Below are positions 1 to 64,000 of a stretch of DNA of 64,000 nt, one piece after another. The position numbers and the translations under genes are program-made. Within the stretch, counting starts at the first letter, position 1; each line of letters begins with the position of its first letter. Source of the stretch: Capillimicrobium parvum (lineage in GTDB: Bacteria > Actinomycetota > Thermoleophilia > Solirubrobacterales > Solirubrobacteraceae); assembly GCF_021172045.1 (NCBI RefSeq), contig NZ_CP087164.1, forward strand, positions 2,294,001 through 2,358,000. The letters are read 5' to 3'. Below the pieces are notes generated by a model. That model did no database searches. It worked only from the letters and a program-made list of their open reading frames with translations, and was not told the DNA's origin.

Positions 1-125
1 AGGCGGGCCGCGCCGGCCACTTCGGCTACGTCATCGGCGTCGACCGTCTCGGCGGCGACCACACGCAGGCCCTGGCTGACCACGGTGCCGACATCGTCGT
101 CTCCGACCTCGCCGAGCTGCTGTGA
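1..125 (+). CDS. HAD-family phosphatase, C-terminal end (beta-phosphoglucomutase-like)
   Basis: Only the last 40 or so codons are present, read in the frame that starts at base 3 and stopping at TGA 123-125. The tail contains GYVIGVDR, a [12 protein letters not shown] ending and the G-A-D spacing typical of the C-terminus of HAD phosphatases of the beta-phosphoglucomutase group. Its stop overlaps the GTG start of the GH65 phosphorylase by four bases. This fits the common pairing in which the phosphorylase releases beta-glucose 1-phosphate and the mutase converts it to glucose 6-phosphate. The N-terminus and catalytic Asp lie outside the window, so the mutase role rests on context. Confidence 0.6.
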
Positions 126-2536
126 AGGAATTCGACACGGAGCGGTTCCCGCCGGATCCATGGCGGGTGCGCGAGACCGGGCTCGACCTCGGCCTCATCG
201 CGCAGACGGAGTCGATCTTCGCGCTGGCCAACGGACACCTCGGCCTGCGCGGCAACCTCGACGAGGGCGAGCCGCGCGGCCTGTCGGGCACGTACCTCAA
301 CGGCCTCTACGAGTCCTATCCGCTCGAGTACGGCGAGCGCGGGTTCGGCTTCGCCGAGGACGGCCAGGCGGTCGTCAACGTCACGGACGGCAAGATCATC
401 CGGCTGCTGGTCGAGGACGAGCCGTTCGACGTGCATCGCGGCCACCTCGAGCACCACGAGCGCACGCTGGACTTCCGCACCGGCATCCTGACCCGCGAGG
501 TGCAGTGGCGCTCGGAGGCGGGCTACGCCGTCAGGGTCCGCAGCCGCCGCCTCGTCTCGTTCGTGGATCGCAGCGTTGCCGCGATCTCCTACGAGGTCGA
601 GGCGCTCGAGCGCCCCATGCGCGTCGCGCTGCAGTCCAACCTGCACGCCAACCAGGTCGACCGCCCGGCGAACGGCGACCCGCGCGCCGGCCGGGCGCTG
701 GGCGACGTGCTCGACAGCGAGCTGCACATCGACCACGGCCTGCGCGTCGTGCTCGCCCACCGCACGAAGCGCACGAAGCTCGGCTTCGCGGCGGGCATGG
801 AGCACGTCATCGACGCCCAGGGCGAGGTCAACACGCTGACGCAGTCCGAGCCCGACCTCGGGCGCGTGACCATGGCGGTCGAGCTGCATCCGGGCCGGCC
901 GCTCACGCTCACGAAGCTCCTGAGCTACCACTGGTCCTCGCGCCAGACGATCGACTGGCTGCGCGATCAGGTGGACGCCAGCCTCGAGAGTGCGGTCGCC
1001 CAGGGCTTCGACGTCCTCGCCGAGCGTCAGCGGGCGTTCCTCGACGACTACTGGCAGGGCGCCGACATCGAGCTGGACGGCGACCCGGAGATCCAGCAGG
1101 CGCTGCGCTTCGCCCAGTTCCACCTCGTGCAGGCGTCGGCGCGGGCCGAGGGCCGGGCGATCGCCGCCAAGGGGCTGACCGGCCCCGGCTACGACGGCCA
1201 CGCGTTCTGGGACACCGAGGGCTTCGTGCTCCCGGTCCTCATCCACACGATGCCGGGCGCGGCGCGCGAGGCGCTGCGCTGGCGCCACTGGACGCTGCCG
1301 CTCGCCCGCGAGCGCGCCGCGCAGCTCGGGCTGAAGGGCGCGGCGCTGCCGTGGCGCACGATCCACGGCGAGGAGTGCTCGGGCTACTGGCCGGCGGGCA
1401 CGGCGGCGTTCCACGTCAACGCCGACGTCGCGTGGGCGGTGGACCGCTACGTCGCGGCGACCGGCGACGACGACTTCCTCGCCGGCGAGGGCCTCGCGCT
1501 GCTCGTCGACACGGCCCGCCTGTGGGCGCACCTCGGCCACCACGGCGCGGACGGGTGCTTCCACATCCACGGCGTGACGGGCCCCGACGAGTACTCCGCG
1601 ATCGTCGACGACAACATCTACACGAACCTGATGGCGGCGCGGAACCTGCGCGCCGCCGCGGACGCGGCTGCGGGCCACCGCACGCAGGCGTCCAAGCTCG
1701 GCGTGGTCCACGAGGAGATCGACTCCTGGCGCAAGGCCGCGGACACGATCTACATCCCGTTCGACGAGCGGCTCGGCATCCATCCGCAGGACGGCGACTT
1801 CCTCACCCACGACGAGTGGGACTTCGCCGCGACGCCGCCGGGGTGCTACCCGCTGCTGCTGCACTACCCGTACTTCGAGCTGTACCGCAAGCAGGTCATC
1901 AAGCAGGCCGACCTCGTGCTGGCGCTGCACGTCGCCGGCGAGCACTTCACGCTCGAGGAGAAGCGCGCCGCGTTCGAGTACTACGAGACGCTGACCGTCC
2001 GCGACTCGTCGCTGTCGGCCTGCACGCAGGCCGTCGTGGCCGCCGAGGTGGGCCACATCGAGCTGGCCTACGACTACCTCGCCGAGGCCGCGTTCATGGA
2101 CATCCGCGATCTCGAGCACAACGTCGCCGACGGCGTCCACATGGCGTCGCTCGCCGGCGCCGTGACCGCCGCGATCGCCGGGCTGGGCGGCGCGCGCGAG
2201 ATCGACCGCCAGCTGGTGTTCCGGCCGCGCCTGCCGCGCGAGCTCGAGCGGCTCGTCTTCCGCATCACGTTCGGCGGCGTGCGGGTGCGCGTCGAGGTGG
2301 GCCAGGAGGACGCCCGCTACGTCATCGACTCAGGCCACGGGGTCACGATCGAGCACTACGGCGAGCCGGTCGAGCTGCAGCCGGGCGCCGAGCCCGTGGC
2401 CCTCCCGATCCCGCCCGCGGAGCGGCTCACGCGGCCGCGCCAGCCGCCGGGCCGCGAGCCGATGCGCTGGCACGAGCGCATGGCGGCCGCCCGCGGCGTC
2501 AGCGTCCCAGAACCCGGCGCAGAGACGCGTTTGTGA
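122..2536 (+). CDS. Glycoside hydrolase family 65 disaccharide phosphorylase
   Basis: A protein of 804 residues, the usual length for GH65 maltose/trehalose/kojibiose phosphorylases. These cytoplasmic enzymes split alpha-glucosidic disaccharides with phosphate to give beta-glucose 1-phosphate. The N-terminal third is the beta-sandwich domain. The (alpha/alpha)6 barrel carries [10 protein letters not shown] and the general-acid motif GPDEY, with the catalytic Glu near residue 490. A KQADL segment and a short C-terminal beta domain follow. GTG 122 is chosen because it overlaps the HAD phosphatase stop (GTGA), implying translational coupling. The exact disaccharide cannot be told from sequence. 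The gene ends 38 bases inside the 3' end of the convergent flavoprotein gene. Confidence 0.9.
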
Positions 2537-3839
2537 AGCGCCCCTCCGGGTCGAGGCGGTCGCGCACGGCGGCGAACGCCTCCCAGCCCGGGTAGCGCGA
2601 CGCGAGCCGCTCGGCGCCGAGCCAGTGGCGCTTGCCCCAGTGCGGGCGCCCGCCGAGGCCGAGCAGCAGCTCCTCGGCCGCGCGAAAGTACGGCTCGAAC
2701 GGCTGCCCGCGGTGCTGGTGGACGGCGACGTAGCACGTCGCGCGCCCCGACGCGGGGGACAGGAACGCGTCGTCGGCGGCGACGAAGCGCACCTCGATCG
2801 GCATCGCGACGGGCAGCCGCCGGCGCGCGACGAGGTCCAGCACGCCCTCGATGGCGGTCCGGGCCTGCTCGCGGGGGAGGGCGTACTCGAGCTCGGTGAA
2901 GCGGATGTCGCGGCGGCTCGCGTACACGCGGTGCGAGCGGTCGACGACCACGTCGCGGGTGACGAGCCGCATCATCGCGCGGTTCAGCCGCGGCACCGTC
3001 CGCGGCACGCGGCCCGCCAGGCGGCCCGCCAGCGTGAGCGCCTCGTTCTCGAGGTGGCCCTTGACCCAGTCCGCGCGGGGGTTGCGCGAGCGCGGAGCCC
3101 GGGCGCTGCGCGTGCTCGTGCGCGTCATCACGCGGTCGGCGTAGGGGAAGGCCCAGAGCTCGAAGTGGTCCGCGCCGTCGGCCAGGCGGTCGAGACCGTC
3201 GAGCACCTCGCCCAGCGGACGCGGCTCGTCGACCCGCTCGAGGGTGAACGCGGGCACGCAGCGCAGCACGACCTCGGTCACGACGCCCAGCGCGCCGAGG
3301 CTCACCCGTGCGGCGCGCAGCCCGTCGGGGTCGGACGCGTCGAGCTCGACGACCTCGCCGCCGCCCGTGACCAGCCGCATCGCGGCGACCTGTGAGGAGA
3401 GGTTCGCCCAGCGGACGCCGGTCCCGTGGGTGCCGGTGGCCAGCGCGCCCGCGAGCGTCTGGGCGTCGATGTCGCCCTGGTTCTCGAGCGCCAGGCCCAG
3501 CCCGGCGAGCGCATGGCCGAGGTCGTGCAGGGTGACGGCGCCCTGGACGCGCACGAGGCCCGTCGACGGGTCGGCGTCGAGCACGGCCGCCATGGCCGAC
3601 AGCGTCAGCAGGTGGCCGTCGGTGCACACGAGGTCGCTGAACGAGTGCCCCGAGCCCGCGACCCGCACCGTCCGGCCGGCCTCGGCGGCGCGGGCGACGG
3701 CCTCGACGACTTCGGCCTCGCTGCGCGGAGCCTCGATCGCGGCCGGCGAGCAGCGCTGCTCGCCGGACCAGTTGGCCCAACGGGGCTGGTCGGCTACCTG
3801 CGGCGGTCGCGGTACGCCGTGCGGAAGACGCTGTCCCAC
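2499..3839 (-). CDS. FAD-linked D-arabinono-1,4-lactone / gulonolactone oxidase family protein
   Basis: About 446 residues of the VAO-type FAD-linked aldonolactone oxidase family. Visible marks are WANWSGEQRC near the N-terminus, the PP-loop-like VAGSGHSFSD, the FAD-binding GTHGTG, and a C-terminal ALO domain with RPHWGKRHWL, the HWGK active-site motif. Enzymes of this family oxidise aldonolactones or related polyols with flavin. No ATG lies near the conserved start. GTG 3839, which overlaps the upstream desaturase gene by 46 bases, is the best available start and is uncertain. The order with the desaturase suggests one transcript. The physiological substrate is unknown. Confidence 0.8.
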   Translation of the reverse strand: MGQRLPHGVPRPPQVADQPRWANWSGEQRCSPAAIEAPRSEAEVVEAVARAAEAGRTVRVAGSGHSFSDLVCTDGHLLTLSAMAAVLDADPSTGLVRVQGAVTLHDLGHALAGLGLALENQGDIDAQTLAGALATGTHGTGVRWANLSSQVAAMRLVTGGGEVVELDASDPDGLRAARVSLGALGVVTEVVLRCVPAFTLERVDEPRPLGEVLDGLDRLADGADHFELWAFPYADRVMTRTSTRSARAPRSRNPRADWVKGHLENEALTLAGRLAGRVPRTVPRLNRAMMRLVTRDVVVDRSHRVYASRRDIRFTELEYALPREQARTAIEGVLDLVARRRLPVAMPIEVRFVAADDAFLSPASGRATCYVAVHQHRGQPFEPYFRAAEELLLGLGGRPHWGKRHWLGAERLASRYPGWEAFAAVRDRLDPEGRFTNASLRRVLGR

Positions 3840-4432
3840 CAGGGGGCGCTGATGCCGTAGCCGACGGTGTCGTCCTGGAAGTGGTGGCGCATGTGCAGTT
3901 CGCGCAGCCGGCGGCCCAGCGCGGTGCGCGGGCGCGCGTGGTGCAGGTAGTAGTGCAGCTCGTCGTAGATGAGGTAGCCGGCCAGGAACGACGCCGTGAA
4001 CATGTATGCGGCCGGCGTGCCGAGGACCAGCACGAACAGGCCGAACATGAGCGCCGCGAGCGGGACGCTGACCGCGGGCGGCATGACGAGCCGCTTCGGG
4101 TCGTTCGGGTGGTCGTGGTGGACGCCGTGGATGATCCAGTGCAGCCGCGCGCCCAGCCCCTCCTCGGGCTCGAAGTGGAACACGATCCGGTGCAGCCAGT
4201 ACTCGAACAGCGTCCAGAACACATATCCGCCCGCGAGGCATCCGACGACGGCCAGCGGGCTCATCGCGGTGACCCCGAGCACGAAGAGGACGACCACGGC
4301 CGGGGTGAAGAGGAAGACCGGGACCAGGTGGTGGACGCGGGAGAGCTTGTCGAGCCAGCGCCAGCGGAACATCGGCGGCGACGCGGACAGCTCGTCGGTG
4401 CGGGTGGTGTACGGGGCGGTGTCGGTCGTCAC
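3794..4432 (-). CDS. Fatty acid hydroxylase / sterol desaturase superfamily membrane protein
   Basis: 212 residues with several hydrophobic membrane segments and the histidine clusters of the membrane di-iron oxygenase family: HRIVFH, HGVHHDH, ELHYYLHH and HMRHHF. These ligate the two irons that activate O2 for lipid C-H hydroxylation or desaturation. An upstream in-frame start at 4477 exists. GTG 4432 is preferred because GGAGG sits nine bases ahead of it, and the shorter product begins directly before the first conserved region. The flavoprotein gene overlaps its 3' end, so the two are probably co-expressed. The lipid substrate (fatty acid, sterol-like or hopanoid) is not determined. Confidence 0.85.
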   Translation of the reverse strand: MTTDTAPYTTRTDELSASPPMFRWRWLDKLSRVHHLVPVFLFTPAVVVLFVLGVTAMSPLAVVGCLAGGYVFWTLFEYWLHRIVFHFEPEEGLGARLHWIIHGVHHDHPNDPKRLVMPPAVSVPLAALMFGLFVLVLGTPAAYMFTASFLAGYLIYDELHYYLHHARPRTALGRRLRELHMRHHFQDDTVGYGISAPWWDSVFRTAYRDRRR

Positions 4433-4514
4433 GGGGAGTGGCCTCCGGTGCGGACGTCGCAGCGGTCGTTCCCGCAATACTAAACGGCCGCGCGAACGGC
4501 CTCATCAGGGTTCC

Positions 4515-5300
4515 CTACGGTGCCGCGGCGACCGCGCTGCCCTCGAGCAGGACCGCCGCGACCTGAGCTGGGTCGTCCCACATCGGCAGGTGCCCGCAGC
4601 CGTCGAGCACGACGCTGCGCGCGCGCTCGGGCAGGCGCCCCGGCCGGGCGACGAGCCGGTCGTGCTCGGGCCAGGCGAGCGTGAGCGCCACGCGGATGCC
4701 GGCCAGGCCGAGGAACCGGCCGGCGCGCATCGCGCCGTCGACCGCCTCGAAGCCCGGCGCCGTGGCATAGGCGCGGACGAGGTGGGCGGCGTCGGCGGGC
4801 GGGATGCGCTCGGGGTGCGCGACAGTGCCCAGGAGCGCCAGCCGTCGTCCGCGCTCGCTGCGCGCCAGCAGCGCGACCGCGGGCAGCGCTGCGCGGGCGA
4901 GGCGGCGCGCCGCGCCGCGGCGCGGCATCAGCGGCTCGGGCCAGAGGCCGGCCGGCGCGATGGCGGTGACGCTCTCGGCGCGTCCGGCGAGGGCGAGCTC
5001 GAGCGCGACCCAGCCGCCGAGCGAGTTGCCCGCCACGTGGAAGCGGTCGAGCCCGTGGGCGGCCAGCCCGGCGGCGACGGCGCGGGCGAGGGCCGCCGGG
5101 GTCGGCACGACGGCGTCGGGCAGGGGCGGCGAGCCGCCGAAGCCCGGCAGGTCGACGGACACGACCTCGCGGTGGGCGGCCACGCGGTCCCACACCGGCG
5201 CCCAGACGTGGCGGTCGGCGCCCAGGGGGTGCAGGAGGACCAGCGGCGGGCCGTCGCCCCCGCGGTCCAGGCCCAGCACGGGTCGCGCGACGGCCGCCAT
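4515..5300 (-). CDS. Alpha/beta hydrolase
   Basis: 261 residues with the alpha/beta-hydrolase fold. LVLLHPLGADRHVW supplies the oxyanion-hole strand, GNSLGGW is the nucleophile elbow with Ser, and GCGHLPMWDDP carries the C-terminal catalytic His. The ATG has no Shine-Dalgarno sequence. A TATCCG hexamer lies exactly six bases upstream, so the mRNA may be leaderless. The gene follows the lipid-modification operon on the same strand and could act on an ester, but its substrate cannot be assigned. Confidence 0.85.
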   Translation of the reverse strand: MAAVARPVLGLDRGGDGPPLVLLHPLGADRHVWAPVWDRVAAHREVVSVDLPGFGGSPPLPDAVVPTPAALARAVAAGLAAHGLDRFHVAGNSLGGWVALELALAGRAESVTAIAPAGLWPEPLMPRRGAARRLARAALPAVALLARSERGRRLALLGTVAHPERIPPADAAHLVRAYATAPGFEAVDGAMRAGRFLGLAGIRVALTLAWPEHDRLVARPGRLPERARSVVLDGCGHLPMWDDPAQVAAVLLEGSAVAAAP

Positions 5301-5306
5301 CGGGAG

Positions 5307-5312
5307 CGGATA
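5307..5312 (-). promoter_or_regulatory. Possible -10 box of a leaderless promoter
   Basis: TATCCG, read on the minus strand, ends six bases before the ATG at 5300, and no ribosome binding site is present. No clear -35 is seen, so support is the spacing pattern shared with other genes in the window. Confidence 0.3.
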
Positions 5313-5334
5313 CGAGTGCCGGCGCGCCGTCGGA

Positions 5335-6573
5335 TCAGCTCGCCGCGGCCAGCTGCTCGGGCGACGGCACCGGCTCGGGCGCGATCGCCCCGCGCCAGGT
5401 GGGCTTGGCCAGCACCGTCTGCACGAGCCCGATGCGGCGCTCGGCGAAGCCGGCCTCGCAGTACGCGAGGTACAGCCGCCACAGCCGCCGGAAGCGCTCG
5501 TCGTAGCCGAGGTCGCCGAGCCGCCGCACGGCCGCCTCGACGTTGGAGCGCCACGAGCGCAGGGTCTCGACGTAGTGCGGGGTGAGGTCCTCGACGTGGA
5601 CCGTGCGCATGTCGGTCCGGCGCGCGACGCAGCGGGCGATGACCTCCTGCGAGGGCAGGCAACCGTTCGGGAAGATGTAGGTCCGGATGAAGGTCTTGCC
5701 GGCCTTCTCGACGTCGTAGGCGCGGTCGTCGGTGACGATGGCCTGCAGGACCATCAGGCCGTCGGGGTCCAGGAGATCGGAGCAGCAGCGGAAGAACGTG
5801 CCGAAGTCCTTCCAGCCGACGGCCTCGATCATCTCGATGGAGACGAGCCGGTCGTAGCGGCCGCGCAGGTCCCGGTAGTCCTCGCGCAGCACGGTGACGC
5901 GATCCTCGAGGCCGGCCTCGCGCACGCGCGCGACCGCGTAGGCGTGCTGCTGAGCGGAGATCGTCGTCGTCGTGACGCGGCAGCCGTACCGGCCGGCCGC
6001 GTGCACCGCGAAGCCGCCCCAGCCCGCCCCGATCTCCACGACGTGGTGCTCGGGACGCAGGTCGAGCTTCGCGCACAGCCGCTCGAGCTTCGCGGTCTGC
6101 GCCTGCTCGAGCGTCATCCCGCGCTCGGACCAGACCGCGCACGAGTACATCATCGTCGGGTCGAGCATCAGCTCGAACAGGTCGTTGCCGAGGTCGTAGT
6201 GCGCGGCGATGTCCTCGCGGCTGCGCTCGGGGGTGTTGCGGCGCATGAGGTCGCGCGCGCGCAGGTACGGCTCGCGCACCGGGGTCAGGCGCCGGCGGAT
6301 CTCGTCGAGCCCGACGGCGTTGCGGGCCGCGACGCGGATCACGGCGGCGAGGTCCCGCGTGTCCCACAGCCCGTCGGCGTAGCTCTCGGCCAGCCCGCGC
6401 GACCCGCGCAGCAGCACGGGCCAGGCCTGCGGCGAATGGATCTCGACGATCGCGGCGGGCGCCCCGCCGGGGCCCAGTTCGACGCGCCGCGTACCCTCGA
6501 CGACGGTCAGCTTGCCGACCTGGATGCGCTCGAGCAGCGCGAGCACGGCGGTGCGGGCGAGACGGGTCTTCAC
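5335..6573 (-). CDS. Cyclopropane-fatty-acyl-phospholipid synthase family methyltransferase
   Basis: 412 residues matching the Cfa family of SAM-dependent lipid methyltransferases, which act on unsaturated acyl chains of membrane phospholipids. It has a variable N-terminal lipid-binding part, then NTPERSREDIAAHYDLGND, the SAM motif VEIGAGWGGF, VSIEMIEAVGWKDF and the C-terminal YIFPNGCLPS. GTG 6573 overlaps the DUF1365 stop (GTGA), so it is the third gene of a coupled amine oxidase - DUF1365 - Cfa cassette. In proteobacteria such cassettes make modified fatty acids, including furan or methylated ones. The product could therefore be a methylated or cyclopropanated chain, not necessarily a classic cyclopropane. 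Confidence 0.88.
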   Translation of the reverse strand: MKTRLARTAVLALLERIQVGKLTVVEGTRRVELGPGGAPAAIVEIHSPQAWPVLLRGSRGLAESYADGLWDTRDLAAVIRVAARNAVGLDEIRRRLTPVREPYLRARDLMRRNTPERSREDIAAHYDLGNDLFELMLDPTMMYSCAVWSERGMTLEQAQTAKLERLCAKLDLRPEHHVVEIGAGWGGFAVHAAGRYGCRVTTTTISAQQHAYAVARVREAGLEDRVTVLREDYRDLRGRYDRLVSIEMIEAVGWKDFGTFFRCCSDLLDPDGLMVLQAIVTDDRAYDVEKAGKTFIRTYIFPNGCLPSQEVIARCVARRTDMRTVHVEDLTPHYVETLRSWRSNVEAAVRRLGDLGYDERFRRLWRLYLAYCEAGFAERRIGLVQTVLAKPTWRGAIAPEPVPSPEQLAAAS

Positions 6574-7286
6574 GGGGCCGGAGTGGGGTGAGGGTGGAGC
6601 GGTGCGCCCTTGACCTTGAGGACGAGGGCATGAATGTAGATGAGAACGCCGACGCGCAGCGCCGAAGCCGTGTGGCGGCGCCACGCGCGGCGGCTCGGCG
6701 GGCGGCGCCGCAGGGACAGCGCCGCGTCGAAGACCCGCCGGTCGCCCTCGTGGTTGGCGATGCGGATCGTGAGCCGCTCGGCGGGCTCGTCGCTGCTCCA
6801 GGCGTACTCCTGGTCCATGCCGAAGAACGGGGAGACGTGCAGCGCCTTGTCGGAGCGCCCGGTGCGGCCCTCGAGGACGTAGGCGTGGCGCTCGCCCCAC
6901 GGCGTGTTCGTGACCTCGGCGACGACCGCCGCGAGCCCGCCGTCGGCGGCGAAGCAGTAGTAGAAGCTCACCGGGTTGAAGCAGCGGCCGGCGGCCCGCA
7001 GGTGGGTGAGCAGCCGGATCGGTCCGTCCGGGGCGCGGCCGATGCGCTCGCGTACGAGCGCCCGGACGGCCGCGTCGAGCGGCACGGCGGGATCGCCCAG
7101 GTAGTCCTCGCGCCGGAAGCGCAGCAGCCCGGGGCGGCGGGCGGCGAGGCGGCCGCCGCGCAGCCCCGCGACCTCCTCGAGGTCGACGTAGGCCAGCGTG
7201 ATCCGGTGGCGGAAGCCGTGCCCGCGGCCGACGCGGCGGCGGTGGGCGATCGTGCCGTCGTAGATGGCGCTGTGGAGCGCGGTCAT
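6570..7286 (-). CDS. DUF1365 family protein
   Basis: 238 residues of the DUF1365 family: N-terminal SAIYDGTIAHRRR, then HRITLAYVDLEE, FNPVSFYYCF and VTNTPWGERHAYVL, all characteristic. The biochemical role of DUF1365 is not established. It is found almost always between an FAD amine-oxidase-like protein and a Cfa-like methyltransferase, as here. The ATG overlaps the upstream amine oxidase stop (ATGA) and its own stop overlaps the Cfa start, so the three proteins are translated together and probably act on the same lipid. The C-terminus carries a hydrophobic ALRVGVLIYIHALVLKV stretch that may associate with the membrane. Confidence 0.88.
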   Translation of the reverse strand: MTALHSAIYDGTIAHRRRVGRGHGFRHRITLAYVDLEEVAGLRGGRLAARRPGLLRFRREDYLGDPAVPLDAAVRALVRERIGRAPDGPIRLLTHLRAAGRCFNPVSFYYCFAADGGLAAVVAEVTNTPWGERHAYVLEGRTGRSDKALHVSPFFGMDQEYAWSSDEPAERLTIRIANHEGDRRVFDAALSLRRRPPSRRAWRRHTASALRVGVLIYIHALVLKVKGAPLHPHPTPAP

Positions 7287-8524
7287 CGCAGCGCGGCGGC
7301 CACCCGCTCGGCGCTCACGACGCCGTCCTCGTGAAAGCCCCAGCCCCAGTAGGCGCCGCAGTAGTGCGTCCGGGTCCGCGGGCCGCTGATCTCGTGGTGG
7401 CGGGCCTGCGCGGCGACGCCCTCGGGCGTGAAGACGGGGTGCGCGTAGCGGATCGTCTTCAGGACGTGGCCGGGGTCGATCGCCGCCGTGTGGTTCAGCG
7501 TGACGCAGAGGTCGCAGCCGGGATCCAGGGACTGCAGGCGGTTCATGTGGTAGGTCAGGGTCGGCCGGCCGGCCGGCGCCTCGAGCAGGTGGTAGTTCCA
7601 GCTCGCCCAGGCGCGCCGGCGGCGGGGCAGCATGCGGCGGTCGGTGTGCAGGACCGCCTCGTTGAGCTGGTAGGGGATGGCGCCGAGGATCTCGTGCTCG
7701 CGGTCGGACGGGTCGGCGAGCATCCGCAGCGCCTGGTCGGAGTGCACGGCGAGCACCACGTCGTCGAACCGCTGCGCCTCGCCGCCGCGCGCCACGACCG
7801 TGACGTGGTCGGCGCCGCGGCGGATCTCGGCGACCGGCGTCGAGAGGCGCAGCCGGTCGCGCCACGGATCGACCACGGCCCGGACGTAGCGGTGCGAGCC
7901 GCCGTCGATCGTGCGCCAGCGCGGGCGGTTGCGCAGGCCGAGCATGCCGTGGTTGGCGAAGAACTCGGCCAGGAAGCGCGCGGGGAAGCTCCACAGGCGG
8001 CGCGGGTCGGCCGACCAGACCGCCGAGGCCTGGGGCACGATGAGCCGCTCGATGAACGGCGTCGAGAACCGCCGGTCCTCGAGCCAGTCGCGCAGCGAGA
8101 GGCGCAGGTCCGCGGTCAGCAGATCGCGCGCCTCGCGGTTGAAGCGCACGAGGTCGGCGATCATGCGGTGAAACCACGGGGTCACGAGATGCGCGCGCTT
8201 GGCGAACAGCCCGTTCGGCGAGCTGCCGTTGTACTCGAAGTCCCCGAGGCCGTCGCTGACCGAGAAGCTCATGTCGCTCGGCCGGGCGGCGACCCGCACG
8301 TCGGCGAGCAGCCGCTGGAAGCTCGGGTAGTTGCGGTCGTTGAAGACGATGAAGCCGGTGTCCACGTCGACGTGGCCCGTGGGCGTCTCGACTCGATGCG
8401 TATGTGCGTGGCCGCCCGGACGGTCGTCGGCCTCGAAGACCGTGATGTCGTGGTCGGTGTGCAGCGCGTGCGCCGCGGCGAGGCCGGCGATGCCCGTGCC
8501 GACGATGGCGATCTTGCGTCCCAT
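7283..8524 (-). CDS. FAD-dependent amine oxidase-like oxidoreductase (lipid-modification cassette)
   Basis: 413 residues starting with the Rossmann dinucleotide motif GRKIAIVGTGIAGLAAA, followed by VFEADDRPGGHAHT and DTGFIVFNDRNYP, which is diagnostic of this NAD(P)-binding amine-oxidase-like subfamily. The C-terminus has HYCGAYWGWGFHEDG. Members of this group in furan fatty acid operons desaturate or oxidise methylated acyl chains. MGRK at 8524 is chosen over an ATG at 8545, because conserved sequence begins there and the GGAG is only one base from the distal ATG. It is the first gene of the three-gene cassette and is divergent from the thiolase. Confidence 0.85.
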   Translation of the reverse strand: MGRKIAIVGTGIAGLAAAHALHTDHDITVFEADDRPGGHAHTHRVETPTGHVDVDTGFIVFNDRNYPSFQRLLADVRVAARPSDMSFSVSDGLGDFEYNGSSPNGLFAKRAHLVTPWFHRMIADLVRFNREARDLLTADLRLSLRDWLEDRRFSTPFIERLIVPQASAVWSADPRRLWSFPARFLAEFFANHGMLGLRNRPRWRTIDGGSHRYVRAVVDPWRDRLRLSTPVAEIRRGADHVTVVARGGEAQRFDDVVLAVHSDQALRMLADPSDREHEILGAIPYQLNEAVLHTDRRMLPRRRRAWASWNYHLLEAPAGRPTLTYHMNRLQSLDPGCDLCVTLNHTAAIDPGHVLKTIRYAHPVFTPEGVAAQARHHEISGPRTRTHYCGAYWGWGFHEDGVVSAERVAAALR

Positions 8525-8577
8525 GTATGGGAGTCCGCACATTCTCCACGAACGGATCACTTTCGCGCCAGGTTCTT

Positions 8578-8589
8578 GTGGAAGTCCAC
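8578..8589. promoter_or_regulatory. Short palindrome GTGGA-AG-TCCAC
   Basis: A 5-2-5 inverted repeat lies in the intergenic region between the divergent amine oxidase cassette and the thiolase. It could be an operator half-site pair. No regulator gene is adjacent and support is positional only. Confidence 0.25.
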
Positions 8590-8650
8590 GACGCCCCCGG
8601 GCTCGGCGCGCGGTCCGGACGGCCGGCGGAGGGATATCCTCTGAGCAGGC

Positions 8651-8705
8651 CCCGTGGAGTGCGACCGCCGGGGGTTAAACCTGCCCGTGGAGTGCGACCG
8701 CCGGG
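8651..8705. repeat. Two-copy 22-base direct repeat with 33-base period
   Basis: The 22 bases starting at 8651 (CCCGTGGAGTGCGACC...) recur unchanged from 8684 to 8705, so the copies are 33 bases, about three helical turns, apart and separated by GGTTAAACCTG. The repeat lies 25-80 bases upstream of the thiolase start. Same-face spacing fits a cooperative operator, but a simple local duplication is equally possible. Confidence 0.6.
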
Positions 8706-8729
8706 CTTCATCACCGAAAGGACCCACCC

Positions 8730-9896
8730 ATGCCCGAAGCCGTCATCGTCGACGCGGTCCGGACGCCCATCGGCCGCGCCTTCAAGGGCTCCCTGGCCTC
8801 CCTGCGCCCGGACGAGACGCTCGCCTACGTCGTCGACCAGGTGCTCGAGCGCAACCCGCAGGTCGACCCGGCCATCGTCGAGGAGGTCATCGCCGGCTGC
8901 GGCCTCCCGCAGGGCCTGCAGGCCAACAACATCGGCCGCATCGCGGTCCTGCTGAGCGACAAGCTCGGTCAGGAGACCGGCGGCTCGACCGTCTCGCGCT
9001 ACTGCGCGTCCGGGCTGGAGGCGATCCGCACCGCCGCCAACGACGTCGTCGCCGGCCAGGGCGATGCGTACATCGCGGCCGGCATCGAGTTCGTGTCGCG
9101 CTACAACGGGGCGCAGGAGGCCGCGCACCCCGAGGACCAGAACGAGAAGCTCCAGGGCAAGGAGCCCGGCCAGCCCGACGCCTACATCGCGATGGGCCTG
9201 ACCGCGGAGAACGTGGCCGAGCGGTACGGCGTGACCCGGGAGGCCCAGGACGAGTACGCCCAGAGGTCGCAGGAGCGCGCGGTGGCCGCCCAGTCGAGCG
9301 GCATCTTCGATCGCGAGATCGTTCCGGTCACGCTGGCCGACGGCACCGTGGTCAGCAAGGACGACGGCCCACGGCCCTCGTCGACGCTCGAGAAGCTGTC
9401 GTCGTTGGAGCCCGCGTTCCGTCCGGGCGGGACCGTCACGGCCGGGAACTCGTGCCCGCTCAACGACGGCGCCGCCGCGGCGCTGATCATGAGCGACACG
9501 AAGGCCGCCGAGCTGGGCCTAAAGCCGCGCGCGCGGATCATCACCGCCGCGACGTGGGGCAACGAGCCCGAGTTCATGGGCGTCGCGCCGATCGGGGCGA
9601 TCAGGAAGGCGCTCCAGCGCGCCGGCATGTCGATCTCCGACGTCGACGTCTACGAGCTCAACGAGGCCTTCGCGGCCCAGGTCATCCCGATCGCCGAGGA
9701 GGTGGGCTTCGACTACGACAAGCTCAACCCCCACGGCGGCGCGATCGCGCTCGGCCACCCGTTCGGCATGACGGGCGTGCGCATCATGACCACGCTGCTC
9801 AACGACCTCGAGACCCTCGACGGCACGATCGGCCTCGAGACCATGTGCGTCGCCCAGGGCCAGGGCGAGGCGATGATCGTCGAGCGGCTGAAGTAG
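8730..9896 (+). CDS. Acetyl-CoA acetyltransferase (thiolase)
   Basis: 388 residues of the thiolase superfamily, which cleaves or forms beta-ketoacyl-CoA in fatty acid or aromatic catabolism in the cytoplasm. The acyl-accepting Cys is residue 92 in VSRYCASGLEAI. NEAFAAQ, GHPFGMTG (catalytic His) and CVAQGQGEA near the C-terminus (second Cys) complete the active site. GAAAGG eleven bases ahead of the ATG is the likely ribosome binding site. It stands alone; no dehydrogenase or hydratase is next to it. A tandem repeat in its upstream region may regulate it. Confidence 0.92.
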   Translation: MPEAVIVDAVRTPIGRAFKGSLASLRPDETLAYVVDQVLERNPQVDPAIVEEVIAGCGLPQGLQANNIGRIAVLLSDKLGQETGGSTVSRYCASGLEAIRTAANDVVAGQGDAYIAAGIEFVSRYNGAQEAAHPEDQNEKLQGKEPGQPDAYIAMGLTAENVAERYGVTREAQDEYAQRSQERAVAAQSSGIFDREIVPVTLADGTVVSKDDGPRPSSTLEKLSSLEPAFRPGGTVTAGNSCPLNDGAAAALIMSDTKAAELGLKPRARIITAATWGNEPEFMGVAPIGAIRKALQRAGMSISDVDVYELNEAFAAQVIPIAEEVGFDYDKLNPHGGAIALGHPFGMTGVRIMTTLLNDLETLDGTIGLETMCVAQGQGEAMIVERLK

Positions 9897-9911
9897 CCGT
9901 CCGCGCCCGGT

Positions 9912-9942
9912 CCCCCGGCGCCCCGCAACGGGGCGCCGGGGG
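9912..9942 (+). terminator. Strong GC hairpin after the thiolase gene
   Basis: A perfect 14-base stem (9912-9925 with 9929-9942) with loop CAA starts 16 bases after the thiolase stop. There is no T-tract after it, as is common for actinobacterial terminators. It is followed by three GTCGAC-containing short repeats at about 9946-9985, between the two convergent genes. Confidence 0.6.
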
Positions 9943-10016
9943 GCCGCGGCGTCGACCGCGGCGTCGACCCAAGCGTCGACCGCGGCGGTAGGCCGGCCGG
10001 TGGCGGCGGCCGGGGA

Positions 10017-10784
10017 TCACACGGCCGTGAACCCACCGTCCACGGTGAGCACGGCGCCCGTGGCGAACGACGCGGCGTCCGATGCGAGGAACAGCGCGGC
10101 GGACGCGACCTCCGCGGGGTCGGCCTGCCGTCCGAGCGGCAGCGATGCGGCGAAGGCCCGCTGCTGCTCGACGAACCCGAGCTCGGCGACGATGGGCGTG
10201 TCCATGGGGCCGGGCAGGATGACGTTCGCGCGGATGCCGTCCTTGCCGTGGGCGACGGCCACCGCGCGCGTGAGGGCGCTGAGGCCCCCCTTGGCCGCCT
10301 GGTAGGCGACCCGTCCCTCGTCCGCAACGGCGCCCCCGTGGATCGAGCCGATGCTGACGATCGACCCGCCGCCGGCTTCGCGGATCGCGGGGACGCAGGC
10401 GTTCATCCCCAGGAACGCCCCGGTGAGGACGACGTCGAGCGTCCGGTGCCAGCCCTCGAGGGTCTCGTCCTCGATGCCGCCCAGGGTCGTCACGAACGCG
10501 TTGTTGACGAGCACATGCGGGCCGCCGAGGTCGCGGCACGCGCCCACCACCGCCGACCACTGGTCGGGGGACGTCACGTCGAGCGCATGGAAGCTCGCGC
10601 GCCCGCCGCTGTCGCGGATCGTCGTCGCCACCGCCTCGCCGAGCTCCTCGCGGACGTCGGACACGACGACCGTCGCGCCCTCCGCGGCGAACCGGCGGGC
10701 GATCGCCTCGCCGAGGCCCCGCGCGGAGCCCGTCACCAGCGCCACCCGTCCCTGCATCGCGCCTGCCGGCATGGTCGCCATCAT
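10017..10784 (-). CDS. SDR family oxidoreductase
   Basis: 255 residues of a classical short-chain dehydrogenase: the cofactor motif TGSARGLG, NNAF in place of NNAG, the catalytic Ser in SIGSIHG, the YQAAKGG Tyr-Lys pair and the C-terminal DGGF. It probably oxidises or reduces an alcohol or ketone with NAD(P)H. The first ATG of an ATGATG pair is chosen because it overlaps the cupin stop by four bases, with GGAG just ahead. It is the last gene of a GntR-cupin-SDR operon, which suggests use on the ligand sensed by the regulator. The substrate is unknown. Confidence 0.88.
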   Translation of the reverse strand: MMATMPAGAMQGRVALVTGSARGLGEAIARRFAAEGATVVVSDVREELGEAVATTIRDSGGRASFHALDVTSPDQWSAVVGACRDLGGPHVLVNNAFVTTLGGIEDETLEGWHRTLDVVLTGAFLGMNACVPAIREAGGGSIVSIGSIHGGAVADEGRVAYQAAKGGLSALTRAVAVAHGKDGIRANVILPGPMDTPIVAELGFVEQQRAFAASLPLGRQADPAEVASAALFLASDAASFATGAVLTVDGGFTAV

Positions 10785-11251
10785 CGTTCTCCATCCGCGA
10801 GCCGCTCGCGCGTGCGGGCGACCCGTTCGTCGCACGAGCCGTCGTCGGCCTCCGGCGTGAGGATCACGTTCTCCTGCTCGCGAGGGTCGTTGCGCGCGGT
10901 GACGAACGTGGCGGGCTCGGTGAGGCTGAGGTTGTACGTCTTGTGCGGGACGCCCGCCGGGATGAACAGGAAGTCGCCGGTCCGGGCGATCAGCGAGTGC
11001 TCCAGGCGCTCGCCGTGGAAGAACTCGATGGCGCCGTCCACGGCATAGATCGCGGTCTCGTAGTCGGCGTGCTTGTGCGTGTTGGAGTGGCCGCCGGGCG
11101 GGAACGCGGTCACGTTGAGCGACAGCCCGTTCGCGCCGGCCGTCCGCTCGGAGATGCCGAAGAACACGGGGATGTCCTGCTTGGCCGTCTCGGCCCGGGG
11201 CGGGCGCAGGACGCGGACCTCCTGGCCGGGCGGGGTGCTGGCGTCGTTCAT
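10781..11251 (-). CDS. Cupin domain-containing protein
   Basis: 156 residues forming a single cupin barrel. Motif 1 is visible as GGHSNTHKHADYETAIYAVDG (residues roughly 52-72, with two His and a Glu as metal ligands) and motif 2 as GDFLFIPAGVPHKTYN. Small cupins of this type bind a metal and act as sensors, isomerases or dioxygenases. Its start overlaps the GntR stop and its stop overlaps the SDR start (both ATGA), so the three genes form one coupled operon. No specific reaction can be assigned. Confidence 0.85.
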   Translation of the reverse strand: MNDASTPPGQEVRVLRPPRAETAKQDIPVFFGISERTAGANGLSLNVTAFPPGGHSNTHKHADYETAIYAVDGAIEFFHGERLEHSLIARTGDFLFIPAGVPHKTYNLSLTEPATFVTARNDPREQENVILTPEADDGSCDERVARTRERLADGER

Positions 11252-12093
11252 CGGTCGTCCTCCTGGTCGGCGTTGACGAGGGTGGAGAGCCTCAGCCGGG
11301 GCTCGGTGTGCAGCATGGTCGTCGCCATCGCCGGCAGGCCGGGGGCGGGGGTCACCCACCACATGGCGAGCGGGAGGCTGATCCGCTCGTGCGCGCCGGT
11401 GCCGAAGAGCATGCCGTTGGCCCGCCCGGCCCCGAGCAGGGTGGCGAGCCGGTTCTCGGGGTCCTCGCGCAGCACGAGCGACAGCGCCGCCTCGATGAGA
11501 TGGAACTCCAGGATCTGGCGCGCGCGCAGCCCGTCGCCGGCTTCGAGGGCGTCGACGGTGCGGCGATCGAGCTCGATCCACTCCGCCGGGTCGTCGGGGC
11601 GCGACCGGTAGTGCTGGTGGTGGCGGTGGATGTGGCGGTAGGTCTTGCGCACGATGTCGTCGACGAACGGGCTGGCGAACGTCGCCCGCTGGGCGAGATG
11701 GAAGCTGCGATGGGCGCGCTGGAAGGCGTTGGGCTCGTGGGCCGCGGCCTCCATGTCGGCGAGATGGCCGCGCAGCTCGCGAAGCCGGGCGGCGGTCATC
11801 GCCGGCGTGCGGGCCTGCAGCAGCGGCGGCTCCACGAGGATCCTCAGCGCGTGCATGCCCTCCGCCGAATCGAGCCGCGCGGGGGCCACCCGGGCACCGG
11901 CGTTCGGCGTCGCGACGGCGAGTCCGTCGCCCTGTAGGCGGCTCAGCGCCTCGCGCAGCGGCGTGCGACCACAGCCGAGCTCGCGCATCAGCCGGGGATG
12001 GGCGAGTCGATCGCCGGGCTGGTACACGCCTTCGATGATGAGGTCGTGCAACCGTGTGTAGACGTCGTCGGCGGTCGGCGCCGGGCTCGGCAT
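11248..12093 (-). CDS. GntR family (FadR/FCD subgroup) transcriptional regulator
   Basis: 281 residues. The N-terminal winged helix-turn-helix shows IIEGVYQPGDRL, LMRELGCGRTPLREALSRLQ and GDGLAV, the GntR signature. The C-terminal alpha-helical FCD domain carries FHLAQRAT and EHISL-like His positions that in this family bind a metal and a carboxylate ligand. ATG 12093 is preferred over the in-frame TTG 12105. It heads the operon with the cupin and SDR and is divergent from another SDR. Two near-identical palindromes in the shared region are its probable operators, which suggests autoregulation and control of both transcripts. Confidence 0.88.
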   Translation of the reverse strand: MPSPAPTADDVYTRLHDLIIEGVYQPGDRLAHPRLMRELGCGRTPLREALSRLQGDGLAVATPNAGARVAPARLDSAEGMHALRILVEPPLLQARTPAMTAARLRELRGHLADMEAAAHEPNAFQRAHRSFHLAQRATFASPFVDDIVRKTYRHIHRHHQHYRSRPDDPAEWIELDRRTVDALEAGDGLRARQILEFHLIEAALSLVLREDPENRLATLLGAGRANGMLFGTGAHERISLPLAMWWVTPAPGLPAMATTMLHTEPRLRLSTLVNADQEDDR

Positions 12094-12094
12094 G

Positions 12095-12106
12095 ATCGGA
12101 TCCAAT
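12095..12106. promoter_or_regulatory. Palindromic operator candidate 1 (ATCGGATCCAAT)
   Basis: One half of a pair of ATCGGATCC-centred palindromes between gntR and the divergent SDR. This copy has one mismatched pair and begins two bases upstream of the regulator's ATG, where bound protein would block its own expression. Confidence 0.5.
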
Positions 12107-12150
12107 CACGTCAGGGCCCGCGATGCACGCCGGAGCTGGTCTGCTGACGG

Positions 12151-12162
12151 ATCGGATCCGAT
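12151..12162. promoter_or_regulatory. Palindromic operator candidate 2 (ATCGGATCCGAT)
   Basis: A perfect 12-base palindrome, 56 bases centre-to-centre from the copy at 12095 and 45 bases upstream of the SDR start. Its match to the first copy supports recognition by the adjacent GntR-family protein. Confidence 0.5.
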
Positions 12163-12207
12163 GTGGATACGCTCCGGCTTCCTGCCTCACGCCTCTGGAG
12201 AGTTCGC

Positions 12208-12996
12208 ATGGCCCGCGCCACCCCGCATCCCGCCGTCCTCGAGCTGTTCTCGGTCGTCGACCGAGGCATCGTCGTGACCGGCGCGGCCAGTGGGATCGGC
12301 CGCGCCATCGCGCGGGGCGTCGCCGCGGCCGGTGCACGCGTGCTCGCCGTCGACGTGGACGAGCAGGGTCTCGCCGAGACGGCGGCGGCGGCCGACGGGA
12401 CGCTCGTGACGCACCGGGCGGACGTCGCCGACGAGGAGCAGGTCGCCGGCCTGTTCGAGGTGGCCGACCGCGAGCTCGGCGTCCTCGACGTCGTGTTCTC
12501 CAACGCCGGCATCGCCGGGCCGGTCGCAGCGGTGGAGGACATCTCGCTCGCGGACTGGCGGCGCGTCGGCGCGGTGAACCTCGACGCGGGCTTCCTGATC
12601 GCCCGCGAGACCGTGCGCCGGCTGAAGGCGGCCGGGCGGCCGGGCAAGCTCGTCTACACCGCGTCCGTCTGGGGCGTGGTCGGGACGTCGACGCCGCTGT
12701 CGCCGTACGCGGCGAGCAAGGGCGGCGTCGTCAACCTCATCCGCCAGCTTGCCGTCGAGCTGGCCCCGCACGGGATCACGGTCAACGGCTTCGCGCCGGC
12801 GGGCGTCGTGACGAACATCGCCGACGGCTTCTACGAGGACGACGAGGCGGTCAAGGGCCTGGTGGCGGAGATCCCGAACGGGCGGCTGGTGGGCGCCGAC
12901 GAGGTGCTCGGGACGGCGATCTTCCTGGCGTCGCGCGCGTCGGATCACATGACCGGACACACGCTGGCCCTCGACGGCGGCTATCTGGCGCGCTGA
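12208..12996 (+). CDS. SDR family oxidoreductase
   Basis: 262 residues of a classical SDR: TGAASGIG cofactor loop, SNAGI, catalytic Ser in TASVWG, YAASKGG, and the C-terminal LALDGGY. ATG 12208 is chosen over an in-frame GTG at 12163 because GGAG lies nine bases upstream and because the GTG would overlap the operator palindrome. It is transcribed divergently from the GntR-cupin-SDR operon and probably shares its regulator. The two SDRs are distinct sequences and may act in consecutive oxidation steps; this is inference. Confidence 0.87.
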   Translation: MARATPHPAVLELFSVVDRGIVVTGAASGIGRAIARGVAAAGARVLAVDVDEQGLAETAAAADGTLVTHRADVADEEQVAGLFEVADRELGVLDVVFSNAGIAGPVAAVEDISLADWRRVGAVNLDAGFLIARETVRRLKAAGRPGKLVYTASVWGVVGTSTPLSPYAASKGGVVNLIRQLAVELAPHGITVNGFAPAGVVTNIADGFYEDDEAVKGLVAEIPNGRLVGADEVLGTAIFLASRASDHMTGHTLALDGGYLAR

Positions 12997-13112
12997 GCCC
13001 GCGGCCCCGCGAGGCCGGGCGGCCGTCCGGGGCAGGGCGGCGCGGTAACGCTTTGCGCTCCACCTGCCGATAGTGGGAGAGTTTCGCCTAACCACCTAAG
13101 GAGGGTCGCCAC

Positions 13113-13580
13113 ATGGCGGAGGAAGTTGAGATCAGAGGTGCCGGAAGCACCGCGAAGATCCGGGGAGTCGTGGCCGTCCCCGTGCTGTCGATCATCACGC
13201 TCGGCATCTACTGGTGGGTCTGGTACTACAAGATCAACCGCGAGATGGCGGACCTCGGCAAGGCCACGGGCCGCACCGAGGAGCTCGGCGACAGCCCCGG
13301 CACGTCGCTGCTGGCCGTCACGCTGGGTGCACTCGTCATCGTTCCGGCGATCATCTCGCTGATCCACACGTTCCAGCGCATCCAGGCGCTGCAGCGGTTC
13401 ACGCAGGCCGGCGAGCCGCTCAACGGCTGGCTCGGCGTCGTGATGTACCTGGTGTTCAGCCCGGTCCTGCAGGGCTACATGCAGAGCGGCCTCAACGGGG
13501 CGTGGCAGCACCAGGCCCAGGGCGGCACTCTCACCCCGGCTCCGGTCGGAGTGACCGAGCCCGCGCCGATCGCTCCCTGA
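13113..13580 (+). CDS. DUF4234 domain-containing membrane protein
   Basis: 155 residues with the DUF4234 pattern: ITLGIYWWVWYYKINREM, then a second membrane span around LLAVTLGALVIVPAIISLI and a third around VVMYLVFSPVLQGY. AAGGAGGG lies six to eight bases before the ATG, so the start is firm. The C-terminus is a short proline-rich tail. The function of DUF4234 proteins is unknown; topology predicts a small integral membrane protein. It stands alone, preceded by a 116-base non-coding stretch. Confidence 0.85.
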   Translation: MAEEVEIRGAGSTAKIRGVVAVPVLSIITLGIYWWVWYYKINREMADLGKATGRTEELGDSPGTSLLAVTLGALVIVPAIISLIHTFQRIQALQRFTQAGEPLNGWLGVVMYLVFSPVLQGYMQSGLNGAWQHQAQGGTLTPAPVGVTEPAPIAP

Positions 13581-13642
13581 TCGCGCAGACCCGTTCCGGC
13601 GGGGCGGCCGCGTGGCCGCCCCGTCCGGTCTGCCCCGCCGCG

Positions 13643-13648
13643 TAGTCT
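13643..13648 (+). promoter_or_regulatory. -10 box of a probable leaderless promoter (TAGTCT)
   Basis: TAGTCT is followed by seven bases and then the GTG of the CapA-family gene, with no Shine-Dalgarno sequence between. The same arrangement precedes several other genes here. Confidence 0.45.
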
Positions 13649-13655
13649 GGCCGGC

Positions 13656-14828
13656 GTGCGACATCTCACGCCGCTCGTCCTCGCAGCGGCGGTCGCGGCC
13701 GCGGTCCTCGCTGGCTGCGGTGAAGGCTCGGCACCGCCCACGGCAGCGCCGGCCTCCACGTCTCCGGCGAGCACCGGGCCCGCCGTCGCGAGCCCGGAGC
13801 CCGCGCCCCGGCCGCGCCGGCGACCCGTGCGTCTCACGGTCGAGGTCAACGGCGACCTCCTGATCCACGCCCCGATCTGGCAGACCGCCCAGGCGCTCGG
13901 CGGCGGATCGGACTACGACTTCGCGCCGATGCTGCGCCACCTGCGCCCCTGGGTGAAGGGCTCAGACCTGGCGATCTGCCACGTCGAGACGCCGATGACC
14001 GCGGCGGCCCCGACCGGCTATCCGCGCTTCAACACCCCCCCTGCGCTCGCCCGCGCGATCCGCCGCACCGGCTGGGACGCCTGCGACACGGCCTCCAACC
14101 ACACGCTTGACCAGGGCCAGTCCGGCGTGGACGCCACGCTGGGCGCGCTGCGGCGCGCCGGGGTGCGCCACACCGGCTCGGCCGCCTCGGCGCGCGGGGC
14201 CCGGCGGATCCTGCTGCTGCGCGCGAAGGGCGTCACCGTCGCGTACCTGGCGTACACGACGACGACGAACGGCGTCCCGCCCCCGCATCCGTGGTCGGTC
14301 GCCCTCGCCACGCCGCGCCGCATCCTGCGCGACGCGCGGCGGGCCCGCGCGCAGGGTGCCGACGCGGTGCTCGTCAACCTGCACTGGGGCGTCGAGTACG
14401 CCCACGCGCCGACGCCTCAGCAGCTCGCGCTCGCGCGCCGGCTGACGCGCTCGCGGGCGATCACGGCGATCGTCGGCCAGCACGCCCACGTCGTCCAGCC
14501 CATCCGCCGGGTCAACGGCCGCTGGGTCGTCTTCGGCGAGGGCAACCTGCTGTCCAACCAGACGAGCGCGTGCTGCCCGGCCGCCACCCAGGACGGGCTC
14601 CTGGCCATCCTGCACCTGCGCATCGACGGCCGCCGCAGCCGCGTCGAGCGCGTCGAGTACGTGCCGACCTGGGTGCGCCACGGCGACTACGCCGTGCTGC
14701 CCGTCGGCCGCGCGCTGGCCCGCGGCCTCGCGCCCGCCGCGGACCTGCGGGCGTCGTGGCAGCGGACGATCGGCGTCGTCGGCCGCGGGCCAGGGTTGCG
14801 CACCGTGCCGCGGCGCCTGCCGGGCTGA
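13656..14828 (+). CDS. CapA family poly-gamma-glutamate-type metallophosphatase, lipoprotein
   Basis: 390 residues beginning with a lipoprotein signal: hydrophobic PLVLAAAVAAAVLAGC with a Cys lipobox, then an Ala/Pro/Ser-rich linker. The body matches the CapA/PgsA calcineurin-like fold: VNGDLLIHAP at residue 65 or so, CHVETPM, TASNHTLDQG, VNLHWGVEYAHAP and VGQHAHVVQP, which hold the metal-binding Asp, Asn and His residues. CapA proteins are membrane-anchored and implicated in capsule polymer handling, but many homologues, including this one, lack other capsule genes nearby. GTG start, probably leaderless. Confidence 0.85.
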   Translation: MRHLTPLVLAAAVAAAVLAGCGEGSAPPTAAPASTSPASTGPAVASPEPAPRPRRRPVRLTVEVNGDLLIHAPIWQTAQALGGGSDYDFAPMLRHLRPWVKGSDLAICHVETPMTAAAPTGYPRFNTPPALARAIRRTGWDACDTASNHTLDQGQSGVDATLGALRRAGVRHTGSAASARGARRILLLRAKGVTVAYLAYTTTTNGVPPPHPWSVALATPRRILRDARRARAQGADAVLVNLHWGVEYAHAPTPQQLALARRLTRSRAITAIVGQHAHVVQPIRRVNGRWVVFGEGNLLSNQTSACCPAATQDGLLAILHLRIDGRRSRVERVEYVPTWVRHGDYAVLPVGRALARGLAPAADLRASWQRTIGVVGRGPGLRTVPRRLPG

Positions 14829-14850
14829 GCGAGCCGCCCGGCACGACGAC

Positions 14851-15285
14851 TCAGAAGAGCCGCTGGCTGCCCCGCGACAGGAACCACCCGTGGCCGCCGG
14901 CGTTCGTGCAGCGCAGTCCCGACATGGAGACCGTGCAGCGGAACGGCCCGAACCGGCGCGTCGTGCCGTAGGGCACCAGGCGGGACTTCGGGTCGAACGA
15001 CGTGTCGCTGGCGCAGGGCAGCTTGACGCTGCCGCGGCGGCGCATCGTGAACGACCGCCCGGCGTCGCCGACCTCGCCGCAACTGCGCTGCCCGTCGAAG
15101 CGGGTGGGGTACATCACGTCGCAGCGCAGGAATGTCGGGCCGGTCTGGTACACGCAGCCGATCAGGTTCGACGGCGTGCGAAAGAAGGTGAACGTCGAGG
15201 CGCCGGCGGAGGGGATCCCGGCGGCGGCGGCGATGGCGAGGGCGGCCAGCGCCGTGGCGGCGCAGGCGAGCACGGGGCGGAACAT
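14851..15285 (-). CDS. Secreted DUF6636-like protein
   Basis: 144 residues with a clear Sec signal peptide (Ala-rich hydrophobic stretch, cleavage near SAGAS). The mature part holds FRTPSNLIGCVY, FLRCDVMY and LRCTNAGGHGWFLS, with six Cys that probably form disulfides. This resembles DUF6636 proteins of actinobacteria, of unknown function. The ATG has no ribosome binding site but is preceded by TAGGGT and six bases. It is convergent with the CapA gene, 22 bases away. Confidence 0.75.
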   Translation of the reverse strand: MFRPVLACAATALAALAIAAAAGIPSAGASTFTFFRTPSNLIGCVYQTGPTFLRCDVMYPTRFDGQRSCGEVGDAGRSFTMRRRGSVKLPCASDTSFDPKSRLVPYGTTRRFGPFRCTVSMSGLRCTNAGGHGWFLSRGSQRLF

Positions 15286-15291
15286 GGCGCA

Positions 15292-15297
15292 ACCCTA
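15292..15297 (-). promoter_or_regulatory. -10 box of a probable leaderless promoter (TAGGGT)
   Basis: TAGGGT on the minus strand is separated from the ATG at 15285 by exactly six bases (TGCGCC). The same hexamer precedes the PAS histidine kinase and the siderophore-interacting protein. Confidence 0.45.
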
Positions 15298-15455
15298 CGG
15301 GCGCGGGCGATCCTCGCGCGGGAGCCACCGCAGCGGTTGCCCCCGGTCGCCTGGCGCGACCGCGTCGCGTGGTCAGAGCGCGGACCCGCGCCGGTAGTTT
15401 CCGCACGGACCTCGCCGCTGGCATCGGTGCGGGCGAGCGTCATACGGTTCGCAGC

Positions 15456-15641
15456 ATGGACGCACCACGTCAGACGCAGGCGACGAAGCTCGCCGCCAGG
15501 ATGCAGCTGCGTGACACCGTCAGGGACGAGCTCGCCGGCCGCAACGACGACGCCGCCCGTCAGCGGCGCAGCGCGGCGCTGATGCAACGCGTGCGAGCGA
15601 CAGCCCGCGGCGCCGCGCAGGGACGCACGCCCGTCGCCTGA
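15456..15641 (+). CDS. Small hypothetical basic protein
   Basis: A possible 61-residue protein starting MDAPRQTQATKLAARMQL, rich in Arg, Ala and Gln and probably helical. No homologous family is recognised. There is no good ribosome binding site and an in-frame start further upstream (15369) would extend it. It fills the gap between the divergent DUF6636 gene and the histidine kinase; it may be real or chance. Confidence 0.35.
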   Translation: MDAPRQTQATKLAARMQLRDTVRDELAGRNDDAARQRRSAALMQRVRATARGAAQGRTPVA

Positions 15642-15672
15642 CGGCTGTCTCGGCAATCCGGGGGATCGGCGG

Positions 15673-15678
15673 TAGGGT
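15673..15678 (+). promoter_or_regulatory. -10 box of a probable leaderless promoter (TAGGGT)
   Basis: TAGGGT, seven bases, then GTG 15686. This spacing decides the start of the histidine kinase, since an alternative in-frame GTG at 15677 lies inside the hexamer. Confidence 0.45.
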
Positions 15679-15685
15679 GCTGCCC

Positions 15686-17260
15686 GTGCACGCCCCCGAC
15701 TCCGACGCCTCGCTCGTCGCGGGTGACTGGCGCGCGTGGCAGTTCGCGCTGCTGGTCGAGACCGTCTCCGACTACGCGATCTTCCTCCTGGAGCCCGACG
15801 GACGGGTGGCGAGCTGGAACCGCGGCGCCCGGCGCATCAAGGGCTACGAGGCGCCCGAGGTCATCGGCCGGCACTTCTCGCTGTTCTACACCGACGCGGA
15901 CCGGACGCGCGACCATCCCGCGCACGAGCTCGAGATCGCCGAGCTCGAGGGGCGCTATGAGGAGGAGGGCTGGCGCGTCCGCAAGGACGGGTCGCGGTTC
16001 TGGGCCAACGTGGTCATCACGGCGCTGCGCGATTCCGGCGGCACGCTCGTGGGCTACGGGAAGGTCACGCGAGACCTCACAGCACGCCGGCTCTCCGAGG
16101 AGCAGCTGCGCGCCACCGCGGCGGAGCTGCTGACGGCCAACCGCGGGCTCGACCAGTTCCGCCGCCTGGTCGCCGGCGTCCGCGACTACGCGATCTTCAT
16201 GCTCGACCCCGGCGGCCACGTCGCCAGCTGGAACGCCGGCGCCGAGCACATCAAGGGCTACACCGAGGACGAGATCGTCGGCCGGCACTTCTCGGTCTTC
16301 TACACCGAGCCCGACCTGATGCGCGATCACCCGGCGCACGAGCTCGAGGTCGCGGCGCGCGACGGCCGGTACGAGGAGGAGGGCTGGCGCGTCCGCCAGG
16401 ACGGGTCGCGGTTCTGGGCCAACGTCGTCATCACGCCGATCCGCAACGACACGGGCGTGCTGATCGGGTACGCGAAGGTCACGCGCGATCTCACCGAGCG
16501 CCGGCAGGTCGAGCAGGCGCTGCGCGACGCGCACGAGCAGCTGCGCCGCTCCAATGAGGAGCTCGATCGCTTCGCCGTCGTCGCCGCCCACGACCTCAGC
16601 GCGCCGCTCGCGACCGTCACCGGGCTGGCCGGCCTGCTCGAGCGCGAGCTGCCCGAGGACGTCACCCCGAAGGCGATCGAGTACCTGCGCCACATGTCCG
16701 TCTCGACCGCACGCATGGCCGAGCTCATCGACCGCCTGCTCACGTACGCGCGGGCCGGCGAGGGACCGAGCAGCCGCCGGCCGGTCGACGTCAGCGAGGC
16801 GGCCGGCTCCGCGATCGGCGACCTCGCCGCGGTGATCGCCGAGCGCGGTGCAGAGGTCCGCGTCGAGCTCGACGGCGTTCCGTCCGTCACGGCGGCGCGC
16901 GGCGACCTCGAGCTCGTCCTGCGCAACCTCGTGGGCAACGCCGTGAAGTTCGGGGCCCGGGAGCGACCGCACGTCCGTCTCGCATGGCAGCCCGAGGGGG
17001 ACGGGTGCGTGCGCATCACCGTCGACGACGACGGGGAGGGCATCGCGCCCGACGATCAGGTGCGGATCTTCCGCGCGTTCGAGCGGGTGCCGACGGTGGC
17101 CGGGCCGCGCGGCAGCGGCCTCGGGCTGGCGATCTGCGCGCGCATCGTGCAGCGGTCAGGCGGCGCCATCGGCGTCGAGTCCGGCGAGGGCGCGGGCAGC
17201 CGGTTCTGGCTCACGCTGCCGACGTTCCCCGGAGATCGGGCCGGCGCGCCGGGCGCCTGA
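15686..17260 (+). CDS. PAS-PAS sensor histidine kinase
   Basis: 524 residues: PAS 1 (about 10-135), PAS 2 (about 150-275), coiled linker, HisKA with the phosphoacceptor His 302 in VVAAHDLSAPL, and HATPase_c with NLVGNAVKF, DDDGEGI and GSGLGL. No membrane segment is seen, so it is a cytoplasmic sensor. The two PAS domains are near copies, offset by 138 residues, and share a 63-base stretch with only two differences. GTG 15686 is chosen from the upstream TAGGGT spacing. A response regulator of matching type lies at 18081-18659 on the other strand, but partnership is not shown. Confidence 0.9.
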   Translation: MHAPDSDASLVAGDWRAWQFALLVETVSDYAIFLLEPDGRVASWNRGARRIKGYEAPEVIGRHFSLFYTDADRTRDHPAHELEIAELEGRYEEEGWRVRKDGSRFWANVVITALRDSGGTLVGYGKVTRDLTARRLSEEQLRATAAELLTANRGLDQFRRLVAGVRDYAIFMLDPGGHVASWNAGAEHIKGYTEDEIVGRHFSVFYTEPDLMRDHPAHELEVAARDGRYEEEGWRVRQDGSRFWANVVITPIRNDTGVLIGYAKVTRDLTERRQVEQALRDAHEQLRRSNEELDRFAVVAAHDLSAPLATVTGLAGLLERELPEDVTPKAIEYLRHMSVSTARMAELIDRLLTYARAGEGPSSRRPVDVSEAAGSAIGDLAAVIAERGAEVRVELDGVPSVTAARGDLELVLRNLVGNAVKFGARERPHVRLAWQPEGDGCVRITVDDDGEGIAPDDQVRIFRAFERVPTVAGPRGSGLGLAICARIVQRSGGAIGVESGEGAGSRFWLTLPTFPGDRAGAPGA

Positions 17261-17323
17261 GCTCCGGCGGTGGCGGCGCGCGCGCCGGTCCGTCCGCGTA
17301 CCGGGGCGCCGTGGCGAGGCGAG

Positions 17324-17329
17324 TAGCTT
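17324..17329 (+). promoter_or_regulatory. -10 box of a probable leaderless promoter (TAGCTT)
   Basis: TAGCTT, six bases (GGCTGC), then the GTG of the Crp-like regulator, with no ribosome binding site. Confidence 0.4.
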
Positions 17330-17335
17330 GGCTGC

Positions 17336-18061
17336 GTGACCGCGGTCGTCGTCGCCGAGCACTTCCCCGACATGGTCGCGGGCGTGGACGCCCGGTTGCG
17401 CCAGCACGCGGCGAGCAGCACGATGGCGCCGGTCCTGCGGCTGCGCCCGGGAGCATGGGCGCCGGACATCCCCGGGGACGAGGCGCGCGGGCACTTCGGC
17501 CTCCTCGCGCTCGACGGGCTGCTCGCACGGCGGGTGCACCTCGGGCGCCGGGCGTGCGTCGAGCTGCTCGGGGGCGGCGACCTCCTGCGCCCGTGGGCCG
17601 GCGCCGGCGACGGCAGCTCGATCGACATCGACGCGCGCTGGGTCGTGCAGGAGGAGACGGCGGTCGCCGTGCTCGACGCCCGCTTCGCCGCCCGGGTCGC
17701 GCGATACCCGGCGATCGCCGGCTGGCTGATGGACCGCGCGATCCGCCGCACCCACTGGCTGGCCTTCCATCTCGCCATCGGCCAGGTGACGCAGCTGCAG
17801 ACCCGGCTGCACGTCATGTTCTGGTATCTGGCCGACCGGTGGGGCCGCGTGACGCCGGAGGGCATCGTCATCCCGCTGCAGCTCACGCACAACCTCCTCG
17901 GCGGTCTCGTGGGCGCCCACCGGCCAGCGACGACGACCGCGCTCGGGGAGCTGTCGGCCCGCGGCCTCGTGCAGCGCCGCGGCGACGGGACGTGGCTGCT
18001 GACCGGCGAGCGGCCGGCCGAGCTGCGCGAGCCCCGCGAGCCGGCCCCGATCGTGCGCTGA
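17336..18061 (+). CDS. Crp/Fnr-like helix-turn-helix transcriptional regulator
   Basis: 241 residues. The N-terminal 130 or so residues look like a divergent cyclic nucleotide-binding barrel (GHFGLLALDGLLARRV, LGGGDLLRPW). The C-terminal part carries a Crp-type helix-turn-helix: HVMFWYLADRWGRV, IPLQLTHNLLGGLVGAHRPATT and ALGELSARGLVQRR. The nucleotide-binding PRS signature is not evident, so its effector is unknown. It is followed closely by the convergent response regulator gene. Regulatory targets cannot be told. Confidence 0.8.
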   Translation: MTAVVVAEHFPDMVAGVDARLRQHAASSTMAPVLRLRPGAWAPDIPGDEARGHFGLLALDGLLARRVHLGRRACVELLGGGDLLRPWAGAGDGSSIDIDARWVVQEETAVAVLDARFAARVARYPAIAGWLMDRAIRRTHWLAFHLAIGQVTQLQTRLHVMFWYLADRWGRVTPEGIVIPLQLTHNLLGGLVGAHRPATTTALGELSARGLVQRRGDGTWLLTGERPAELREPREPAPIVR

Positions 18062-18074
18062 CGCCGGGGTGGGG

Positions 18075-18090
18075 CGGCGGTCAGCCGCCG
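18075..18090. terminator. Small hairpin between convergent genes
   Basis: CGGCGG-TCAG-CCGCCG, a 6-base stem with 4-base loop, sits in the 19-base gap between the Crp-like gene and the response regulator gene and overlaps the latter's stop. It could serve both strands, but is short. Confidence 0.3.
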
Positions 18091-18659
18091 GCGACCGGAA
18101 TGCTCTGCGTGAGACGCGCGAGGATGCGGCGCGTGGCGTGCTCGACATCCGCGGCTTCGACGCCGGCCGCCTGGGCGATCTCGGCGTCGGAGGCGCCGTC
18201 GAGCAGCATGCCGACGATCGGGCGGTCGCGCTCGTCGAGTTGCGAGAGCGCCTCGCCGCGCAGGTACGGAGAGACCTCCGGGATGAGCCGGTCGCCGCGA
18301 TGCACGAGCCGGATCGCCGCGAACAGCTCCCGCGCGGCGAGCCCCTTGTCGACGAGGCCGTCGGCGCGCGCGAGGATCGCCGGCAGCGCCAGCGGGGGGC
18401 TGGCGTACGCCGAGTGGACCAGCACGCGCGGCGGCGTCGCCTGGCGCTTGATGCGGTGGCACAGCTGCAGCCCGTCGGTGGACGGCAGGTGATAGTCGAG
18501 CAGCACGAGGTCCGGGCGCGTGCGGTGCAGCAGCGGCCAGAGCGACTCCTCGTCGCCGGCGCTCTCGCCGGCGAACACGAGCCCGGGCTCGGCCTCGATG
18601 ACGGTGCGGACCCCCGCGCGCAGCGCGGGATGGTCGTCGATGACGACGATGCGGATCAT
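18081..18659 (-). CDS. NarL/LuxR-like response regulator with divergent output domain
   Basis: 192 residues. The receiver domain has the acidic pair in VVIDDHPALR, phosphoacceptor Asp 55 in LVLLDYHLPSTDG and the conserved Ser/Lys region in VHSAYAS and GLVDKGL. The C-terminal LDERDRPIVGMLLDGASDAEIAQAAG region matches the LuxR helix-turn-helix position but has lost the usual LT.RE.EVL and VKTH..NI signatures, so DNA binding is less certain. ATG 18659 begins MIRIVVIDDH. It is convergent with the Crp-like regulator. Confidence 0.85.
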   Translation of the reverse strand: MIRIVVIDDHPALRAGVRTVIEAEPGLVFAGESAGDEESLWPLLHRTRPDLVLLDYHLPSTDGLQLCHRIKRQATPPRVLVHSAYASPPLALPAILARADGLVDKGLAARELFAAIRLVHRGDRLIPEVSPYLRGEALSQLDERDRPIVGMLLDGASDAEIAQAAGVEAADVEHATRRILARLTQSIPVAGG

Positions 18660-18876
18660 GCCGGTCGCCCGATGCTCCCAGAGGCACCCGGCCCTGGCCC
18701 GGGTCGGGTACGCGGCCGGACCGGGCCGCGCGCGCCGGCGGACCTCGTGGCGACCGACCCCGGCAGGTGGTCGCCGGCCGATTGGATCTCCGACCTCGTG
18801 CCGCACCTGGCTACGGCCTCGTGACCGTGGCGACGTACACCGGCTGCGGCGCGGGTAGGGCGGCCGGGCGCGGTCG

Positions 18877-19281
18877 TCAGCTGGGGGCCGGGGCGGGGAG
18901 GAGCACGAGCCCGGCGCCGGGATGGCGCGCGACGCGGCGCCGCACGCGCCGGCGGCCGGCGAACGCGAGCAGCTCCTGGTCGGGCGAGCGGCGCAGGCGC
19001 GCGAGCGCGGCGGCGCCCGCACGGTCGATGCCCCGCAGCCGGCTGAGATCGAGGACGACGCGCGAGGTCTCCGTCAGCGCGGCGATCGCCTGCTCGAACG
19101 TGCTCGCCGTCTCGGTGACGAGGTGGCCGTCGAGGACGATGAGCGCCTCATGCGAGAGCTCGACCGAGAGCACCCGCAGCTCGCGGTGGCGCCGGAGCCG
19201 CAACGTGCGGCGAAGCCAGAGGCGTGGGCCCGAGCCGCCGGCCGCGTGCGACGCCGTTGCGGGGGAAGCGATGGGAGGCAT
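18877..19281 (-). CDS. STAS domain protein (anti-sigma factor antagonist-like)
   Basis: 134 residues with a STAS fold: an alternating strand-helix pattern, LIVLDGHLVTETASTFEQAI, VVLDLSRLRGIDRAGAAALARL and a final strand. The position of the phosphorylatable Ser in classical SpoIIAA-type antagonists is occupied by Asp-Arg-Ala (GIDRAG), so switching by phosphorylation is doubtful. AGGAG lies seven bases before the ATG. A SpoIIE-type phosphatase is encoded at 53.0 kb, but no anti-sigma kinase partner is nearby. It is divergent from the tetR gene. Confidence 0.75.
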   Translation of the reverse strand: MPPIASPATASHAAGGSGPRLWLRRTLRLRRHRELRVLSVELSHEALIVLDGHLVTETASTFEQAIAALTETSRVVLDLSRLRGIDRAGAAALARLRRSPDQELLAFAGRRRVRRRVARHPGAGLVLLPAPAPS

Positions 19282-19301
19282 GGCAGGTCTCCTGAAGAGA
19301 T

Positions 19302-19322
19302 GGTTCGTTCACGAACCGGTTC
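19302..19322. promoter_or_regulatory. Overlapping palindromes in the STAS-tetR divergent region
   Basis: GGTTCG-TTCA-CGAACC (19302-19317) and the perfect GAACCGGTTC (19313-19322) overlap in the 199-base region between the STAS gene and tetR. They lie just upstream of the STAS ribosome binding site and could be an operator. The sequence does not match the palindrome downstream of tetR. Confidence 0.35.
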
Positions 19323-19466
19323 TTCGTCATTGCCCGGGAGTGCCGCAGAAGATGCGAGCCCGGGGTGCCGTGGTCACCGACGAAGGTCGGCGACCTCGTC
19401 GCGGGTAGAGGCACCGCCGCCCGCAGCCGCTCCCGGCCGTCCGCGCCGGGAGCGCCGCAGCGGCCC

Positions 19467-19472
19467 TAAGCT
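19467..19472 (+). promoter_or_regulatory. -10 box of a probable leaderless promoter (TAAGCT)
   Basis: TAAGCT followed by eight bases and the GTG of tetR, with no ribosome binding site. Confidence 0.35.
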
Positions 19473-19480
19473 CCGCTGCC

Positions 19481-20155
19481 GTGGCGCGCAAGACGGCGCT
19501 CTCGCGAGAGCGGATCACCGATGCGGGGATGCAGCTGGTGGAGGACGAGGGGCCGCAGGCCCTGACGCTCCGGCGGCTGGGCGATGTGCTCGGCGTCGAC
19601 GCGACGGCGCTGTACCGGCACTTCCGCAACAAGGAGGACCTGCTCAGCGCCATCGGCGACCGGACGCTCGAGGGCCGGATCGTCGACCCCGGCGACGACG
19701 TCGAGTGGCGCGCCGGCATCCGCGACCTGTGCGTCCGCCTGCGCGCGGCGTACCTCGCGCAGCCGGCCGTCGCGGACATCGTGCGCTCCGGGCCCCCGCG
19801 CCAGGGCAACGAGCTGCTGCTCACGGAGGTGATGCTGCGTCTGCTGCACCGCGCCGGCTTCTCCGCGGGGCAGGCGGCAGACGCGTACCACTCGCTGATC
19901 GGACTCAGCCTCGGCTCCGCGGCGATCGACGCGCCGGTGTCCCGGCTGCCGCACCGGGAGCGCGAGGAGCTCTATGAGCGCTGGCGGCGCGAGTACGCAG
20001 CGATCGACGAGCGGCGCTACCCGACCACGGTCGCGCATGCCTCGTCGCTGTGGCCCGGCGACGCCCAGCACCGCTTCGAGGTCGGTCTCGACACGATGCT
20101 CGACGGGCTGGAGGCCCAGCTGACTCAGCTGACCCCAAGGAGTCAACAACGTTGA
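19481..20155 (+). CDS. TetR family transcriptional regulator
   Basis: 224 residues. The N-terminal helix-turn-helix reads ALTLRRLGDVLGVDATALYRHFRNKEDLL, typical of TetR (residues about 27-55). The C-terminal helical domain resembles the TetR_C class, with GLSLGSAAI in the ligand region. GTG start without ribosome binding site. The gene is followed directly by an operon of three catabolic genes, and a GTCAAC-AAC-GTTGAC palindrome covers its stop codon and the -35 box of that operon. It is therefore very probably the repressor of the downstream operon, released by a pathway intermediate (inference). Confidence 0.9.
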   Translation: MARKTALSRERITDAGMQLVEDEGPQALTLRRLGDVLGVDATALYRHFRNKEDLLSAIGDRTLEGRIVDPGDDVEWRAGIRDLCVRLRAAYLAQPAVADIVRSGPPRQGNELLLTEVMLRLLHRAGFSAGQAADAYHSLIGLSLGSAAIDAPVSRLPHREREELYERWRREYAAIDERRYPTTVAHASSLWPGDAQHRFEVGLDTMLDGLEAQLTQLTPRSQQR

Positions 20156-20156
20156 C
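20142..20156. promoter_or_regulatory. Probable TetR operator GTCAAC-AAC-GTTGAC
   Basis: A perfect 6-3-6 inverted repeat spanning the last codons and stop of tetR. Its right arm forms the first five bases of the -35 TTGACA, so bound repressor would exclude RNA polymerase from the following promoter. Confidence 0.65.
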
Positions 20157-20181
20157 AACGCCGCTGACTCCGCGTTATCCT
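20152..20181 (+). promoter_or_regulatory. Sigma-70 promoter of the hydrolase-nicX2-ACAD operon, leaderless
   Basis: TTGACA (20152-20157), an 18-base spacer and TATCCT (20176-20181). Six bases later comes GTG 20188, so the predicted first transcribed base is the start codon itself. This is the closest match to consensus in the window. Confidence 0.7.
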
Positions 20182-20187
20182 GGAGCC

Positions 20188-20994
20188 GTGAGCAGTCCAC
20201 GCGACCTGGAGGAGGCCGGCTTCGGCTGGCGCGAGAGTGGCGAGGGCGGGCCGGCCGTCGTCTTCCTGCACGGTCTCGGCGGCTCGCGCCTCGCCTGGGA
20301 GCCGCAGCTGGGCGCCTTCGGCGTTTGCCGGCGCGCGGTGGCGTGGGACCAGCCGGGCTACGGCGCCTCGGCACCGCTCGAGCCCACGACGACGTTCGCC
20401 GGCCTGGCCGACGCTCTCGCCCGCTTCCTCGACCTGCTCGGGCTCGACCGGGTCCATTTCGTCGGCCTGTCGTTCGGCGGGATGGTCGCGCAGCACGCCG
20501 CGCTCGCCCACGGCGACCGTCTCGCCTCCCTGACGCTCCTCTCGTCGAGCCCGGCGTTCGGGCTCGACGGCACGACCGCCGAGGCGTGGCGCTCGGCGCG
20601 TCTGGCGCCGCTCGACGCCGGGCGCACGCCGGGCGACTTCGCCGGTGAGGTCCTGACGGCCATCGCGGGCCCCGGCCTCACGCCCGAGGCGCTGGCCGCG
20701 CAGAAGGCGGCGATGGCGCGGATCGGCAGCGACGGGCTGCGCGCGGCGATCGACTGCCTGGTCACCCACGACACGCGCGCAGAGCTGCACCGCATCGCGG
20801 TTCCCACCCTGGTGCTCGCCGGTGCGCTGGACGAGGAGACGCCGGTCGCCTACGCGCAGGCGCTCGCCGGCGGCATCCCGGGGGCGCGCCTGGAGGTCGT
20901 CGAGGGTGCGGGACACCTGCTCGGCGCCGAGGCGCCGGACGCGGTCAACGCCATCGTCGCCGGCCATCTCGACGCCGTGGAGGCCCTCGCATGA
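20188..20994 (+). CDS. Alpha/beta hydrolase, first gene of a TetR-controlled catabolic operon
   Basis: 268 residues: VVFLHGLGGSRLAW (oxyanion strand), FVGLSFGGMVAQ (nucleophile Ser), a late Asp in AGALDEETPVAYA and the catalytic His in EGAGHLLGAE. It resembles the PcaD/MhpC group that hydrolyses enol-lactones or ring-cleavage products. GTG 20188 is chosen from the leaderless promoter; longer in-frame starts lie inside tetR. Its stop overlaps the following NicX-like gene (ATGA). By analogy with NicD it may act on the NicX-type ring-opened product, but its active-site surroundings differ from the clear NicD at 41 kb. Confidence 0.85.
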   Translation: MSSPRDLEEAGFGWRESGEGGPAVVFLHGLGGSRLAWEPQLGAFGVCRRAVAWDQPGYGASAPLEPTTTFAGLADALARFLDLLGLDRVHFVGLSFGGMVAQHAALAHGDRLASLTLLSSSPAFGLDGTTAEAWRSARLAPLDAGRTPGDFAGEVLTAIAGPGLTPEALAAQKAAMARIGSDGLRAAIDCLVTHDTRAELHRIAVPTLVLAGALDEETPVAYAQALAGGIPGARLEVVEGAGHLLGAEAPDAVNAIVAGHLDAVEALA

Positions 20995-22055
20995 CCGAGT
21001 GGCGCTGGGTGCAGCCGTTCCGCGACCACCTCGACCGGTGCGACCTGCGCGAAGGGGAGGTCGTCGCCCTGCTCAGCGAGTCGGCCAGCCGGGCGCTGCT
21101 CGTCGAGACGGCGCGGCTGGCGGCGCAGAGCCTCGGCGCGCAGGTGGTCGACGTCGTCGTGCCGACCCCCGCCAACCCGCACCCGGTCGCGATCCGCTCG
21201 ACGGGCGCGTCGCAGGCGCTGCAGGGCAACCGCGCGGCGCTCGCGGCGCTGGCGGCCGCCGACCTCGTCGTCGACTGCACGCTCGAGGGGCTGCTGCACG
21301 CGCCGGAGCTGCCGCAGGTGCTCGGCGGCGGCGCTCGCGTGCTGATGATCTCCAACGAGCACCCCGAGCACTTCGAGCGCTATCGCTGGGACCCCGACCT
21401 GCCGCGGCGCGTGGAGCTGGGGCGCACGTGGATGGCCGGGGCGGGCGAGCTGCGGGTGACGAGCGCGGCGGGCACGGACCTGACGATCGGCCTGGCGGGC
21501 GCGTTCGTCGCCGGCTCGACCGGGATCACCGACGGCCCGGGGTCGATCGCGCACTGGCCGGGCGGCCTCGTCGCGGCGTTCCCGGCGGCGGGCAGCGTCG
21601 CCGGCCGGCTCGTGCTCGCGCCGGGCGACCTGAACCTCACGTTCAAGCGCTACGTCGAGGCGCCGGTGGTGCTCGAGATCGCCGACGACCACATCGTCGC
21701 GATCGAGGGCCACGGGGTCGACGCGCTGCTCTTCGCCTCCTACCTCGAGGCCTTCGACGACGACGCGGCGCGCGCGACCAGCCACGTGGGGTGGGGGATG
21801 AACCCCGGCGCCCGCTGGGACTACCTCGAGCTCTACGACAAGGCGGACGTCAACGGGACCGAGGCGCGCGCGTACGCGGGCAACTTCCTGTACTCGACCG
21901 GCGCCAACGAGCACGCCGGGCGCTTCACGGCCGGCCATTTCGATCTGCCGCTGCGCGCATGCACGCTGCACCTCGACGGGCGGCCGGTCGTGGTCGACGG
22001 CGTCCTCGTGCCCGAGCTGCTCGTCGCCCTGCCGGACCCGACCCTGGAGATCTGA
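20991..22055 (+). CDS. NicX-like 2,5-dihydroxypyridine 5,6-dioxygenase paralogue (aminopeptidase T-fold)
   Basis: 354 residues of the M29/NicX group, whose dioxygenases use a single Fe(II) to open hydroxylated pyridine rings. The iron ligands of characterised NicX are His, His and Asp. Here they appear as His 265 in SHVGWG and the H-F-D triad (His 316, Asp 318) in AGHFDLPLR. It is a paralogue of the protein at 32457-33533 but clearly divergent. It lies between an alpha/beta hydrolase and an acyl-CoA dehydrogenase-like protein under TetR control, so it probably opens a different hydroxypyridine or related ring. A peptidase role is less likely given the intact iron triad. Confidence 0.8.
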   Translation: MTEWRWVQPFRDHLDRCDLREGEVVALLSESASRALLVETARLAAQSLGAQVVDVVVPTPANPHPVAIRSTGASQALQGNRAALAALAAADLVVDCTLEGLLHAPELPQVLGGGARVLMISNEHPEHFERYRWDPDLPRRVELGRTWMAGAGELRVTSAAGTDLTIGLAGAFVAGSTGITDGPGSIAHWPGGLVAAFPAAGSVAGRLVLAPGDLNLTFKRYVEAPVVLEIADDHIVAIEGHGVDALLFASYLEAFDDDAARATSHVGWGMNPGARWDYLELYDKADVNGTEARAYAGNFLYSTGANEHAGRFTAGHFDLPLRACTLHLDGRPVVVDGVLVPELLVALPDPTLEI

Positions 22056-23221
22056 TGGCCACCGACACCGCCCTCTCACGGGAGCAGCTCCTCGCGCGGA
22101 TCGACGACCTCGGCCCGCGGTTTCGCGACCGCTCGAGCCGGTACGACCGCGAGGCGGCCTTCCCGTACGAGAGCTACGACGACCTGCGCGACGCGGGGCT
22201 GCTCGGCGTCTGCATCCCGGCTCGCCACGGCGGGCTGGGCGCGTCGTTCGCCGACTACATGCACCTCAGCGCGCGCCTCGGCGAGTACTGCGCGATGACC
22301 GCGCTGACCTTCAACATGCACTGCCAGACCGTGCTGTGGACCGGCATCGTGGCCGACGAGCTCGACCTCTCCCCGGCGGACCGCGCCCGCCACGAGGAGA
22401 TCCGCGCCGACCTGTACCGGCGCATCCTGGACGCCGGCGAGATCATGAGCCAGCCGTTGTCGGAGGGCGTGGCGCGCGGCGCGACGGCCGGCGTGATGAC
22501 GGAGGCCGTGCCGGTGCAGGGCGGCTGGCGCGTGTCCGGGCGCAAGATCTTCGCGTCGCTGTCGGGGGCGGCGAGCGCGTACAACCTGACCGTGAAGGTG
22601 CCCGGCGAGGAGCAGGTGCGCTTCATGTCGGTGCGCGCGGACAACCCCGGGGTGCGGATCGCCGGCGACTGGGACACGCTCGGCATGCGCGGCACGGACT
22701 CGCGCACGCTGCTGTTCGAGGACGCGTTCGTGCCCCATGCCGACGAGCTGCTGCCGGCAGGCGTCTACGACCAGCTGGCCGAGCGTTGGCCCTACGTCTA
22801 CATGACGCTCACGCCGACCTACCTCGGGCTCACGCGCGCGGTGGTCGCGTTCGTGCGCGAGTATCTCGGCGGTGGGGGCTCCCGGCGCGACGTGCCGCAG
22901 AAGCAGGCCGGCTGGGCCGAGATCCAGATCGCCCACGAGCGCGCCGAGGCGCTGTGGCAGCGCGTCGTCGCCGAGGCGGGCATCGACCCGACGCCCGACC
23001 AGCTGCGCCGGGCCTGGGCGGCGTCGTTCACCGTGATGGAGACCGCGCCCGAGGTGGCGTCGAAGGCGATCCGCGTGTGCGGCGGCGGCTCGATCATGCG
23101 CACGCTGCCGCTCGAGCAGCACTATCGCGACGCCCGCTGCGGCTCGCTGATGCTGCCGTGGAGCGCCGAGGTGTGCCTCGAGCGCCTCGGCCGGTTCGGT
23201 CTCTACGACGACGAGGGCTGA
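22055..23221 (+). CDS. Acyl-CoA dehydrogenase-like flavoprotein
   Basis: 388 residues with the acyl-CoA dehydrogenase fold: N-terminal helical domain (LRDAGLLGVCIPARHGGLG), the middle beta domain (MSQPLSEG, GRKIFASLSGAA, GTDSRTLLFED) and a C-terminal helical domain ending with RVCGGGSIMRTLPLEQHYRDAR. Its start shares one base with the preceding stop (TGATG). Members of this branch include true dehydrogenases and FADH2-dependent monooxygenases. In this operon either an oxidation of a ring-opened acyl product or a ring hydroxylation is possible. No separate flavin reductase is in this operon. Confidence 0.85.
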   Translation: MATDTALSREQLLARIDDLGPRFRDRSSRYDREAAFPYESYDDLRDAGLLGVCIPARHGGLGASFADYMHLSARLGEYCAMTALTFNMHCQTVLWTGIVADELDLSPADRARHEEIRADLYRRILDAGEIMSQPLSEGVARGATAGVMTEAVPVQGGWRVSGRKIFASLSGAASAYNLTVKVPGEEQVRFMSVRADNPGVRIAGDWDTLGMRGTDSRTLLFEDAFVPHADELLPAGVYDQLAERWPYVYMTLTPTYLGLTRAVVAFVREYLGGGGSRRDVPQKQAGWAEIQIAHERAEALWQRVVAEAGIDPTPDQLRRAWAASFTVMETAPEVASKAIRVCGGGSIMRTLPLEQHYRDARCGSLMLPWSAEVCLERLGRFGLYDDEG

Positions 23222-23261
23222 CGCGGCGCGGGCCGGGCGCGGCGGTCGGGCCGGCGCCGGG

Positions 23262-24095
23262 TCAGGCGGCGTCGAGCTCGGTCAGGCGGTTCCACTCCGC
23301 CTTGTCCTCGCGCCAGCCCTCCTCGGTGCGCGTGCGCTTCCAGTAGCCGGAGACCGACATCGCCTCCTTCGGCACGCCGCGGTCGACGAGCAGGTGCCTG
23401 CGCACCGCGCGCACGGCCGCGGCCTCGCCGTGGACGAAGGCGTGGACGGTGCCGGCCGGGAAGTCGAGCGCCGCCACCTCGTCGACGAGCGCATCGGTCT
23501 CCCGCCCGCCGGTGTGCAGCCAGGTGACGCGCAGGTCGCCGGGCGTGTCGAGCTCGACCTCGTCCTCGGGGCCGTCGACCTCGACGACGGCGTGGACCGG
23601 GACGCCGGCCGGGATGTGCAGCAGCGAGGCCGCGATCGCGGGCGTGACGCTCAGGTCGCCCACGAGCAGATGCCAGTCGGCGTCGGGGTCGGGCGCGTAG
23701 GCGCCGCCGGGCCCGGACAGCTGGAGCACGTCGCCGGGCTCGGCGCGGGCCGCCCACGGGCCGGCGACGCCGGCGTCGCCGTGGACGACGAAGTCGATCG
23801 TGAGGCGATTGGACTCCGGCTCCCACTGGCGCACGGTGTACGTCCGCGTGCGCGGCCACTGCTCGCGCGGATGCGAGGCGCGGATCTCCTCGACGTCGAA
23901 CGGCGCGGCGTAGTCCGCCCCGGGGACCGGGAGCTGGAGCTTGACGTAGTGGTCCGTGTACGCGCCGGCGCCGAAGCCCTCGAGCTCGGGGCCGTCGACG
24001 ACCACCCGCACGAGATGCGGTGTCAGGCGCTCCACGGAGTCGACGATCGCGTGGATCGTGCGGCGGCCGGCGCGCGCGGGAGGAGCCGTTGTCAT
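23262..24095 (-). CDS. Siderophore-interacting protein (FAD/NAD(P)H ferric reductase)
   Basis: 277 residues of the SIP/ViuB family: an FAD-binding barrel with RTYTVRQW and VVHGDAGVAGPWA, then a NAD(P)H-binding half (LLVGDLSVTPAIAASL, VHAFVHGEAAAVRAVRRHLL) and the diagnostic C-terminus SGYWKRTRTEEGWREDK. Such enzymes reduce Fe(III)-siderophores in the cytoplasm to release iron. It stands alone, convergent with the ACAD gene. The ATG is preceded by TAGGGT and six bases, so the transcript is probably leaderless. An iron-box role of this stretch is possible but weak. Confidence 0.9.
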   Translation of the reverse strand: MTTAPPARAGRRTIHAIVDSVERLTPHLVRVVVDGPELEGFGAGAYTDHYVKLQLPVPGADYAAPFDVEEIRASHPREQWPRTRTYTVRQWEPESNRLTIDFVVHGDAGVAGPWAARAEPGDVLQLSGPGGAYAPDPDADWHLLVGDLSVTPAIAASLLHIPAGVPVHAVVEVDGPEDEVELDTPGDLRVTWLHTGGRETDALVDEVAALDFPAGTVHAFVHGEAAAVRAVRRHLLVDRGVPKEAMSVSGYWKRTRTEEGWREDKAEWNRLTELDAA

Positions 24096-24101
24096 AAGGC
24101 C

Positions 24102-24107
24102 ACCCTA
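24102..24107 (-). promoter_or_regulatory. -10 box of a probable leaderless promoter (TAGGGT)
   Basis: Minus-strand TAGGGT, six bases (GGCCTT), then ATG 24095; no Shine-Dalgarno sequence. Confidence 0.45.
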
Positions 24108-24128
24108 ACAACAACGCCCCGGGCCGCC

Positions 24129-26063
24129 TCAGAGCAGCTCGGCGATGAGCGCGCCCGCACGCGCGGCGCCGGCGGTCTCCACGGGGCGGTAGTCGACGTC
24201 GCGGTCGATCTCCGCGGCGAGCGCGGCCGCGATCTCGGTGGGCCCGTCGGTCTCGAAGTCCATGCGCCGGCCGGCGCCGTAGCGCTCGAGGCGGTACGGC
24301 ACGTGGCGGTTCTGCTCGAAGTGGTGGCGCAGCGGGAAGTAGAGGAACGGGCGCCGGTTGGCCGTCAGCTCCATCGTCGTCGTCAGGCCGCCCTGGACGA
24401 TCGCGATGTCGCACGCCGCGAGATGGTGGTGGAGGTCGGGGACGTACGCGTGGATCTCGAGGCCGTCGCGGGCCGGGAGGCTGGACGGGTCCAGGCGGGG
24501 ACCGGCGACGACGATCATCCGCAAGCCCGGCACGCGGTCCCGCGCCTGCGGGAACGCGTCGATGACGCGCCGCAGCAGGCTCGCCCCGACGCCCGAGCCG
24601 CCCACGGTGACGATGCAGACGCGCTCGTCGGCGCCGTAGCCGAGCGCGTCGCGGTCGCCGAGGCGGCCTGGGTCGAAGCCGGTGACGTAGCCGGCGAAGT
24701 CGTAGTGCCGCCGCGTCCACTCCCGGATCGACGGCAGCCCGGGGCCGAACGCGTCGGGGACGATGTCGTCGGGGTCGCCGACGAAGATCGCCCGGTCGCG
24801 CACGTGCGGGTAGCGCGCGATCTGCTCGATCATCTCGGCGTTCTCGTCGGCGGTGAGGTACGCCTCGTGCGCGCCGCCCTCGGGCATCGGCAGCGCCCCG
24901 ACGAAGTCGGTCAGCCAGGCGAACGGCGCGCACTTGCGCTCGGGGTTCTCGTGCAGGTGGTAGTCGAGCTCCCACGCCTCGTCGCCGACCCAGAGGTCGT
25001 AGGGCTGGTCGCGGACCACGTCGGCGAAGACCATGAAGTTCGCGAGCAGGATCTCGTCCATCCGCCGGAAGGCGTGGAACGCATGCAGGGCATGGCCGGC
25101 CGACTCGCGAGCGAAATGGGCCGACTCGCTCGCGAGCTGCGCGCTCGCCGGATGGATCCGCTCGCCACGGGCTTCGAGCACCGCGGTGACGGGGTGCTGG
25201 GCGAGCCAGTCGATCTCGAGGTCGGGGTGCAGGCGGCGCAGCTCGTCGGCGATCGCCACGTCGCGCCGCGCGTGGCCGAGGCCGACCGGCGACGACAGGT
25301 ACAGCGCCCGCCGGCGCCGCACCCTTGCGCGCGGCCAGCGCGCCGGCGGTGGCGGCGGGGCGAGGAAGTCGCGCAGCAGGAGGTTGACCTTGACCGGGTC
25401 GCGGGCGTGCGGTGCGTGTCCCGACCCTTCGAGCAGCACGAGGTCCCCGCCCGTCGCCTCGGCCAGCGCGATCCCGCGGCCGGCGCCGGTGATCCTGTCG
25501 TCGGCGCCCTGGATGACGAGGACGGGACACCGGACCCGTCCGCACAGCTCGAGCGTCGCCCGCTTCGAGAGGCCGCGCACGGACCCGGTGGCGACGAGCG
25601 TCTGCGCCGTCGTCTCGGCGCCCCAACCGACGCAGTCCTCGATCGCCTTCGTCGAATGGGGCTCGCTCAGCATCTGGGCGAAGAAGAACTCGAGGAAGCC
25701 GCGGTAGTCGCGCAGCCAGTAGTGGCGGTTGTACTTCGCCCAGCCCTCGTCGGTGTCGAGCTCCTCGTCCCACGGATGGAAGACGCGGTCGGGGGCGCGC
25801 TCGCCGATCGCCAGCGCGGGGCCGACGAAGGCGGCACGGTCGACCCGGTCCGGATGCTCGGCGGCGAGCAGCAGCGCCCACTGCGCCCCGAGCGAGAAGG
25901 AGACGAGCGCCGCGTGCTCCGTGGCGGTCGCGTCCATGACGGCGAGCGCGTCCGCCGCGAACTCGTCCTCGTCGTAGCCGTCGGGCGGACGGCTCGATCG
26001 GCCGTTGCCCCGGCCGTCGAAGGTCACGACGCGGCAGTGGCGCGCGAAGTAGGGGATCTGCAT
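24129..26063 (-). CDS. Alpha/beta hydrolase - glycosyltransferase (MurG/GT1-like) fusion
   Basis: 644 residues from the first ATG. Residues 1-230 or so are an alpha/beta hydrolase (VVTFDGRGNGRS, SFSLGAQWAL with Ser, GADDRITGAG, GSGHAPHARDP). After a Pro-rich linker, residues 255-644 form a GT-B glycosyltransferase (LYLSSPVGLGHARRDVAIADEL, VGGSGVGASL, IVQGGLTTTMELTANRRPFLYFPL). The hydrolase fold needs an upstream strand: the same frame continues back to about 26213 with YEVYGSGEPTVLLLPTWS, but no ATG, GTG or TTG exists there before the SDR stop. Translation must begin at a non-standard codon, by frameshift, or the sequence has an error. The function of such fusions is unknown. Confidence 0.75.
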   Translation of the reverse strand: MQIPYFARHCRVVTFDGRGNGRSSRPPDGYDEDEFAADALAVMDATATEHAALVSFSLGAQWALLLAAEHPDRVDRAAFVGPALAIGERAPDRVFHPWDEELDTDEGWAKYNRHYWLRDYRGFLEFFFAQMLSEPHSTKAIEDCVGWGAETTAQTLVATGSVRGLSKRATLELCGRVRCPVLVIQGADDRITGAGRGIALAEATGGDLVLLEGSGHAPHARDPVKVNLLLRDFLAPPPPPARWPRARVRRRRALYLSSPVGLGHARRDVAIADELRRLHPDLEIDWLAQHPVTAVLEARGERIHPASAQLASESAHFARESAGHALHAFHAFRRMDEILLANFMVFADVVRDQPYDLWVGDEAWELDYHLHENPERKCAPFAWLTDFVGALPMPEGGAHEAYLTADENAEMIEQIARYPHVRDRAIFVGDPDDIVPDAFGPGLPSIREWTRRHYDFAGYVTGFDPGRLGDRDALGYGADERVCIVTVGGSGVGASLLRRVIDAFPQARDRVPGLRMIVVAGPRLDPSSLPARDGLEIHAYVPDLHHHLAACDIAIVQGGLTTTMELTANRRPFLYFPLRHHFEQNRHVPYRLERYGAGRRMDFETDGPTEIAAALAAEIDRDVDYRPVETAGAARAGALIAELL

Positions 26064-26214
26064 CTTCCAGTGGCGCGAGTGGACGATCGACCACGTCGGC
26101 AGCAGGAGGACGGTCGGCTCGCCCGAGCCGTAGACCTCGTAGTGCAGCGCGACGCCGTCGCGCTCGACGACGCCGGACTCGTCCGGGTAGCGGGCGCGCG
26201 TCTGCTCGGCGGCG

Positions 26215-27030
26215 TCAGATCCGGTAGCCGCCGTCGACGCTGATCACCTGCCCGGTGATCCCGGCGGACTCCGGGCAGGCCAGGAGCACGGCCATCGGCG
26301 CCAGCTCGTGCGCCTCGAGGATGCGCTGCTGGACGTTCTCGGATGCGGCCGAGCTCCTCGCCGCCTCGGCGCTGCCGACGAGCACCGCCAGCCGGTCCCA
26401 GTCGGCCAGCGCCGTCTCGGTCCAGCCCGGGCAGAAGCAGTTGACGGTGATCTCCTGCGGCACCTGGTAGGCCATCGCCCGCGTCAGCCCGACGACGCCG
26501 TGCTTGGCGGCGCTGTAGGAGATCAGCCCGCCGCCGCGCTTGGCGTAGCCCGAGCCGGTGTTCACGATCCGCCCGTAGCCGCCCTCGACCATGTGCGGCA
26601 GGGCGGCCCGCGAGCCGTAGTACGCGGTGGTCAGGTTGAGGAACAGGTTCTGCTCGAAGAGCTCGTCGTCGTGGTCGAGCGCGACGAGCTGGGTCAGGTC
26701 GCCGATCAGGCCGCCCACGTTGTTGAAGAGGATGTCGAGGCCGCCGAAGTGCGCGGCGGCGTCGTCGACGGCCTGCTTGATCGCCGGTCCGTCCATGCAG
26801 TCGACGACCAGCGCGAGGCCGTCGGAGCCCAGCTCGCGGATGCCGCCGACGACCTCCTCGAGCTCGTCGGCGCTGCGCGAGAGCACCGCCACCCTGGCGC
26901 CCTCGCCGGCCAGGCCGAGCGCGAAGGCCCGGCCGATGCCGCGCCCGGCGCCGGTGACGACGGCCACGCGACCGTCGAGACGTCCCGACGTGGGGCGGGC
27001 GAACTGCGAAGCAGGAGCGTCGGACCGCAT
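26215..27030 (-). CDS. SDR family oxidoreductase
   Basis: 271 residues: TGAGRGIG cofactor motif, NNVGG in place of NNAGG, catalytic Ser in NTGSGYAKRGGG, YSAAKHG and the C-terminal VDGGY. GAGGAG lies six bases before the ATG. Its TGA is followed by C and abuts the open hydrolase-glycosyltransferase frame, which enters in the +1 frame (see findings). It reads away from the island starting at 27.3 kb. The substrate is unknown. Confidence 0.88.
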   Translation of the reverse strand: MRSDAPASQFARPTSGRLDGRVAVVTGAGRGIGRAFALGLAGEGARVAVLSRSADELEEVVGGIRELGSDGLALVVDCMDGPAIKQAVDDAAAHFGGLDILFNNVGGLIGDLTQLVALDHDDELFEQNLFLNLTTAYYGSRAALPHMVEGGYGRIVNTGSGYAKRGGGLISYSAAKHGVVGLTRAMAYQVPQEITVNCFCPGWTETALADWDRLAVLVGSAEAARSSAASENVQQRILEAHELAPMAVLLACPESAGITGQVISVDGGYRI

Positions 27031-27314
27031 GCTGTCTCCTCGACCTGGCTGCAGGCGGGGTTGCCGGCGAGGACAACGCTAATCCGTGCGTCCGGGCCGG
27101 ACGCGGGCGGCCGTGATCCGGCTTGGGACTTACACAGTGGGCGCGATGCGGCCCAGCGATGCCGCACCACGCCGAGGCGTAGGGCGCGCCCGGCGACGGC
27201 GGAGCGGACCCGCACGGCGGAGGGCACGGTAAACACCCCCGGCGATCCAGGCGTCAATACCGTTGCGGCTCGCCGTTTCCTCCGAGTCACGCCGCGCGCA
27301 GAGAGGATGCCCAG

Positions 27315-28361
27315 ATGTCGACGCAAGATGGCCAGGTCCTCACCAGTCTCGTCGGCTCGTACGCGATGCCGTCCTGGCTGTTCGACCGGGAGCGGCTGGC
27401 CACCCGCTTCCCTCCGCGCGTTCGCGCGACCGAGCTCTGGCGCGTCGCCCCGGAGTACCTGCAGGAGGCCCAGGACGACGCCACGCTGCTGGCCATCCGC
27501 GACCAGGAGCGGGCCGGCCTGGACATCATCACCGACGGCGAGATGCGGCGGGAGAGCTACTCGAACCGGTTCGCGACGGCCCTGGCGGGGATCGACCACG
27601 ACCGGCCGGGCACGGCACTCGACCGCAGCGGCCATCCGAACCCGGTGCCGCGCGTCGTGGGGGCGATCTCCCGCCGTCATCCGGTGCTCGTGCGCGATGT
27701 CGAGTTCCTGCGGGCGAACACCGATCGCACGGTCAAGATCACCATCCCGGGTCCGTTCACGATGTCCCAGCAGGCACAGAACGAGCACTATGACTCCCCG
27801 CGCGAGCTGTGCCTCGCCTATGCCGCGGCGGTCAACGAGGAGATCGCAGACCTGTTCGCGGCCGGGGCGGACATCGTGCAGATCGACGAGCCGTACATGC
27901 AGGCCCGGCCGGAGCCGGCCCGTGAGTTCGGCCTCGCCGGTCTGACGCGGGCACTGGACGGCATCGACGGCACCACCGCCCTCCACATCTGCTTCGGGTA
28001 CGCCGCGGTCATCCACGAGCGTCCGAGCGGCTACTCGTTCCTGCCGGAGCTCGCCGACTCCGCGTGCGATCAGATCTCGATCGAGAGCGCCCAGTCCGGG
28101 CTCGACCTGTCCGTCCTGGACTCGCTCGGCGCCAAGACGATCATCCTCGGCGTCCTCGACCTGTCCGATCCCGAGGTCGAGACCCCGGAGACGGTGGCCG
28201 ACCGCATCGCCGGCGGCCTGCGTCATCGCGACAGCGCCCACCTTGTCGCGGCGCCGGACTGCGGCATGAAGTACCTCGACCGGGCGGTCGCGTTCGGCAA
28301 GCTGCAGGCGCTGACGGCGGGAGCCCGGCTTGCGGCGGCGGCGCCGAGCCGGGCCGCGTGA
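27315..28361 (+). CDS. MetE C-terminal-like zinc methyltransferase family protein
   Basis: 348 residues matching only the catalytic C-terminal barrel of cobalamin-independent methionine synthase. Zinc ligands are in place: His 224 and Cys 226 (LHICFGY), Glu 257 (ISIESAQ) and Cys 316 (APDCGMKYL). IIPDGE-like ITDGEMRRE and VQIDEPYMQ are also present. The folate-binding N-terminal half of MetE is missing. Stand-alone proteins of this type act as thiol alkyl transferases, including epoxide:thiol transferases. It is the first gene of the catabolic island, with GAGAGGAT ahead of the ATG. A role in demethylation or thiol transfer in the pathway is inference. A 284-base gap upstream shows no clear promoter. 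Confidence 0.85.
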   Translation: MSTQDGQVLTSLVGSYAMPSWLFDRERLATRFPPRVRATELWRVAPEYLQEAQDDATLLAIRDQERAGLDIITDGEMRRESYSNRFATALAGIDHDRPGTALDRSGHPNPVPRVVGAISRRHPVLVRDVEFLRANTDRTVKITIPGPFTMSQQAQNEHYDSPRELCLAYAAAVNEEIADLFAAGADIVQIDEPYMQARPEPAREFGLAGLTRALDGIDGTTALHICFGYAAVIHERPSGYSFLPELADSACDQISIESAQSGLDLSVLDSLGAKTIILGVLDLSDPEVETPETVADRIAGGLRHRDSAHLVAAPDCGMKYLDRAVAFGKLQALTAGARLAAAAPSRAA

Positions 28362-29212
28362 CCGGCTCGGGCAGCTCGCCGGCGATCGAGTTCGCCGGCG
28401 TGACCGTGGAGGCCTGGGATGCTCGAGCCGGGGCCATGCGCGAGCTGATCGCCGATGTCGACTGGCACGTCGAGCGCGGCGAGCACTGGGTGGTGATCGG
28501 CCCGAACGGGGCCGGCAAGACGACCATCCTCAACGCCGCCCGCGCCCGCGTGCTCCCGCGCCGGGGCACCATCGAGATCCTGGGCGCCGCGCCCGGCACT
28601 CCGGGCCTGGCCGACCCTCTGCTCCGGGTCGGCGTCATCGAGGCGACGCCGCCCCGGTTCGCCCAGCGCATGAGCGCCCTGGAGGTCGTGCTCACGCAGC
28701 CGGCCTCCTCGGCCGCGATCCGCGGCCGGCGCGTGTCCGCCGACGAGCGGGCTCGCGCCGCCGGCCTGCTGGCGCGCTTCGGGGGCCACGAGCTCGAGGA
28801 CCGGCGCTACGGCGACTGCTCGCGCGGAGAGCGCCAGCGCATCCAGCTCGCGCGCGCCCTGATGCGCGACCCGCTGCTCCTCCTCCTCGACGAGCCGGCG
28901 ACCGGCCTGGACCTCCCGGGCCGCGAGGCGTTCCTGCAGGCGATGAGCCGGCTGGCGGCCGAGCGCCCGTCCCTCACCACCGTCGCCGTGACCCACCATG
29001 TCGAGGAGATCCCGGCTTCGTCGACTCACGCGCTGCTGCTGCGGGAGAGGAGCGTGGTCGCGGCGGGCCCGGTCGACGCCGTGCTGACCGACGACCACCT
29101 CGCCGAGTGCTTCGGCGTGCGCATCTCGATCTCGCGGTGCAACGGCCGGTGGGCGGCGAGCATCCACGACGCCGTCTGGGAGCCCGCGACCGGCTTGACG
29201 CACCCGCGCTAA
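28358..29212 (+). CDS. ABC ATPase without permease (ModF/YlmA-like)
   Basis: 284 residues of a single ABC ATPase domain: Walker A GPNGAGKTT, a variant signature CSRGERQRIQLARAL, Walker B LLLLLDEPATGLD and the switch VTHHVEEIP. The TH-HVEEIP form is typical of a subgroup of soluble, permease-less ABC proteins. GTG 28358 overlaps the MetE-like stop (GTGA), so the two are co-translated. No membrane partner or binding protein is encoded nearby. Its function is unknown; an energy-dependent regulatory or molybdate-related role has been suggested for ModF-like proteins, but nothing here shows it. Confidence 0.82.
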   Translation: MTGSGSSPAIEFAGVTVEAWDARAGAMRELIADVDWHVERGEHWVVIGPNGAGKTTILNAARARVLPRRGTIEILGAAPGTPGLADPLLRVGVIEATPPRFAQRMSALEVVLTQPASSAAIRGRRVSADERARAAGLLARFGGHELEDRRYGDCSRGERQRIQLARALMRDPLLLLLDEPATGLDLPGREAFLQAMSRLAAERPSLTTVAVTHHVEEIPASSTHALLLRERSVVAAGPVDAVLTDDHLAECFGVRISISRCNGRWAASIHDAVWEPATGLTHPR

Positions 29213-29551
29213 ACAAGAGCGCCGCCCGTCGAGTCGTATGGGCATGTGGTGCACGAGCCGCTCACACGCCGGCCTTCGGGGCGCCTCCCGGGCGGCCGGG
29301 GCGGGCTGCGGCGCCGCCACGCCGGCCGGGACGCCGTCGCAGCGGCTGGTGATCGACCAGCGCGTCCGGCGCGGGCTCGACGCACTGGCCCCCACCGAGG
29401 GCTCGGAGGCGCGCGACTGGCTGGACGTGCTCCGGCGGGCCGGGATGACCCCGTGGCCGAGGCGCTGGCGCGGCGGTTCCGTCCGAGCGAACGACGTCGG
29501 GTGCGACTCCATGGGATGGGGCACGCGCCCGCTGTGAGGCGAGGCGCCGGG
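29213..29551. other. 339-base gap, possible decayed gene
   Basis: No intact recognisable gene. One plus frame reads QRVRRGLDALAPTEGSEARD and continues to LLRRAGM-like sequence, then the plausible reading shifts to a second plus frame with AEALARRFRPSERRRVRL. The two pieces together look like one frameshifted helical fragment. No family is recognised, and chance coding potential in GC-rich DNA is an alternative. The promoter for the flavin reductase-HpaB operon may lie in the 3' part. Confidence 0.25.
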
Positions 29552-30160
29552 ATGACGAACGCAATGCAAGACAGCGAGCAGAACATCGGCGACTCCTTCC
29601 GCGTGGCCATGTCGCGCCTCGCCGCCGGCGTCGTGATGGTCACCTGCCGCGTCGACGGTCAGCCGTGGGGACTGACGGTGAGCGCCTGCTGCTCCGTCTC
29701 GATGGACCCGCCCCTGATCCTCGCGTCGCTCGGCGCGAACACCGTGAGCGCTGCCGCCATCACACAGCACGGGATCTTCGGCATCAGCGTGCTCGGTCCG
29801 CAGCTCGTCGAGGTGGCGCAGTTCGGTTCGTCCCGCGGCGAGCCGAAGTTCATGCAGCACCTCTGCGCCAACGAGCACCCGCAATCAGACAGCCCGGCCG
29901 TCAACGGCGCGGTCGCCCACATCGACTGCCTGCTCGAGCAGCGCATCGTCGCGGGGGATCACATCCTCTTCATCGGCCGTGTGTGCAACGCGCTGCTGGG
30001 CGACAGCGACACCCCGCTGGTCTACCACGGTCGCACCTATCACCAACTCGTTCCCTCTACCGACCTGGGCGTGCGTCCCGTCGCCGACGAGACGATCGAC
30101 TCGCTCCTCTACGACTACCCGCTGCCGCGCCGGTTCGCGCGCGTGCATCCACCGAACTGA
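29552..30160 (+). CDS. Flavin reductase (HpaC-like), partner of the HpaB-type monooxygenase
   Basis: 202 residues of the flavin reductase-like FMN-binding barrel: FRVAMSRLAAGVVMVT at the N-terminus, GLTVSACCSVSMDPPLIL (flavin-binding loop), FGISVLG, and HGRTYHQL near the end. It would use NAD(P)H to supply reduced flavin. It lies 24 bases before the HpaB-type oxygenase gene, so the pair forms a two-component system. ATG 29552 matches the usual start of the family; the upstream open frame is not conserved-looking. A short C-terminal tail follows the domain. Confidence 0.88.
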   Translation: MTNAMQDSEQNIGDSFRVAMSRLAAGVVMVTCRVDGQPWGLTVSACCSVSMDPPLILASLGANTVSAAAITQHGIFGISVLGPQLVEVAQFGSSRGEPKFMQHLCANEHPQSDSPAVNGAVAHIDCLLEQRIVAGDHILFIGRVCNALLGDSDTPLVYHGRTYHQLVPSTDLGVRPVADETIDSLLYDYPLPRRFARVHPPN

Positions 30161-30184
30161 CGTCCTCGAACCCGGAGAGAGCTC

Positions 30185-31753
30185 ATGGCTACGATCGAAC
30201 AGAAGCCGGTCGACACCGAGAAGCATTACCTGAAAACCGCCGAGGAGTACCTGAAGTCACTCCAGGACGGTCGTGAGGTGTACTACAAGGGCGAGCGCGT
30301 CGACGATGTGACGGACCACTTCGCGACGTCCGGCGGCATCCGGGAGATCGCTGAGCTCTACGACCTGCAGTTCGACGAGGAGGCGCGCAACGCGCTGACC
30401 TACGTGCGCGATGACGGCGCCCGGGTCACGGCGTCCTACCTGATCCCACGGACCAAGGACGACCTGCGCTTCCGCCGCGAGGGCATCAAGTTCGTCGCCC
30501 GCAGGACATGGGGCACGCACGGGCGCGGCATCGACATGATCGCCACGCTGCCCATCGGGATGCTGTCGGAGCTCCCGGCGTTCAAGCGCGAATGCGAGGA
30601 CGCCGAGAACATCAAGTGGTACATCAAGTACTGCGAGGAGAACAACATCCACCTCGGCGAGACGATCGTCGACCCGCAGGGGTATCGCTCGCGGGCGTCC
30701 GGCACCGCCCCGGACGTCCAGCCGCCCGACCGCGCCACCGCGCGGATCGTCAAGGAGAACGACAAGGGCATCTGGATCAGCGGCGTCAAGGGCGTCGGCA
30801 CCGCGGTGCCGCAGGCCAACGAGATCATCCTCGGCAGCTTCTTCCCGCCGCTCGACGAGGAGAGCTTCTGGGTCTTCGCCCCGATCAGCTCGCCCGGCCT
30901 GAAGATGTTCTGCCGCGAGGTGGTGCATCGCCCGGGATCCACCTGGTACGACCATCCGCTCACGTCGAAGGGCGAGGAGATCGAGTCGATCGTCGCCTTC
31001 GACAACCTGTTCATCCCGAACGAGCGGATCATCGCCCGCAAGAAGCGCGCACTGCACGGAGTGAACTTCTACAACGTGTGGGCCCGGCACGAGCACTGGT
31101 ACACGTTCGTCCGGATCGTCGCCAAGGCGGAGCTCTACGCGGGGCTCGCCCAGCTCATCGTCGACACGCTCGAGCTCAGCGAGGTCGCGGTGGTCCGTCA
31201 GCGCGTCGCGGAGATCATCGAGTACTGCCAGATCCTGCAGGGCATGCAGTACGCAGCCGAGGAGCTCGCCGACTTCTCGGAGGGCGGGGTCATGACCCCG
31301 GACGTCAACGTCGTGACGGCCGGCCGCTCCTACGCGCTGGAGAACCTGCCGCGGATCCTGCACATCCTTCAGGACATCTGCGGACAGGGCATGATCCTGC
31401 GCTGGAACGAGGCCGATCTCGAGACGCCGGCGGCGTTCGGCAAGAACCTCGCCTGGTTCCTGGACACGCGCAACATGAGCGCGCGGGACAAGAACCTGGT
31501 CATGAACCTCGTGTGGGACGTCGCGGCGAGCGAGCACGCCACGCGGTCGAAGCTCTTCGAGGAGTCCAACGCGCTGAACGTGCCGTTCCTCAAGGAGCGC
31601 CTCTACGGCGAGTACGACCGCACGTCGTTCCTGCAGGACTGCCGGCACTTCATCGGTCTGGCGGACGCGCCCGAGCGCACGTTCACGCCGAAGATCGAGG
31701 CGCCGTCGCTGTCGACGTACAACGCCGAGGACATGACGAAGCCGGCGAGGTAG
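30185..31753 (+). CDS. 4-hydroxyphenylacetate 3-hydroxylase (HpaB)-family FADH2-dependent monooxygenase
   Basis: 522 residues, the usual length for HpaB. The fold is related to acyl-CoA dehydrogenases and uses free reduced flavin and O2 to hydroxylate phenol-like rings. Visible features are the N-terminal YLKSLQDGREVYYKGERVDD, RTWGTHGRGIDM, KGVGTAVPQANEIILG, FVPNER-like NLFIPNERI and a long C-terminal helical domain. GGAGAGA precedes the ATG. Neighbours are its flavin reductase and, seven bases downstream, a NicF-like amidase, then NicX. No homoprotocatechuate genes are present, so 4-hydroxyphenylacetate is an unlikely substrate. A hydroxypyridine (for example 6-hydroxynicotinate) is the inferred one. 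Confidence 0.88.
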   Translation: MATIEQKPVDTEKHYLKTAEEYLKSLQDGREVYYKGERVDDVTDHFATSGGIREIAELYDLQFDEEARNALTYVRDDGARVTASYLIPRTKDDLRFRREGIKFVARRTWGTHGRGIDMIATLPIGMLSELPAFKRECEDAENIKWYIKYCEENNIHLGETIVDPQGYRSRASGTAPDVQPPDRATARIVKENDKGIWISGVKGVGTAVPQANEIILGSFFPPLDEESFWVFAPISSPGLKMFCREVVHRPGSTWYDHPLTSKGEEIESIVAFDNLFIPNERIIARKKRALHGVNFYNVWARHEHWYTFVRIVAKAELYAGLAQLIVDTLELSEVAVVRQRVAEIIEYCQILQGMQYAAEELADFSEGGVMTPDVNVVTAGRSYALENLPRILHILQDICGQGMILRWNEADLETPAAFGKNLAWFLDTRNMSARDKNLVMNLVWDVAASEHATRSKLFEESNALNVPFLKERLYGEYDRTSFLQDCRHFIGLADAPERTFTPKIEAPSLSTYNAEDMTKPAR

Positions 31754-31760
31754 GAGGCAT

Positions 31761-32414
31761 ATGAGCGACGAGCAGGCCCGCCAGGTCTACGCGGCCGCGC
31801 GGCTGGGACAGAGCTTCGAACTCGGGTCTCGGCCCGCGGTCCTCGTCGTGGACCTCACGTGCGGCTTCACGGATCCGTCGTATCCCGTCGGATCCGACCT
31901 GACTGCGGAGATCGAGGCGACCAATCGCCTGCTCGGCGTCGCGCGGGAGCAGGGCGCGCCGGTGATCTTCACAACGATCGGATACGAGCCGGGCGGCACG
32001 GACGCTGGCGTCTGGCCGCAGAAGTTCCCTGCCATCCTCGACCTGCAGATCGGCGATCGCACCTCGGAGATCGACCCCCGCCTGCAGCGGCGGGCCGGCG
32101 AGCCCGTGGTGCTGAAGAAGGGCGCGTCGGCGTTCTTCGGCACGAACCTGTCAGCCATCCTCGTCGCCCTGCACATCGACACGGTCGTCCTGTGCGGCGC
32201 GACGACGAGCGGGTGCATCCGCGCCACCGCCATCGATCTCCTGCAGCACGGCTTCCCGGCGCTCGTGCCGCGGGAGTGCGTCGGCGACCGGGCGCGCGCC
32301 CCGCATGAGGCGAACCTCTTCGACATCCAGGCGAAGTACGCGGACGTCGTCTCGGTCGACGACGCGATCGCCTACCTCGAGAGCGTCACCACCCGCGCGG
32401 AGGCGGTCGGGTGA
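31761..32414 (+). CDS. nicF: Isochorismatase-fold amidase, probable maleamate amidohydrolase NicF
   Basis: 217 residues of the cysteine hydrolase family that includes NicF and N-carbamoylsarcosine amidase. The catalytic triad is Asp 31 (LVVDLTCGF), Lys 119/120 (VLKKGASAFFGT) and Cys 152 (GATTSGCIRATAID). The TTSGCIRATA loop and Y-E-P-G-G-T-D-A-G region fit the maleamate/carbamoylsarcosine branch more than isochorismatases. GGAGG lies between the HpaB stop and this ATG. With nicX next, nicD and nicE in the island, it most likely hydrolyses maleamate to maleate and ammonia. Confidence 0.82.
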   Translation: MSDEQARQVYAAARLGQSFELGSRPAVLVVDLTCGFTDPSYPVGSDLTAEIEATNRLLGVAREQGAPVIFTTIGYEPGGTDAGVWPQKFPAILDLQIGDRTSEIDPRLQRRAGEPVVLKKGASAFFGTNLSAILVALHIDTVVLCGATTSGCIRATAIDLLQHGFPALVPRECVGDRARAPHEANLFDIQAKYADVVSVDDAIAYLESVTTRAEAVG

Positions 32415-32456
32415 CGTGCCGAGCCCCGCACCAAAGCGACGAGAAAGGCACCTGAC

Positions 32457-33533
32457 ATGGCCGCTTCATCCACATTCGTCGATCTCTGCGAGAAGGAGCT
32501 GAAGCTCTGCGGCGTGAAGGAGGGGGAGACGGTCGCGGTGCTGTCGCAGCTCGACGAACGCATCGACTACGCCGACGCGTTCATGGCCGCGGCGCGCAAG
32601 CTCGGCGCGACGCCGTTCAACGTGCGCCTGCCCGAGGCGTCCACCTCCCTGCTGGGTGACGCCGGCGCCTGGACGGTGGGCGAGACGCCGCTGGCCGACA
32701 ACGTCCCCGCGCTGGAGTCGCTGAAGTCCGCCGACATCGTGATCGACCTCATGTTCCTGCTGTTCTCCAAGGAGCAGCTCGAGATCCAGGAGGCCGGCTC
32801 CCGCATGCTGCTGTGCGTCGAGCCGATCGACAACCTCCAGCGGCTGTTCCCGACCCAGGACCAGCGCCGGCGCGTGGAGGTCAGCGAGGAGCTGCTGGGC
32901 AACGCCAAGAGCCTGCGGATCACCAACCACGCCGGCACCGACGTCGTCTACCAGCTCGGGTCCTTCCCCGTCATGACCGAGTACGGGTTCACCGACACGC
33001 CGGGCCGGTGGGACCACTGGCCGTCCGGCTTCCTCTTCACGGGCGGGTCGGACGACGGCGTCGACGGCAAGGTGGTCGTCGACCGCGGCGACATCGTCAT
33101 CACGCCGTTCAAGAAGTTCGTCGAGGACCCCGTCGAGCTGACCATCCGCCAGGGCCGGCTCGAGGACGTCCGCGGGGGCTTCGACGCCGAGCTGCTGCGT
33201 GACTACATCGCCGGGTTCGAGGACGAGAAGGCGTACGGCATCTCGCACATCGGCTGGGGCTGCAACGAGAAGTGCCGGTGGTCCGGCCTCGCCAACGACC
33301 GCCGCAGCATCGGCATGGAGAGCCGGGCGTTCTACGGCAACACGCTGTTCTCCACCGGCCCCAACCAGGAGCTCGGCGGGAACAACGACACCGCCTGCCA
33401 CATCGACATCCCCATGCGCAACTGCAGCATGTACCTCGACGACGAGCCGGTCCTCGTCGACGGCGAGTTCGTGGTCGAGGACCTCAAGGCCTCGCGCAGC
33501 ACGTTCGGATCCCCGTCGGTCACCACCGCGTGA
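32457..33533 (+). CDS. nicX: 2,5-dihydroxypyridine 5,6-dioxygenase NicX
   Basis: 358 residues of the NicX family, an extradiol-like mononuclear Fe(II) dioxygenase with an aminopeptidase T-like fold that opens 2,5-dihydroxypyridine to N-formylmaleamate. The metal ligands are visible as His 264 in ISHIGWG and the H-I-D motif (His 315, Asp 317) in NDTACHIDIPMRN; residue numbers agree closely with characterised NicX. AGAAAGG precedes the ATG. It follows the HpaB system and NicF and precedes a molybdenum hydroxylase, the expected set for pyridine-ring catabolism. A second, more divergent copy is at 20991-22055. Confidence 0.87.
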   Translation: MAASSTFVDLCEKELKLCGVKEGETVAVLSQLDERIDYADAFMAAARKLGATPFNVRLPEASTSLLGDAGAWTVGETPLADNVPALESLKSADIVIDLMFLLFSKEQLEIQEAGSRMLLCVEPIDNLQRLFPTQDQRRRVEVSEELLGNAKSLRITNHAGTDVVYQLGSFPVMTEYGFTDTPGRWDHWPSGFLFTGGSDDGVDGKVVVDRGDIVITPFKKFVEDPVELTIRQGRLEDVRGGFDAELLRDYIAGFEDEKAYGISHIGWGCNEKCRWSGLANDRRSIGMESRAFYGNTLFSTGPNQELGGNNDTACHIDIPMRNCSMYLDDEPVLVDGEFVVEDLKASRSTFGSPSVTTA

Positions 33534-33593
33534 GCGCCGCATGACGACCACGAACCGAAACTCCCGCACGCCGGATCGAACAGGAGGCCAGGT

Positions 33594-34460
33594 GTGAAGC
33601 CCGCACCGTTCAAGTACGCCAGTCCGGAGAGCCTCGAGGAGGCGACGTCCCTGCTCCAGCAGCATGGCGACGACGCCAAGGTCCTCGCCGGCGGCCAGAG
33701 CCTGATCCCGCTGATGAACATGCGCCTCGCGCGGCCCGGCGTGCTCGTGGACATCAACCACGTTGCGGGACTCGATGGGATCAGCCGCAACGGGGGGCTG
33801 ACGATCGGCACGAACACCCGGCACGTGACGGTCCTGCGCTCCCCGGAGGTCCGGGCGTACGCGCCGATCGTCAACGAGGCCATGCGGCACGTGGGGCACG
33901 TCGGCATCCGCACGCGAGGGACGTTCGGCGGAGCCACGGCGCACGCCGACCCGGCGGCCGAGATCCCGGCGGTGCTCCTGGCGCTCGACGCGCAGATCAC
34001 CGTGCAGGGGCCGCAGGGCACGCGCACGATCGCGGCGGACGACTTCTTCGTCTCCACGTTCACGACCGAGCTGGAGGACGACGAGATCGTCACCGCCGTG
34101 CAGCTGCCGCACCCGCTGGACCACGCGGCGTGGTCCTTCCACGAGGTCTCGCGCCGCCACGGGGACTTCGCCCTGGTGGGCGTCGCCGCGGTGGCCGAGC
34201 TCGACGGCTCGGGCAACGTCAGCCGGGCCCGCATCGCGCTCAGCGGCGTCGCGGACACGCCCGTGCGCGTGACGCAGGCGGAGGACTCGCTCGTCGGACG
34301 CGCCCCGGCGGACGGTGCGGACGAGGCGGGACGGCTCGCCGAGCAGCAGCTCGATCCCCCGTCCGACTTCCATGCCACGAGCACGTATCGCCGGGAGGTC
34401 GCCGGTGCCCTGGTCACCCGGGCGCTGCAGGACATGGACACCAAGGGAGGATCCCGATGA
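33594..34460 (+). CDS. Molybdenum hydroxylase 1, FAD-binding medium subunit (CoxM/CutM-like)
   Basis: 288 residues of the FAD subunit of xanthine dehydrogenase-family enzymes. The FAD motif appears as VLAGGQSLIPLMNMRLARP and the second as TRGTFGGATAHADPAAEIPAV; the CO_deh_flav_C domain follows from about residue 175. It passes electrons from the iron-sulfur subunit to the acceptor. GTG 33594 has AGGAGG six bases upstream. The three subunit genes overlap or nearly touch (ATGA to the next). Substrate is not encoded in this subunit. Confidence 0.9.
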   Translation: MKPAPFKYASPESLEEATSLLQQHGDDAKVLAGGQSLIPLMNMRLARPGVLVDINHVAGLDGISRNGGLTIGTNTRHVTVLRSPEVRAYAPIVNEAMRHVGHVGIRTRGTFGGATAHADPAAEIPAVLLALDAQITVQGPQGTRTIAADDFFVSTFTTELEDDEIVTAVQLPHPLDHAAWSFHEVSRRHGDFALVGVAAVAELDGSGNVSRARIALSGVADTPVRVTQAEDSLVGRAPADGADEAGRLAEQQLDPPSDFHATSTYRREVAGALVTRALQDMDTKGGSR

Positions 34461-34972
34461 GCACGACCGTCAGCAGCCGCCGCATCGAGCCGACCGATGA
34501 CCAGCGCATCGTCACGCTGAAGGTCAACGGCGTCGAGAGGCGGGGAATCGCGGAGCCGCGCATGCTCCTCGTGGACTTCCTGCGTCACGAGCTCGACCTG
34601 ACCGGCACCCACGTGGGGTGCGAGCACGGGGTCTGCGGCGCCTGCACCGTGCGGATGAACGGCGAGGTCGTGCGCTCCTGCATCATGCTCGCGGTCCAGG
34701 CCGAGGGCGCCGAGATCGAGACGGTGGAGGGCCTGGCGACCAACGGGAAACTTCACCCGATCCAGGAGGCGTTCCGCGAGAAGCACGGGTTGCAGTGCGG
34801 CTTCTGCACGCCGGGGATGCTCCTGGCCGCGCAGACGCTGCTCGAGGAGAACCCGAACCCCACCGAGCCGGAGATCCGCGAGTACCTCTCCGGGAACATC
34901 TGCCGCTGCACCGGCTATGTCGGAATCGTCGCGGCCGTCAAGCACGCTGCCGAGCAGCAGTCACAGGCCTGA
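34457..34972 (+). CDS. Molybdenum hydroxylase 1, [2Fe-2S] small subunit (CoxS-like)
   Basis: 171 residues with two [2Fe-2S] centres. The plant-ferredoxin cluster is CEHGVCGACT plus a later Cys (RSCIML); the helical cluster is QCGFCTPG and CRCTGY. Order M-S-L is that of CO dehydrogenase and nicotinate or isoquinoline-type hydroxylases. A 20-residue N-terminal extension precedes the first strand. The ATG overlaps the medium-subunit stop by four bases. Confidence 0.92.
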   Translation: MSTTVSSRRIEPTDDQRIVTLKVNGVERRGIAEPRMLLVDFLRHELDLTGTHVGCEHGVCGACTVRMNGEVVRSCIMLAVQAEGAEIETVEGLATNGKLHPIQEAFREKHGLQCGFCTPGMLLAAQTLLEENPNPTEPEIREYLSGNICRCTGYVGIVAAVKHAAEQQSQA

Positions 34973-34983
34973 GGGGGCACCGC

Positions 34984-37398
34984 ATGGCGACCGACACGCT
35001 CAACACCGGACGCAACATCCAGCGCGATGCCGAGGCGAACTCCGTCATGGATCGCAAGAAGTACATCGGGATGAACGTCCTGCGCACCGAGGACCCGGTG
35101 TTCCTCACCGGGCGCGCGAAGTACACCGACGACATCCACCTGACCGGGATGCTGCACTGCGCCTTCCTGCGCAGCCCGCACCCCCACGCGAAGATCACCG
35201 GCATCGACAAGTCACCGGCGCTGGCGATCGACGGCGTCGTCGCGGTCATCACCGAGCAGGACCTCGAGCCCGTGCTGGGCCCGTTCTCCACCACGCTCAT
35301 GCGCGACGAGGTGGCGACCGTGCAACGGCCGATCCTCGACTCGACGACCGCCCGCTGGGTCGGCCAGCCGATCGCGATGGTCATCGCGGACTCGCGGTAC
35401 CTCGCCGAGGACGGCGTCGACGCGCTGGAGGTCGACTGGGAGCCGCTCGACCCGATCATGGACGCCGAGAAGGCGCTGGAGCAGGGATCGCCGCTGGTGC
35501 GCGAGGACATGGAGTCGAACAACTTCGCGCACATCGAGTTCCAGCGCGGCGACGTCGAGGGCGCGTTCAAGCGCGCCCACCGGGTGTTCCGCAAGCGCTT
35601 CCACCACGGGCGCTTCATGGCCGCCCCGCTGGAGGCGCGCGCGGTCATCGCCGACTGGGACACGGCGACCGACGATCTGACCGTGTGGACGTCGAGCCAG
35701 ATCCCGAACCTGATCCGCACCTACACGGCCGGGCCGCTGGGCATCGCCGAGAGCAAGATGCGCATCATCTCGGACTCGGTCGGCGGCGGCTTCGGCATGA
35801 AGGCCCACGTCTTCGACGAGGAGGCGCTGGTCCCCGCGGCCTCGAAGCTCGTCGGCAAGCCGGTGAAGTGGATCGAGGACCGCTACGAGAACCTGGCCGC
35901 CTCCTCGCATGCGAAGGAGATGGTCATGTACCTCGACGTCGCGGTGGACGAGAACAACAAGTTCCTCGCGTTCAAGGGCCACTACATCGGCGTGTCGGGC
36001 GCCTACCCCGCGCACCCGTGGACGTCGCTGATCGACCCGCTGCCGGCGGCCGGACTCCTGCCGAGCATCTACGACATCGAGGCGGTCCACACCGTGTGCG
36101 ACGCGCCGATGACGAACCGGTGCCCGATCGGCGCGTATCGCGGCGTCGGCTGGACGCCGGGGCACGTGGCGCGTGAGACGTTCATCGACGACATCGCGCG
36201 CGAGCTCGGCGTCGATCCCGTCGAGCTGCGGCTGCAGAACGCGATCCCCGACGAGCCGTTCACGACGGTGACGGGGATGAAGTACGACGGCGGCAGCTAC
36301 AGCGCGTCGATCCGCAAGGTGATGGAGATGATCGACTACGAGGGGCTGCGCAGGAAGCAGGCCGATCTGCGCAAGGAGGGGCGCTACCTCGGCATCGGCT
36401 TCAGCCCCTACGTCGAGCCGACCGCGTGGGGCTCTGAGGTCGCCAAGGCAAACGGGTTCCCGGCCGAGTTCTTCGACGCGGCCAGCGTGACGATCGAGCC
36501 CGACGGCTCGGTGACGGTGACGACCGGATGCCACAACCACGGGCAGGCGCACTACACGACCCTCGCCCAGGTCGCGGCGGACACGCTCGGCGTGCCGTTC
36601 GAGAGCATCCGGGTGATCGAGAACGACTCGAGCCGGGCGGTGTACGGGACGGGCACGTACGCGAGCCGCACCGCCGTGATCGCCGGCGGCGCGATCATGC
36701 GCGCCGGATCCGAGGTCCGCGACAAGATCGTCCGGCTCGCCGCCCACGCGATGGAGGTCAGCCCGGAGGACGTGGAGCTCGCCGACGGCTCGTTCAGCGT
36801 CAAGGGCGTCCCCGACAAGACCATGACGATGCAACAGGTCGGCATGCTGGCCTACTACGGCGGCGCCGCGCGGCTCGAGGGCGAGGAGCCGGCGCTGACC
36901 GCGACCCGGTCCTACGACCCTCCCGAGACGTACAGCAACGGCACGATAGTTGCGCTCGTCGAGGTCGACGCGGCGACGGGCAAGGTGGACCTGCAGCACA
37001 TCTCGTGCTGCGAGGACTGCGGGACGATGCTCAACCCGATGGTCGTCGACGGGCAGATGGCCGGCGCGATCTCACACGGCATCGGCGGGTCGATGTACGA
37101 GGACCTCACCTACGACGAGAACGGACAGTTCCTGGCGGGCAGCCTCATGGACTACCTGTACCCGTCCACCACCGAAGTTCCGGATATGGACATCAGTCAC
37201 ATCGAGACGCCCTCGGTCGTGACGGAAGGAGGGATCAAGGGCATGGGCGAGTCGGGCAACATCGCCGCCGGCGCCGCATGCCTCAACGCGATCGCGGACG
37301 CCATCAGCTGCTTCGGTACCGTCGAGATCACCAAGACGCCGATCGGCCCGAACGAGGTCCGCGAGCTCATCCGCAATGCCGGCAACGGGGGCGCGTAG
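34984..37398 (+). CDS. Molybdenum hydroxylase 1, molybdopterin-binding large subunit
   Basis: 804 residues. Features in order: DPVFLTGRAKYTDDI, GGGFGMK (Mo-cofactor glycine loop), IGAYRGVGWTPG, GCHNHGQAHYTTLAQ, and the catalytic Glu in GGIKGMGESGN near the C-terminus. The AYRCSFR active loop of CO dehydrogenase is absent (AYRGVGW instead), so it is not form I CODH. It should insert water-derived oxygen next to a ring nitrogen or on an aldehyde. With NicX, NicF and HpaB beside it, nicotinate, picolinate or a hydroxypyridine is the inferred substrate. GGGGG precedes the ATG. Confidence 0.9.
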   Translation: MATDTLNTGRNIQRDAEANSVMDRKKYIGMNVLRTEDPVFLTGRAKYTDDIHLTGMLHCAFLRSPHPHAKITGIDKSPALAIDGVVAVITEQDLEPVLGPFSTTLMRDEVATVQRPILDSTTARWVGQPIAMVIADSRYLAEDGVDALEVDWEPLDPIMDAEKALEQGSPLVREDMESNNFAHIEFQRGDVEGAFKRAHRVFRKRFHHGRFMAAPLEARAVIADWDTATDDLTVWTSSQIPNLIRTYTAGPLGIAESKMRIISDSVGGGFGMKAHVFDEEALVPAASKLVGKPVKWIEDRYENLAASSHAKEMVMYLDVAVDENNKFLAFKGHYIGVSGAYPAHPWTSLIDPLPAAGLLPSIYDIEAVHTVCDAPMTNRCPIGAYRGVGWTPGHVARETFIDDIARELGVDPVELRLQNAIPDEPFTTVTGMKYDGGSYSASIRKVMEMIDYEGLRRKQADLRKEGRYLGIGFSPYVEPTAWGSEVAKANGFPAEFFDAASVTIEPDGSVTVTTGCHNHGQAHYTTLAQVAADTLGVPFESIRVIENDSSRAVYGTGTYASRTAVIAGGAIMRAGSEVRDKIVRLAAHAMEVSPEDVELADGSFSVKGVPDKTMTMQQVGMLAYYGGAARLEGEEPALTATRSYDPPETYSNGTIVALVEVDAATGKVDLQHISCCEDCGTMLNPMVVDGQMAGAISHGIGGSMYEDLTYDENGQFLAGSLMDYLYPSTTEVPDMDISHIETPSVVTEGGIKGMGESGNIAAGAACLNAIADAISCFGTVEITKTPIGPNEVRELIRNAGNGGA

Positions 37399-37488
37399 GT
37401 CGAGCTGGGTCACGCAATACGGAGGAGGGCGTTGAGGGGAGCGCGCCTTTCTTACTTTCATTCACGGTAAGTAGGAGGGTGGACAACG

Positions 37489-38925
37489 ATGTTCGCAGTG
37501 TTCAAAGAACAGGTGTCAATCGACATCTTCGCCCTGGACATCTTCTATGTCCTCGCGGTCATCTGCCTGTTCCTCGTCGTCGCGGCCTTCGGGCTCATCG
37601 ATTCAGGGCTCGTCAGGCGCAAGAACCTGCTGGACACCTGGGTGCAGAAGATCCTCGCCTCGCTGTTCGCCGGCCTGGCGTTCATCATCGTGGGCTTCGG
37701 GATCTGGAACTGGCAGTTCAACGAGGCCTTCGGCGTCGCGAACCCGCTGAGTGAAGCCATCAAGTCCTGGTGGCTCGGCGGCACGAACATGACCGAGTTC
37801 GCCGGCAACCTCGATCCGAAGCTCGTGCCCGAATCGGACGTTCTTCAGATCTTCTCGGTGTTCTTCATCGTCTACGCCGCGGCGATGGCCGCGCTCATCC
37901 ACTCGGCGGGCCTCGAACGCGTGAAGGCCGTGCCGATCTACATCCTGTCGATTGCCGCCGGCGGCATCGTGATGCCGTTCCTCGCGTATCTGACGTGGGG
38001 CTCGGTCAGCCCGCTGACGAACGCAGGCGTGCACGACTACGTCGGCAACTTCTCGTTCTACATCTTCGTGGGCGTCTGGGCGCTGATCCTGGCGTGGCGG
38101 GCGGGACCCCGGCTCGGGGTTCACACGCCGCATCCTGGGACATCCGGCCCGCTGCCGCACAACATGGGCCGAACCGCATTCGGCGTCGTCCTGTTGATGT
38201 TCGCCATCCCGTTCCTCGTGCTGGGCTGCGGGTACTTCGTGCCCGGCGTCGGGTACTTCGGCATCTCGGTGACCAGCAGCGGGATCGGCGTGGTGCTGCT
38301 CAACATCTTCATGGCGTTCTGCGGTGGCGCCGTGACGGGCGCGATCCTGGCGTACTGGCGGCACGACGCCGTCTGGGCCCTGCTGGGGCCGCTGGCCGGG
38401 TACGTGTCGGGGACGGCCGGCTTCGACGTGTTCAAGCCATGGGAGATGCTGATCGTGGCGCTGTTCGCGCCCCTGATCGTCTTCGCCGGCTACAAGACGA
38501 TGGCCAAGCTGAAGATCGATGAGCAGAAGGTCGTGCCGCTGGCGCTGTTCGGCGGCATCTACGGCGCGATCGTCGTCGGCTTCGTCAAGTGGCACACGGC
38601 GACGGGCGGCTACTTCGGGCTCCAGGGCAAGTACGCGCCCGGCAACTCCCAGATCACGCCGGGGTGGCAGCTCATCGGCGTCGGCGTGGCCGTGGGGGTC
38701 GCCGCGATCTCCGGGCTGATCCTCATCGTCGGGATCGAGAAGACGATCGGGCTCCGCGTCAAGGAGGCGGACGAGCTCGAGGGCCTCGACAGCGCCTACT
38801 GGGGTCTGCCCTCGGCGGCGGAGACCATCCTGCCGGACGGCGCGCCCCTCACCCCGGCCGGCGCGACCGGCGGGCCGGGCGGGAGGTTCGCGACGGCGGG
38901 ACCACTGGAGTCGCCGTCGGAGTGA
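37489..38925 (+). CDS. Divergent Amt-family membrane transporter lacking the twin-His pore motif
   Basis: 478 residues, about eleven membrane spans. Amt landmarks are GLVRRKNLLDTW (family GL.R.KN), ALIHSAGLERVK (family ..G..AER), LTWGS, HDYVG (conserved Asp of GALDFAG), and the C-terminal GLRVKEADELEGLDSAYWG. By manual alignment with AmtB the first pore His falls on Tyr (NFSFYIF) and the second on Leu/Ala (VVPLALFGGIYG), so the ammonium-conducting site is missing. AGGAGG precedes the ATG. It lies directly after the hydroxylase genes and may take up another substrate or sense ammonium; both are inference. Confidence 0.82.
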   Translation: MFAVFKEQVSIDIFALDIFYVLAVICLFLVVAAFGLIDSGLVRRKNLLDTWVQKILASLFAGLAFIIVGFGIWNWQFNEAFGVANPLSEAIKSWWLGGTNMTEFAGNLDPKLVPESDVLQIFSVFFIVYAAAMAALIHSAGLERVKAVPIYILSIAAGGIVMPFLAYLTWGSVSPLTNAGVHDYVGNFSFYIFVGVWALILAWRAGPRLGVHTPHPGTSGPLPHNMGRTAFGVVLLMFAIPFLVLGCGYFVPGVGYFGISVTSSGIGVVLLNIFMAFCGGAVTGAILAYWRHDAVWALLGPLAGYVSGTAGFDVFKPWEMLIVALFAPLIVFAGYKTMAKLKIDEQKVVPLALFGGIYGAIVVGFVKWHTATGGYFGLQGKYAPGNSQITPGWQLIGVGVAVGVAAISGLILIVGIEKTIGLRVKEADELEGLDSAYWGLPSAAETILPDGAPLTPAGATGGPGGRFATAGPLESPSE

Positions 38926-38963
38926 CGAGCCGATGACGGCCGGTGAGGACCGGCGCACCGGTA

Positions 38964-38993
38964 CCGGGGGTCCGCCCGACGGCGGACCCCCGG
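38964..38993 (+). terminator. Strong GC hairpin after the Amt-like gene
   Basis: A perfect 13-base stem (38964-38976 with 38981-38993) and loop CGAC, 38 bases after the stop. No T-tract follows. It separates the first operon block from coxD. Confidence 0.55.
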
Positions 38994-39051
38994 CGGCGCG
39001 CATCGCTCAGCCGGCGGTCGCGGTCGCCGGTCTGTTTCTCGAGGAGGTTGT

Positions 39052-39942
39052 GTGAGTACCACGTCGGCCGTCGCCTTCGGCTCCATCGAGGAGGTCGAAG
39101 CGGCCCTCCAGCGCGAGCGCTACCTGCCGGACCGTGGTCTGGCCACGGCGATCTACCTGGCGCTCGCGACCCGTCGCCCGCTGCTCCTGGAGGGCGAGGC
39201 CGGCGTCGGCAAGACCGAGGTCGCCAAGACGCTGGCCACGATCCTGGACGCCGAGCTCGTGCGCCTGCAGTGCTACGAGGGCATCGACGCGAGCCAGGCG
39301 CTCTATGAGTGGGACTACGCCCGCCAGCTGCTCTACGCGCGGGCCATCCAGCTTGGCGAGCAGGGAGTGCGCAGCGCCGAGCTGGGGCTCTACGGCCCCG
39401 AGTTCCTCATCGAGCGCCCGCTGCTGCGGGCGTTGCGTCATGGTGGCTCGACGGTGCTGCTCATCGACGAGCTCGATCGCTCCGACGACGAGTTCGAGGC
39501 CTTCCTGCTCGAGGTGCTCTCGGACTACTCCGTGACGATCCCCGAGATCGGGACGGTCGAGGCCGCCGTGCCACCCGTGGTGATCCTCACGTCCAACCGG
39601 ACGCGAGAGCTCCACGATGCGCTCAAGCGCCGCTGCCTGTTTCACTGGATCGACTTCCCGGGCGCCAAGCGGGAGGCGGAGATCATCCGCGTGCGCGCGC
39701 CCGGCGTGTCCGAGCAGCTCGCCACGTCCGTCGCGCGGACGATCGCGCGCATCCGGGAGTTGGACCTGATCAAGATGCCGGGCGCCGCCGAGGCCATCGA
39801 CTGGGCCCAGGCCCTCGTCCTGCTCGGAGCCGATGCGGTCACCTCGGAGGCGGCGCGCGTCAGCCTCGGATGGGTCATCAAGAACCGAGACGACCTCATC
39901 CGCGTCGAAGAGCTGCTGCCCGAGCTGCTCGCCGATGAGTGA
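39052..39942 (+). CDS. coxD: CoxD-like MoxR-type AAA+ ATPase
   Basis: 296 residues, the length of CoxD. Walker A is GEAGVGKTE, Walker B VLLIDELDR, sensor 1 LTSNRTREL, and the arginine finger region is ALKRRCLFHW. CoxD is an ATP-dependent chaperone that works with CoxE to mature the active site of Cox-type molybdenum hydroxylases. GTG has GAGGAGG upstream. It overlaps coxE by eight bases, the usual arrangement. It probably serves both hydroxylases of the island. Confidence 0.88.
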   Translation: MSTTSAVAFGSIEEVEAALQRERYLPDRGLATAIYLALATRRPLLLEGEAGVGKTEVAKTLATILDAELVRLQCYEGIDASQALYEWDYARQLLYARAIQLGEQGVRSAELGLYGPEFLIERPLLRALRHGGSTVLLIDELDRSDDEFEAFLLEVLSDYSVTIPEIGTVEAAVPPVVILTSNRTRELHDALKRRCLFHWIDFPGAKREAEIIRVRAPGVSEQLATSVARTIARIRELDLIKMPGAAEAIDWAQALVLLGADAVTSEAARVSLGWVIKNRDDLIRVEELLPELLADE

Positions 39943-41020
39943 GGAGCTCCTCGACCGAGTGATCGGCTTCGGGCGCGAGCTGCGCGACGAGGGACTTCCG
40001 GTCGGCACCGGGCAGATCCTCGAGTTCAGCCGCGCGGCGGCGATGCTCGGGCCGGCGGACCTCTACTGGGCGGGGCGGGCCACGCTGGTGACGCGCCGGG
40101 CCGACATCAAGCCCTACACCCTCGTCTTCGATCGCTACTGGACGGGCAACTACGGCCGCCGGGTGGAGATGAAGGAGGTCATCGAGCGCGTCCGCGGCGT
40201 GGCCGACGACGGCGGGCTCGAGGGGGGCGAGCGGGGCCGTGATGTCACGCCTGACGCCGAGCGGGCGAGCCGGCTCGAGCTGCTGCGCACACGCAGCTTC
40301 GCCAAGCTGACTCCCGAGGAGCTCAGCGAGCTCGCCCGGCTCGTGGCGCGGATCTCCCTCGCGGTGCCGCTGCGGCGGTCGCGCCGGCGGCAGGCGGCGC
40401 GACGGGGGGCGCCGGATCTGCGCCGCACGCTGCGCCGGTCGTTCCGGACCGGCGGCGAACCCGTCGAGCGCGCCTGGCGCGAGCGCCGCCTGCGCAGCCG
40501 GCGGGTGATCTTCATCGTCGACGTCTCCGGGTCGATGGCGTCGTACTCGCGTGGGCTGCTCGTGTTCGCGCACGCCGCCCTGCGCTCGAGCGGCAACTGG
40601 GAGGCGTTCTGCTTCGGCACGCGCCTGACCCGGGTGACGCGCGCCCTCATGCGCACCGATCCCGACGTCGCGCTGGCCCGCGCCGCCGACGAGGTCCTCG
40701 ACTGGGACGGCGGAACGCGGATCGGGGAGTCGCTCAAGCAGTTCCTCGACCGCTACGGCCACGGGGGCATGGCCCGCGGCGCGGTCATCGTGATCTGCTC
40801 CGACGGGCTCGACCTCGGCGACCCGGCGGTCCTGGCGGCCCAGATGCGCCGCCTGGTGCGCCTCGCGCACCGGGTGATCTGGCTGAACCCGCTGCAGGAG
40901 CAGGCCGGCTACCGGCCCATCGCCCGGGGGATGGCCGCCGCGCTGCCATACGTCGACACCTTCGCGAGCGGCCACAGCTGGGCGAGCCTCGAGGCATTGG
41001 CCGACGAGCTGGCGGACTAG
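39935..41020 (+). CDS. coxE: CoxE-like von Willebrand factor A domain protein
   Basis: 361 residues. The N-terminal half is basic and helical (RRSRRRQAARRG). The C-terminal half is a VWA domain with the MIDAS motif DVSGSMASYS, a conserved Thr region (DWDGGTRIGESL) and CSDGLDLGD. CoxE pairs with the CoxD ATPase in maturation of molybdenum hydroxylases, probably at the membrane. The ATG lies inside the coxD end. The gene is followed 47 bases later by nicD. Confidence 0.87.
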   Translation: MSEELLDRVIGFGRELRDEGLPVGTGQILEFSRAAAMLGPADLYWAGRATLVTRRADIKPYTLVFDRYWTGNYGRRVEMKEVIERVRGVADDGGLEGGERGRDVTPDAERASRLELLRTRSFAKLTPEELSELARLVARISLAVPLRRSRRRQAARRGAPDLRRTLRRSFRTGGEPVERAWRERRLRSRRVIFIVDVSGSMASYSRGLLVFAHAALRSSGNWEAFCFGTRLTRVTRALMRTDPDVALARAADEVLDWDGGTRIGESLKQFLDRYGHGGMARGAVIVICSDGLDLGDPAVLAAQMRRLVRLAHRVIWLNPLQEQAGYRPIARGMAAALPYVDTFASGHSWASLEALADELAD

Positions 41021-41067
41021 TTGAGGCATCTGCGAGTGAGGACCACGAACCGGACGAGGAGCCCGAC

Positions 41068-41892
41068 ATGACGACGCACGACACCACGAGGACCGAACCA
41101 CGCGGCGAGAGCGGCTTCGTACAGGCCAACGGGCTGCGCCATCACTTCCTGTCCTACGGCGACGGCGATCGCACGGTGGTGATCGTGCCGGGCATCACGA
41201 GCCCGGCCATCACATGGGAGTTCGTGGCGGAGCGGCTGGCCGACCTGGCGCGCGTCGTCGTCCTCGACCTGCGGGGACGTGGGCTGTCCGACGTGCCGGC
41301 GCACGGCTACGCCCTGCCGGACTACGCGGCCGACGTGGCCGGCGTCATCGACGCGCTCGGGCTCGAGCGCCCAGTCCTGCTCGGCCACTCCCTCGGGGCG
41401 CGGATCGTCGCCGCCCTCGGGGCGCTGCACCCCGAGTCGTGCGGTCCGATGATCCTCGCCGACCCGCCGCTGACGGGCCCCGGCCGCGACCCGTACCCGA
41501 CGACCCGCGAGAGCTTCGAGCAGCAACTGCACGAGGCCTATGCCGGAACGACGGCGGACGAGGTACGGCGCTTCTACCCACGCTGGCCGGAGGCCGAGCT
41601 GCAGCTGCGGGCCGAATGGCTCCCGACGTGCGACGAGAGCGCCGTCATGGCCACCTACCGCAACTTCGAGCTCGAGGACTTCTTCGCGTACTGGACCCGG
41701 CTCGGCGGACCGCTGCTGTTCGTCCACGGCAGCGTGAGCCCGGTCGTCACGGCGGCCGGAGCGGCCGAGGTCGCCGCGGCGAACCCGGCGGCGCAGACGG
41801 TGGCCATCGCGGACGCCGGGCACATGATCCCGTGGGAGAACCTCGAGGACTTCGTCACGGTGTGCCGCCGCTTCATCGCCGCGGCCGAGTAG
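41068..41892 (+). CDS. nicD: N-formylmaleamate deformylase NicD (alpha/beta hydrolase)
   Basis: 274 residues. It carries the stretch VPGITSPAITWEFVAERL, which I recognise as nearly identical to characterised NicD, where it forms the oxyanion region. The catalytic triad is Ser 108 (LLGHSLGAR), Asp 132 (ILADPPLTGPGR) and His 252 (DAGHMIPWE). NicD removes formate from N-formylmaleamate, the product of NicX, giving maleamate for NicF. GAGGAG precedes the ATG. It closes the plus-strand block after coxDE and is convergent with the DUF3891 gene ten bases away. Confidence 0.87.
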   Translation: MTTHDTTRTEPRGESGFVQANGLRHHFLSYGDGDRTVVIVPGITSPAITWEFVAERLADLARVVVLDLRGRGLSDVPAHGYALPDYAADVAGVIDALGLERPVLLGHSLGARIVAALGALHPESCGPMILADPPLTGPGRDPYPTTRESFEQQLHEAYAGTTADEVRRFYPRWPEAELQLRAEWLPTCDESAVMATYRNFELEDFFAYWTRLGGPLLFVHGSVSPVVTAAGAAEVAAANPAAQTVAIADAGHMIPWENLEDFVTVCRRFIAAAE

Positions 41893-41902
41893 CGCCCACG
41901 GC

Positions 41903-42700
41903 TCAGGCGGGGGAGATCACGATCGGCGTGGGCTCCGGGGGGTTGGCGAAGAAGTCGCGGCGAAAGTCGTCGTTGTCGGTCCAGTCGCGCTTGGGGATCT
42001 CGCGCCGCAGCATCGTGAACGTCGCCGGTGCCTCGGCGAACGGGAACGGGTCCATGCGCACGCGCCAGGGCCCGTCGGGCTCGATCGTCAGCTCGACGTC
42101 CTCGCCGTCGCGCCCCGTCGGGACGGGCCGCAGGACGGCGCGCTCGCCGGCGACGACGTCCTTCATCTGGAAGTACAGCGACAGCCGGTCGTAGATCTGC
42201 AGCAGCTTGTAGTTCGTCCACAACTCCTGCTCGGATATGCCGCGCGCCTCGCACACCTGCTTGATGCGCGCCTCCTGCTCGTCGATGAACGCGTCGACCG
42301 CCTCCTGCACGAGCGGGGCGAACGTGAGCTTCAGCCCGGGATCGGTGCCGTGGCGGCCGTTGTAGATCCCGCGGCCGTGCATCGCGACGAGCATCCCCGC
42401 GTAGTCGTCCTCATCGCTGACCGCGGCGATCTGCGCGCGGTAGAAGGCGAGGTGGGAGATGATCTGCACGTCGAGGAAGTTGCGCGGCTTCACCTGACCG
42501 TTCTGGGCGAGCAGGCTCGGGGCGCGCTCCCAGATCGCCCACCCGTCGTCGTGGCGCGCCGTCGCCGAGACGACGACGCGGCGTGGCTCCGGGGCCTCGA
42601 AGCGCTCGTTGCCCCAGGCCTGGGCGAAGTCGCCCGCCAGGACGGCATGGTCGGTCTGGAGGACGCACTGCCAGGCGTCGCCGGTGTCTCGCACGATCAT
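41903..42700 (-). CDS. DUF3891 family protein
   Basis: 265 residues of the DUF3891 family. Recognisable parts are QTDHAVLAGDFAQAWGN, RHDDGWAIWE, LVAMHGRGIYNGRHG and LYFQMKDVV, with several conserved His that might bind a metal. The family has no established function. ATG 42700 begins the conserved region; the longer frame upstream is not conserved-looking. It is convergent with nicD and divergent from the creatininase operon. Confidence 0.83.
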   Translation of the reverse strand: MIVRDTGDAWQCVLQTDHAVLAGDFAQAWGNERFEAPEPRRVVVSATARHDDGWAIWERAPSLLAQNGQVKPRNFLDVQIISHLAFYRAQIAAVSDEDDYAGMLVAMHGRGIYNGRHGTDPGLKLTFAPLVQEAVDAFIDEQEARIKQVCEARGISEQELWTNYKLLQIYDRLSLYFQMKDVVAGERAVLRPVPTGRDGEDVELTIEPDGPWRVRMDPFPFAEAPATFTMLRREIPKRDWTDNDDFRRDFFANPPEPTPIVISPA

Positions 42701-42888
42701 CGCCGGCGGAGTATCCCGCTCGCCGGTCGCCAGGGGCCATCGGCCGCCCGCAGGATCGAGGGGATGAGGCGGCGCCCGGCGGACGGATGACCGGCGCTCA
42801 CCCGTTCGCGTGATCTGGCCCCGGTTTGGTTGACGCGCGGGGTTCGCGGCCTCCACGCTGTCCGCGAGACCGAGATGAGGGGGCGGCC

Positions 42889-43710
42889 GTGACAGAGCGA
42901 CACCAGCTCGAGCGAATGACGTGGTCCGAGGTCGACGAGGCGCTGTCGCGCGGGGTGACGGCCGTGCTGCTGCCGTTCGGATCGATCGAGCAGCACGGCC
43001 ACCACATGCCGCTCGACACCGACTGCTTCATCGCCCGGGAGCTCTCGATCCGCGCGGCCGAGCATGCCGAGGCAGAGGGCGTGACGCTCCTCGTGGCCCC
43101 GACGGTCAACGTGACGCTCTCCTGGTACCACATGCAGTACCCGGGCAGCATGCGGCTGACCACGGAGACCTTCCTGCAGGTCTTCCGCGACGTCTGCGAC
43201 TCCCTCTTCCATCACGGCTTCGAGACCGTCGTGATCGTCAACGGTCACGGCGGCAACGTGCCCGCGCTCACGGTGGCGATCAACCACTACTACGAGACGA
43301 CGGGCCGGCGCATGCCGTTGACGAACTGGCTGGACCTCGGCTCGGACGTGATCGCCGAGCTCGACACGCCGACGATCCACGCCGAGGAGGCCGAGACGTC
43401 GCTCGCGCTCGCGCTCGGTCAGCGCGTCGACATGACCCGGGCCACACGAGACGCGTTCAACCGCAGCGACGCGGTCCGCGATGCCGGGCTGCCGTGGTCG
43501 TCGCTCGGCCGCTATGACGCCTTCCACCGCGGCCCGTCCGTGACGGTGCCGATGGACATGCTGCGGGAGATCTCGCCGTCCGGCGTCATCGGCGACGCCA
43601 CCCGGGCGAGCGCCGAGACGGGCGAGCGGATCCTCGATGCCGTGGTCCCGCGCCTCGTGCGGGTCGCGTGCGATCTCGCGGCGCGGGCGACCGGGGCGGT
43701 GGAGGCGTGA
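42889..43710 (+). CDS. Creatininase family amidohydrolase
   Basis: 273 residues of the creatininase family of metal-dependent amidohydrolases. The metal-binding motif LPFGSIEQHGHHMPLDTD carries Glu, His and Asp ligands; NGHGGN and the later Glu in HAEEAETS complete the site. Family members open cyclic amides (creatinine) or hydrolyse formamides (FAPy deformylase). GAGGGGG lies before GTG 42889. It overlaps the RidA gene, and the position inside a nitrogen-heterocycle island suggests hydrolysis of a lactam or formamide intermediate; this is inference. Confidence 0.86.
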   Translation: MTERHQLERMTWSEVDEALSRGVTAVLLPFGSIEQHGHHMPLDTDCFIARELSIRAAEHAEAEGVTLLVAPTVNVTLSWYHMQYPGSMRLTTETFLQVFRDVCDSLFHHGFETVVIVNGHGGNVPALTVAINHYYETTGRRMPLTNWLDLGSDVIAELDTPTIHAEEAETSLALALGQRVDMTRATRDAFNRSDAVRDAGLPWSSLGRYDAFHRGPSVTVPMDMLREISPSGVIGDATRASAETGERILDAVVPRLVRVACDLAARATGAVEA

Positions 43711-44099
43711 GGGCCGAGCGTCTGTCACCGGCCGGCCTCGCCCCGCCCGAGGAGCCGTACGTCCACGCCGTTCGCGCCGGCGACACGCTGTACATCGCCG
43801 GCCAGGTGGCCTTCGACGAGCACAACCGCGTCGTCGGCGCCGGCGACCCGCGGGCGCAGATCGAGCAGTGCTGGCGCAACGTCGAGGTGGTGCTGCGATC
43901 TCAGGGCGGCTCGCTGCACGACGTCGTGAAGATCGTGTGCTACTTCAAGGACATCCGCCACTTCCCCATCGAGCTCGAGGTCCGCGGAGAGCTGTTCGGC
44001 GACGGCCCGTTCCCGGTCGCCACCGTGGTGCAGGTCGCGAACCTGGGCCTCGACTCCCTGCTCGTCGAGATCGACGCGACGGCGGTCCTCGCCGCATGA
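43707..44099 (+). CDS. RidA (YjgF/UK114) family protein
   Basis: 130 residues of the RidA fold: VRAGDTLYIAGQVAFDE, DVVKIVCYFKDI and LLVEIDATAVL. RidA proteins hydrolyse reactive enamines/imines. The conserved Arg of the PAR motif is replaced here (PFPVATVVQV), so classical imine deaminase activity is doubtful and this is probably another RidA subgroup. GTG 43707 overlaps the creatininase stop by four bases. In catabolic clusters such proteins often handle unstable amino or imino intermediates. Confidence 0.85.
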   Translation: MRAERLSPAGLAPPEEPYVHAVRAGDTLYIAGQVAFDEHNRVVGAGDPRAQIEQCWRNVEVVLRSQGGSLHDVVKIVCYFKDIRHFPIELEVRGELFGDGPFPVATVVQVANLGLDSLLVEIDATAVLAA

Positions 44100-44130
44100 G
44101 TTCACCACCACCGATGACCGGAAGGACGAC

Positions 44131-44373
44131 ATGGAGCTGAAGGTTCAGTTGAAGCTGGCGGACGGCAGCGTGGCCTCGAGCCTGGGCTACGAGAGCGCGG
44201 TCTCGTCCAGCGTCGAGAGCCTCGGGCTGCGGATGTACCCCATGTATCCGGGGACCCAGGACTCCCGGCAGGGCACGATGTTCCGCGTGCCGGTACCCGA
44301 CGAGGAGGCGGCGGACCGCGCGCTGGCCCTGCTGCGAGAGCACGAGGGCGTGCAGAGCGCCGCCCTGGCATGA
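44131..44373 (+). CDS. Small protein of unknown function
   Basis: 80 residues: MELKVQLKLADGSVASSLGY, then a Met/Pro-rich LRMYPMYPGTQD and a C-terminal helix with strand (DEEAADRALALLREHEGVQS), suggesting a ferredoxin-like beta-alpha-beta fold. No family is recognised. GGAAGG lies before the ATG and its stop overlaps the next gene (ATGA), which supports it being a real operon member with the creatininase and RidA genes. Confidence 0.65.
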   Translation: MELKVQLKLADGSVASSLGYESAVSSSVESLGLRMYPMYPGTQDSRQGTMFRVPVPDEEAADRALALLREHEGVQSAALA

Positions 44374-44774
44374 GTCGCGACGGCGCACAGCTGGCGAGCC
44401 GGCTGCACGAGGCCTACAACGCCCACGACGCCGATGCCGCCGGTCGCCTCTATGCGCCGGACGGCCGCCACGTCGAGATCGCGACAGGCGGCGAGCGCAG
44501 CGGGCCCGAGGCGATCGCGGACGGGCTCCGTGGCCTCCTGGCCGCGTTCCCGGACGCTCGCTGGGAGGAGCGGATGCTCATCGCCGAAGGCGACCGGGCG
44601 GCGATCGGCTACGTGCTGACGGGCACGCTGACGGAGGCCTTCGGGCCGTTCGAGCCGAACGGCCAGCGGCTCGAGCTGCCCGGCGTTCACCTCGTGTCGA
44701 CCGCCGGTGGCGAGATCACCCGCTGCGAGGACTACTGGGACGCGGCGAGCTTCGGCCGCCAGATGCGCGGCTGA
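44370..44774 (+). CDS. SnoaL-like / NTF2-fold protein
   Basis: 134 residues of the SnoaL-like polyketide cyclase/NTF2 superfamily: RLHEAYNAHDADAAGRLYAPDG, GPEAIADGLRGLLAAFPDARW, and GEITRCEDYWD near the end. These small barrels bind hydrophobic ligands and act as isomerases, cyclases or hydrolases. It is the last gene of the creatininase-RidA-80 residue protein operon and is convergent with the MFS gene, four bases away. No specific reaction can be named. Confidence 0.82.
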   Translation: MSRDGAQLASRLHEAYNAHDADAAGRLYAPDGRHVEIATGGERSGPEAIADGLRGLLAAFPDARWEERMLIAEGDRAAIGYVLTGTLTEAFGPFEPNGQRLELPGVHLVSTAGGEITRCEDYWDAASFGRQMRG

Positions 44775-44778
44775 GCGC

Positions 44779-45969
44779 TCAGTCCGCGGTCCGGCGCAGC
44801 GACGGGATCCCCGCCAGCATGATCAGCGCCACGATGCCGAGCAGCGTGATCGGCAGCGCGAGGCTGCCCGTGATGTCGCGCAGGGCGCCCGCCAGCGCCG
44901 GTCCCACCGCGGCGATCAGGTAGCCGATCGAGAAGCCCATCGCGGTCAGCCGGCTGGACTCCTCGGGGGTCCGGGCGAAGATGACGAAGAGGGTGAGCGT
45001 GAGCGGAAAGGCGCCGCCCATGCCCAGTCCCGCCAGGGTCGCCCACACCCATGGGGCGGAACCGCCACCGAGCCCGAGCCCGAGGGCGCCCACGGCGACG
45101 AGCGCCGTGCTCACGGCCAGCCACCGGCGCAGGTCGCCGCGGTGCCGGGCGAGCAGCGGCACGAGCACCCCCCCGACGATCTGCCCTGCCGTGAAGACGG
45201 TGAGCACGAGGGCCGCCCGACTGTCGGAGTACCCCAGATCCTCGTAGCGCGGCGCGAGCCACGTGAGCAGCACGATGTAGATGATCGACAGCCCGCCCAT
45301 GTACAGCGTGAGCTTCCAGGCGAGCGGGCTGCGCCAGGGCAGCCGCGTCGGCGCGCGGACGGCCGGCGCACGGTCCGGCGAGACGCGCTCGAGCACCACC
45401 CAGGCCGCCACCGCCGGGACCGTGAGCAGGCTCCAGATCCCGAGCGCCGCTTCCCACGATCCCCCCAGTGCGTGCGCGGCGGGGGCGGTGAGGCTCGCGG
45501 CCATCAGCGCGCCGAGGTTGATGGCCAGCGCGTAGGCGCCGGTGGCCAGCACCGCCCTGCCGGGGAACCGGCGCTTGACGACCGGCGGGAGGAGCGTCTG
45601 CGCGATCGCGATGGCGAAGCCCAGCACGATCGTCGCGCCGAACAGCGATGCGGCGCGGTCGGCCGGCCAGCGCAGCGCGGTCGCGATGCCGATCAGGCCG
45701 AGCGCCGCGATGACCGTGCGCTCGGTGCCGAAGCGCTGGGACAGCCGCGCGGCCATGGGGGCGAACGCGGCGAAGCACAGGGAGGGCAGCGTGGTCAGCA
45801 GGCCGGCCTCGGCACTCGTGAGCGACAGGTCGCTGCGGATCCTCGGCAGCACCGGACCGACCGATGACAGCCCCGGGCGCAGGTTCAGCGCGGCGAGCGT
45901 CAGCGCGACGATCGCGAGGGTCGCGTGACGGCGGGCGAGCTCTGCCGGGGGCGGGGCGCGTCGGATCAC
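44779..45969 (-). CDS. MFS transporter, CynX/NimT-like
   Basis: 396 residues with about twelve membrane spans: ALNLRPGLSSVGPVLPRI at the N-terminus is the hallmark of the CynX/NimT (cyanate or 2-nitroimidazole transporter) subfamily, followed by AFAPMAARLSQRFGTER as the inter-helix 2-3 loop. GTG 45969 overlaps the ABM-gene stop (GTGA), so the two are coupled. Some relatives export heteroaromatic compounds; uptake or export of a pathway compound is plausible here but inferred only from position. Confidence 0.85.
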   Translation of the reverse strand: MIRRAPPPAELARRHATLAIVALTLAALNLRPGLSSVGPVLPRIRSDLSLTSAEAGLLTTLPSLCFAAFAPMAARLSQRFGTERTVIAALGLIGIATALRWPADRAASLFGATIVLGFAIAIAQTLLPPVVKRRFPGRAVLATGAYALAINLGALMAASLTAPAAHALGGSWEAALGIWSLLTVPAVAAWVVLERVSPDRAPAVRAPTRLPWRSPLAWKLTLYMGGLSIIYIVLLTWLAPRYEDLGYSDSRAALVLTVFTAGQIVGGVLVPLLARHRGDLRRWLAVSTALVAVGALGLGLGGGSAPWVWATLAGLGMGGAFPLTLTLFVIFARTPEESSRLTAMGFSIGYLIAAVGPALAGALRDITGSLALPITLLGIVALIMLAGIPSLRRTAD

Positions 45970-46262
45970 CGCGCGGCGTCGATGGTGACGTAACGCTGAA
46001 CGGCCCGGTCCGCGAGCGCCGGGAACAGCTCCTCCTCGACGCGCTTGAACCACGGCGTGGCCAGGTGCGCCTCGTACGCGGCTTCGTCGCGGTAGCTCTC
46101 ATACACAAAGAAGGCGTTCTCGTCGTCAGGCGCTTGATGCGTCTCGAAGACGACGTTGCCCTCCTCGGCCCGGCTGGGCCCGGCGATCTCCGCCAGCACG
46201 CGGCGGAAGCGGGCCGCATCTCCGTCGTGGCAGCGCAGGGTGATTGCATAGGCGTCGGCCAT
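45966..46262 (-). CDS. Antibiotic biosynthesis monooxygenase (ABM/YgiN) domain protein
   Basis: 98 residues with a dimeric ferredoxin-like ABM fold: the N-terminal strand AYAITLRC, helix ARFRRVLAEI, then GNVVFETHQAPDDENAFFVYESYRDEAAYEAHLAT (about residues 35-69), and a C-terminal helix and strand. Such proteins are cofactor-free quinol monooxygenases or stress proteins. GGAGG lies ten bases before the ATG. It is the first gene of a two-gene operon with the MFS transporter, divergent from the hybrid kinase. Confidence 0.86.
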   Translation of the reverse strand: MADAYAITLRCHDGDAARFRRVLAEIAGPSRAEEGNVVFETHQAPDDENAFFVYESYRDEAAYEAHLATPWFKRVEEELFPALADRAVQRYVTIDAAR

Positions 46263-46411
46263 CGATCCACGTCCTCCTCGCGGGGTTCATCCCGATGACG
46301 CGCGCCGTGCGCGGATTGTTGAGCACAACCCACCCGGAGCAGGAACGGCAGGCCCGCGGGCGCCGGCGGGTGCTGGAGTTCCGGCAACCGCACCGTTACC
46401 GTGAACCGCAC

Positions 46412-48378
<1,967 letters not shown>

Positions 48379-48382
<4 letters not shown>

Positions 48383-49023
48383 CGGCGGCCCCGGTCCGCA
48401 TCCTGATCGCGGACGACCACCCGGTGTACCGGGAGGGCGTCGCCCGGGTGCTGGCGCAGCGGCCGGAGTTCGAGGTCGTCGGCGAGGTCGACGACGGTCG
48501 CGCGGCCGTCGACGAGATCCGCCGCCTCGAGCCCGACGTCGCGGTGCTCGACCTGCGGCTGCCCGGGCTCGACGGCGTCAGCGCCGCCGCGGTCCTCGAG
48601 CGGGAGGGATCGCCCACGAAGGTGGTCATCCTGTCGGCCTTCGAGGACAGCGCCACGGTGTACCGGGCGATCGCGTCGGGGGCGCGCGCCTACCTGCAGA
48701 AGGTCGTCTCCGGCGAGACGCTGTGCCGGACGATCGTCGCCGTCGCGCGCGGCGAGACCGTCATCCCGCCGGCGCTCCAGGGCCCCCTAGCCAGCGAGAT
48801 CCGCGCCCGCCGCGAGCGAGCGGACGACCCGCTGCTGACCAAGCGCGAGCTCGAGATCCTCCGGCTGGCGGCCGATGGCCTATCGGCGCCCGAGATCGCC
48901 GATCGGCTCTTCGTGAGCGTGACGACGGTCAAGACCCATCTGCAGCACGTCTACGCGAAGCTCGAGGTCTCCGATCGCACCGCGGCGGTGGCCCAGGCCC
49001 TGCGCCGCGGCCTGCTGACGTAG
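48379..49023 (+). CDS. NarL/FixJ-type response regulator
   Basis: 214 residues. The receiver has IADDHPVYREG, phosphoacceptor Asp 58 (VAVLDLRLPGLDG), LSAFED and the KVVSG Lys. The LuxR-type helix-turn-helix is intact: LTKRELEILRLAADGLSAPE, FVSVTTVKTHLQHVYAKLEV. It is co-translated with the hybrid kinase. Its targets are not visible, but its place inside the catabolic island makes the island a reasonable candidate. Confidence 0.92.
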
Positions 49024-49184
49024 CGCCCGTTCCGCGCGCCGCATCGTCCGGTCGGACGACGACATGTCGTGCGGCTGATCGTCCGGCAGGCCGATAGGCG
49101 GGCCGGGCGTCTCGGGCGAAGGTTGGCGACAGGGGAGTGCGCCGTGCGCGCGCCGCCGGCCATACCGCGACGGAGAGGCAGTCA

Positions 49185-49793
49185 ATGAGACGATCGAGGC
49201 AGGCGCCGAGCCCTCCGAGGCCGCGATCGGTGTGTGACGGGGCTCGTCCCGGCGCGCCGAGCGCCGACGAGCTCATGAGCCGGATCGGGTCGGCGTACGA
49301 CCAGCGCTTCCGCGACTTCCATCGCGTCGCCTCGGCCATCCTCGGAGACGCGGATCTCGGTCGGGACGCCGTTCAGGAGGCGTTCGCCCGGGCGATCAGC
49401 CGCCGGTTCGACTACCGGGGCGACGGACCGCTCGAGGCGTGGCTGTGGCGCGCTGTGACGAACGTCGCGCGCGACTACCGCCGTACGGCCCGGGCCACGG
49501 TGCTGCTCGGGGATCTGCCGGAAGGCGGGTCGCGCGGCATCGAGGCCGATTCGTTCGACTCGACGATCCGCAACCGCGTCGCGCGGTTGCCGGAGCGCCA
49601 GCGCACCGCGTTGTTCCTGCGCTACTACGTGGACCTCTCCTACACGGAGATCGCCGAGATCCTCGAGATCCGCACGGGCACCGTCAGCGCCACGCTGAAC
49701 GCGGCGATCAAGGCGCTGCGCAAGGACCTGAGCCCGGAGCTGCAGCGCGACGTCGCCGAGGCCGAGCCGGTGGCGGTGGCGGTGGCCGCGTGA
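49185..49793 (+). CDS. ECF-type RNA polymerase sigma factor
   Basis: 202 residues. Region 2 is seen as FHRVASAILGDADLGRDAVQEAFARAI and WLWRAVTNVARDYRR; region 4 as LPERQRTALFLRYYVDLSYTEIAEIL and TGTVSATLNAAIKALRK. No region 3 and no anti-sigma gene follow. ATG 49185 has GGAGAGG upstream; a longer frame from 49137 exists. About 80 bases downstream begins coxG. It may direct expression of the coxG-xdhC-moeA block (inference). Confidence 0.87.
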   Translation: MRRSRQAPSPPRPRSVCDGARPGAPSADELMSRIGSAYDQRFRDFHRVASAILGDADLGRDAVQEAFARAISRRFDYRGDGPLEAWLWRAVTNVARDYRRTARATVLLGDLPEGGSRGIEADSFDSTIRNRVARLPERQRTALFLRYYVDLSYTEIAEILEIRTGTVSATLNAAIKALRKDLSPELQRDVAEAEPVAVAVAA

Positions 49794-49872
49794 GCGGGCT
49801 CATGAGCAGGACCCCGGCGCGTCGCGTCCGGGTGGGAGGACCGGTCCCGCCGACGAGAAGGGCGATTGGACG

Positions 49873-50544
49873 ATGGAGCTGACGAACGAGTTCACGGTGG
49901 CGGCGCCGATCGGCGAAGCCTGGCCGTTGCTGACCGACATCGAGCGGATCGCCCCGTGCGTCCCCGGGTTCCGGCTGACCGGCTCGTCGGACGGCGAGTA
50001 CCAGGGCACGATGAAGGTGAAGGTCGGCGCGGTGCAGACGACCTACGAGTGCGTGGTCCGCTTCGTCGAGTTCGACGAGGAGCAGCACCGCGCCGTGATC
50101 GCCGCCCAGGGCAAGGAGGTGCGCGGCCAGGGCGGCGTCACCGCCTCGATCACCTCCACCCTCAGCCCCGAGGGCGACGGCACCCGCGCCACCGTCGTCA
50201 CCAACCTCGACGTCACCGGCCGCGTCGCGCAGTTCGGCCGCGGCATCCTGGCCGACGTCAGCAACCGGCTCGTCAAGCAGTTCGTCGCGAAGCTCGAGAC
50301 GACGATGCTGGAACCGGACCCCCGTCCGGCCGAGGGGCCGGCGAGCGGACGTGGGGGCGCGACGTCGAGCGGATCGGCCGCGTCGCCCCCCACGTCGTCC
50401 GCTTCCGCGGCGGCCCCGCCCGGCGACGACGAGGCGCTGAACCTGCTGTCCGTCGCCGGAGCGCCGATGGTCAAGCGGCTCGTCGTGCCCGCCCTCCTGC
50501 TGCTCATGCTGGTGCTCGTCCTCCGAGCGCTCGCGCGGAGATGA
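49873..50544 (+). CDS. coxG: CoxG-like SRPBCC membrane-anchoring protein (copy 1)
   Basis: 223 residues. The N-terminal 145 or so form an SRPBCC/carbon monoxide dehydrogenase subunit G domain (FTVAAPIGEAWPLLTDIERIAPCVPG). A Ser/Ala/Pro linker and a C-terminal membrane helix (VVPALLLLMLVLVLRALARR) follow. CoxG recruits the molybdenum hydroxylase to the membrane, where electrons enter the respiratory chain. The gene begins a coxG-xdhC-moeA set. A second CoxG is at 62292-62912, so each hydroxylase may have its own anchor. Confidence 0.87.
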   Translation: MELTNEFTVAAPIGEAWPLLTDIERIAPCVPGFRLTGSSDGEYQGTMKVKVGAVQTTYECVVRFVEFDEEQHRAVIAAQGKEVRGQGGVTASITSTLSPEGDGTRATVVTNLDVTGRVAQFGRGILADVSNRLVKQFVAKLETTMLEPDPRPAEGPASGRGGATSSGSAASPPTSSASAAAPPGDDEALNLLSVAGAPMVKRLVVPALLLLMLVLVLRALARR

Positions 50545-50546
50545 CC

Positions 50547-51707
50547 ATGGGCGCGTCCGAATCCATGGGCGGCACGGCGCGGGCGGTCCTGGACGTCGCC
50601 GAGGCGTGGGTGCGCGACGGCGAGCGCGTGGCGCTCGCGATGGTGGCCGGCACGAAGAAGTCGGCGCCGCGGCCGGTCGGGACCAAGATGGCGGTCAGCT
50701 CGTCCGGGCAGATCGAGGGTGCGGTGTCCGGGGGCTGCGTCGAAGGCGCGGTCGTCGAGGAGGCCGAGAGCGTCATGGCGACCGGCGAGCCGCGCCTGCT
50801 GCACTACGGCATCAGCGACGCCGAGGCATGGGACGTCGGTCTGCAGTGCGGCGGCGAGATCGCCGTCTGGGTCGAGCCGTTCGCGATGCCGTCGGAGTCG
50901 GAGGCGGACGACACGCCCGAGCGCCTCAGCGCGGCCTTCCGTGACCTGCAGCGCGCCGGTCGGCGCGCCGCGCTCGTGACGCTGATGCGCGGCCCGCGCC
51001 CCGGGGCCAAGCTCCTGCGCCTCGACGACGGCACGCACCGCGGAACCCTGGGCGACGAGCGCGCCGATGCGCTCGCCGCCGGGTACGCGGACGAGATGAT
51101 GTGGGCCGGCTCGTCGAAGCTCTTCGAGGAGGCGGACGACGACCTGGCGCTGTTCGTCGACGTCAGCGCGCCGGCGCCCCGGCTGTTCATCTTCGGCGCC
51201 GTCGACTTCTCCACCGCCCTGTGCACCCTGGCGCGCTTCCTCGGATGGCGGCCGTTCGTGATCGACCCCCGTGGCCGCTTCGCGCAGCCGGCGCGCTTCC
51301 CCGACGCCGAGCAGGTTGTGGCGGAGTGGCCCCAGACCGCGTTCGAGCGCCTGGGGGGCATCGACCGGGCGACCTCGGTGGTCGTGCTGACCCACGATCC
51401 CAAGCTCGACGACGCCGCGCTGCGGGCGGCGCTGGCCTCGGACGCTCCGTACATCGGGGCGATGGGCAGCCGCACTGCACAGGCGGCCCGTCGCGAGCGG
51501 CTGCTCGAGGCGGGGATCGACGAGTCCCTCCTGGAGCGCATCTCGGCCCCGGTCGGATTGAACGTCGGCGCGCTGACGCCGGAGGAGACGGCCCTGTCGA
51601 TCATGGGCGAGATCGTGGCCCTCCAGCGGGGACGCGACGGGGGCCGGCTCGCGAACGCGGCGACGCGCATCCACCCAACGACGGCGGGCATCGGGAACGA
51701 GCGTTGA
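50547..51707 (+). CDS. XdhC/CoxF-family molybdenum cofactor sulfurtransferase chaperone
   Basis: 386 residues. The N-terminal XdhC-CoxI domain reads VAGTKKSAPRPVGTKMAVSS and GAVSGGCVEGAVVEEA; the C-terminal Rossmann XdhC_C domain has LFIFGAVDFSTAL, VVLTHDPKLDDAAL and YIGAMGSRTAQAARRERL. These proteins bind and sulfurate molybdenum cofactor before its insertion into xanthine dehydrogenase-type enzymes. ATG 50547 is preferred to 50541 because GGAG is six bases upstream of it. It follows coxG directly and precedes the moeA-like gene. Confidence 0.9.
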   Translation: MGASESMGGTARAVLDVAEAWVRDGERVALAMVAGTKKSAPRPVGTKMAVSSSGQIEGAVSGGCVEGAVVEEAESVMATGEPRLLHYGISDAEAWDVGLQCGGEIAVWVEPFAMPSESEADDTPERLSAAFRDLQRAGRRAALVTLMRGPRPGAKLLRLDDGTHRGTLGDERADALAAGYADEMMWAGSSKLFEEADDDLALFVDVSAPAPRLFIFGAVDFSTALCTLARFLGWRPFVIDPRGRFAQPARFPDAEQVVAEWPQTAFERLGGIDRATSVVVLTHDPKLDDAALRAALASDAPYIGAMGSRTAQAARRERLLEAGIDESLLERISAPVGLNVGALTPEETALSIMGEIVALQRGRDGGRLANAATRIHPTTAGIGNER

Positions 51708-51742
51708 ACGCATCGCCACCTCGCGCCCGCCAGCGGGGGCAG

Positions 51743-52972
51743 ATGCTGTCCCACGAGGAGGCGTGGGCCTGTGTGGCGGGGAGCGTCCGGCTGCTCAGGG
51801 TGGAGCGCGTACGGCTGGCGCGTGCGGTCGGGCGGACGCTCGCCGAGCCGGTCGTCGCGGCCGTCGACCTGCCGCCGTTCGACCGCTCGGCGATGGACGG
51901 GTTCGCCGTACGGGCGCAGGACACGTACGGCATGTCCCTGCGGGTCGTTGGCAGCCTCGCCGCCGGCGACGTCCCGGCCGTCAGGGTGGCGCCGGGCACC
52001 GCGGTGGAGATCTCCACCGGCGCCCCGCTGCCCAGCGGGGCCGATGCCGTGCTCCAATCGGAGCTCGCGAGCGTCCACGGGGACGGGATCGTCCCGCACG
52101 AGCCGATCGCGCGCGGCCGCTTCGTGCGCTACCGGGCCGAGGACGTGCGCGAAGGAGAGGTCCTGGCCCGCGCGGGCACGGTGGTGTCGGTCAAGCAGCT
52201 CGCCGCGCTGGCCTCCGCCGGCGTCGCGGAGGTGGTGGTGCACCGGCGCGCCCGGGTGAGGATCGTCGTCAACGGCGATGAGCTACTCGAGCCGGGCACG
52301 CCGCCACGCGCCGGGGCCGTGTACGAGGTCAACGGGCTCGTCCTGCGCCACGTCGCCGAGCGGATCGGCGCCGAGGTCGTCGCCGCCACGCTCGTCGGCG
52401 ACGATCCCGAGGCGGTGCGCGCCGAGTTCGAGCGCGGCCTCGACGGGGACGTGCTGATCGCCGCCGGTGGGATGGCGGGCGGTCGCCACGACCACGCCCG
52501 GGCGGCGTTCGCGGCATGCGGTGTGGAGGAGCGGCTCCGGGGGGTCCTCATCACGCCCGGCAGGCCCTTCTGGTTCGGGTGCCGGGGAGGCACGCTGGTC
52601 TTCGGGATGCCCGGCAGCCCCCTCTCGAGCCTGGTCTGCTCGCTGCTCTTCGTCGAGCCGGCAGTGCGCCGGATGCAGGGCGAGGCGCACGCCGTCGCAC
52701 GAGTGGTGCGTGCGCGCCTGGCCGTCTCCGTGGCGCCGGAGGACGGCCGGACGACGCTGCTGACCGCCCGCCTCGACCGCGCGGCCGACGGGGGGCTGCT
52801 CGCTACGCCGACGTTCCGCCAGGGGCCGCACGTCACCGCGGCGCTCGGAGAGTGCGACTGCTTCGTGATCGTGCCGCACGACGCGCCGCCGCTGGCCGCC
52901 GGGTCGGAGGTCCAGGTGCTGCTCGCCTGCGCCTCCGACGGGGATCTCGCCTGGCCGCTCGACGCGCAGTAG
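51743..52972 (+). CDS. MoeA-like molybdopterin molybdotransferase
   Basis: 409 residues: MLSHEEAWACV, the PPFDRSAMDGFAVR motif, TGAPLPSGADAV, the MPT-binding region GGMAGGRHDH in place of GGVSVGD, and PGRPFWFG and GMPGSPLSS in place of KPGKP and LPGNP. MoeA inserts molybdenum into molybdopterin adenylate. The altered loops suggest a specialised paralogue dedicated to the hydroxylases. ATG 51743 has GGGGG upstream; an earlier TTG at 51704 overlapping the xdhC stop is an alternative. No other cofactor biosynthesis genes are in the window. Confidence 0.86.
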   Translation: MLSHEEAWACVAGSVRLLRVERVRLARAVGRTLAEPVVAAVDLPPFDRSAMDGFAVRAQDTYGMSLRVVGSLAAGDVPAVRVAPGTAVEISTGAPLPSGADAVLQSELASVHGDGIVPHEPIARGRFVRYRAEDVREGEVLARAGTVVSVKQLAALASAGVAEVVVHRRARVRIVVNGDELLEPGTPPRAGAVYEVNGLVLRHVAERIGAEVVAATLVGDDPEAVRAEFERGLDGDVLIAAGGMAGGRHDHARAAFAACGVEERLRGVLITPGRPFWFGCRGGTLVFGMPGSPLSSLVCSLLFVEPAVRRMQGEAHAVARVVRARLAVSVAPEDGRTTLLTARLDRAADGGLLATPTFRQGPHVTAALGECDCFVIVPHDAPPLAAGSEVQVLLACASDGDLAWPLDAQ

Positions 52973-53043
52973 CCGCTGTCGCCCCCGGTCCGGCCGGAGC
53001 ACGTTGTGATGGACCGCACATTGCTGCAAACTGCGGCTACACG

Positions 53044-54849
53044 GTGGCAAACGAGAATCGATTCAAAGACATCGAAGCCGCTGCTCGAGGGGAACTGGTC
53101 GTCGCTTCGGCCGGCGCCACGGGGGACGTGGGGGCCCTGGTCGAGGAGCCGGACGTGCGCGTGCTCGGCGCGCCGGCGCACCCGCGCCCGTTCGATCGCA
53201 TCGCACGTATCGCCGCCATCGCGTTGCGCGCCCCGATGGCCGTCGTCACCCTGCCCGGCGACGACGAGCAGCAGCTCGTGGGCGCCTACGGCGCCGAGGA
53301 GCTGGTCGACGGCCACGCCACGCTGCCGCTCGCGCATGGGTTGTGCCCGATCTCGCTGACCGCGAGCGAGCCGTTCGTGGTCGAGGACATCGTCGACGAG
53401 CCGATCCTGCGCGACAACGTCTCCGCCCGGACGCTGGGCCTCGTCGCGTACGCGGCCGCGGCCCTGCTCGTCGACGGCCGGCCCGCCGGCATGCTCTGCG
53501 CGATCGATCGCGTGGCGCGCCCGTGGTCGCAGCGCGATCGCGCCCTGCTCACCGACCTCGCGGCATCCGCCGCCGCCGAGGTGTCCGCGCAGGGGATGTC
53601 GGCGCGCCTCGAGCGCCAGGCGATCCAGCTCCGCGAGCTGGCCGCGGCGTCGCAGGAGATCCTCCGCTCCGACGTCTCGCTCCAGGACCTCATGTCGGAG
53701 ATCACCCGCCGCTCGCGAGCGATCATCGGCGCCCACCAGGGCGTCGCGAGCCTGACGATCGGGTCGCTGACGACGCAGTGGATCACCGCGGTGGATCTCT
53801 CCGACCGCTACGCGGCGTGGCGCACCTACCAGGTCCATCCCGACGGCAGCGGGATATACGCCATGGTGCCCGAGACCCGGCGCCCGATCCGCATGACCCA
53901 GGCGGAGCTCGTCGCCCACCCGCGCTGGCGGGGCTTCGGGGCGGAGGTCAAGCACCACCCGCCGATGCGCGGCTGGCTGGCGGCTCCGTTCCTCGGGCGC
54001 GACGGCAAGTGCCTGGGGCTCATCCAGCTCTCCGACAAGTACGAGGGCGACTTCACCGCCGAGGACGAAGCGGCGCTGGTGCAGCTCGCGAACGTGGCGG
54101 GATGTGCCATCGAGGAGGCGTATCTCGCGGCCGAGCGCGATCACATCGCCTACGCGCTCCAGGCGAGCCTCGTGCCGGACAAGCTGCCGCACATTCGCGG
54201 CATCGAGGCCGTGGCCCGGTGCGAGGTCCCGCGCTCGGGGCAGCTGCCGGTGGGTCAGTTCTACGACGTGTGCGAGACGCCGGACGGCTCCTGGGCGGTC
54301 ACGGTGGCGGACGTCTCGGGCACCGGTCCGCAGACGACCGCGGTCGCCGGGCTGGTGAGGAGCACGCTGCGCGGGCTCCTCGACGAGCCGTCGCCGGCGG
54401 CGGCCCTCACGCGCCTGAACGCGACGATGCTGCGCGAGCGTGACGACCTGCGCTTCGCCACGGTGGTGCACACGCGACTGCGCATGGGCCGCCGGCCCCG
54501 CCTCGTCGTGTCCTGCGCGGGGCACACGCCGCCGATCCTGCTGCGCCCCGGCGAGGACGGACGGCCCGTCGGCCGCGGGGGCCAGGTGGTCGGAGCGATC
54601 CCGGGCATGGCGCCGGTGGACGTCGACGTCGATCTGCTGCCGGGCGACACGCTGCTGTTCTACACCTCGGGGGTCGTCGAGGCCTGGCGGGGCGACCGGT
54701 CGACCGTCGTCGATCTCGCGGGCAGTCTCGGCTCGCTGAGCACGGCGCCCCTGGCGACGATCGCCGACGCGGTGGAGCGCGTCGCGCGCAACCCGGCCCG
54801 GCAGGGCGGGGAGGGCGACTTCGCGATCGTCATCCTGCGCGTCGCCTGA
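53044..54849 (+). CDS. GAF-domain SpoIIE/PP2C-type serine phosphatase
   Basis: 601 residues. Two GAF-like sensor domains (about 45-190 with DRIARIAAIALRAPMAVVTL and LRDNVSARTLGLVAYAAAAL; about 215-370) precede a PP2C/SpoIIE phosphatase with WAVTVADVSGTGPQTTAVA, LNATMLRERDD, VVSCAGHTPPILL and GDTLLFYTSGVVEAW, which hold the metal-binding Asp residues. Such proteins dephosphorylate STAS anti-anti-sigma factors. The GTG start is uncertain: no ribosome binding site is visible. No anti-sigma partner is adjacent; the STAS protein at 18.9 kb is distant. Confidence 0.83.
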   Translation: MANENRFKDIEAAARGELVVASAGATGDVGALVEEPDVRVLGAPAHPRPFDRIARIAAIALRAPMAVVTLPGDDEQQLVGAYGAEELVDGHATLPLAHGLCPISLTASEPFVVEDIVDEPILRDNVSARTLGLVAYAAAALLVDGRPAGMLCAIDRVARPWSQRDRALLTDLAASAAAEVSAQGMSARLERQAIQLRELAAASQEILRSDVSLQDLMSEITRRSRAIIGAHQGVASLTIGSLTTQWITAVDLSDRYAAWRTYQVHPDGSGIYAMVPETRRPIRMTQAELVAHPRWRGFGAEVKHHPPMRGWLAAPFLGRDGKCLGLIQLSDKYEGDFTAEDEAALVQLANVAGCAIEEAYLAAERDHIAYALQASLVPDKLPHIRGIEAVARCEVPRSGQLPVGQFYDVCETPDGSWAVTVADVSGTGPQTTAVAGLVRSTLRGLLDEPSPAAALTRLNATMLRERDDLRFATVVHTRLRMGRRPRLVVSCAGHTPPILLRPGEDGRPVGRGGQVVGAIPGMAPVDVDVDLLPGDTLLFYTSGVVEAWRGDRSTVVDLAGSLGSLSTAPLATIADAVERVARNPARQGGEGDFAIVILRVA

Positions 54850-54882
54850 GCGCCGCTCGTCCGAGCAGGGAACATGGCGCGT

Positions 54883-55545
54883 TCAGGGCGTGTGAGGTAA
54901 ACGTTTGCGGGCCCGCGCGACGCGGGCGTCCAGCTCGGTCGCCGCGGCGGCGTACAACGGCTCCGCGATCCTTCGCGCCTCCGGGAGGCGGATGCGCTCG
55001 AGCATCCACCGCAGCTTCGCGTGCGCCTTGCCGGCATCGCACTCGCCGCGCTCCACCCACGCGCCGGCGAGGGGCGCGTTGACATCGAGCCACGACAGCG
55101 AGTCGGCCGCTTGGGCCAGGTCCCCTTCCGCCGTCCCGCCGAACTCGTGCTCGAGGATCGGCACCCGGGTTGCCTCCACGAAGCGCTCCGACGCGCCCTG
55201 GCCGCGCAGCCATGCCGCGACCACGACCGCGGAGCGCTCGCAGTGCCTGCGGTTGTACTCGGGGTCGTCCCATGGTGTCCGCCGCTTGTCGAGCACCGGT
55301 CCGCCCGGCACCGAGCGCTCCATGTCGTGGGCGAGCACCGCGATGACGACGGGCTCGGAGGCGGTCGGATCGAGTGCCAGCGCCCAGTCGCCCGCCCGAA
55401 CCAGGTGGTCGCGGTCGTAGTACGGCTCGATCCAGTCGAGGACGTGCGCGTGCAGGCGCCGGAACTCGTCGGTGAACGCGCGGTCGGGAAGCCGGCCGTG
55501 GGGCGGTGCGGCGATCGGCTGTGGGGTGGGGCGGCGGTCGTTCAC
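54883..55545 (-). CDS. HD-domain-like protein of unknown function
   Basis: 220 residues, largely helical. VIAVLAHDMERSV holds the His-Asp pair of HD phosphohydrolases, with further His in YDRDHLVRAGDWAL, NRRHCERSA and ILEHEFGGTAEGD positions that could complete a metal site. GTG 55545 begins VNDRRPTPQP; longer frames exist upstream. The gene is convergent with the phosphatase gene and divergent from the PEP-synthase-like operon. No specific substrate is recognised. Confidence 0.7.
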   Translation of the reverse strand: MNDRRPTPQPIAAPPHGRLPDRAFTDEFRRLHAHVLDWIEPYYDRDHLVRAGDWALALDPTASEPVVIAVLAHDMERSVPGGPVLDKRRTPWDDPEYNRRHCERSAVVVAAWLRGQGASERFVEATRVPILEHEFGGTAEGDLAQAADSLSWLDVNAPLAGAWVERGECDAGKAHAKLRWMLERIRLPEARRIAEPLYAAAATELDARVARARKRLPHTP

Positions 55546-55676
55546 GCTGTCGGCATGCCTCGGGATCCCCGGCGCATCTAAACAGGACCGCCGAGCCGCT
55601 CGTCGTCGAGTACAGCGAGCAGGTGCTGCGCTCGCGCCCGATTCGACCCCGGCTGCAGGCACGCCCAGGAGGCACG

Positions 55677-57512
55677 ATGGCCACCACGGAACGGACGTTT
55701 CCCAGCCCCTTCTCGGTGGCCACCCCGACCGGCGCCGAGGGGTGGGAGGAGCTGTATCCCTACTACCTGCGTTTCCGCGAGGACCAGCGGGAGTCGGAGG
55801 AGAGCCGCTTCTGGTTCTTCGACGGCATGCACAATCCGCAGCCGATCTACCCGTTCGACACGATCATGGTCGAGAACTGGTGGGTCTCCTGCAACCTGCA
55901 GACGGTGCGGCTGTGGCAGGTGCCGCCGGCGCTGGGCATCGACCAGCGCATCATGAACGGCTACATCTACTGCAGCCCGACCGCGCTCGATGATCCGGAC
56001 GAGGTGGCCGCGCGCGTGCCCGTCTTCCAGCGGCGGGCGGGCTACTACTTCCAGCACTGGGACGAGATCTACGCCGCGTGGATCCCGAAGGCCGAGGACT
56101 GCATCGAGCGGTTGAAGGCCATCAGCTTCGAGCCGCTTCCCGACAAGGAGCCCGAGAGCTCCGTCACGGAGCACCCGGGGGTGTACAGCAGCTGGCATCT
56201 GCTGCGCCGCTACGACGAGCTGATCTCGAACATGTTCGAGATGGGGTCGTATCACTTCGAGATGCTGAATCTCGGCTACGGCGCCTACAACACGTTTCGC
56301 GAGTTCTGCCAGGCCGCGTTTCCCGGGATCACCGACCAGACGATCGCTCGGATGGTGGCCGGCATCGACATCATGTACTTCCGGCCCGACGACGAGGTGC
56401 GCGGCCTCGCGCGCCGGGCCGTCGAGCTGGGCCTGGCGCCGCTCGTCCGCGAGCTGACCGACCCTGACGAGCTGATGGCGGCGATGGCCGAACGCTCCGA
56501 GGGCCGCGAGTGGCTGACCGCGCTCGAGGCGGCCAAGGAACCTTGGTTCTGGTACTCGACCGGTGTCGGCTACACGCACACCGACCGCGCGTGGATCGAC
56601 GACCTGCGTCTGCCGTTCGACGCGATGCGCGGCTACGTCGACAAGATCGAGGCCGGCGAGGACATCGACCGGCCGCTCGAGCGCGTCCTCGAGGAGCGTG
56701 CGCGGATCACCGAGGAGTACGCGGAGGTGATCGCCGCCGACGAGGACCGCGCCGCGTTCCTCGAGCTCGTGGAGCTCGCCCGTCAGGTCTATCCGTACGT
56801 CGAGAACCACAACTTCTACGTGGAGCACTGGCACCACTCGTTGTTCTGGAACAAGGTGCGCGAGCTGGGCGACCTGTTCGTCGGAGCCGGGTTCTTCGGC
56901 GACCGCGAGGACATCTTCTACCTGCACCGCGACGAGGTGCGCTCGGCGCTGTACGACCTCGTGGCGGGCTGGGCGACCGGCTGCACGCCGAGAGGCCCGA
57001 GCTACTGGCCGCCGATCATCGCGCGGCGCGTCCGGATCCTCGAGGCGCTGCGCACGGCCAATCCCGACCCGGCCCTCGGCACGCCGCCCCTCGAGATCAA
57101 GGAGCCGATCTCGATCATGCTCTGGGGGATCACGCCGACCATGGTGGAGAGCTGGCTCGACGGCGGCGAGGACGCCGCCACGGAGCTCCGCGGCGTGGCG
57201 GCATCGCCCGGCGTCGCCCGGGGGCCCGCGCGCGTCGTCAACTCGCCCGACGAGCTCCACGGCGTTCAGAGCGGCGACGTGCTGGTCTGCCGCATCACCG
57301 CGCCGAGCTGGGCCCCGGTGTTCTCGCGCGTCGCCGGCGCGGTGTCCGACATCGGGGGGATCATGGCCCACACGGCGATCGTCTCCCGCGAGTACGGGCT
57401 GCCCGCCGTCGTGGGCACGGGCTTCGCGACCCAGAACATCAAGGACGGCCAGCTCGTCGAGGTGGACGGCGACAACGGCGTGGTCCGCATCCTCGACGCC
57501 ACGGCGACATGA
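55677..57512 (+). CDS. PEP-utilizing swivel-domain protein, PpsA (phenylphosphate synthase)-like
   Basis: 611 residues. The C-terminal 90 or so are a PEP-utilizing mobile (phosphohistidine) domain: GVAASPGVARGPARVV, DVLVCRITAPSWAPVF and GGIMAHTAIVSREYGLPAVVG with His 565. The long N-terminal part is helical and rich in Trp, Tyr and His. It lacks an ATP-grasp domain, which is encoded by the next gene. Size, domain split and His position agree with subunit PpsA of phenylphosphate synthase (about 70 kDa, phospho-His near 569). CAGGAGG precedes the ATG. It probably transfers phosphate to a hydroxylated substrate (inference). Confidence 0.8.
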   Translation: MATTERTFPSPFSVATPTGAEGWEELYPYYLRFREDQRESEESRFWFFDGMHNPQPIYPFDTIMVENWWVSCNLQTVRLWQVPPALGIDQRIMNGYIYCSPTALDDPDEVAARVPVFQRRAGYYFQHWDEIYAAWIPKAEDCIERLKAISFEPLPDKEPESSVTEHPGVYSSWHLLRRYDELISNMFEMGSYHFEMLNLGYGAYNTFREFCQAAFPGITDQTIARMVAGIDIMYFRPDDEVRGLARRAVELGLAPLVRELTDPDELMAAMAERSEGREWLTALEAAKEPWFWYSTGVGYTHTDRAWIDDLRLPFDAMRGYVDKIEAGEDIDRPLERVLEERARITEEYAEVIAADEDRAAFLELVELARQVYPYVENHNFYVEHWHHSLFWNKVRELGDLFVGAGFFGDREDIFYLHRDEVRSALYDLVAGWATGCTPRGPSYWPPIIARRVRILEALRTANPDPALGTPPLEIKEPISIMLWGITPTMVESWLDGGEDAATELRGVAASPGVARGPARVVNSPDELHGVQSGDVLVCRITAPSWAPVFSRVAGAVSDIGGIMAHTAIVSREYGLPAVVGTGFATQNIKDGQLVEVDGDNGVVRILDATAT

Positions 57513-58579
57513 CCGCGGCGGAGCCATCGATCGTCTGGCTCGACGAGGACGGCGCCACGCCGGAGCGGCTCGGCGGCAAGTTCGGCAGCCTCGCGGAGAT
57601 GGTGCGCGCGGGCTTCGCCGTGCCGCCCGGCTTCGGCGTCACCACGGCCGCCTACCGGGCATTCGTGCAGGCGGGCGGCCTCGACGAACGCATCGGCGGG
57701 CTGCTCGGCGAGGCGCCGCCGGACGACCTGGACGCGATCGAGCGCGCGAGCGCCGAGATCGCGCGGCTGATCCGGCAGGCGCCGATGCCGGCCCGGCTCG
57801 AGGACGAGATCCGCGCGGGCTACGCGGAGCTCGAGTCGCGCACGGGCACGGCGGGCGTGCCGGTCGCCGTGCGCTCGAGCGGCGTGCTGGAGGACACGGC
57901 GGGCGCCAGCTTCGCGGGCCAGTACGACACCTATCTCTGGATCCAGGGCGCGGACGCCGTGCTCGAGCACGTCCGGCGTTGCTGGTCCGGGCTCTTCGGG
58001 CCCCAGGTGTTGACGTACCACCCGCATGGCGAGGGCGTCCGGCACGCCGAGCGGGCGGCGATGTGCGTCGGGGTCCAGCAGATGATCGCCGCCCGGGCCG
58101 CGGGCGTCGCGTTCACCCTCGACCCCGTCACCGGGGATCGCTCGAAGATCGTCATCGAGGCGGTGTGGGGCCTCGGCGAGGGGGTCGTGAGCGGTGACGT
58201 CTCGCCGGATCGCTTCCGCGTGGACAAGATCACCCTCGAGGTCCTGTCGCGCGAGATCGCCGAGAAGGCGGGCGAGCACCGGCTCGATCCCGCCTCGGGC
58301 AGCGTCCGCCTCGTCGACGTCGAGCCCGAGCGCCGTGGCGCCGCCAGCCTCGACGACGACCTCGTCCGCGCGATCGCGTCCGAGGCCAAGCGCATCGAGC
58401 GCCATCGCCAGGCGCCGCAGGACATCGAGTGGGCGGTCGACGAGGAGGCCCGCCTGCACGTGGTCCAGGTCCGGCCCGAGACGGTGTGGAGCCGCCGGCC
58501 CGCGAAGCGGATCGTCGAGCCCGGGCAGGGGGCGCTCGACCGCGTGCTCTCCAGCTTCATCCGGCCGGGGGGACGATGA
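57509..58579 (+). CDS. PEP/pyruvate-binding ATP-grasp protein, PpsB-like
   Basis: 356 residues corresponding to the N-terminal ATP-grasp domain of PEP synthase: LGGKFGSLAEMVRAGFAVPPGF, VAVRSSGVLEDTAGASFAGQYDTYL, GVQQMIAARAAGVAFTLDP, EAVWGLGEGVVSG and the terminal QDIEWAVDEEARLHVVQVRP. It would use ATP to phosphorylate the swivel His of the preceding protein. Length matches PpsB (about 40 kDa). Start and stop both overlap neighbours (ATGA), so it is tightly coupled to the PpsA-like gene and to molybdenum hydroxylase 2. No PpsC-like CBS-domain subunit is seen. Confidence 0.85.
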   Translation: MTAAEPSIVWLDEDGATPERLGGKFGSLAEMVRAGFAVPPGFGVTTAAYRAFVQAGGLDERIGGLLGEAPPDDLDAIERASAEIARLIRQAPMPARLEDEIRAGYAELESRTGTAGVPVAVRSSGVLEDTAGASFAGQYDTYLWIQGADAVLEHVRRCWSGLFGPQVLTYHPHGEGVRHAERAAMCVGVQQMIAARAAGVAFTLDPVTGDRSKIVIEAVWGLGEGVVSGDVSPDRFRVDKITLEVLSREIAEKAGEHRLDPASGSVRLVDVEPERRGAASLDDDLVRAIASEAKRIERHRQAPQDIEWAVDEEARLHVVQVRPETVWSRRPAKRIVEPGQGALDRVLSSFIRPGGR

Positions 58580-59445
58580 AGGCGGCGCCCATGGGGTACG
58601 TCCGCCCCGGCACCGTCGCCGAAGCGGTGGCCGAGCTCGCGCGCCACGACGGCACGGCCCGCGTCCTCGCCGGCGGCCAGAGCCTCGTGCCGATGATGCA
58701 CATGCGCCTGATGCGGCCGTCGACGGTGATCGACATCAACGCGCTCGACACCGAGCTCGGACGGATCGAGGCGAACGGCTCCGACACGCTGATCGGCGCC
58801 CTCGTGCGCTACCGCGAGCTCGAGACGTCGCCGGTGGTGGCGGAGCGGCTGCCGATCCTGTCGACGATCGTGCGCCACATCGGCGACCGGCAGGTCCGCA
58901 ACCGCGGCACGGTCGGCGGTGCGCTCGCGCAGGCGGACCCCACCGGGGAGCTCGCTCTCGCCTGCCTGGCGCTCGGGGCCGAGGTGACCGCGCGCAGCGC
59001 GCGCGGCGAGCGGACCATCCCGATCAGCGAGTTCTTCGAGGGCGCGTACGCCAGCGCCCTGGAGCCCGACGAGCTGCTCACCGCGGTTCGCGTACCGCTC
59101 GCCCCGACGCACTGCCGCTTCTTCGAGCGTGCGCGCAAGCACAACGACTTCGCCGTCCTCAGCGTGCTGGCGATGGGCAGCGCCGCCCCGGACGGGCGCT
59201 GGTCGTCGGTGCGCCTGGCGCTGGGTGGCGTCGACGAGCGTCCCGTCCTCGCGACGGCCGCGGCGGCGAGCCTGGAGGACCGGATCTGGGACGACGCCGC
59301 GATCGCCGAGGCGGCCGCGCTGGCCCTCGACGCCATCGACCCGCCCGACGACGTGCGCGCCAGCGCCGAGTACCGCCGCCACCTCGTCGGCGTCCACGTG
59401 CGACGCGTGCTGGCCGATCTCGACCAGCGAGGGCAGGGCAGATGA
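58576..59445 (+). CDS. Molybdenum hydroxylase 2, FAD-binding medium subunit
   Basis: 289 residues with the FAD motifs VLAGGQSLVPMMHMRLMRP and NRGTVGGALAQADPTGELAL, then the CO_deh_flav_C domain. It is a paralogue of the subunit at 33594 but not a close copy. The ATG overlaps the PpsB-like stop and its stop overlaps the small-subunit start, so the hydroxylase is made together with the PEP-synthase-like pair. This suggests that the two activities act in sequence on the same compound. Confidence 0.9.
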   Translation: MKAAPMGYVRPGTVAEAVAELARHDGTARVLAGGQSLVPMMHMRLMRPSTVIDINALDTELGRIEANGSDTLIGALVRYRELETSPVVAERLPILSTIVRHIGDRQVRNRGTVGGALAQADPTGELALACLALGAEVTARSARGERTIPISEFFEGAYASALEPDELLTAVRVPLAPTHCRFFERARKHNDFAVLSVLAMGSAAPDGRWSSVRLALGGVDERPVLATAAAASLEDRIWDDAAIAEAAALALDAIDPPDDVRASAEYRRHLVGVHVRRVLADLDQRGQGR

Positions 59446-59921
59446 GCGACGAGGTCCCGATCACCGTGACGGTCAACGGCACGGTGCACCGTGCGAGCGT
59501 GGACGCGCGCACCCATGCGGCCGACTTCCTGCGCCACACCCTGCACATGACCGGCACGCACGTCGGGTGCGAGCAGGGCGTCTGCGGCATGTGCACGGTG
59601 CTCCTCGACGGCGACGCCGTGAAGTCGTGCCTGCTCCTGGCGCCGCAGCTCGACGGGCACGAGATCGAGACGGTCGAGAGCCTGGCCGACGGCGACGGGC
59701 TCAACGCGCTGCAGGAGGCGTTCCGCGACGCCCACGCGCTGCAGTGCGGGTTCTGCACCCCCGGGTTCCTGATGACCACGACGGCGCTGGCGCGCGATGG
59801 CCGGCGGCGGTCCCGCGAGGAGATCCGCGAGGAGCTCTCGGGCGTGCTGTGCCGCTGCACGGGCTACGAGAACATCGTCACGGCGGTCGAGCGCCATCTC
59901 TCGGAGGCCCGCGGTGTCTGA
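59442..59921 (+). CDS. Molybdenum hydroxylase 2, [2Fe-2S] small subunit
   Basis: 159 residues. Cluster motifs are CEQGVCGMCTV with a later Cys (VKSCLLL), and QCGFCTPG with CRCTGY. ATG 59442 overlaps the medium-subunit stop. It lacks the N-terminal extension of the paralogue at 34457. Its stop lies eight bases inside the large-subunit gene. Confidence 0.92.
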   Translation: MSDEVPITVTVNGTVHRASVDARTHAADFLRHTLHMTGTHVGCEQGVCGMCTVLLDGDAVKSCLLLAPQLDGHEIETVESLADGDGLNALQEAFRDAHALQCGFCTPGFLMTTTALARDGRRRSREEIREELSGVLCRCTGYENIVTAVERHLSEARGV

Positions 59922-62295
59922 CGTCGTCGAGTCCCCCTCGGCTCCTCGCAGCGGGGTCATCGGCGACTCGCCGGCGCGCAAGGAGGACGACCGGCTGCTG
60001 CGCGGGGAGGGGCGCTTCGCCGACGACGTCACGCCGGCCAACGCCCTCCACATGGCGGTCGTGCGGTCCCCGTTTCCCCGCGCGCGGATCGAGGCGATCG
60101 ACATCTCGGCGGCGCTCGAGATGGACGGCGTCCACGACGTGCTCGTCGGGACCGACGTCGCGGCGCGCAGCGAGCCGATCAACGTGCTGCGCCCCACGCC
60201 GGGCGCCCCGTACGTGACCTACTACGCGCTGGCCCAGGGGCGCGTCGAGTACGAGGGCCAGCCGGTGGCGAGCGTCGCCGCCACGAGCCGGCACATCGCC
60301 GAGGACGCGGCGGAGCTCATCGAGGTCGACTACGACCCCGTGGAGCACGTGCCCGACGTGATCGCGGCGATGGAGCCCGACGCGCCGGTCCTGCATCCCG
60401 ACGTGCTCGACTCGAACCTGCTCGTCTCCAACCCGCAGTCGGTGGGCGACAGCGCGAGCGCCATCGCCGCCGCCGACACCGTCGTCAGCGGCCGGTTCTT
60501 CGTCAACCGCGTGAGCGGCCTGCCCATGGAGACGCGCGGCATCGTCGCCGAGTGGCGCCCAGGGGGCCGCGAGCTGTCCGTGCGGCTGTCGACGCAGACG
60601 CCCCATCTCGTGCGCAGTCAGCTCGCCCACTGCCTGCGCCTGGACGAGAGCTGGATCCACGTCGTCGCAGCGGACGTCGGCGGCGCCTTCGGCCTCAAGC
60701 TCGGCGTCTATCCCGAGGACCTCCTCGCGTGCCTGCACGCGATGGCGCTGCGGCGCCCGGTCAAGTGGATCGAGGATCGCCTCGAGTTCTTCCGGGCGAC
60801 CACCCACGCGCGCGAGGCCGTGCACGACTTCCGCATCGCAGCGGATCGCGAGGGACGCATCGCCGCCATGGAGGACGTGTACGCCACGGACCTCGGCGCC
60901 TACTACGGCTCGTTCGGATCCGCGCAGCTGTCCAGCGTGACCTACAGCGGCCCGTACCGGCTCGACCACGGGACGGTCGAGCGGCGCGTCACGATGACGA
61001 GCAAGACGCCGGTCGGAGCCTACCGCGGGTACGGCCAGCCGGAGGTCAACTTCGCGCGCGAGGTCCTGCTCGACCGGCTGGCCCGGCGTCTCGAGATGAG
61101 CCCGGTTGAACTGCGCCGGCGCAACATGCTCACGCCGGAGGAGCTGCCGTGGCGCAACACCACCGGGGCGGTCTACGACAGCGGCGACTACGCGGAGTGC
61201 CTGCTGGCGGCGGTGGATCGGATCGGCTACGACGAGCTGCGGCGGACAGGGCACGGCCCTCGCGCCGACGGCCGGTACGTGGGCGTCGGGCTGTCGTCGT
61301 TCGTCGAGCGCACCGGCTACGCGAGCTCCAGGTTCCTCGCCGGCCGCGGATCGAAGTTCGGCGCCCACGAGAGCGTGACGGTTCGCGCCAACCGCTCCGG
61401 CGGCATCGACCTCTATACCGGCGTCTCGACGTTCGGGCAGGGCAGTGAGACCGCCTTCGCGCAGGTGCTCAGCCACGTCCTCGGCATCGCCTACGACCGA
61501 GTGCACGTGCATGCCGGCGACACGTCGGCGACGCCGCTGAACACGGGCGCGTTCGCGTCGCGCACGATGATCGCGGCGGCGGGGGCGCTCGAGAAGGCGG
61601 CCGCGGATCTTCGGGCGAAGACGCTGAAGGTCGGAGCGTGGCTCCTGGAGGTCGACGACCCGGACGAGCTCGAGATCGCCGGCACCGTCGTGCGCGTCGC
61701 GAGCGACCCCGCCCGCAGCGTGGCGTTGCGGGACGTCCACGAGGAGGCGATCCTCGGGCTGCGTCTGCCGGAGGGCATCGAGCCGGGCCTGGAGGCGACC
61801 GCCTACCACGAGCCGACGCACGCCGCCTTCGCGTACGGCACCGCCGCGGCGCTCGTCTCCGTCGATGCGGAGACGGGCGACTTCGACGTCGAGCGGTTCG
61901 TGATGGTGCACGACTCCGGAACGCCGGTGAACCCGCAGCTGATCGACGGGCAGATCCGAGGCGGCCTGGCGCAGGGCCTGGGAGCGGCGCTGCGCGAGGA
62001 GCTGCGCTACGACCCGGAGACGGGCCAGCTGCTCAACGGGACGATGCTCGACTACTTCGTCCCGACCGCGTGCGACATGCCGCCGATCGAGCTCGTGCAC
62101 ACCGAGGTCGCGTCGCCCGTCACGCCGTTTGGCGTCCGTGGGGTGGGGGAGACCGGGACCATCCCGGCGGGCGCCGCGATCGCCAACGGCATCTGTGACG
62201 CGCTCAGCGGGCTGGGCGTGGAGATCTCCCGCCTCCCGCTGACGCCGGAGCTGGTCTGGCGGGAGATCCAGCGAGCGAGAGGCGTGCCCGCATGA
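59914..62295 (+). CDS. Molybdenum hydroxylase 2, molybdopterin-binding large subunit
   Basis: 793 residues: DSPARKEDDRLLRGEGRFADD, VGGAFGLKLG (cofactor loop), VGAYRGYGQPE (so not the CO dehydrogenase AYRCSFR loop), STFGQGSETAFAQVLSHVLG, and the catalytic Glu in GVRGVGETGTIPAG. It should hydroxylate an N-heteroaromatic ring or aldehyde. GTG 59914 starts within the small-subunit end. It is in one operon with the PpsAB-like pair, its own CoxG and, 48 bases later, NicE, so it belongs to the same pathway as the maleamate enzymes. Confidence 0.9.
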   Translation: MSDVVESPSAPRSGVIGDSPARKEDDRLLRGEGRFADDVTPANALHMAVVRSPFPRARIEAIDISAALEMDGVHDVLVGTDVAARSEPINVLRPTPGAPYVTYYALAQGRVEYEGQPVASVAATSRHIAEDAAELIEVDYDPVEHVPDVIAAMEPDAPVLHPDVLDSNLLVSNPQSVGDSASAIAAADTVVSGRFFVNRVSGLPMETRGIVAEWRPGGRELSVRLSTQTPHLVRSQLAHCLRLDESWIHVVAADVGGAFGLKLGVYPEDLLACLHAMALRRPVKWIEDRLEFFRATTHAREAVHDFRIAADREGRIAAMEDVYATDLGAYYGSFGSAQLSSVTYSGPYRLDHGTVERRVTMTSKTPVGAYRGYGQPEVNFAREVLLDRLARRLEMSPVELRRRNMLTPEELPWRNTTGAVYDSGDYAECLLAAVDRIGYDELRRTGHGPRADGRYVGVGLSSFVERTGYASSRFLAGRGSKFGAHESVTVRANRSGGIDLYTGVSTFGQGSETAFAQVLSHVLGIAYDRVHVHAGDTSATPLNTGAFASRTMIAAAGALEKAAADLRAKTLKVGAWLLEVDDPDELEIAGTVVRVASDPARSVALRDVHEEAILGLRLPEGIEPGLEATAYHEPTHAAFAYGTAAALVSVDAETGDFDVERFVMVHDSGTPVNPQLIDGQIRGGLAQGLGAALREELRYDPETGQLLNGTMLDYFVPTACDMPPIELVHTEVASPVTPFGVRGVGETGTIPAGAAIANGICDALSGLGVEISRLPLTPELVWREIQRARGVPA

Positions 62296-62912
62296 AAGTC
62301 AACGAGTCGTTCGTGATCGCCGAGCCCCCGGAGCGGATCTGGGAGTTCTTCGAGCAGGTGGATCAGGTCGCACGCTGCGTGCCGGGCGTCGAGTCCGTGG
62401 AGGTCATCGACACCGACAACTCGAGGGTGCGCGTGACGCAGGCGGTCGGCCCCATGACCGCGACGTTCGACCTGAAGATGCGCATCACCGAGCGCCGGCC
62501 GCACGCGTTGATGCAGTTCACCGCGGTGGGACGCGCGGTCAAGGGGGCGGCCGGCAACATCCGCACGACGAACACCGTGCGGCTCGCGCCGCTCGACGAG
62601 GGGACGCGCGTCGAGCTCGAGGCCGAGCTGGCGATGGGCGGGGTGCTCGGGTCGGTCGGTCAGAAGGTCGTCGCCAAGCAGGCGGGCCAGGTGACCCGCG
62701 ACTTCTCGGATGCGTTGGAGCGCGCGATCCGCGGCGGGGGTGCCCCGGTCGAGGCTGCGGCCGAGACGCCGGCCGGCGAGCCCGCCCCTCGCGGTCCCGT
62801 GCCCGTGCCCGAGCGGACGCGTTCCGCGGCGCTCCAGGCGCGCGCCGCCATCCTCGCCGCAGCGACGGCGCTGCTGATCTGGCTGGTGGTGCGGCGCGTT
62901 CGGGGCAGATGA
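62292..62912 (+). CDS. coxG: CoxG-like SRPBCC membrane-anchoring protein (copy 2)
   Basis: 206 residues. An SRPBCC domain (FVIAEPPERIWEFFEQVDQVARCVPGVESVEV, about residues 7-39) is followed by a Pro-rich linker and a C-terminal membrane helix (ILAAATALLIWLVVRRV). The ATG overlaps the large-subunit stop (ATGA). It would tether hydroxylase 2 to the membrane. It differs from copy 1 over most of its length. Confidence 0.87.
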   Translation: MKVNESFVIAEPPERIWEFFEQVDQVARCVPGVESVEVIDTDNSRVRVTQAVGPMTATFDLKMRITERRPHALMQFTAVGRAVKGAAGNIRTTNTVRLAPLDEGTRVELEAELAMGGVLGSVGQKVVAKQAGQVTRDFSDALERAIRGGGAPVEAAAETPAGEPAPRGPVPVPERTRSAALQARAAILAAATALLIWLVVRRVRGR

Positions 62913-62960
62913 GGGCGATGACCACGTGATCGCCGCGACCAGAGTCAGGAGGTGTCGGCC

Positions 62961-63725
62961 ATGACCACCCGCGTCGGGCTGATCGTGCCGAGTTCCAACA
63001 CCACGATCGAGACCGAGGTGCCGCACATGCTGCGCCGGCACGGCGAGGTGACCGGCGAGCGCTTCACGTTCCACTCCAGCCGGGCGCAACTGCACCAGGT
63101 CGACGCCGAGTCGCTGGACCGGATGGTCGCCGACAGCGACCGCTGCGCGCGCGAGCTCAGCGACGCCCGCGTCGATGCGCTGGTGTACGCGTGCCTCGTG
63201 GCGATCATGGTCCGCGGTCACGGAGCGCACGAGTCCTCCGAGCAGCATCTGGCCGAGGTGGCGGCCGCCAACGGCGGAGCCGCACCGGTGGTCAGCAGCG
63301 CAGGCGCGCTGATCGGCGCCATGGAGGCGCTCGGGCTGCAACGCGTCGCGATCATCACCCCGTACCTGCCGGAGCTGACCGCTGCGGTCGCCGGCTACAT
63401 CGAGTCCTACGGGATCACGGTGACGGACGCGGTGTCGCTCGGCGTGGCCGACAACGTCGAGGTGGCGGGGATCTCCGAGGCGCGGCTCGTCGAGCACGCC
63501 CGGCGGCTGGACACGACCGCGGCCGACGGCGTGGTCCTGTCCTGCTGCGTGCAGATGCCGTCGCTGTCGGCGATCGCGCCGGTGGAGGCCGAGCTCGGGA
63601 TCCCGATCCTCTCGGCCGCGACCGCGACGGTGTACCAGCTGCTGCGGGCGCTGGACCGGCCGCCGGTGGTCCCGGGGGCGGGGCGGCTGCTGTCGGGCGA
63701 ACCGGTCGGTGCCGGCGGCGGCTGA
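62961..63725 (+). CDS. nicE: Maleate cis-trans isomerase NicE (Asp/Glu racemase superfamily)
   Basis: 254 residues: N-terminal RVGLIVPSSNTTIETEVP is diagnostic of maleate isomerases and arylmalonate decarboxylases. The two catalytic Cys are at 78 (LVYACLVAIMV) and 196 (LSCCVQMPSL), spaced as in characterised maleate isomerases (76 and 194). It converts maleate, the NicF product, to fumarate. ATG 62961 has AGGAGG eight bases upstream; GTG 62952 is an alternative. It ends the hydroxylase 2 operon. Confidence 0.87.
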   Translation: MTTRVGLIVPSSNTTIETEVPHMLRRHGEVTGERFTFHSSRAQLHQVDAESLDRMVADSDRCARELSDARVDALVYACLVAIMVRGHGAHESSEQHLAEVAAANGGAAPVVSSAGALIGAMEALGLQRVAIITPYLPELTAAVAGYIESYGITVTDAVSLGVADNVEVAGISEARLVEHARRLDTTAADGVVLSCCVQMPSLSAIAPVEAELGIPILSAATATVYQLLRALDRPPVVPGAGRLLSGEPVGAGGG

Positions 63726-63750
63726 CGACGCGGCCGCGCTGTTCGCTGCG

Positions 63751-63869
63751 CCCTGCGCCCACCGCCCTGCGTCCTGCGCCCTGCGCCCTGCGCCCTGCGT
63801 CCTGCGTCCTGCGTCCTGCGCCCTGCGTCCTGCGTCCTGCGTCCTGCGTCCTGCGCCCTGCGCCCTGCG
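63751..63869. repeat. Heptanucleotide tandem array (YCCTGCG)n
   Basis: From 63765 to 63869 there are fifteen uninterrupted 7-base units, each CCCTGCG or TCCTGCG, varying only in the first base. Two further units at 63751-63764 include one degenerate copy. The array begins 25 bases after the nicE stop and no gene covers it with confidence. It is a simple-sequence locus prone to copy-number change. Confidence 0.9.
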
Positions 63870-63882
63870 TGATACGTTTCCA

Positions 63883-63897
63883 CCTTGATCGTCAAGG
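63883..63897. promoter_or_regulatory. Palindrome CCTTGA-TCG-TCAAGG, probable operator
   Basis: A perfect 6-3-6 inverted repeat 16 bases upstream of the GTG of the partial gene at the window edge. A third TCAAG follows at 63905-63909. It probably controls that gene. Confidence 0.4.
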
Positions 63898-63912
63898 ACG
63901 GTGGTCAAGCCC

Positions 63913-64000
63913 GTGAGCGTGGGTGTCTTCGCGGATCGCCGGCCGAGAGAATCGGTGTTTGATCACATGAGCGGTGAGACGGTGCGGCCGCCGCGGCGGC
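63913..64000 (+). CDS. Start of an unidentified gene, cut by the window edge
   Basis: An open frame from GTG 63913 (VSVGVFADRRPRESVFDHMS) runs to the end of the window; ATG 63967 is an alternative start. Fewer than 30 codons are visible and no family can be named. The upstream palindrome suggests a regulated gene, possibly a transcription factor, but this is guesswork. Confidence 0.35.
   Translation, partial: MSVGVFADRRPRESVFDHMSGETVRPPRR

What the first reader, a model, noticed from the sequence alone, without database searches (positions are those of the whole stretch)
37489..38925. Amt-family transporter that has lost both pore histidines
Family landmarks (GLVRRKN, AER-like GLERVK, HDYVG, GLRVKEADELEGLD) place this protein in the Amt/Rh family. 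In a manual alignment with AmtB the twin-His pair that lines the ammonium pore is Tyr and Leu/Ala. The conserved Asp before TM5 and the Trp of the vestibule remain. Its location directly after the hydroxylase genes suggests a changed substrate (perhaps an N-heteroaromatic) or a sensor role for the ammonium released by NicF.
Basis: partly seen in the sequence, partly recalled or inferred. Interest (0 to 1): 0.75.

Follow-up and report, generated by a model that had tools for sequence, protein, structure and literature searches.

The report
Ammonium-transporter relative rebuilt for organic nitrogen
This bacterial protein has the fold of an ammonium transporter, but it and about thirty relatives have lost the two histidines thought to define the family's pore, and their genes sit inside gene clusters that break down pyridine rings or methylated amines, so the fold has probably been reused to import small organic nitrogen compounds.

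Summary
Confirmed. The 478-aa ORF at 37489-38925 has the Amt/Rh fold (Pfam PF00909, 133.7 bits; AlphaFold model against solved Amts, Z 43-47). Tyr191 and Ala352 replace AmtB His168 and His318 in three alignment methods. F215 and W212 are also lost; W148 and D160 remain. It is not a stray mutation. All 30 full-length members of a 100/100-supported clade have Tyr at the first position and Ala, Thr, Gly or Phe at the second. All 12 comparison Amts have His/His. Genes are under purifying selection (dN/dS 0.03-0.35). Subclade I (this protein) sits in 2,5-dihydroxypyridine catabolic clusters: NicX, NicF, deformylase and molybdenum hydroxylase. It is usually their only multi-spanning membrane protein; eight nicX loci without it carry MFS, NCS1 or ABC transporter genes instead. 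Subclade II sits beside trimethylamine-oxide demethylase homologs, including on Rhodobacterales plasmids. Best reading: an Amt-fold permease for small organic nitrogen compounds, here probably a pyridine; substrate unproven. The literature held says the only natural twin-His variation is His-to-Glu in fungal Meps, so this is a new variant of a known family. The sensor idea has no support.

The parts
37489..38925 (+). Twin-His-less Amt-family protein (Tyr191/Ala352), 478 aa, 11-TM fold
   Evidence: PF00909; AlphaFold model pLDDT 87.3, pTM 0.88; VIA-align Z 46.6 to S. denitrificans Amt1, 44.9 to AmtB; pore residues
29552..30160 (+). Flavin reductase of a two-component monooxygenase
   Evidence: NCBIfam HpaC/StyB-like, below equivalog cut-offs
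30185..31753 (+). HpaB-type FADH2 monooxygenase (oxygenase component)
   Evidence: PF11794/PF03241; PDB 7dbw 8e-61
31761..32414 (+). Maleamate amidohydrolase (NicF-like)
   Evidence: PF00857; PDB 4l07 7e-56
32457..33533 (+). NicX, 2,5-dihydroxypyridine 5,6-dioxygenase
   Evidence: PDB 7cn3 1.6e-95
33594..34460 (+). Molybdenum hydroxylase FAD subunit
   Evidence: PF00941/PF03450
34457..34972 (+). Molybdenum hydroxylase 2Fe-2S subunit
   Evidence: PF01799/PF00111
34984..37398 (+). Molybdenum hydroxylase large subunit
   Evidence: PF02738/PF20256/PF01315
39052..39942 (+). AAA ATPase, CoxD-like maturation factor
   Evidence: PF07728
39935..41020 (+). VWA protein, CoxE-like maturation factor
   Evidence: PF05762
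41068..41892 (+). N-formylmaleamate deformylase (NicD-like)
   Evidence: PDB 4l0c 'Deformylase' 6e-55
62961..63725 (+). Maleate isomerase (NicE/Iso-like), in a second molybdenum-hydroxylase cluster; beside the Tyr-Amt in other genomes
   Evidence: PDB 4fq7 7e-70; cluster c7 in L004, L005, L013, L042, L047, L050
55677..62912 (+). Second pyridine-type cluster: PEP-utilizer mobile domain, PPDK_N, FAD, FeS and Mo subunits, CoxG; these genes flank the Tyr-Amt in L004, L005 and L013

Best explanation
The protein belongs to a clade with the ammonium-transporter fold ('Tyr-Amt') that no longer works as an ammonium channel. It most likely brings into the cell the small organic nitrogen compound that the neighbouring enzymes degrade. 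Here that would be a pyridine: nicotinate, nicotinamide or a hydroxypyridine. Shown by sequence and model: the fold is kept, as are the outer-vestibule residues D160 and W148; the elements that make AmtB conduct and select ammonium (H168, H318, F215, W212) are replaced across the clade; the genes are under selection and linked to catabolic operons. Inferred: substrate collects in the retained vestibule and passes a pore rebuilt by Tyr168 with Ala/Gly/Thr318 in subclade I (pyridines), or Tyr168 with Phe318 in subclade II (methylated amines). The enzymes then convert it through 2,5-dihydroxypyridine, N-formylmaleamate, maleamate and maleate to fumarate and ammonium.
For: Clade-wide loss of twin-His, F215 and W212 with an intact fold. 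Purifying selection. The gene lies inside the operon between the Mo-hydroxylase large subunit and its maturation genes, in the window, L011 and L042. It is divergent from, or inserted in, differently ordered nicX clusters in L004, L005, L013 and L047-L049. Genome level: 10 of 14 subclade-I genomes have a close nicX homolog (at least 58% identity) against 0.6 expected, hypergeometric 7e-13, not corrected for phylogeny; eight of those genomes, plus record L005, have it within 12 kb. In most of these clusters it is the only multi-spanning membrane protein within the core. Eight nicX loci without it hold MFS, NCS1 (PF02133) or ABC permeases. Its nearest relative (64%) is in a same-strand run with a nicotinate phosphoribosyltransferase (NF006629, 525 bits against 405) and PRPP synthetase. 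Subclade II: DUF1989-GCV_T proteins 53-56% identical to the Paracoccus aminomethyltransferase that matches Tdm in architecture, in four loci, and annotated dimethylamine monooxygenase subunits in two Rhodobacterales plasmid neighbourhoods. The own genome also has a His/His Amt. AmtB H168A/H318A cannot transport ammonium (PMC7447429) and F215 mutants are dead (PMC10433425).
Against: No transport data exist. Single-His AmtB mutants still pass ammonium (PMC7447429), so an unusual ammonium or K+ pore is not excluded. The pore of the model was not measured; pyridines are much larger than ammonia. Several members (L012, L041, L043, L045, L046, L055) have no nicX nearby, and some nicX genomes (G705, G621 and others) lack the clade. 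Substrates of the two subclades differ in charge, so no single shared substrate can be named. Guilt by association cannot tell import of substrate from export of product.
Confidence: 0.58

Rival explanations
1. An ammonium (or ammonia) exit or exchange channel with an altered pore that removes ammonium released by NicF or by amine demethylation.
For: All linked pathways release ammonium. AmtB single-His variants become channel-like for NH4+ and K+ (PMC7447429). D160 and W148 are kept.
Against: The double-His AmtB mutant does not transport, and F215, also lost here, is needed for transport (PMC7447429, PMC10433425). nicX loci without the clade carry MFS, NCS1 or ABC transporters, not another Amt (that these are importers is inferred). 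The genome keeps a canonical Amt.
Confidence: 0.15
2. A non-transporting receptor: an Amt-fold sensor that binds the substrate or ammonium and signals through a partner.
For: Amt folds have been recruited as sensors (Ks-Amt5, Sd-Amt1; one search lists both). A pore without the twin-His pair could be closed.
Against: No fused signalling domain (478 aa, low-confidence tail after about 450). No partner kinase is conserved next to it, and no P-II gene was found in the loci (strict motif). Operons that lack another transporter would then have no importer.
Confidence: 0.08
3. An importer whose real substrate is a small protonated amine or other small solute common to both subclades, with the pyridine link only indirect.
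For: Subclade II is tied to methylated amines. A type III glutamate-ammonia ligase lies near L045 and an arginase-family gene beside it. The vestibule Asp/Trp is a cation site in AmtB.
Against: Subclade I has the strong local link to nicX, and its nearest relative is with nicotinate phosphoribosyltransferase. D160 may be conserved for structural reasons too.
Confidence: 0.15
4. A decayed, functionless Amt paralog carried along in the operon.
For: Loss of the conserved pore residues.
Against: Intact frames in nearly all members, dN/dS 0.03-0.35, 36 invariant columns, and repeated linkage in different gene orders.
Confidence: 0.02

Closest known systems
AmtB / Amt ammonium transporters (PF00909, TIGR00836)
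   Same: 11-TM fold over about 385 residues (Z 44.9, rmsd 2.5 to AmtB); D160, W148 and the C-terminal GLRV..E..GLD motif kept
   Different: About 20-23% identity in structure alignments; H168Y, H318A, F215L, W212I, S219C; 141 bits against the 343-bit cut-off of the true-Amt model
Fungal Mep1/Mep3 (first His replaced by Glu)
   Same: A natural change at the first pore histidine (PMC9040831, PMC7447429)
   Different: Meps change to an acidic residue and still carry ammonium; here both His are lost, to Tyr and Ala
Sensor Amts Ks-Amt5 and Sd-Amt1
   Same: Amt fold used for another role; among the top fold matches
   Different: Ks-Amt5 keeps twin-His (PMC10433425); no signalling domain here
TIGR03644 'ammonium transporter, marine subtype'
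   Same: Weak sequence match (85 bits)
   Different: Cut-off is 514 bits; not met by any clade member tested
Human RhD/RhCE (recalled, not tested)
   Same: Rh-family proteins that I recall as lacking the pore histidines
   Different: Blood-group proteins of animals, not in catabolic operons; not compared here

Membership tests
Amt/Mep/Rh superfamily (fold, PF00909) | Profile match over the whole domain | tested here: met
   133.7 bits against 23.2, residues 19-438
Amt/Mep/Rh superfamily (fold, PF00909) | 11-TM Amt fold | tested here: met
   AlphaFold pTM 0.88; top fold matches are Amt, Mep and Rh structures, Z 35-47
Ammonium transporters proper (TIGR00836) | Curated subfamily score cut-off | tested here: not met
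   141.6 against 343.3
Ammonium transporters proper (TIGR00836) | Twin-His pair H168/H318 | tested here: not met
   Tyr191/Ala352
Ammonium transporters proper (TIGR00836) | Phe-gate F107/F215 | tested here: not met
   Tyr at 107, Leu at 215
Ammonium transporters proper (TIGR00836) | Vestibule W148 and D160 | tested here: met
   Trp170 and Asp183, invariant in the clade
Ammonium transporters proper (TIGR00836) | Ammonium transport activity | not testable with these tools
   needs expression and uptake or SSME assays
Tyr-Amt clade described here | Monophyly with Tyr at position 168 | tested here: met
   30 rows, support 100/100; all Tyr; 12 outgroup rows all His/His
Sensor Amts (Ks-Amt5, Sd-Amt1) | Attached signalling domain | tested here: not met
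   478-aa protein, one Pfam domain only

The most novel reading that the evidence does not exclude
A bacterial subfamily has turned the Amt/Rh ammonium-channel fold into an importer of organic nitrogen compounds: pyridines in one branch, methylated amines in the other. It did so by replacing the twin-His pair, F215 and W212. 'Ammonium transporter' annotations in these clusters would then be wrong.
Probability: 0.5. Interest if true: 0.8.

Novelty: new variant of a known kind. Interest (0 to 1): 0.7.

Why it matters
[quoted passage not shown] The eLife 2020 mechanism paper states that the only natural variation of the twin-His motif is His-to-Glu in fungal Meps (PMC7447429). A conserved bacterial clade lacking both His, with new invariant residues (Asp38, Tyr191, Lys347, Trp95), is a natural experiment on what sets selectivity. 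If it moves pyridines or methylamines, it would name missing importers for N-heterocycle and methylamine degradation and correct annotations now reading 'ammonium transporter'.

Tried and rejected
In genome contigs only two close relatives were found (short-pattern scan, finds close kin only). Among 396 phylum genomes only same-class members passed 1e-30. My first canonical Amt set was read on the wrong strand and was redone. Paper searches for a link between ammonium transporters and pyridine catabolism found none (one search failed on syntax). The dmm paper (PMC5520151) draws an amtB gene in its figure of methylated-amine gene regions but says nothing on its pore in the text held; whether it is of the Tyr type was not tested. 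A literature check of RhD/RhCE pore residues gave nothing. Residue-level overlay on AmtB was not possible. P-II genes were sought with a strict motif only, so absence is weak evidence. Fold matches to urea transporters (Z about 14) are far below the Amt rows and were not taken as kinship.

Full report
WHAT IS THERE. The ORF at 37489-38925 (+, ATG, 478 aa) is intact. It matches PF00909 at 133.7 bits against a cut-off of 23.2 but reaches only 141.6 of the 343.3 bits asked for true ammonium transporters by TIGR00836. AlphaFold2 with a 25-sequence alignment gives pLDDT 87.3 and pTM 0.88. The best solved structures are all Amt, Mep or Rh proteins: Z 46.6 to Shewanella Amt1 and 44.9 to AmtB at rmsd 2.5 over 385 residues.

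THE PORE. phmmer against PDB chains, MAFFT with E. coli AmtB and hhalign between the clade profile and a canonical profile (E 8e-64) agree: AmtB H168 is Tyr191 and H318 is Ala352. There is no His at all in residues 183-205 or 340-362, so an alignment shift would not change this. Also replaced are F215 (Leu243), W212 (Ile240) and S219 (Cys247); F107 is Tyr. W148 (Trp170) and D160 (Asp183) are kept. According to the literature read, AmtB H168A/H318A binds but cannot transport ammonium (PMC7447429), and F215 substitutions abolish transport (PMC10433425).

NOT A LONE MUTANT. About thirty relatives were collected: two from genome contigs, most from a sample of 399 genomes of the same class, and three from Rhodobacterales plasmids. 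In a maximum-likelihood tree they form one clade (30 rows, 100/100) apart from 12 Amts that include AmtB and the window genome's own canonical Amt. All 30 have Tyr at position 168; all 12 others have His at both positions. Within the clade, subclade II (10 rows, 100/100) has Phe at 318; the other 20 rows (called subclade I here; not resolved as a single branch in the tree) have Ala, Thr or Gly. Other near-invariant, clade-specific residues are Asp38, Lys54, Trp95, Gln120, His138, Tyr191, Lys347 and Trp438. Eight pairwise comparisons give dN/dS 0.03-0.35. The window genome has three PF00909 genes: this one, a 60% identical paralog of the same type at G000:C1:3724321 standing alone, and a canonical one.

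NEIGHBOURHOODS, SUBCLADE I. In the window the gene lies inside a run of same-strand genes: flavin reductase, HpaB-type monooxygenase, NicF, NicX, three Mo-hydroxylase subunits, Tyr-Amt, two CoxD/CoxE-like maturation genes, and deformylase. NicX, NicF, deformylase and (elsewhere in the window) maleate isomerase were checked against solved enzymes. The same order recurs in L011 and L042. In L004, L005, L013, L047, L048 and L049 the gene sits next to nicX, nicF or the deformylase in other orders, in several together with a split dikinase-like pair (PEP-utilizer, PPDK_N) and another Mo-hydroxylase. From memory, such a pair belongs to 3-hydroxypyridine dehydrogenase clusters; the held library did not let me confirm this. 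A close nicX homolog (at least 58% identity) is in 17 of 399 class genomes and subclade I in 14; ten genomes have both, 0.6 expected. The genomes are related, so the p-value of 7e-13 overstates independence. L050 and L053 carry the Amt at or near a contig end with the PEP-utilizer gene, and nicX contigs of the same genomes (L080, L086) end near the matching point, which suggests the same cluster cut in assembly (inference).

WHO ELSE COULD IMPORT THE SUBSTRATE. Counting hydrophobic segments, the Tyr-Amt is the only multi-spanning membrane protein in the core of most of these clusters; a CynX-type MFS gene lies about 3 kb beyond the operon in the window and further beyond it in L042, and possible permease genes lie further out in L013 and L048. 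The eight nicX loci read that lack a Tyr-Amt all hold another transporter gene: MFS in L074, L075, L078 and L081; NCS1 (cytosine/purine/allantoin permease family) in L076 and L077; ABC in L079 and L082. That pattern fits replacement of one importer by another. It is the strongest indirect argument for uptake over sensing or export.

OTHER MEMBERS. The nearest relative, L041 (64%), is in a same-strand run with a nicotinate phosphoribosyltransferase (above its curated cut-off), a HAD phosphatase-like gene and PRPP synthetase. L043 and L046 have aldehyde dehydrogenase and acyl-CoA dehydrogenase genes nearby; L043 also a nucleoside hydrolase. L045 has an arginase-family gene and a type III glutamate-ammonia ligase nearby. 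So the clade is not confined to nicX loci.

NEIGHBOURHOODS, SUBCLADE II. Four loci of the window's class (L014, L056, L059, L062) have DUF1989-GCV_T proteins 53-56% identical to the aminomethyltransferase near the Tyr-Amt on Paracoccus plasmids. That architecture is the one described for trimethylamine-N-oxide demethylase Tdm of Methylocella (Zhu et al. 2014; recalled, title seen). On the plasmids of Paracoccus sp. MA and Ponticoccus the neighbours include annotated dimethylamine monooxygenase subunits; Paracoccus sp. MA also has type III glutamate-ammonia ligase and sarcosine oxidase genes. P. alcaliphilus has the aminomethyltransferase gene beside it. L014, L056, L062 and Ponticoccus also carry a His/His Amt close by.

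BEST EXPLANATION. Shown: fold, pore replacement, clade, selection, linkage. Inferred: that it is a permease, that it imports, and that the substrate is the pyridine compound (subclade I) or a methylated amine (subclade II). Rivals are an altered ammonium exit channel, a receptor, and an importer of a different small amine. None is excluded, but the double loss of pore His plus F215, and the swap with other transporter families, speak against ammonium.

NOVELTY. The eLife paper says the only variation seen in natural sequences is His-to-Glu in fungal Meps. I recall that human RhD and RhCE also lack the pair, which I could not test. A bacterial clade lacking both and tied to organic-nitrogen catabolism was not found in the papers searched. 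I rate it a new variant of a known family, possibly with a new function.

LIMITS. No biochemistry; sampling is one bacterial class plus plasmids; gene calls in loci come from my own simple caller; the class name Thermoleophilia is inferred from one named relative, a Solirubrobacterales MAG.

Noticed in passing
window 55677-63725: Second molybdenum-hydroxylase cluster with a split dikinase-like pair (PEP-utilizer mobile domain, PPDK_N), CoxG and maleate isomerase; looks like a separate pyridine-hydroxylating system. From memory it resembles 3-hydroxypyridine dehydrogenase clusters.
   Followed up: partly
window 20991-22055: A distant NicX-like protein (same BLAST cluster as NicX); the genome holds five NicX-family matches at E <= 1e-60.
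   Followed up: no
G000:C1:3724321-3725625 (L012): A second Tyr-Amt paralog (60%) in the same genome, standing alone between a DUF2254 gene and a TrwC relaxase fragment.
   Followed up: partly
L014:12928-14406, L056:495-1964, L062:12661-14160, L066:22864-24237: His/His Amts with Ala at the F103 position near subclade II Tyr-Amts: paired Amts of two pore types in one cluster.
   Followed up: partly
L062:9000-10519: The Tyr-Amt reads as two adjacent ORFs, either a frameshift or an assembly error in a 53% complete genome.
   Followed up: no
window 41903-44373 and L042:13453-17006: DUF3891, creatininase and RidA-like genes conserved downstream of the pyridine operon in two genomes; role unknown.
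   Followed up: no
window 44779-45969: CynX/NimT-type MFS transporter about 3 kb from the operon, also downstream in L042; a possible alternative transporter.
   Followed up: partly
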